A DNA stretch of 24,334 nt, taken from a virus. A model generated the notes under the pieces. It had not been told where the DNA came from. It saw nothing but the letters and a program-made list of their open reading frames with translations, and did no database searches. Every line of letters begins with the position of its first letter. Position 1 is the first letter of the stretch. Positions 1-24,334 of this stretch are shown here, in pieces. Position numbers and translations under genes: made by a program. Location of the stretch: the IMG/VR virus record IMGVR_UViG_3300020421_001525, positions 1 through 24,334 of that record; one strand, given 5' to 3'.

Positions 1-3000
1 CAAGAGGTAACATCGATCTCCATTGAGGAGCAGAACCACCTTTAAAGATAGTATCGATATATGATCTAAGGCCACAACGAAGATCTATCTCTCTGTTAAT
101 ACCGAAAGTAGTAAGGTTCTTAATATTAATAGGATCCTTACGAATAACGAAATATCCTCTAGTGAATAAAACTTGAGGTGGTACTTTATATCCTGATCCT
201 GATGAAATAATTTCAAGATCACTTACTTCACCTCTAGTAACGATAGCATTTGCACGTGCACCACCACCTGTAGGTGATCCAATAGCAACACCATTTTCAT
301 CAAGTAAAGAAGCACTACGGAAAACTAGTACTGGTGGTTCACGATAATTCTTGGAAATTTGATCTTCTAAATCATCTGAATATATTGATGAAGTATAACC
401 ATATTCTTGTGATATGTTGTTAGCACTTGCATTAGCAGGTATAAATGCTCCACCAAGACGATCTTCACCTTTATTCAATACATTATCATTTCTCCAGTTA
501 AACTGATTATCAAAGTAAGTACTGTTATCTCTCTTAGAAACAACAAGACTATTAACACCACCTGGTTTTAGATATTGAAGACCAATAGATTCAGTACCAA
601 CAGTACCATCAATATAAATTTTTTCGCCTGGACGGAAATTATCCTCTACTGGATCAGTGTAAGGATTACCATCTAGGTAGTTACTATACAATTCTACAGT
701 TTTTCTAGCAGGAACGTAGTTCTTAACTGTAGCCTGCCATACTATAGCAGAACTAGTATTATTCTGATCAGCATACTGAACCAGAATATCACCTGGTAGA
801 TATTCTTGATTTAACTGTCTACTAGAAACAAGCGTGTGATATCTTAATTCTGCGTCAATACGAGCAACAGCTTGTCCACCATCACCTTCAATCTGGCCAG
901 AGTAAGGACCAACATTAACTACAACTTCATACTCATAAGATCTAAAGAATGACCCAACGGTAGTATCACTATCATAACCAGAGGTTACAAGTGCTTCTCT
1001 AGCAGCACGTATGATTGAACGTGTATCTGCTTCACCGTCGATCTGAATAAGATCTCCTGGTTTCAAATTAGATTCTAATCTGTCTTGTCTATTAAATAAT
1101 CTTTCTCTAAGATCAACGTTAACTAGTTCTTCTACTGATGTAACATTAGCATCAAGTAAAGAAGCACTATCTCCTCTATCTCTCGTGATACTTATAGTAC
1201 CACCTTCCCAGTTAACTTTCTGTGCTGTAACACCTTCAACGAATATAAGGTTCCTAGAACCTGGTTCCCAGTTCTGCTTATAGATTCTACCTCTAGCATA
1301 AGAATACTTGTAGGTATGTGCATTGGAACTAGCATCAGTTGATACCCAACAATCAGCACCTTCAACAGGAATGATAACCTGTGTATCCAAAGTTAACTTG
1401 AAGAACTTCTTAAATGTGCCAGGTTGCTCGATATTATATCCTAAGAGAATACGTTCTGGATCTAAACCAAAGTAGTACAGAATGAAGCAAGCAGATCCTG
1501 TTGAAGGAGGTTCATTGAAAATTACATAGTTATCTTCTATCCTATACGCTACTTTATTTTGCTGAATAACGCCGTTCAATATAATTACAATATTCTGATT
1601 TCTTTCTGCATAGAAAGGAACACCACTACGTTCTAATTCAAATATAGTCTGAGCACTATTAAACTGAGGTTCAATAGAATCTAACTTGTAGTACTTACCG
1701 TGCTTATATCCGAAGAACAGCTGTTGAATACCTGGAGCAATAACATCAGTACTAGTAGAAGTAACAGTAGTTAAAGTAGCCTCACTTTGAACATCTTCAC
1801 CAGCAAGAAATTCCTTCTCAGTCATTTCTACCTGAATCTTATTAGGATTAGGGAAGTCCTGAGTTATCGTCATTAGATAGTTGTTGTTATTAAAAGCAGT
1901 CTCCTTAATAGTTGTAGTAACTATACTAAACAACGTATTGATAGCGGATTCAACTTGAGCACACTGAGGAAGTGAATCAACAGTAATAGTAAGATCTCTA
2001 TTAGCAGTTAAAGTACTATGAACAATAGGCCATCTTTCTGGAATAGTTCTTGCTACATTGGCTTCAAATGTAGTTGGAGATTGTACCGCATCCTCGATTA
2101 AAGTAACAAATGTATTAACAGCAGATTCTACAGCAGCACATTCATTAGATTCCTTAGTAATAGAAGGATCTTTAACCTGTGTTAAACCGTGTGATCCAAC
2201 CGCATTAACTGTATTACTACGTATTATATTTGCGAGAATAGTCTTCAAATGTCCCATTACATTCAAGACTTCTGGTATTTGATGTTGAATATGCTCTAAA
2301 TATCCACTTCTATCAATGAATAGATCAGCAGCATCCCATACCTTGTTGTTACCACCATACTTAAGGTTCCATACGATAGCCTTAAGAATGTCCTTAACAT
2401 CATCAACACAATCGCCAAGTGCATCGTGTGAAGAAGCACGAGGATAGGTATGGACAGTTTCGTGATTGTCCATTGAACAAGTCAATGAAAGAGCATCACG
2501 GAAGAACTTAAATCCAGTTCCTCTAGACAATCTATGCTCTCCAAGATCCATTATCAAATCACCTGTAATAGGATCATATCTACCTACAGTTGGTTCGTAT
2601 GCTAATGGAAGTGATTTACCTACAAATAATGTAATTGTACCAGCACCAGCATCTACTGATTGTAGATTTAAAGTTCTACCATATGCAGGATCAGTAGGTC
2701 TAGGATAAGAATGAGGAGTCTCATTTGCATCCATCTGACATCTCATCACAATAGCATTAGGATCTATTGTGATGGTATTAGAAGTAGTTAAACTATGTCC
2801 AGATCCAATTGTAAGAACAAGAATACCAGTGTCAGGAGTAAATGTTGCATTAGTTGGAGTAAACTTAGCACCTGTATTAGCAGTAATTGAATTACTTAAT
2901 GCTCTATCAAATGTGTGTTGATAATCACCACCTGTTAGAATTACTGCTCTCTTAACACTATTTGGTAAAGAACCTTGATATACGTGAGTAGTAACGTTAC

Positions 3001-6000
3001 TTGAAGGCACTGTAGTATTAACTTGTACTTGGAAGGTATCGCTTGTCTTATTCATTACCTTCAACCAAGAACTAGATGCAGGATCTTTCTTATGCTCAAT
3101 ACCATCAGTCATAGCCTGATTTGCTACGAAACTATGTGCTGTGGTGTTGGTAGAAGGAATAATATCTAATACAGTAACATCGAATGTTTGTCCTGAAGCA
3201 TTAGAAATTTCCAACCACTTATTACTTGGATAATCAGTATACCTAGGATATGCGTGTTGTGTTTGATTTGTGTCTTCTGTACAAGTGAATGTAAGTGCAC
3301 CATCTTTAAATCTAATCCAATCACCATCAGATAAGTTGTGTGCAACACCAACATCTACTGTTAGTACACCTGTACTACCATCATATTGAGTACCAGTACT
3401 AGCAGTAAAGGAATCAGTTATCGCTCTAGGATATGCGTGATCATCAGCCTGTCCATTTTCATCACAACGGAATATAACAGCACCGTCAGCAAATTGTACA
3501 TAATCTCCATTATCAAACCCGTGACTGGTAATAGTAACTTCCATAATACCCGTTGATGGGGTATAAGTTGCATTAGTTGGTGTTTGACCTACCTGAGGTG
3601 AGAATAGATGAGGAGTTGTATTTGAAGATTTACCAACGTTTGTTACAATAACACCATCTTGCTTAACAATACCATTTACAAGAGCAGAAACAAATGTGTG
3701 AACGGTCTCGTTAGTAGAAGGTAAAGTCTCTAAACATTGTATATCAAAAGTATTAGGTGTAACATTTGATACAGATATCCACTTATCACTAATAGGATCT
3801 GTTGCTCTAGGATATGGATGACTGGTTAAGTTACCATCTTCAGCACAAGTAAAGGTTAATGATCCATCTGCAATCTTAATATTATCTCCACTTGTTAGTC
3901 CGTGACCTTGAGATGTAATAGCATTTGCACCAGCACCTTGGAATGTATGTGGAACATTATGACTAATAGCACCTTTGCCACCATTAATATTAACAGTTAC
4001 GCTAGTCTCATCTGCCTTAAGAATCGGTAAGAACACATCATAAGCATAATCAGCACCACTTGTAGTATTAGCACCTGTTGCTCTAGGATATGTCTTGGTT
4101 TGAGTTACGCCATTGTACTCACAACTGAATGATAGTGAGTTAGCAGTGATCTTAATACTATCGTAAGTAGTAAGTTTATGTCCAGCACCTAAAGTTATTT
4201 GCAAATCACCAGATGCAGGACTATATGCAGCATTTGATGGTGTAAATTCATATGTAGGTACTGTTAGAGTTACTATTCCAGTATCAGGAGCATATGCAGC
4301 ATTGGTAGCAGTAAGAGGAGTACCTTCATACTTGATATAAGCAGCATCATCATAATATGGATCGGCTATAGTACCAACACCAACTTCTATTGGTGCAGAT
4401 GATCCTTGGAATGTATGAGTATAATTACCACCACTAATTAATGCACCAGCAGTAGCACTTATGAATGTATGAGCAGAATTAACACTAATAGCACCTTGGC
4501 CACCATTAACGTTAAGTGTAATAGTAGTTCCAGTTGCTGATGTAATCTCTAATGGAGTATCGTAAGCATAGTCAGAACCACTAGATGTCCCTGCTCCAGT
4601 TGCTCTTGGATATGTACTTTGACTAGTGGCTGATGCTATACCAACGTTACAAGAAACTGTAGTTCCTGTTACAGCAATAATTCCAATTGGAGTATTGTAT
4701 ACAGGGTCAGTTGTTCTTGGATATGGATGATCAGTAGCGTGATTATCTGCATCACAAGTAAAGGTTACCTTACCAGCACCAATAGTTATAGTATTTGATG
4801 CTCTCTTAATAGCACCTGGTGCACTACTTACAAATGTATGTGCATCTGTATTTGTAGAAGGGATTGTATCTAATACTTGGATATCAAATGTATCTGTCTG
4901 AACATTAGAAATTGCAACCCACTTATTACTAATAGGATCAGTAGCACGAGGATATGCAGTTGTTACATTACCACTTACAACACCAACATTACAAGTAATA
5001 GTACCACCAGAAGGATCTACAGCATCAATTGCAATAGCAGTATTATATGCAGGGTCGGTTGCACGAGGATATGTCTTAGTCTTGACGTTACCGTCAGCAG
5101 TACAAGTAAATGATAACTTATCAGCACCAATAGTTACTGTGTCGCTAGTTGTAAAACTATGTGCTCCAATGGTCATTACACAAAGACCAGTATTAGGATC
5201 ATATGTAGCAGATGTTACATCTTTCTGGACACTACCAGCAGTAATTGTAATAGCATTAGTTGATGTTCCACCAACCCACGTATGTGCTGAACCTACACCA
5301 TATTGACATTTAAATGTAACTGCACCATCATCAAGATAAACTAGATCACCATTAGAGAAGGTATGACCAGTAACCTCCAAGGTCATAATACCTGTAGTTG
5401 GATTATAAGTAGTGCCCGATCCTGCTTGATGTGAAGTAGCAGCAGCTAATCCAGTAGTAGATCCAACAGTTAATTCTAATAAACCTGTTACTGGATTATA
5501 ATCAGCGTCAGTTATATCTTTTTGAACACCATCAATTGTAACTGCATTTGTTACTGTACCACCGCTATAAATGTGAGTTCCAACAGCAGCAGGACACTCA
5601 AAAGTTAATGAATCTGTAGCAAGTTTAATACTTGTACCTGTAGATAAATTATGAGAACCAATGGTTAATACCATATCACCCGATGTAGGGTTATATGTAG
5701 CATTTGATACATCATAATTTACAATAGGTGATGCACCTACATCAATAGTAAATGTCCCACCTGACTGGTCTACAGATTTAATTTGAACTGTTTCACCACT
5801 AATAGGATCGGATGGACGTGGGTAGGTTTTATTACCAGAACCCATTGTACAACTGAATATTAATGAATTGTCTGGGATTCTAACAAATTGACCAGTAGTG
5901 TAAGAATGAGTTCCAATATTTAATTCTAGAATACCTGTTGCTGGTGTGTAAGTAGCATCACTAACAGTTTGTAATGTACCAGTAGCCATTCTTGCTACTG

Positions 6001-9000
6001 CTTCTTCAGCAACGAAAATCTTGTTATCTGATATTAGTTTTGCAGCATCGATGAATGTATTTGCTACAGGATTGTCGATATTGTAAGGATCAGCATATAC
6101 ACCGATTGAATTTTGTGTTGTTCCTGTAAATGTATGTACATAATTACCACCAGAAATAATAGCATCATTAGCAGCACTAATAAATCTATGAGTGTAACCT
6201 CCACCACTAATTACTGCTCCTGGAAGTGATCCAAGATAGGTATGAGGTGTTACATTGGTAGAAGGAGCTGTATTCAATACGTTAATGGTAATAGTACCAT
6301 TAGATTGATCAGAGGCCTTGATATTAATTGCAGTATCGTGGAATGGATCTTTCTTCTTACTAATACCATCAGCAACTGCTGAAACAAATACGTGAGTATT
6401 AGTATTTGTAGAAGGAATTGCATCTAAAACAGTAACTTCAAATACTGTAGTATCAGCCTGAGTATTAGAAACCTTTAACCATCTATCGTGTGGATAATCC
6501 GTTTCTCTAGGATATGTTTTTGTCTGACCACCAGATGCAGCACCAACATTAACTGTAATAGTACCAGCACCTTGATCTACAGAATCAATATCAATTGATG
6601 TATTATAAGCAGGATCTCCAATACGAGGATATGTGTGGGTAGTAGCATTACTATCCGCATCACAAGTAAATGCTATAGCATTTGCAGCAATTAATACAGT
6701 GTCACTGGTTGTTAGAGAATGAGTTCCAATTGTAAGAACCATCTCTCCATTAGAAGAATTATAATTTGCACCAATAACATTGTAGTTAGTTCCACCAGAA
6801 GAAAGGGCATCAATAGAAGTTCCACCAACATATGTGTGGTTTGTAGTACCATAATCACAACTAAGTGATAATGAACCATCAGCAAATTTAATCCAATCAC
6901 CATCTACTAATCCGTGGTCACCAGTTGTGGTAACACTCATAATACCTGTTGTTGGATTGTATGTTGTGCCAGTAGTTGCGGTTAATGGAATTGTAGCTGT
7001 TCTAGGATATGAATATGTTCCACTACCTTCTGTACAACTAAAGGTTATAGAACCATCTCTTAACTTAATACTTTCGTTTGTGTTTAAACTATGTGTACCA
7101 ATAGTTAGAACCATATCACCCGTTTGAGGGTCATATTGAGCATCACTAACGTTATGATTTACTAAAGGAGTAGAACCAACTTGAAGTGTAATCTTACCCT
7201 TTTCTAACTCGATAGCATTAGGTACTGAACTTACATAAGTGTGTGCATCAGTGTTAGTAGAAGGAATTGTATCTAATACTGATATATCAAATGTATTAGT
7301 TTGTACATTTGAAATTGGCATAAACTTGCCACTAATAGCATCAGTAGCACGTGGATATGCAGAACCAGGAGAACTTACACCAACATCAACTGTAATAGTT
7401 GTGCTACCTACTGCTTTAATTCCAATTGCTTTATTGTATACAGGGTCAGTAGTACGTGGATAAGAGTGATCAGAACCAAAGTTGTCTTCATCACACTGGA
7501 ATGTTAATGATCCAGCAGCAATAGTAATTGTATCTACAAGTGTAAGATTATGGCCAGCACCAATAGTTAATATTAAATCACCAGTGCTAGGAGTATACTG
7601 AGCATTGGTGACATCCATTTGAGAACCACCTGTGACAGTTATAGCATTGGTTGCAGTTCCACCTGTATAGTTGTGAGTTCCACCACCATAGGTACAACTA
7701 AATGTTATTCCACCATCAGCAATTTTAACTTTATCTCCATTCTCAAATCCGTGATCTGGAACGGTAACAGTCATAATACCTGTAGTACCACTATAAACTG
7801 CACCAGTAGCAGTATGGAAAGTAGATCCAGTACTTACGATATTAACAGCAGTGTCATAGTAAGGATCGGTTGTTCTAGGATAAGTCTTGACTGTAGCCTG
7901 ATCATCCATCTCACAACTGAATGATAGTGAGTTAGGAGCAATCTTAACAGCAGTATTTGGTTTAAGGTTATGAGATCCAATAGTTAGTTCTAATAAACCT
8001 GTAGCAGGATCATAGGAACCATCAGTAGGAGTATGAGTAATATTGGTTGTAGCACCTACATTAACAGTAACATCATCACCTGATACATTTGTAATGGCCA
8101 AAGTTGACCTGTAAGCAGGATCACCTTGTCTTGGATAAGTCTTATCTCCAGTTCCCATTGCACAACTAAATGTTAGTGCGTTATCAGCAATGGTTATGAA
8201 ATCTTCTGTAGTAAGCTCGTGATTTGGTATAGTTAGTACAAATGTACCATTAACAGGAGTGTATACTGCATTAGAAGGTGTTAGACTGAAGTTAGATGTT
8301 GCTGCTCTCTGATAATCATATAGATTGTCTATACCAAACTTATTACGTACCGCAAGGATAGTCATATCCTTCAAATACTTCATAGCCCATAAAGTTGCTT
8401 CTACTTCACCTTCAATATGCTTAATCTCAGAATTAGGATCTGAAGGATCTAACAAATACTCTTTAGCAGCATCAAATGTGTTACTATTACCACCTTGAAT
8501 AAGGTCATTTGCCATTGCCCTAAGAACAGACTTAAGGTCAACAATACACTGATTTCTACCTAATCCTGGATATTGGAAATATTCAGGTTTGAATTTACTA
8601 GTATCATCCAATATACCAACTGATTCTTCTGCTAGTACAGAAGCATTGTCTTTAATGATATTAGCAGCATCTAGATACTTGTTACCTCGGAAATATCTCT
8701 TAGCAACGATTTCACCTCTTGCTCCAGAAGTTTGGCCAACAACAAAGTCATTTACTAACCAATTAGTTGCATCACCAATATCTAATTCTACAATCTTACC
8801 AACTTGTCTTGGTGCTTCACTAAAGGTAATCTTACTAGTACCAATACCACCTGGTGTTAAAGTAAATGCAACATCAGGTTCTTGTATAACACCATCTAAA
8901 GAAACGTATAAATGATCATTTTCGGTAATAGTAATACCAAGATCAAATTCTTTAGTAGTACCATCAAATTGAGAAGTGATATTAGTCGCTTCTAGCATCC

Positions 9001-12000
9001 ATTCAGCATTATTAGTATCATCCTGGAATTTCATCGACTTTCCGTAGAAAGTTACACCAGGAACAGCAATACCAGTACGATCATCAATATATGGTCCTAA
9101 TGGCGGTGAAGCAAAGGTTATTGTCGATCCACTGATTGTATAAGCAGTATCAGGATCCTGTAAAACACCATCTAAAGTAACGATTAATTGTTTTGCGTTA
9201 TATGGAGATAGTACTTCATTGATATCTTTCTTGAATAATGTAAATTGAGTCGTACCAGTGATTGTACCATCAGACTGAATAGCACCATCAAATTCTGGTG
9301 ATAGATCTAAGTCAAATACTTCAATTTCAACGTTATTCTGTTCACTATAGTTAATAGTTCCCTTACCACGTTGTTTCGACATAGAATCGACTCTAACGTG
9401 GGATTGAGTAATCTTTCTTGACTTATGAGCACAAGTAACACCTAAAACGCCTGGTTCTAGGATACTAAGAACAGCACCGAAGCCATTATCCTTAATACCC
9501 GATTGTGGGGTGTCAATAGTCTTTGGTTGCGTTCCATCACCTTCAGACTCAATTAAGACCTCTCCAAAGAGGTTAAATCCAGCAGGATGGGTAAAACGCT
9601 TAACAAAGTCTCTCCAGTCGTTAATAGAGATTGTAGACTTAACTACGTAAGAATAATCTTGATAATAGACTCCATCTTGGACTTTTTGTGAAACAGCACT
9701 TAATTTACTTCTATCACTTGAATATGAACCAACTGAAGTACTTGTAGGTCCAATTTCAGGAACAATGTCTGCTACAAAGATTTTCTGGATACTTGCATAA
9801 CTACGAAGTGTTTCACCGTAGATTTGATACCTAGAATCGAAGTTTCCGTAAATACCCTTCAAACGAAGAATATTAATACCATCAACCCAATAATCGACTC
9901 TACCAGAAGCAATTACGTCTCCACCAAGGTTTCTTTGCGTAATTAGCTCTCCATTCAAGAATGCCTTATCTGGCATATTGTTTAGAGTCATTACAATAGG
10001 TGGATTGACTTGAGGAGTCAATGTTGGGTCATTATTGAAGTCTTTACCCGAAGAAATGATTTCTAAGGTTGCTAACTTACCAATATCGTCTCCGTGAGAA
10101 AATAACTTGACATCAGACTCATAAAGACGTAAAGTAGTTGTATCTGGGTAATCAATACCTTCAACTGTAGGAATAATACGGCCTACACTTCCATCTGGTC
10201 TTAATTCAACATTAAACTTAGCATTTGCTCCATTTCCAATATTTTCAAGCAATACAACGGGTTTTGAGTAATTTAATCCAGTATCAGTAACTGTAACAGA
10301 TACAATTCTACCATCGATGATATTTGGAGTAAAAGCACCTCTAAAACGCTTATTTAAGAAGACACCAGGAACTAAAGGTGGCATCGTATAGTTTTTACCA
10401 CCACTAATGACTTTAACCCTCTTAATCGCTCCTACAGCGTATAGAGAGTCTGTATAATACTGAACGTTCGTAAATCCTTCATTTTGAGGAGTAGTAGTAA
10501 GCCTATAAGCAAACTCCATCTCATATCCATAAAAGACGGGATGTTTACCTGCAAATGGATCTTCTACAAGAGTAAAGAACTGATTTTCGCTATCAACCTT
10601 ATCAGCTACCTCTCCATAATAAATTTTAGGAGGAATATCTAGTACAGGTGTACTATTCCAAGTAGATCCATCTATAGGTATACCATATCCCAATTGGAAT
10701 GTAGTAAACGATCCAGTAGCACCTGGTTTAGTCTCTGATTCAAAAGATTGTATTAAATCGGTAGTTTTATAAACATTCTCATAGAATTTAAGATTCCTGT
10801 TGAGTAGAGAGGTATCACTAGTGTCAAATAGGTAACGATATGTTCTTTGAATATCTAATGTAATATTTTTATTCCATTCTGCCTCTCCATCCTTCCTAAA
10901 CCTAAATTTCAAAGAAGTATCTGGAGCACTGGCTATAGAAACCTGTTTAGCAGGAGTACTACCATCTAAAAATGCAGATGATGTAGTAATTACTGCATCA
11001 CCTTCATTCTGATAATAAACAGTAAGGTCTTGAGTCTCAGAATTGTAAGAATCTACAAATGCAGTATTTCCACCAAAGGATATACTAGCATCTTTCGTAA
11101 ATCTATAAACATTAGATACTAACGTTACAGCTACACCTTCTATATGATCTTCTGCTTCAGATCCATTGACACCACGTCCTACAGTTATTTCATTACCTGA
11201 AACACTAACAACTTCGCAGAACTCATCAGTAATCTGAACTATATCACCTGTTGAAAAACCAGATGCACTACTAGTTAATATGACAGAATCAGATTTGGCA
11301 CAACCAGCAGCATCAACAAAGAATGAGCAATCTTGACTACCAACGTTACCACCTAGTAAACTAGATTGTATAGTTAAGATATTTCCGTAACCATACCCAT
11401 CACCTTTATTTGCTATAATAAATGACTCTACGTGGCCACCAGCATTTGTAGTAAGGGTAATTGTTGCACCTTGACCAGTACCAGAAACATTATTAAGGCT
11501 AAGTCCAGCAAAAGTAGTTGATGGAGTAAATCCACTACCAGCATTAACCACGGTTAATCTAGCTACCCCAGATCCATTGATATCAGTGACTTTTGTGGGT
11601 GCATTTAATTTAATTGTATTGTATTTCTTAGTCTCCACATAATATTTCTGTGTAGAGATACTAGAATCAGGTTGAACGGTAACAATAACATCATCACCAA
11701 CTGCTAAACCGTGTCTCTTGGTAGCAGTTCTAAGAACAGCAATATTATCTTCTATATCAAGTAATGTAAATTCTTTAGATAAAGATCTAACATTTACAAT
11801 AGTTGCTGAATCTTCACCAATAGCACAACCATTACCATTAGCAAAGAATCCAAGTTTATTATAAGATGTGCTAGGGATAGTAACAGTATTACCATCTACA
11901 ACAGTAGTTAATAAATCTGGGTTAGCATTCTGTAATTCTACAATAACAGTATTTTTATCAAATACGTTCCGTAAGACCTTACCAATAGCAGCTTCGTGTG

Positions 12001-15000
12001 ATACACCACCATCATTAACAGCATAAACAATTAATGATCCAACATCTGCTACAATAGTGTCGTCAAAGGTTATATTGTAAATTTCTGTAGTTGAACCGAT
12101 TGGATCAAATTTATTAAACGTTCCTGTAACGTTTTTAACTACAAATTTATTATCTTCTTCAATCTTACCTATAACTGTTCCTGTAGCACCGCTATTGTCC
12201 TGTGTAAGGACAGTATTGTGATTTAAGTATACATTATCATTACAAGTAAGATAAACGTTCTTAGGAGTGTTACAGGACAAAGATGCAACTTCTTGACCTT
12301 GAATTTGGTCTACAGCAGCAAATAGTCCATCTCCATTATCATTAATAGAATTATCAACATATAGAACGTCTTCATTCGTGAAATTGAGAGAAGACTGATG
12401 AACCTCAACATTTGTAATTGGCCCATACTCAATACCACTAACTCTAGAAGTTAATAGTTCTCCTGTCTTATCATTTGCACTAACAGTCCTTCTACGGACT
12501 CCATCTGGTAAAAATGCTTGTCTAGACTTAGGTTTCCAGTTTTCTTCGATAGGAACGTTATAAAATGCCTCACCAATTGTATATGGGAAGGTAGGTGCTT
12601 CCGTATCATCAGTAGTCATAAAATATGCATAGACACCATTGGGAAATTCTGGTGTTGTGCAAAAACGTCCATTATTAGCGTCTAGATCACCTAAACGCTC
12701 TTCAAATTCATAATCATTAGTAAAACGACCTAATGAGTAAGTTGTTGTGCTTGGTGCATCGGATATTCTACTTGTTTTGAGTTTCCAACTAGATCCCATC
12801 CTTTTTACAGTAGGATTGGCAGCAGTAACGTCCTGATAAGCATTTTCGTATCCAAAACTACCATATATGGGATTTCCATCATAAGCCCATCCCAATATTG
12901 GAGAATGACTCTTATTTGATAAAGGGTTACCTTGACCATCGACATTATCTACTCTTTGCACCTTTAAAGAAGAAGGAGCAATAATATGACCATATGCATA
13001 ACCATAATTAGGGTCATTAGAGTCTTCTACGATACCAGAAGCATTTCCATTGTCAACAGACATCTCTAAGTATCTGTTATACTCCCATCTAGTCAAAACG
13101 GCAGTTGCAGATGCCATTCTAGACCTAGGAACCAATGTGACAGTTGTAGAACTGTCCACATAGTCAAAACCGCCAGATTGCTTAGTGAATCCAGTAATTT
13201 TACCTGTTGTGACATCTATTTGACAGGTAAAGAGTGCACCACCACCTTTTCCACTAGCATCGTAGATAAAAACGTCTGGTGGCTCTGTATAATCAGAACC
13301 AGCATCAATTACTTGTGCTTGGGTATTAACAGAGAGATAAATGTTGGCAATTTCACCTTGTTGAATCAAAACAGTGAATTGACCTCCCGATCCACTGGTA
13401 AATGTGACATCTGGAGCACTGGTATACCCAGATCCAGGATTTGTAACATTAACAGCAGTAATTTCACCCAACCCATTAATTTCAGCAGTTGCAGTTGCAC
13501 CACCTTCAATATTAACAGTAGGTGGAACACTATAATTCCTTCCTGGGTCAGTAATAGTAATTTTTTGAACTGAACCGTAATCTAAACCTCTTTCTGACTT
13601 ATGATTAAGTATAGGAACACCATTAACCAAAACACCAACTTCTTTTGAGGTCGTAATGTTCTTAGAACTAGCCTCTATTGGTTTTCTAGGTAAAATCTTA
13701 AGATATTCTTGATCTTGAGGTGTTTGAATATTATCAAATGGGCCAATAGCATAAGATGGGAATCCAGAAGACGCAATATAGTAATTTTCAGCATCTCTAT
13801 AGATTGCAGAGACATCTGAAAGAAGTTTATCCTTAATATTGTTAGTTCCTACGTTACTTGGATCGGAACCAATTAATTTTGAGAAATTTTCATTAATAAT
13901 CCATTCATTAGATAATGGTAAGTCATCAGAAAATCCAGATGACCTAAATTCAACCATATTGTTGAAATTAACGTATGGAATACCACCACTAGCTACATCA
14001 AAGTAGTTGTCTGCGGTTTCATCATACTCTAGACCAGAACTTGCCTCTGGTTCAATACCTTTAGACCTCAATCCAGATACAAGACCGTATATACGGAGAT
14101 GCACTTCACCAGAAACTCCATTTTCGTTCCAATGACCAACTAAGTTGTTTTTAGTGAAGGCTCTAATTAATTTCTTATGTGTGTACTCCTGTTTGTTCTG
14201 ACTATTAACAGCATCCCTCTCTTTTATGATAAATTGAGTTGCAGTTTTACTACTATAGGTAATTTCTTCAATTCCTATGATAACTCGACCATCTCTTTCT
14301 GGAAAACCAATAGTAGAGAAGACATCTATACGATCTCCAGGTCCAGCAGTGCTAGAAAGTTCATTCATTAAGAATGTACGTCTTGCTATAGCAAAATCAC
14401 CCTCTTTAGAACCAGGTGAGATAGTTAAAGTGTACTGTAGACTACCTTGGTAAGGTTCACCGACTATATTGTCGATAATTGCATTCGCAGCAGTTAATTC
14501 TGGGTTGTATGGATCTGGACTCTGTACTACAGGGTTACCAACAACCTTTCTAATGTCACCAGATATAGCTTCTACAACTAAAAGTTCTTTATTGTTCCAT
14601 CCAGACTCTGATGCCTTATAAACATTCTCTTTTGGATAGATGATGTCAGGTTTGACACTAAACAGCATCTGGAAGATGAACTCCAGTGACTGTGGTGTAC
14701 CTTTGACGTTATAAAAGTCCTTTATCCTCTTAACTAAGAGGTTCTTATTAGTTTGGTCTCTAAGATAAGGATATGGAAAACCACTAGTATACTGTTCTTC
14801 GTAATTCTTGATTAAAGCAGCCAATAAAAGGTTGCTTAGGTTGTTAACAACAGCATATTGCTTATGTACAGCAGCTGCAGAGTTAACAAATTTAATATCG
14901 TTGTATAAATCGCCAAGTTCTGTCTTTGCACTATAACCACGAATACAATTCTTAAATTGTGTCTGAGTTCTGGAAGTATATAAGAAGATTTCCTGATCGA

Positions 15001-15295
15001 TCATTATCATCCCATTACTATTTGGGAATCCATCAGTATTATCTACTGTAATATCAATATTATCAGTACCTAACGTTATTTCTACTTCTAAGCTTGCTGT
15101 CTTAACAAGAATCTCAGGTGAGAATGTATCTACATCAAGATATTTCTCAAAATTATTGATTACATCTTGCGGACCTTCGCTTATCGATAAGGCCTCATAG
15201 TATTTCGACAGAAAATTCGTTACGAGGGGATAATCCTCGACAATGAAATCTGGTAACTGACTTTCGATCAGTGCTGCTAGACTTGGACCTGCCAT
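1..15295 (-). CDS. Giant baseplate-associated structural protein, partial (at least 5,098 aa)
   Basis: One continuous frame runs from ATG at 15295 to the left edge with no stop, so the C-terminus is missing. The start lies three bases after the gp6 stop (tandem TGA TAA), which implies translational coupling. It occupies the place of T4 gene 7, but I see no clear full-length gp7 match. The N-terminus (residues 1-220, opening MAGPSLAALIESQLPDF) resembles N-termini of large virion proteins of marine T4-like phages. Next come Gly-x-Gly-Tyr/Pro-Pro beta repeats (from about residue 590), a YHYH-type motif (802-812), helical modules (about 2209-2318), a Cys/YPR repeat array (about 2330-4295), a second helical module (about 4293-4362), two short helical CxxVESA(I/V)NT segments (near 4382 and 4442), and more beta-type sequence to the edge. 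It is probably a fibre or adhesin attached to the baseplate wedge. The frame is very secure; the function is inferred. Confidence 0.93.
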   Translation of the reverse strand, partial: MAGPSLAALIESQLPDFIVEDYPLVTNFLSKYYEALSISEGPQDVINNFEKYLDVDTFSPEILVKTASLEVEITLGTDNIDITVDNTDGFPNSNGMIMIDQEIFLYTSRTQTQFKNCIRGYSAKTELGDLYNDIKFVNSAAAVHKQYAVVNNLSNLLLAALIKNYEEQYTSGFPYPYLRDQTNKNLLVKRIKDFYNVKGTPQSLEFIFQMLFSVKPDIIYPKENVYKASESGWNNKELLVVEAISGDIRKVVGNPVVQSPDPYNPELTAANAIIDNIVGEPYQGSLQYTLTISPGSKEGDFAIARRTFLMNELSSTAGPGDRIDVFSTIGFPERDGRVIIGIEEITYSSKTATQFIIKERDAVNSQNKQEYTHKKLIRAFTKNNLVGHWNENGVSGEVHLRIYGLVSGLRSKGIEPEASSGLEYDETADNYFDVASGGIPYVNFNNMVEFRSSGFSDDLPLSNEWIINENFSKLIGSDPSNVGTNNIKDKLLSDVSAIYRDAENYYIASSGFPSYAIGPFDNIQTPQDQEYLKILPRKPIEASSKNITTSKEVGVLVNGVPILNHKSERGLDYGSVQKITITDPGRNYSVPPTVNIEGGATATAEINGLGEITAVNVTNPGSGYTSAPDVTFTSGSGGQFTVLIQQGEIANIYLSVNTQAQVIDAGSDYTEPPDVFIYDASGKGGGALFTCQIDVTTGKITGFTKQSGGFDYVDSSTTVTLVPRSRMASATAVLTRWEYNRYLEMSVDNGNASGIVEDSNDPNYGYAYGHIIAPSSLKVQRVDNVDGQGNPLSNKSHSPILGWAYDGNPIYGSFGYENAYQDVTAANPTVKRMGSSWKLKTSRISDAPSTTTYSLGRFTNDYEFEERLGDLDANNGRFCTTPEFPNGVYAYFMTTDDTEAPTFPYTIGEAFYNVPIEENWKPKSRQAFLPDGVRRRTVSANDKTGELLTSRVSGIEYGPITNVEVHQSSLNFTNEDVLYVDNSINDNGDGLFAAVDQIQGQEVASLSCNTPKNVYLTCNDNVYLNHNTVLTQDNSGATGTVIGKIEEDNKFVVKNVTGTFNKFDPIGSTTEIYNITFDDTIVADVGSLIVYAVNDGGVSHEAAIGKVLRNVFDKNTVIVELQNANPDLLTTVVDGNTVTIPSTSYNKLGFFANGNGCAIGEDSATIVNVRSLSKEFTLLDIEDNIAVLRTATKRHGLAVGDDVIVTVQPDSSISTQKYYVETKKYNTIKLNAPTKVTDINGSGVARLTVVNAGSGFTPSTTFAGLSLNNVSGTGQGATITLTTNAGGHVESFIIANKGDGYGYGNILTIQSSLLGGNVGSQDCSFFVDAAGCAKSDSVILTSSASGFSTGDIVQITDEFCEVVSVSGNEITVGRGVNGSEAEDHIEGVAVTLVSNVYRFTKDASISFGGNTAFVDSYNSETQDLTVYYQNEGDAVITTSSAFLDGSTPAKQVSIASAPDTSLKFRFRKDGEAEWNKNITLDIQRTYRYLFDTSDTSLLNRNLKFYENVYKTTDLIQSFESETKPGATGSFTTFQLGYGIPIDGSTWNSTPVLDIPPKIYYGEVADKVDSENQFFTLVEDPFAGKHPVFYGYEMEFAYRLTTTPQNEGFTNVQYYTDSLYAVGAIKRVKVISGGKNYTMPPLVPGVFLNKRFRGAFTPNIIDGRIVSVTVTDTGLNYSKPVVLLENIGNGANAKFNVELRPDGSVGRIIPTVEGIDYPDTTTLRLYESDVKLFSHGDDIGKLATLEIISSGKDFNNDPTLTPQVNPPIVMTLNNMPDKAFLNGELITQRNLGGDVIASGRVDYWVDGINILRLKGIYGNFDSRYQIYGETLRSYASIQKIFVADIVPEIGPTSTSVGSYSSDRSKLSAVSQKVQDGVYYQDYSYVVKSTISINDWRDFVKRFTHPAGFNLFGEVLIESEGDGTQPKTIDTPQSGIKDNGFGAVLSILEPGVLGVTCAHKSRKITQSHVRVDSMSKQRGKGTINYSEQNNVEIEVFDLDLSPEFDGAIQSDGTITGTTQFTLFKKDINEVLSPYNAKQLIVTLDGVLQDPDTAYTISGSTITFASPPLGPYIDDRTGIAVPGVTFYGKSMKFQDDTNNAEWMLEATNITSQFDGTTKEFDLGITITENDHLYVSLDGVIQEPDVAFTLTPGGIGTSKITFSEAPRQVGKIVELDIGDATNWLVNDFVVGQTSGARGEIVAKRYFRGNKYLDAANIIKDNASVLAEESVGILDDTSKFKPEYFQYPGLGRNQCIVDLKSVLRAMANDLIQGGNSNTFDAAKEYLLDPSDPNSEIKHIEGEVEATLWAMKYLKDMTILAVRNKFGIDNLYDYQRAATSNFSLTPSNAVYTPVNGTFVLTIPNHELTTEDFITIADNALTFSCAMGTGDKTYPRQGDPAYRSTLAITNVSGDDVTVNVGATTNITHTPTDGSYDPATGLLELTIGSHNLKPNTAVKIAPNSLSFSCEMDDQATVKTYPRTTDPYYDTAVNIVSTGSTFHTATGAVYSGTTGIMTVTVPDHGFENGDKVKIADGGITFSCTYGGGTHNYTGGTATNAITVTGGSQMDVTNAQYTPSTGDLILTIGAGHNLTLVDTITIAAGSLTFQCDEDNFGSDHSYPRTTDPVYNKAIGIKAVGSTTITVDVGVSSPGSAYPRATDAISGKFMPISNVQTNTFDISVLDTIPSTNTDAHTYVSSVPNAIELEKGKITLQVGSTPLVNHNVSDAQYDPQTGDMVLTIGTHSLNTNESIKLRDGSITFSCTEGSGTYSYPRTATIPLTATTGTTYNPTTGIMSVTTTGDHGLVDGDWIKFADGSLSLSCDYGTTNHTYVGGTSIDALSSGGTNYNVIGANYNSSNGEMVLTIGTHSLTTSDTVLIAANAIAFTCDADSNATTHTYPRIGDPAYNTSIDIDSVDQGAGTITVNVGAASGGQTKTYPRETDYPHDRWLKVSNTQADTTVFEVTVLDAIPSTNTNTHVFVSAVADGISKKKDPFHDTAINIKASDQSNGTITINVLNTAPSTNVTPHTYLGSLPGAVISGGGYTHRFISAANDAIISGGNYVHTFTGTTQNSIGVYADPYNIDNPVANTFIDAAKLISDNKIFVAEEAVARMATGTLQTVSDATYTPATGILELNIGTHSYTTGQFVRIPDNSLIFSCTMGSGNKTYPRPSDPISGETVQIKSVDQSGGTFTIDVGASPIVNYDVSNATYNPTSGDMVLTIGSHNLSTGTSIKLATDSLTFECPAAVGTHIYSGGTVTNAVTIDGVQKDITDADYNPVTGLLELTVGSTTGLAAATSHQAGSGTTYNPTTGIMTLEVTGHTFSNGDLVYLDDGAVTFKCQYGVGSAHTWVGGTSTNAITITAGSVQKDVTSATYDPNTGLCVMTIGAHSFTTSDTVTIGADKLSFTCTADGNVKTKTYPRATDPAYNTAIAIDAVDPSGGTITCNVGVVSGNVTTAYPRATDPISNKWVAISNVQTDTFDIQVLDTIPSTNTDAHTFVSSAPGAIKRASNTITIGAGKVTFTCDADNHATDHPYPRTTDPVYNTPIGIIAVTGTTVSCNVGIASATSQSTYPRATGAGTSSGSDYAYDTPLEITSATGTTITLNVNGGQGAISVNSAHTFISATAGALISGGNYTHTFQGSSAPIEVGVGTIADPYYDDAAYIKYEGTPLTATNAAYAPDTGIVTLTVPTYEFTPSNAAYSPASGDLQITLGAGHKLTTYDSIKITANSLSFSCEYNGVTQTKTYPRATGANTTSGADYAYDVFLPILKADETSVTVNINGGKGAISHNVPHTFQGAGANAITSQGHGLTSGDNIKIADGSLTFTCAEDGNLTSHPYPRATDPISDKWISVSNVTPNTFDIQCLETLPSTNETVHTFVSALVNGIVKQDGVIVTNVGKSSNTTPHLFSPQVGQTPTNATYTPSTGIMEVTITSHGFDNGDYVQFADGAVIFRCDENGQADDHAYPRAITDSFTASTGTQYDGSTGVLTVDVGVAHNLSDGDWIRFKDGALTFTCTEDTNQTQHAYPRYTDYPSNKWLEISNASGQTFDVTVLDIIPSTNTTAHSFVANQAMTDGIEHKKDPASSSWLKVMNKTSDTFQVQVNTTVPSSNVTTHVYQGSLPNSVKRAVILTGGDYQHTFDRALSNSITANTGAKFTPTNATFTPDTGILVLTIGSGHSLTTSNTITIDPNAIVMRCQMDANETPHSYPRPTDPAYGRTLNLQSVDAGAGTITLFVGKSLPLAYEPTVGRYDPITGDLIMDLGEHRLSRGTGFKFFRDALSLTCSMDNHETVHTYPRASSHDALGDCVDDVKDILKAIVWNLKYGGNNKVWDAADLFIDRSGYLEHIQHQIPEVLNVMGHLKTILANIIRSNTVNAVGSHGLTQVKDPSITKESNECAAVESAVNTFVTLIEDAVQSPTTFEANVARTIPERWPIVHSTLTANRDLTITVDSLPQCAQVESAINTLFSIVTTTIKETAFNNNNYLMTITQDFPNPNKIQVEMTEKEFLAGEDVQSEATLTTVTSTSTDVIAPGIQQLFFGYKHGKYYKLDSIEPQFNSAQTIFELERSGVPFYAERNQNIVIILNGVIQQNKVAYRIEDNYVIFNEPPSTGSACFILYYFGLDPERILLGYNIEQPGTFKKFFKLTLDTQVIIPVEGADCWVSTDASSNAHTYKYSYARGRIYKQNWEPGSRNLIFVEGVTAQKVNWEGGTISITRDRGDSASLLDANVTSVEELVNVDLRERLFNRQDRLESNLKPGDLIQIDGEADTRSIIRAAREALVTSGYDSDTTVGSFFRSYEYEVVVNVGPYSGQIEGDGGQAVARIDAELRYHTLVSSRQLNQEYLPGDILVQYADQNNTSSAIVWQATVKNYVPARKTVELYSNYLDGNPYTDPVEDNFRPGEKIYIDGTVGTESIGLQYLKPGGVNSLVVSKRDNSTYFDNQFNWRNDNVLNKGEDRLGGAFIPANASANNISQEYGYTSSIYSDDLEDQISKNYREPPVLVFRSASLLDENGVAIGSPTGGGARANAIVTRGEVSDLEIISSGSGYKVPPQVLFTRGYFVIRKDPINIKNLTTFGINREIDLRCGLRSYIDTIFKGGSAPQWRSMLPL
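2200..2425 (-). other. Helical module after the repeat array (copy 2)
   Basis: Around C4296 the giant protein reads CVDDVKDILKAIVWNLKYGG, then VWDAADLF and a helix with EVLNVMGHLKTI. It is clearly related to the module at C2250 (shared Cys, VL.A...NL..GGN, F/WDAA). The two copies bracket the Cys/YPR array. Two shorter duplicated helices follow (CAAVESAVNTF and CAQVESAINTL, nt about 2150 and 1970). Confidence 0.6.
2425..8295 (-). repeat. Tandem Cys/YPR protein repeats within the giant gene (about 18 units)
   Basis: Residues about 2330-4295 of the giant protein are built from diverged units averaging roughly 110 residues. A typical unit reads Y-x-P-x-T-G-x-L-x-L-T-I-G-x-H-x-L, then a D-x-I-x-I strand, then (S/A)-L-x-F-(T/S)-C, an acidic stretch, H-x-Y-P-R-x-T-D-P, and an I-T-V-x-V-G strand. 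I count 18 copies of the hydrophobic-x-F-x-C core and 18 of Y-P-R. Linkers include H-T-F-V-S-A and S-G-G-x-Y-x-H-x-F motifs. Related DNA is visible: blocks near 3156, 4855, 6410 and 7256 share a GTAGAAGG-type start and a similar continuation. The alternating strand pattern suggests a beta-rich fibre. The single conserved cysteine per unit is unusual for an extracellular phage fibre. Confidence 0.9.
8340..8675 (-). other. Helical modules before the repeat array (copy 1)
   Basis: Two adjoining segments of the giant protein sit just upstream of the repeat array. The first (from residue 2209) reads DAANIIKDN...AEESVGIL. The second (around C2250) reads CIVDLKSVLRAMANDLIQGG, followed by FDAAKEYL and a long helix with EVEATLWAM. 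The first recurs at residue 3083 (DAAKLISDN...AEEAVARM). The second recurs after the array at C4296. They look like helical spacer or trimerisation modules; the role is inferred. Confidence 0.6.
12860..12895 (-). other. YHYH-type motif in the giant protein
   Basis: Residues 802-812 read GWAYDGNPIYG, preceded by HSPIL. This matches the core of the YHYH domain (Pfam YHYH family), which is found in large structural proteins of marine phages and in secreted bacterial proteins. The biochemical role of the domain is not established. The call rests on this short motif alone, read by eye. Confidence 0.6.
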
Positions 15296-15298
15296 TTA

Positions 15299-17113
15299 TC
15301 AGATTAGTGCTTCTTGGGTGATCAGGAATACGCTAGACTGCAAATCTAAACTTAGATATGCTTCACGATAAGCGTATATGTCTTTGTTTAAAGGAGTAAC
15401 ACGAAGTTCGATCCTTTCATCATCATAACTTCCTTTGATTATATTTAACCGATTCAACATTACCTCTCCTTTATCATAATCTATTGTTCCTTGCTGTGAA
15501 TTAAGGATAAATCGGTTTTGAGTGGTAGAATCTATTTTATAAAGGTAAACATTACCTTTTTGATCATCGGCCAAATAAACAACATCAGCAGGATAGTCTG
15601 CAACAACAAATCCACTACTTTGAACAGCAGGTGCTGTACACCCACTCTTCACTACATTTTGATAGCAGACCTCATATTGAGTAATTGTATTCAATACTGG
15701 TGTAAAATCCTTCCTTAATTTAATACTAGTCTCATTGGAAGTGATTGCATCATCAGTAGCATCAACTATACCAACAATACGACTGTATTTAAACCTACCA
15801 TTAAATTTTTCTAAATCTGATGTGGATCTATACTTGGTAAGTGAAGATACAACTGCTGCTTTCAACTCTGACTCATTTAAAGTTGTCTTGGATTTGTTAT
15901 AGTATACGTTTGATTGCAATTCAACGTATGTAATCGAAGGATCAACAATTTCAGGTGTAACTGAAACTACAGCATACTTTTTAAGATCAGTAGAAATTAA
16001 ATTTTTAGTATACTGTGATAATTTAGCAGAGTAAGACGGTTTTATTACGATTTTGACTTTACCGTATTCTGGTGGGCTAGCGTCTTCTCCACCATAACAA
16101 ACGATATCAGCAATTGCAGGGAAAATACGACGGATAATGGATTCGTAGTCGTCTGCTGTAACTGCTCTATTTTGTGCGTTAAAAAACTTCGGAGCATTTC
16201 TTTTGACAGAATCAATCGATTCAAGAGTTTCTCCTCCAGATGCTGCTGTAGTGGTTGTTAATGTAACTGATGGTGCATAATCACTAGCACCAGTGCTATC
16301 TTCTAATACAGCACCGTATGAGAAGACTTTAGCATTATTTGCAGCACCACCATTAGTTGTGATATATGATACTTCGATATAATTGTTTGTGTCTAATTTT
16401 GAACCCAAGATACCATCACCGAAGATGATCTCATAACGTTCATCCTCACCTTCTTGTAAGAAGTATACCTGTGATGTGCCATCAAACCCAATAATATTAT
16501 CAGCTAAGCGATACTCAACCACACTAGTACTACTAAATGTTGGTCTAATAGTAACTTTGAGAGAACTTGTATCGATTCCTGGGTTCTGAAGGATAAACCT
16601 TTGGGGAACTCCTGCATTAAAGGTAAAAGTTTCGAGAACATAATTTCCTTCCTTTATTTCTACACCACTAAAGTTAGCAATACTCTGAGTATTCAGTCCA
16701 ACAACATAATCTTTAGCAGTAATGAAAGAATATGTAGTACCATTGATTCTAGTAAGAAATTGTGACCCTCTAGGAAGTTTAACAATCTCTGGGATGCTTT
16801 GCAAAGCACTAAAATCAGCAGCAATATCAATAACTGCTGTTGGAGATACAGATGACTTGGGAAGATACCCTATCTGCTTGGCCAGAGACACCACGTTGTC
16901 CCTGAGGGTCGCTGATTCAAGGAACGCCTCATTTACTACCATATTAGCGTTAAACGCCGTGTAATACGTGTTATACGCTAATACATCTAATATGGTAGAA
17001 AGAGTCGAACCTTCAAAATCGTAATCAGTGAAATCACTATTACTACGCAGGTATTCCTTCAGAGAGGATTTAATCTCTGTAAAGTCTAAATTGGCAACTT
17101 GAACGTAAGACAT
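15299..17113 (-). CDS. 6: Baseplate wedge protein gp6 (T4-like)
   Basis: This 604-residue protein belongs to the T4 gp6 / baseplate J-like family, which forms the inner ring of the baseplate wedge and holds the wedges together. The N-terminus is typical of the marine T4-like branch: ILDVLAYNTYYTAFNANM, then NEAFLESATLRDNVV and AKQIGYLPKS. A J-like core follows, with a VKRNAPKFFNAQNRAVTADD segment near residues 305-325, then VKIVIKPS. T4 gp6 is somewhat longer (about 660 aa). The ATG immediately follows the gp25 TAA stop with no gap, and the stop is three bases from the giant gene, so gp25, gp6 and the giant protein appear translationally coupled. Confidence 0.93.
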   Translation of the reverse strand: MSYVQVANLDFTEIKSSLKEYLRSNSDFTDYDFEGSTLSTILDVLAYNTYYTAFNANMVVNEAFLESATLRDNVVSLAKQIGYLPKSSVSPTAVIDIAADFSALQSIPEIVKLPRGSQFLTRINGTTYSFITAKDYVVGLNTQSIANFSGVEIKEGNYVLETFTFNAGVPQRFILQNPGIDTSSLKVTIRPTFSSTSVVEYRLADNIIGFDGTSQVYFLQEGEDERYEIIFGDGILGSKLDTNNYIEVSYITTNGGAANNAKVFSYGAVLEDSTGASDYAPSVTLTTTTAASGGETLESIDSVKRNAPKFFNAQNRAVTADDYESIIRRIFPAIADIVCYGGEDASPPEYGKVKIVIKPSYSAKLSQYTKNLISTDLKKYAVVSVTPEIVDPSITYVELQSNVYYNKSKTTLNESELKAAVVSSLTKYRSTSDLEKFNGRFKYSRIVGIVDATDDAITSNETSIKLRKDFTPVLNTITQYEVCYQNVVKSGCTAPAVQSSGFVVADYPADVVYLADDQKGNVYLYKIDSTTQNRFILNSQQGTIDYDKGEVMLNRLNIIKGSYDDERIELRVTPLNKDIYAYREAYLSLDLQSSVFLITQEALI

Positions 17114-17512
17114 TTATCGGGTTCTTTCTAGAAAGAATTCTACATCACGAACTTGGACATCAGTAGGTATACCAATAATCTCAAACGAAATAGAGCATTC
17201 AAAACCGTTACCGTCATAATCAGCATCTACATCGCAACGAAGTAGATTGATTCTTGGTTCGTATTTGTTTATTACATATTCAATCTCTTCCTTTAAAAGA
17301 GATGCAGTTGCAGCATCAAGAGGTTCAAATAACAAATCCGCAACATTACTACCTAGATCAGGCTTGAAGAATCTTTCCCCCTTCCTGGTCATCACAATAT
17401 TATATAACGCTCTTTTAACCGCATCTTCATCCGTGGTTATAAGAACGTCTTCTGTAACTGGGTTCATACCCATTGAAATGGATAGATCCTTGAAGTCTAC
17501 CTTTGTAGGCAT
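17114..17512 (-). CDS. 25: Baseplate wedge protein gp25 (T4-like, GPW/gp25 family)
   Basis: This 132-residue protein has the same length as T4 gp25. Diagnostic features are the TRKGERFFKPDLGS stretch at residues 42-55, the EPR motif at 85-87 (the conserved core of the gp25/GPW family, also found in type VI secretion baseplates), and the SFEIIGIP strand near the C-terminus. gp25 binds gp6 to form the inner baseplate core and helps prime sheath assembly. The gene is adjacent to gene 6, as expected for partners. It is separated by 24 bases from the SET-domain gene upstream, where a CTAAATA motif could supply an internal late promoter. Confidence 0.95.
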   Translation of the reverse strand: MPTKVDFKDLSISMGMNPVTEDVLITTDEDAVKRALYNIVMTRKGERFFKPDLGSNVADLLFEPLDAATASLLKEEIEYVINKYEPRINLLRCDVDADYDGNGFECSISFEIIGIPTDVQVRDVEFFLERTR

Positions 17513-17536
17513 CTACAAAATTACTAGTTCGTCACT

Positions 17537-17836
17537 TTATTTAGCGACTTCGTAAAAGGTATACTTCAAAAATAACTCTTCTCCCTTTTTAATGGGTCTT
17601 ATAGTACGCATATGATATATCTTACCCCATTCTTCTTTTTCAAATACTTTAACGCAATTAGGAGTTTCACTGTGGTTAACAAACCCACCTAAAGGGGTTC
17701 TCATAATATCTTCATCAACCACAACGTGTGATATACCCAGATAAACATCATCAGGTATATCCTCCAAAGCAAATAGGCCCTGTCCAGCGACAGGGCTATC
17801 TTTTACGTGTAAACACCTAGGTAATGCTTGATACAT
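17537..17836 (-). CDS. Small SET-domain protein (putative protein-lysine methyltransferase)
   Basis: This 99-residue protein matches a minimal SET domain. It has a GxG turn at residues 18-20 (AGQGLFA), the signature GGFVNHSETPNC at 50-61 (the N-H-S..P-N-C element that binds S-adenosylmethionine), and GEELFLKYTF at 85-94 with the conserved E-L and catalytic-type tyrosine (Y92). SET proteins transfer methyl groups to protein lysines. This one is shorter than most SET cores (about 130 aa) and lacks obvious pre-SET or post-SET cysteine clusters, so activity is not assured. It overlaps the upstream 62-aa gene by one base (TGATG) and precedes gene 25, which suggests late co-expression with baseplate proteins. 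The substrate is unknown; a virion or host protein are both possible. Confidence 0.85.
   Translation of the reverse strand: MYQALPRCLHVKDSPVAGQGLFALEDIPDDVYLGISHVVVDEDIMRTPLGGFVNHSETPNCVKVFEKEEWGKIYHMRTIRPIKKGEELFLKYTFYEVAK
17539..17545 (-). promoter_or_regulatory. Possible internal late promoter before gene 25 (CTAAATA)
   Basis: CTAAATA overlaps the last codons and stop of the SET gene (GCT AAA TAA), 26 bases before the gene 25 ATG. The distance suits a late promoter for genes 25, 6 and the giant gene. Because it also encodes the C-terminal Ala-Lys-stop it may be coincidental. Confidence 0.4.
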
Positions 17837-18024
17837 CAGTATTTTCTAGGATGAGTAGTAATTTCACCGCCTACAAGTTTTACATTGTGAACTACCTTGG
17901 ATGTCTTACGAGCAAAATGATAATCTAATCTCTTTTTACCCCAGTACAAACCTACTAACCAGAGAGTGAGGATAAATCCTTCACCATATCCAATTTCAGT
18001 CCAGATCTTATAGATCCATTCCAT
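17836..18024 (-). CDS. Small membrane protein, function unknown
   Basis: This 62-residue protein has one hydrophobic segment at about residues 13-29 (YGEGFILTLWLVGLYWG) followed by a basic stretch (KKRLDYHFARK), so the C-terminus is likely cytoplasmic. I do not recognise a family. The start overlaps the stop of the 45-aa gene by one base (TAATG) and the stop overlaps the SET gene start by one base, placing it firmly in the late operon. Its role is unknown. Confidence 0.75.
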   Translation of the reverse strand: MEWIYKIWTEIGYGEGFILTLWLVGLYWGKKRLDYHFARKTSKVVHNVKLVGGEITTHPRKY

Positions 18025-18161
18025 TAACGAAATTCCCCAATTTTACAAAGTTTAGCATCAACAGATTCAGGAGTAGCCCGAACTCTATACTCCACATTAT
18101 CTCTTTTGGAGAGTGTCGTCAAGAGTTCTGCTACCTTGTTCCACATATTGTTGTAGTTCAT
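18024..18161 (-). CDS. Small hypothetical protein (45 aa)
   Basis: The frame starts MNYNNMWNKVAELL and ends LCKIGEFR. The coding call rests on both junctions: its ATG overlaps the upstream TGA by four bases (ATGA), and its TAA overlaps the ATG of the 62-aa gene (TAATG). It is mostly polar, with one amphipathic helix at residues 6-18. No family is recognised. Confidence 0.65.
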   Translation of the reverse strand: MNYNNMWNKVAELLTTLSKRDNVEYRVRATPESVDAKLCKIGEFR

Positions 18162-18298
18162 CTCTTACCTTGACCTCTGTACGGTTTACGTGCCTTATTA
18201 CGTGAAGTAGCAGAATACTTAGTGTGAGCACCAGAGCCTTGACTGGTCTTTTTAGGGGTCGGTTCAATTTTGTCTGAGTTGTTTGAATAAAGTGCCAT
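18158..18298 (-). CDS. Small basic structural-operon protein (46 aa)
   Basis: The protein starts MALYSNNSDKIEPTPKKTSQ and is strongly basic at the C-terminus (SATSRNKARKPYRGQGKR). It has no predicted hydrophobic segment and is probably disordered. Its ATG overlaps the stop of the PAAR-like gene (TAATG), and its stop overlaps the next start (ATGA). From memory, similar small basic proteins occur at this place in marine T4-like phages, but I cannot name a function. The basic tail could bind nucleic acid or acidic protein surfaces. Confidence 0.75.
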   Translation of the reverse strand: MALYSNNSDKIEPTPKKTSQGSGAHTKYSATSRNKARKPYRGQGKR

Positions 18299-18846
18299 TA
18301 GTTAGAGCAATCGGTTACAGAGTTGTCACCAGGTGATTGAGATCCTGATCCACCACCACCTCCTATAGAAGGAATTGATAGTATAGGGAAAGATCCCATT
18401 CCACCCATTGTAGCAGCTAAAGCAGCAAGTTTGCTAATTGAGCTTCCACCTTTACATAATAACACATTAGGGGCACCTACCGCAACCTTTGATCCGCAAG
18501 TAATCTGTGTACCTATCATAGCAGGAGGAAGTCCAGTTGGACAAATCTTAGGTCCAATCTTCGCCATTACAGCATCTGTTTCTGGATCACCTGTTTTGGG
18601 TACCATCTGAGGGACAGATGGAGCACCTACTCCGCAATCAACGGTAGCACAACCAACCCCAACAGTGCCTGGATGGCACGCAGGGTTCTTTCCACACGGT
18701 TTACAGTGTGTAAGACGCACTTGTGTACTCACAAGAGGTGGAATTTTAGTTACTAGGACACTTGTAACGGGTGAAGGGGCATATCCAGCTGGTGGCCAGC
18801 ATCCGTGACCCGTACAAACACCTGTAGATAGTCCAAAAGCAGACAT
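18298..18846 (-). CDS. PAAR-like baseplate spike tip protein, cysteine-rich
   Basis: This 182-residue protein opens with GVCTGHGCWPP, then a TKIPPLVSTQVRLTHC turn, ACHPGTVGVGC, and later CGSKVAVGAPNVLLCKG. This pattern resembles PAAR-type proteins that cap the central spike (T4 gp5.4 in T4). Eleven cysteines are present (11, 16, 48, 51, 57, 66, 71, 102, 117, 131, 180) along with His 14, 47 and 58, which could form the metal site at the tip. The C-terminus is a low-complexity Gly/Ser tail (about 150-175). It is translationally coupled to the 843-aa gene (TAATG) and lies upstream of genes 25 and 6, like gene 5.4 upstream of gene 6 in T4. The PAAR call is by eye. Confidence 0.72.
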   Translation of the reverse strand: MSAFGLSTGVCTGHGCWPPAGYAPSPVTSVLVTKIPPLVSTQVRLTHCKPCGKNPACHPGTVGVGCATVDCGVGAPSVPQMVPKTGDPETDAVMAKIGPKICPTGLPPAMIGTQITCGSKVAVGAPNVLLCKGGSSISKLAALAATMGGMGSFPILSIPSIGGGGGSGSQSPGDNSVTDCSN

Positions 18847-21377
18847 TATATGTAAATATGCAAGAAAGTATGGTCATTCCGCAAGTGTTGCTTGCCAACT
18901 GTCTGTTTGCGGTTCCTTAATAAGTTATTTAGAGTGACACTTCCGTCTTCATTGAGTGTTTTTCCATCATAAAACGCAATTTCACGTGATTCTTCGTAAA
19001 TAAAGGAGCTTCCAGTCTCCGCTTGGAGGAAAAGACGGGAATATGCGGTTGCTTGTATGCTTGTAGACGCTTTAAATGACAAATTAACCTGCGTTCCAGT
19101 GAAATTTGCAGCATCTTCCATTTGAATTGCGGTTTTTGTGTTCAATTGATACGTACCAGACGCAACATTACCACTTACAGTGATCGTATTAGTGCCTAGA
19201 TCGACTGATTGGACGGAAAGTACCGTATCAAGACCCTCTACATTCATTCCAACCACAATATCATCAAGATCAAAGTCCGTAGTTGCGTAATTATTGAAGC
19301 CTGTTACCGTCAATACACTTGTACCATCCGCAGTACAGTTAAAATCAACCGCAGGTATGAGTCGATTGACGCTATTGGTGTCTAAATTACCATTTGCATC
19401 CTCTATTACTATACCTTTATAGAGTAGAGAGTAGTCATCAGCAGTGTTCATATTGACATTTGTGATGAAAGTACTTCCTATTGTAGTGTCTGCTGCTCCC
19501 AATAACTCAACGTTAGGGGCAGAGACGGTAATAATAGGTGACTGAATGTATCCACTACCACCATTAGTGATCTTATAACCGAAAATACGACCTCCAGTCA
19601 CTACTGCTTCTGCTGTTGCTTGAACACCACCTTGCAAATCTGGTACACTTAGGGTAACAGTAGGGGTATTCATATACCCTAGTCCTGGATTTAATGCGGT
19701 AATGTCACTAATACCTTGCCCTGCATAGTCATAGTTGTTCAATTCAATGTATCCAAAGTCAGGAAAGGTCGCTGCATCGTAATCAAAGATCTTTACCTTA
19801 GTGTCAGAGGTGTTTACGAACTCTTTTACCTGTGCTATTTTCACATCATTGTATGGATTACCTTGTCTCTCAACACTTTCTGCCAATAAATCACGATAAG
19901 TTGACCAATTTGAGTTAATTTCTAGGTTAATAGTATAAGTATGAGTCTCTTCTAGTCCAGCATTAGTACCTAATAGGTCAGCACAGAACCAAGCTGCTTC
20001 AATTGTAATAGGAAATTCCCGTCTTCCCATCCGATGAGGGATATATTCGTAAATATTCCACTTAATTCTTGGCCCAGCAGGAGGTACTGCCCTAAAAGAA
20101 TGAGTTGACCACTCTTGCATCTTCTCGACATACCAATTAGAAGGTATAATCGTTGGTTGTTGCTCATTCATTGCATCTGTAACCTCTGCCATACCTATTG
20201 CCATATCAATAGGATCAGTCATCTCACAATTCCACGTACGCATCTCTCGCCACGCTTCTGCTGTATCTGTTGATGTCTCTAATGCAGCATCTGTCATTAC
20301 TACGTCAGTCTCTTCTGCACCATCGATGATATAGTTTGTGTGTTTTGCTAGGTCAGCAGGTTCACTTAAACCTTCTGTAAGAGCAGTATAGTTCTCCATA
20401 CTACTAAAAGGAGATCCAGTACCACAACCAGAGGTTGCTGTTTCAAAGAACTTATCCCAATTCGCTTCCATTTTCTCTTGAAGTCCTTTATGCTTCCAGT
20501 TCTTTAACTGAATAGGATCTCCATTGTCATCTTCTCCTAACAATGGTATCTTTACATAGACACCTGTATCAGCATTAATAGGCCACGTGCTTTCTCTACT
20601 ACAGGCAACCTCTGTTTTACCCCAGTTATCTTTTGATGATGTATCTCTGAATTCTTTTAACCACCCTTTACTTTCACAACTAGCAAAACCAAATTGCTCA
20701 TCCCATCCTGCTGTACCTTCTGTAGTACCATCAGTAGACATATCACCTATAGGTCCACAAACGTCTACAAGGGTATCGCACTTGGGACTTAGGTATTTGG
20801 TATATGAAACCTTCTTAGGGTAGGCATAGAACCCGCTAATCGTCGCTACGGCAACTTCTGTGTTGACAGTAGTAGGAGGAACAGTTGCTATTGATGTGCT
20901 ACCAGGTGAATCGTACCACCCTGCCACGCAATCGGCGGTCGCCCCCGTTATAGACCCTGTTACTACTTGATTAGGGAAGTTACCAGAGGGATTATCAAGT
21001 TCTATTATGTCTAACCCGTTTGTCTCTCGAAAATTATGCCATTCCTTCACAGTACCCGTAGCACCGTTCGCTGCTGATACTGTCTCTCCTACCTTAAACT
21101 CTCCTGTAGCATTACGCACGGATATACGCTCAGTCGTGCTATCGCAAATCCATAACGTAAAGTATTGCTCTTCTCCAGTAATTCTTAGTCTACCTGCTTG
21201 CAAATCATCACAACTACCGTCATCACATCCAATGTCATTCAGGTTAAAAACAAACTCGAAATAATTCTCATCATCTATACCTCCCAATATATTGTCATCA
21301 GGATCCAAACCGTCATAGGTGAATGGTGACCCGTACGGTGAGGATACTGCTAAACCTAATGGAAAATTACAGGTCAA
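18846..21377 (-). CDS. Large virion structural protein (843 aa), probable tail or baseplate component
   Basis: No family is firmly recognised. Visible parts are an N-terminal region with a C-D-D-G-S-C-D-D loop (about residues 50-56), a GEFKVGETVSAANGATGTV beta element (about 91-109) common in marine phage structural proteins, a central Trp-rich region (about 380-490), and two Gly-x-Gly-Tyr repeats at about 562-622 (NPGLGYMNTPTVTLS and NGGSGYIQSPIITVS) like those in the giant protein. The start appears to be TTG at 21377. An in-frame TAA lies 12 bases upstream, AAGG sits 7 bases before the TTG, and no in-frame ATG occurs for about 200 codons. It overlaps the 69-aa gene by 11 bases. By synteny with T4 it is near the gene 5 hub position, but no lysozyme domain is seen. 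Confidence 0.85.
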   Translation of the reverse strand: MTCNFPLGLAVSSPYGSPFTYDGLDPDDNILGGIDDENYFEFVFNLNDIGCDDGSCDDLQAGRLRITGEEQYFTLWICDSTTERISVRNATGEFKVGETVSAANGATGTVKEWHNFRETNGLDIIELDNPSGNFPNQVVTGSITGATADCVAGWYDSPGSTSIATVPPTTVNTEVAVATISGFYAYPKKVSYTKYLSPKCDTLVDVCGPIGDMSTDGTTEGTAGWDEQFGFASCESKGWLKEFRDTSSKDNWGKTEVACSRESTWPINADTGVYVKIPLLGEDDNGDPIQLKNWKHKGLQEKMEANWDKFFETATSGCGTGSPFSSMENYTALTEGLSEPADLAKHTNYIIDGAEETDVVMTDAALETSTDTAEAWREMRTWNCEMTDPIDMAIGMAEVTDAMNEQQPTIIPSNWYVEKMQEWSTHSFRAVPPAGPRIKWNIYEYIPHRMGRREFPITIEAAWFCADLLGTNAGLEETHTYTINLEINSNWSTYRDLLAESVERQGNPYNDVKIAQVKEFVNTSDTKVKIFDYDAATFPDFGYIELNNYDYAGQGISDITALNPGLGYMNTPTVTLSVPDLQGGVQATAEAVVTGGRIFGYKITNGGSGYIQSPIITVSAPNVELLGAADTTIGSTFITNVNMNTADDYSLLYKGIVIEDANGNLDTNSVNRLIPAVDFNCTADGTSVLTVTGFNNYATTDFDLDDIVVGMNVEGLDTVLSVQSVDLGTNTITVSGNVASGTYQLNTKTAIQMEDAANFTGTQVNLSFKASTSIQATAYSRLFLQAETGSSFIYEESREIAFYDGKTLNEDGSVTLNNLLRNRKQTVGKQHLRNDHTFLHIYI

Positions 21378-21576
21378 TATCTTGCCTTAGTTCTATAGTA
21401 TTTAACCTATTTTCAACTGCATTTAGATATGCTGCCAGTTCCATATGCTCTATGGAACCTGGAGGCTTATACATTACCTTTGCAATTGGTCTCTGAGATA
21501 ACTCCTCAACCTTCTGTTCGAGTGTCAGGATTTTCTCTTCTAACGCTTCAAGGGGAGATTTTTTCGACTCTGGCAT
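21367..21576 (-). CDS. Small coiled-coil protein (69 aa)
   Basis: Residues 8-30 (LEALEEKILTLEQKVEELSQ) form a clear heptad coiled coil. A Pro-containing link follows (YKPPGS), then a second helix (HMELAAYLNAVENRLNTIEL). The start is supported by GAAGGA about 8 bases upstream. It overlaps the preceding gene by 29 bases and the 843-aa gene by 11 bases. An oligomerising structural or assembly role is plausible; the family is unknown. Confidence 0.8.
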   Translation of the reverse strand: MPESKKSPLEALEEKILTLEQKVEELSQRPIAKVMYKPPGSIEHMELAAYLNAVENRLNTIELRQDIDL

Positions 21577-21754
21577 CGGGGGATCCTTCTTTTAGTTTTT
21601 CCAACTCTTTCTCAGCTGTCGCTGTGGAGCGAAATTTATGAGCATCGCTGGACGTACTTGTCCAGATACTGTCTTGCCTCCAGTATACCACACCCGAAGA
21701 TAATTTGCTACCTCGGTGTTCTCTAGAGACGACGTAGAATGGTTTCTTGGCCAT
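21548..21754 (-). CDS. Small hypothetical protein, first gene of the late operon (68 aa)
   Basis: The protein reads MAKKPFYVVSREHRGSKLSS, then VVYWRQDSIWTST, and a helical Lys/Glu tail (TAEKELEKLKEG). It has no membrane segment or recognised domain. It is the first frame after the CTAAATA motif at 21795-21801, 40 bases from motif to ATG. A longer overlapping frame (21592-21789) starts nearer the promoter but lacks protein-like composition. Confidence 0.7.
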   Translation of the reverse strand: MAKKPFYVVSREHRGSKLSSGVVYWRQDSIWTSTSSDAHKFRSTATAEKELEKLKEGSPDARVEKISP

Positions 21755-21771
21755 AATGGAAAAATTCTATA

Positions 21772-21786
21772 AGAGAAAAAATTTCT
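21772..21786 (-). other. Short inverted repeat in the late operon leader
   Basis: On the minus strand GAGAAA, a TTT loop and TTTCTC form a perfect 6-bp inverted repeat between the late promoter candidate and the first ATG. It is AT-rich and could be incidental; a modest role in leader structure is possible. Confidence 0.35.
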
Positions 21787-21794
21787 CAAAAAAA

Positions 21795-21801
21795 TATTTA
21801 G
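21795..21801 (-). promoter_or_regulatory. Late promoter candidate (CTAAATA)
   Basis: CTAAATA on the minus strand matches the form of the T4-like late promoter reported for cyanophages (T4 itself uses TATAAATA). It lies 40 bases before the first gene of the structural operon and 48 bases after a strong terminator, a sensible place for a switch to late transcription. Such a 7-mer would be expected a few times by chance in this window, so position is the main support. Confidence 0.6.
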
Positions 21802-21848
21802 CTCACTCGTTTGGTTCGTTATAGATTAGGCATTGCGAATTCTCATAT

Positions 21849-21883
21849 AAAAAACCCCCCATCGGTTAACTGTCGATGGAGGG
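21849..21883 (-). terminator. Intrinsic terminator between the small-gene cassette and the late operon
   Basis: On the minus strand CCCTCCATCG and CGATGGGGGG form a 10-bp stem with one T-G wobble and a 10-base loop (ACAGTTAAC-type), followed directly by six T residues. It lies nine bases after the stop of the 45-aa gene and ahead of the late promoter motif. It would end transcription of the small-gene cassette. Confidence 0.9.
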
Positions 21884-21891
21884 CGTGTAGG

Positions 21892-22029
21892 TCAGTAGAG
21901 TTTAATCTCTGCTTTGCAATTAATTGAGTTTAATTGCTTTATCATTCTTAGTGCTTTCTCATAAGTTGCAAAACTCATAAATCTGCACTTTTGGTCTTCG
22001 GGTGTCCAGAATCTGATGCTTGTGTTCAT
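21892..22029 (-). CDS. Small hypothetical protein (45 aa), last gene of the cassette
   Basis: The frame reads MNTSIRFWTPEDQKCRFMSF, then TYEKALRMIKQLNSINC. It looks like a compact beta-alpha fold, with Trp-Thr-Pro-Glu before an amphipathic helix. It ends nine bases before the terminator. The ATG has no Shine-Dalgarno sequence and lies inside a different, longer frame (21959-22132), so either the two genes overlap by 71 bases or they are joined by a frameshift. The composition of this frame is the more protein-like of the two across the overlap. Confidence 0.55.
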   Translation of the reverse strand: MNTSIRFWTPEDQKCRFMSFATYEKALRMIKQLNSINCKAEIKLY

Positions 22030-22132
22030 TAGGTCTAGTTATGAAGAGTGAATGCTCTACCTTGTGAAAGTAGAGATATGAATGGTTTGTCCATTTCTTA
22101 TAGATGCCCCACTTCTTGTCTTTGAAGTTCAT
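21959..22132 (-). CDS. Small hypothetical protein (57 aa) overlapping the next gene
   Basis: The start at 22132 is supported by a four-base ATGA overlap with the upstream gene. The first half (MNFKDKKWGIYKKWTNHSYL, then YFHKVEHSLF) looks protein-like. The second half (HQILDTRRPKVQIYEFCN) runs antiphase to the 45-aa frame and looks less natural. The true product may be about 35 residues followed by a shift into the 45-aa frame somewhere in 21959-22041. No family is recognised. Confidence 0.5.
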   Translation of the reverse strand: MNFKDKKWGIYKKWTNHSYLYFHKVEHSLFITRPNEHKHQILDTRRPKVQIYEFCNL

Positions 22133-22263
22133 TGGCAATAACTGGGGTCAACTTGACAGAATTGGTCTTGTCTCTGATCGTGAAGTTCAGAGAAGTTATT
22201 AATGATGCTAGTGCCGAGGGTGACCCCGACAATAACAACGATGAGTGAAAGAGCGATTCTCAT
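22129..22263 (-). CDS. Small membrane-anchored protein (44 aa)
   Basis: The protein starts MRIALSLIVVIVGVTLGTSI, a single hydrophobic segment (residues 3-21) with one N-terminal Arg. A short polar tail carries C36 and C43. The start at 22263 is chosen over an upstream ATG because it overlaps the previous stop (TAATG), while the upstream ATG lies deep in the previous gene. The tail is probably outside the cytoplasmic membrane. The role is unknown. Confidence 0.7.
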   Translation of the reverse strand: MRIALSLIVVIVGVTLGTSIINNFSELHDQRQDQFCQVDPSYCQ

Positions 22264-22430
22264 TAGAGTGTTTCGTCTAGAACGTCTTGTAAGAAATTCA
22301 CTGGTGAAACAGATATGCACTCAGGGAGTTCATTGTAGTTACGAGCAGTGATTGCTTTCATTGCTGCGATCACGGCAGGGTCTCTGCGTGCGGCGGCATT
22401 TGAAAGAGTGTGTTGGAAGATGTTTCTCAT
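22263..22430 (-). CDS. Small hypothetical protein (55 aa) behind a hairpin/TATAAT element
   Basis: The protein reads MRNIFQHTLSNAAARRDPAV, then IAAMKAITARNYNELPE, ending FLQDVLDETL; it is mostly helical. The start at 22430 is preferred to an upstream ATG at 22487, which would translate through the hairpin. TATAAT ends exactly six bases before this ATG, the spacing expected if transcription began at the A of the start codon (a leaderless mRNA). No Shine-Dalgarno sequence is visible. The family is unknown. Confidence 0.7.
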   Translation of the reverse strand: MRNIFQHTLSNAAARRDPAVIAAMKAITARNYNELPECISVSPVNFLQDVLDETL

Positions 22431-22436
22431 ATTCAA

Positions 22437-22493
22437 ATTATAAACCCCCCAACCCACAGATGGGGTTAGAGGGTGACACTTTGTCAACTGTCC
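22437..22493 (-). promoter_or_regulatory. Composite element I: palindromic block, hairpin, TATAAT
   Basis: Reading toward lower coordinates: an 18-base block (22475-22492, GACACTTTGTCAACTGTC on the plus strand), an 11-bp stem with two T-G pairs (22445-22455 with 22463-22473), then TTTATAAT, six bases and ATGAGA. The hairpin could terminate upstream transcription, although the T tract is short. TATAAT (22437-22442) would be a -10 element. The stop codon of the 30-aa gene falls inside the palindromic block. The same order recurs at 23933-23988. Confidence 0.65.
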
Positions 22494-22576
22494 TTGGGCT
22501 TGTCCTGCTTCTCATAAAGGAAGTAGAATTTGATGTAAGGATCGTTGCAAAGGAGTTCGTACGTTTCGGAAGTCAT
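22484..22576 (-). CDS. Very small hypothetical protein (30 aa)
   Basis: The frame starts MTSETYELLCNDPYIKFYFL and ends QDKPKDS. The ATG overlaps the preceding TAA (TAATG). The stop lies within the palindromic block of composite element I. Aromatic-rich, no family recognised. The tight junction and sensible composition support it as a real gene despite its size. Confidence 0.5.
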   Translation of the reverse strand: MTSETYELLCNDPYIKFYFLYEKQDKPKDS

Positions 22577-22659
22577 TAGTGAGTTTTGAAGATGACGAGT
22601 TTACGATTGTAACGAGAGAGAATTCTCTCGTTTAGAAAGTTCAATGCCTTTCTTCTCAT
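22576..22659 (-). CDS. Very small basic protein (27 aa)
   Basis: The frame starts MRRKALNFLNERILSRYNRK and ends VIFKTH. Its ATG overlaps the previous TGA (ATGA), and its stop overlaps the next ATG (TAATG). It is highly basic and helical. No family is recognised; it may be a real micro-protein or a spacer frame kept open for coupling. Confidence 0.45.
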   Translation of the reverse strand: MRRKALNFLNERILSRYNRKLVIFKTH

Positions 22660-22772
22660 AGTACCTCTTTCATTAGTTCTTGGATGATGCTCTCATCTTC
22701 TGGACGGTCTGCTTCCTGGAGTGATTCCAGGATCAGATCGTCGAGTGCGTCAGTGTCAAACTTTTGGATCAC
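22656..22772 (-). CDS. Small acidic protein (38 aa), GTG start
   Basis: The frame starts at GTG (read as Met), continues IQKFDTDALDDLILESLQEA and ends QELMKEVL. It is acidic and helical throughout. The GTG overlaps the previous TGA by four bases (GTGA), a standard coupling junction. No family is recognised. Confidence 0.6.
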   Translation of the reverse strand: MIQKFDTDALDDLILESLQEADRPEDESIIQELMKEVL

Positions 22773-23080
22773 TTAATTAACTCCATAGGAACGTTGGGTG
22801 TACAAACTAGACCAACCGAGTCTTGACGGAATGCCTTAGCATATGCCTTGCCGATTGATCTAAGAACTGATTCTAGCATTGACTGGTCAGACTCTGCTGC
22901 CATTATGACAAGAATTTTACAATCCTCACGGGTGCCTTTCCAAAGACCAACGCCGTCGATAATGGTTGCAAAGTCAAGTCTAGGTCCAATCTCAGTTCTG
23001 ATAAAGTCATCGAACATTGCTGGTGAGACTGTGCCCTCGTTAGGGATATCCAGTCCCATCATCAGTTCTAATCGGATCAT
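22769..23080 (-). CDS. Hypothetical protein (103 aa), possibly DUF3574-like
   Basis: The protein begins MIRLELMMGLDIPNEGTVSP, then FDDFIRTEIGPRLDFATIID near residues 23-42, G-x-G-L-W-K-G at 43-49 and an ILVIM strand. The order 'metal-free strand, GL..P..G.VS, F..F....I.PR.....TI.DG.G.W' recalls the DUF3574 family of small ferredoxin-like proteins. I judged this by eye and am not certain. It is 36 bases from the upstream gene, the largest gap in this cassette apart from the composite elements, and is coupled by GTGA to the next gene. Confidence 0.75.
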   Translation of the reverse strand: MIRLELMMGLDIPNEGTVSPAMFDDFIRTEIGPRLDFATIIDGVGLWKGTREDCKILVIMAAESDQSMLESVLRSIGKAYAKAFRQDSVGLVCTPNVPMELIK

Positions 23081-23116
23081 AGAGGTTTGATTGCTTTACT
23101 CTTTAAGTATAGCGTC

Positions 23117-23446
23117 TCAGTACCTACTTGGGATACGATCGTAGACAGTTTGTGAACTGTCCCTGCCCACAATAAAACAGTCGGGTGGGTTGCTACCATA
23201 GCAAGACCCTATAATATCATCTGCGGTTTCCTTGCATTCCATTTCATTTATATGCTCTATCAGTTCGTGTTCAGTCATCTTCTCATAGTAATCCGTGAGA
23301 GAATCCCACACATACTGTTGTAGATCTTTGATGTCCATCCTATCAAGAACAATATCAGTGTATTGTTCAACTAGAATGTCATACGTGCAGTCCTTCGCTT
23401 CTGGCATAATAGTTGTAAAAAAGAACAGTAAAAAGAGGATGCTCAT
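23117..23446 (-). CDS. Probable exported cysteine-containing protein (109 aa)
   Basis: The N-terminus MSILFLLFFFTTIMPEAKDC is a hydrophobic signal-type sequence without a basic n-region; C20 follows a likely cleavage region. Cysteines at 20, 71, 82 and 90 could make two disulfides outside the cytoplasm. The middle is helical and acidic (residues 25-75). The start at 23446 overlaps the previous stop (ATGA) and is preferred to an ATG three codons earlier. A perfect palindrome, GACAGTTTGTGAACTGTC, lies in the last 20 codons. No family is recognised. Confidence 0.75.
   Translation of the reverse strand: MSILFLLFFFTTIMPEAKDCTYDILVEQYTDIVLDRMDIKDLQQYVWDSLTDYYEKMTEHELIEHINEMECKETADDIIGSCYGSNPPDCFIVGRDSSQTVYDRIPSRY
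23144..23161. repeat. Perfect palindrome GACAGTTTGTGAACTGTC-type, coding copy
   Basis: The 7-base arms GACAGTT and AACTGTC flank TGTG. It matches the block in composite element I at 16 of 18 positions and the one in element II at 15 of 18. Here it encodes D-S-S-Q-T-V at the C-terminus of the 109-aa protein, and no C/G hairpin or TATAAT follows. Confidence 0.65.
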
Positions 23447-23583
23447 ATTGAGCAATCCTCAAAGCGACGCATCACCTCAGCGTCAATAGCAATTTGTGTC
23501 CAGTTGAGTAGATCAGTTCTGAACTCTTCGACCATCTCCTCATAGATTGTTTCGAGGAGCGTTTCATTTGCAAGTGTGCTCAT
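23443..23583 (-). CDS. Small acidic protein (46 aa)
   Basis: The frame starts MSTLANETLLETIYEEMVEE and ends AEVMRRFEDCSI. It is helical and acidic. Both ends use four-base ATGA overlaps with neighbours. It may form a small helical-bundle or adaptor-type protein; the family is unknown. Confidence 0.65.
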   Translation of the reverse strand: MSTLANETLLETIYEEMVEEFRTDLLNWTQIAIDAEVMRRFEDCSI

Positions 23584-23771
23584 AAACCGTTTAGAAAATC
23601 GTGGATTGATTCGATGTACTCATCATAGGTCGAATTTGGGTATCTGTCTAGGTAGTACTGTGGCACTTCCTTAACTGAACTAACGACTTTAGGTTTGTCC
23701 GTCTTGGGATCTTCTCCCTTTGCTCGGATGTACGAAGCATAAAAATGCTGTGGATAAAGGTCACCGTACAT
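23580..23771 (-). CDS. Small hypothetical protein (63 aa)
   Basis: The protein starts MYGDLYPQHFYASYIRAKGE, has a Lys/Pro-rich centre (DPKTDKPKVV) and ends with a Tyr-rich helix (YLDRYPNSTYDEYIESIHDF). The start overlaps the previous stop by one base (TGATG), and the stop overlaps the next start (ATGA). No membrane segment or known domain. Confidence 0.7.
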   Translation of the reverse strand: MYGDLYPQHFYASYIRAKGEDPKTDKPKVVSSVKEVPQYYLDRYPNSTYDEYIESIHDFLNGL

Positions 23772-23926
23772 CAGGAATATTCAAAGGGTGAAGGTTCAAA
23801 AACTATGTCACAGAGAGAGTCGAAATCCTCCTCGTCAATGTGATCAGGGCATCCGAGGTCTCGGAGCATTACGAGAGCATCGACCAAGGCGGTCTCCTGC
23901 TTCTCGCTAAGTGGGATTTGTCTCAT
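23771..23926 (-). CDS. Small acidic protein (51 aa) behind a hairpin/TATAAT element
   Basis: The frame starts MRQIPLSEKQETALVDALVM, has CPDHIDEEDFDSLCD near residues 26-40, and ends EPSPFEYS. Two cysteines are present (26 and 39). It is the first gene after composite element II, with TATAAT ending exactly six bases before the ATG, the same as the 55-aa gene. No Shine-Dalgarno sequence is visible. It heads a coupled run of four genes (51, 63, 46 and 109 aa). Confidence 0.7.
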   Translation of the reverse strand: MRQIPLSEKQETALVDALVMLRDLGCPDHIDEEDFDSLCDIVFEPSPFEYS

Positions 23927-23932
23927 ACAATA

Positions 23933-23988
23933 ATTATAGACCCCAGTCGGTGAGAATGGGGTCAGTGTGTGACAGTTTGGGAACTGGT
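23933..23988 (-). promoter_or_regulatory. Composite element II: palindromic block, hairpin, TATAAT
   Basis: This has the same layout as 22437-22493: a block GACAGTTTGGGAACTGGT (plus strand, 23971-23988), a perfect 7-bp stem GACCCCA/TGGGGTC with an 11-base loop (23939-23945 with 23957-23963), TATAAT (23933-23938), six bases and ATGAGA. Here the whole element is intergenic. A combined terminator and leaderless promoter is one reading; a protein-binding operator is another. Confidence 0.65.
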
Positions 23989-24000
23989 TTGCAGCCTGAA

Positions 24001-24183
24001 TTAATTAAACAATGGTCGCATATAATCTTTGAACTCCTCACACATAGCAACAGCGAGTATGCGTAATTGCTTCTCGTCTGAATTGTTCCCATCTGCGACC
24101 AGTTCATCATAACACGCTTGTCTGATACCTAAATCGGTGATATCGTACTCGTGTAGTTTGACGTGCTGGAAAAATGAGATCAT
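24001..24183 (-). CDS. Small hypothetical protein (60 aa)
   Basis: The protein starts MISFFQHVKLHEYDITDLGI, then a helix RQACYDELVADGNNSDEKQL, and ends EFKDYMRPLFN. An AAAGGG sequence about 9 bases upstream of the ATG is a good ribosome binding site. It ends 13 bases before composite element II. No family is recognised. Confidence 0.75.
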   Translation of the reverse strand: MISFFQHVKLHEYDITDLGIRQACYDELVADGNNSDEKQLRILAVAMCEEFKDYMRPLFN

Positions 24184-24237
24184 AGGTTACCCTTTAAAGA
24201 ATGTTGAGGGAATTGCTCTGACTTCAAAACTGTCTTT

Positions 24238-24333
24238 TCAGATGAAGTGCTCATCAGCAGTACAAGAGGTTCGACTTAAAGATCCAATTCCACTTCGATA
24301 CGCATCAGCATACGCTTCGGGCGGTTTACTCAA
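24238..24333 (-). CDS. Small hypothetical protein, probably partial at the window edge
   Basis: A frame open from the right edge reads LSKPPEAYADAYRSGIGSLS, then RTSCTADEHFI and stops at 24238. The composition is protein-like. The first visible codon is TTG, which could be a start, but more likely the gene begins outside the window. The 54-base spacer to the next gene holds only that gene's ribosome binding site. Confidence 0.4.
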   Translation of the reverse strand: MSKPPEAYADAYRSGIGSLSRTSCTADEHFI

Positions 24334-24334
24334 A

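Follow-up and report, generated by a model that had tools for sequence, protein, structure and literature searches.

The window analyzed here, namely the whole 24,334-nucleotide stretch forming a 24.3-kb virus record, carries baseplate genes whose nearest counterparts occur in T4-like cyanophages, together with a short gene for a SET-domain protein (hereafter SET protein) lying directly ahead of gp25. The features pertinent to this locus are the following:

17537-17836, minus strand: compact SET-domain protein of 99 residues, putative protein-lysine N-methyltransferase of family PHROG_28741 (Pfam SET, PHROG, AlphaFold2, VIA-align, invariant catalytic residues)
17114-17512, minus strand: gp25 baseplate wedge subunit, the next gene downstream of the SET gene (Pfam GPW_gp25, E 2.5e-15; phrog_261, E 5.9e-51)
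15299-17113, minus strand: gp6 baseplate wedge subunit (phrog_219, E 9.1e-199)
17836-18024, minus strand: ORF of 62 residues immediately upstream of the SET gene, its stop overlapping the SET start (phrog_9048, E 3.5e-12)
18158-18298, minus strand: basic protein of 46 residues related to PHROG_516 (phrog_516, E 4.2e-22; for this search and for the count of phage records given below, the query was a copy lacking the penultimate Lys)
18298-18846, minus strand: PAAR-family tail-tip protein, in the upstream unit (phrog_281, E 9.7e-10)
17538-17544, minus strand: CTAAATA, late-promoter-like motif within the last codons of the SET gene, 25 bases before the gp25 ATG (motif search)
21795-21801, minus strand: CTAAATA, the nearest intergenic copy upstream, candidate late promoter of the unit that would read into the SET gene (motif search)

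Following gp6, positions 2-15295 of the same strand are occupied by an ORF of at least 5098 residues containing many repeated YPRxTDP-like segments. The window also encodes, at 22769-23080 (minus strand), a DUF3574 protein (PF12098, E 9.8e-13).

The SET ORF runs from ATG to TAA, and its start shares one base with the stop of the preceding 62-residue ORF (TGATG), so that the two genes look translationally coupled. A previous reading made from the sequence alone (hereafter the sequence-only reading) had proposed a SET methyltransferase-like gene here, and this was borne out by profile searches: the protein matches Pfam SET (PF00856) with an E value of 1.3e-11 and 45.3 bits, above the cut-off of 22.4 bits, and PHROG_28741 over its full length (E 6.6e-55), a family hitherto labeled as of unknown function. 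Both profiles are also matched by 58 of the 58 aligned family members. Homologues were found at over 170 viral loci in three scans of viral contigs, which were pattern-based and gave no more than 80 relatives each, so that the frequencies do not equate to population estimates; gene calls within these loci are mechanical. Compared with 24 relatives, the SET gene shows dN/dS ratios between 0.03 and 0.24 where computable, typically 0.05-0.07, with dS values ranging from 0.13 to saturation. Ratios of about 0.05 at dS values from about 1 to saturated indicate that the gene is real and constrained, under strong purifying selection.

The motifs quoted in the sequence-only reading are all present in the 99-residue protein, namely GQG at positions 18-20, NHSETPNC at 54-61 and GEELFLKY at 85-92. 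They comprise the features that define membership of the superfamily, i.e. the SAM-binding motifs GxG and NHxxPN and the catalytic tyrosine (Y92) following GEEL. In the alignment of 58 sequences, Y2, S14, G18, G20, G34, R46, T47, P48, G50, G51, F52, N54, H55, P59, N60, E87 and Y92 are invariant. The cofactor-binding residues have thus been kept rather than lost: G18, G20, R46, N54, H55, P59, N60, E87 and Y92 are unchanged in all 130 distinct viral members, a conservation that follows in part from the search patterns themselves (PLGGF[IV]NH and NHSxxPNC), although G18, G20, R46, E87 and Y92 did not belong to the pattern applied to the genome collection. Bacterial members retain G20, R46, N54, H55, N60 and E87 in 52 of 52 sequences and Y92 in 51 of them.

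Structure prediction gave the same picture. The AlphaFold2 model (pLDDT 91.5, pTM 0.80) has SET domains as its nearest folds by Foldseek and VIA-align, in particular those of MLL1 (Z 12.1) and vSET (Z 11.6). By every defining feature tested, in sequence as well as in the predicted fold, the phage protein belongs to the SET superfamily. The parts that shape the groove for the substrate in the majority of SET enzymes, SET-I and post-SET, are reduced or missing here. In our model only a hairpin remains of SET-I, strands 32-40 and 43-46 with a two-residue turn between them, and a profile alignment with KMT2D opens a gap of about 25 residues at the same place; one family member, L161, has nearly 30 additional residues there. 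The protein then ends seven residues past Y92 with no cysteine in this tail, so that the post-SET cysteine domain typical of KMT2 and SUV39 types is absent. Given a reduced SET-I and a missing post-SET, catalysis by the phage protein might require a dimer or a partner.

Among known SET proteins, the KMT2/MLL domains provide the best structural and profile matches and have the SAM and tyrosine motifs in common with the phage protein, which differs from them in having neither pre- nor post-SET, a SET-I about 25 residues shorter and no known partner subunits. Similar in general design is vSET (PBCV-1 A612L, PDB 1n3j/3kma), a viral H3K27 methyltransferase that is equally small and stand-alone, and superimposes on our model with an rmsd of 2.1 over 87 residues at 29% identity. 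However, over the aligned span the phage protein falls short of vSET by about 16 residues, with SET-I cut to a hairpin, and nucleosomal H3 is not available as a substrate to a phage that infects bacteria. PBCV-1 virions contain packaged vSET, which methylates H3K27 (PMC3946773). By inference from this analogy, the phage protein may work like vSET. The SET fold is also common to other entries named 'SET domain containing protein' from uncultured Caudovirales phages (BFVD matches), although these are 128-263 residues long and only 11-32% identical to the 99-residue protein. PHROG_28741 itself, previously without a functional label, is here given a fold and genomic contexts.

The SET gene was said to sit one gene before gp25, embedded in the baseplate operon. 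The first part of this statement holds widely, for gp25 lies directly downstream of the SET gene in 76 loci, whereas the second is overstated, because a conserved late-promoter-like motif separates the two genes. [CA]TAAATA occurs between the SET end and the gp25 start in 75 of the 76 loci (mean of 4.5 after shuffling), which are partly redundant and reduce to 44 distinct junction sequences, 43 of them with the motif. In the 100 bases upstream of the SET gene, it is present in 5 of the 76 loci (3.6 after shuffling). The control consisted of shuffled dinucleotide blocks, and the motif was assessed by sequence only. The same motif lies 17-37 bases ahead of gp25 in six of six SET-less isolates examined. 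NATAAATA is the late promoter reported for S-PM2 and is found in other cyanophages too (PMC2984593). In view of the conserved motif between the genes, gp25 most likely opens its own late unit and the SET gene closes the preceding one; read-through from the SET gene into gp25 is possible, as is late co-expression of the SET gene with virion genes via the upstream unit containing the PAAR protein. As a separate observation, [CA]TAAATA is found at four sites on both strands of the whole window versus 17 expected by shuffling, a four-fold depletion such as would apply to an avoided promoter motif.

A fixed place beside gp25 does not hold across the family. In P-SSM7 the SET gene follows nrdB and a small ORF, and the gp25 slot, about 112 kb away, has no SET gene; in Kolga-type phages it follows the primase/helicase gene. 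Bacterial contigs, too, carry homologues (Flavobacteriaceae, Porticoccaceae and a single-cell genome from the Pelagibacterales), with no tail genes recognized nearby. The Porticoccaceae gene has fabA/fabB-like genes on one side and a peroxiredoxin/ssb-like pair on the other (names read from translations rather than profile hits). The Pelagibacterales homologue (L185:4001-4282) is 63% identical to the window protein and has apparently cellular neighbors. In family samples, the SET profile was matched in 16 of 299 Flavobacteriaceae genomes, 1 of 53 Pelagibacterales and 1 of 201 cyanobacterial ones, while a search of plasmids returned one distant match. The sole cyanobacterial match is on a phage-like contig; an origin of the gene from a cyanobacterial host was consequently rejected, and in this sample the phage gene is no mere duplicate of an enzyme that hosts commonly possess.

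The gene is mobile. Locus L017 has a SET protein 97-98% identical to those of L009 and L013, yet the adjoining gp25 proteins are only 29-34% identical, and the stretch of similar DNA, about 281 bases, does not extend beyond the SET gene. These sequences are most simply explained by exchange of the SET gene among phage lineages. The genes ahead of gp25 vary among SET-less isolates, P-SSM2 having there a 2OG-Fe(II) oxygenase, which identifies the position as an accessory slot. Six phage records contain the SET gene, and the cultured carriers include P-SSM7, P-RSM6 and Kolga. On this comparative evidence, the gene behaves like exchangeable cargo parked ahead of the baseplate genes and not like a dedicated part of a baseplate operon.

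We then considered potential substrates. The sequence-only reading had envisaged a structural protein methylated during assembly, but a dedicated substrate of this kind was not supported by the conservation of lysines. In gp25, none of the lysines is conserved to the level of 85% across 58 distinct sequences from SET carriers. Nine lysines reach this level in gp6 of the carriers, but they are largely common to seven gp6 proteins from phages without a SET gene in the slot (one of the seven, from P-SSM7, has SET elsewhere). Comparison of conservation thus gave no signal for lysines of gp25 or gp6 as SET-specific sites, a pattern which weakens the case for a baseplate substrate.

The Lys/Arg-rich protein related to PHROG_516 was another candidate, with three lysines that are invariant among SET carriers (only carriers being compared). 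PHROG_516 proteins, however, are widespread, with 449 phage records (T4-like cyanophages in nearly every case) versus six with the SET gene, and hence are not SET-specific; the protein was discarded as a dedicated substrate, even if the three invariant lysines leave room for it. Genes of 2OG-Fe(II) oxygenases appear near the SET gene in several unrelated contexts (L128-L154, L029, L036 and L206). A pairing of the two was not retained, for its frequency is 13% at a gene distance of 1, 4-6% at 2-3 and 7-19% at 6-9, without clear enrichment. By elimination, these comparisons favor a host protein or a general phage protein as the substrate.

Taken on balance, the explanation that we favor, and hold to be rather more probable than its converse, is that of a compact, SAM-dependent SET lysine methyltransferase carried as exchangeable cargo by marine phages, made late and acting in trans on a protein not specific to the baseplate. 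In T4-like cyanophage-type genomes the gene would have entered as the last member of the transcription unit that precedes gp25, and would probably be expressed late by read-through from an upstream late promoter. The protein would bind SAM via GxG (18-20) and NHxxPN (54-60), with Y92 as the presumed catalytic tyrosine, and may methylate in trans some protein without particular ties to the T4-like baseplate; a protein of the host, or one found in many phages, is the most likely target. On this reading it is probably active as a lysine methyltransferase.

The gene's recurrent position might instead reflect methylation of a baseplate or tail protein during assembly. The 76 loci with the SET gene directly before gp25, distributed over several gp25 lineages, and the PAAR tail-tip protein among the upstream genes are in line with this possibility, which we nonetheless regard as unlikely: besides the lysine patterns of gp25 and gp6 just described, most T4-like cyanophage isolates make baseplates without a SET gene, and the family also has members remote from tail genes, as well as members on bacterial contigs. 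Recurrence of the slot in several gp25 lineages could still stem from selection favoring late co-expression with virion genes. A narrower form of the favored explanation is an effector resembling vSET, either packaged or made in the cell, that would damp down the host by methylating one of its nucleoid or transcription proteins. The close structural match to vSET speaks for such an effector, but the homologues on bacterial contigs point to a role beyond action against the host, and this narrower proposal seems improbable to us. The reduced SET-I and absent post-SET would also fit a catalytically dead fold serving as a binding module, an idea that is hard to reconcile with strong purifying selection and with SAM motifs and a catalytic tyrosine invariant in 130 viral sequences; we thus consider it very improbable.

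Phage SET proteins as such are of a known kind, for several are already annotated in public databases. The open-licence papers searched contained nothing direct on them, and no full text joined SET domains with cyanophage, pelagiphage or auxiliary metabolic genes; a review of bacterial SET proteins does not mention phages (PMC3980110). In this literature, the compact form, the motif R46-T-P-L-G-G-F, the spread of the family and its location at a promoter edge appear undescribed. Lysine methylation by phages that infect bacteria appears to have received hardly any study, and here a widespread, tightly conserved family moves between phage lineages. It is conceivable, if still doubtful, that this near-minimal SET family constitutes a mobile tool with which marine phages put methyl-lysine on host proteins of bacteria that have no such enzyme. 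If true, phages would be imposing methylation on the proteins of cyanobacterial or SAR11 hosts. The question is directly testable thanks to the cultured carriers P-SSM7, P-RSM6 and Kolga, and so short a natural SET domain may additionally help in asking what minimum is needed for a working fold.
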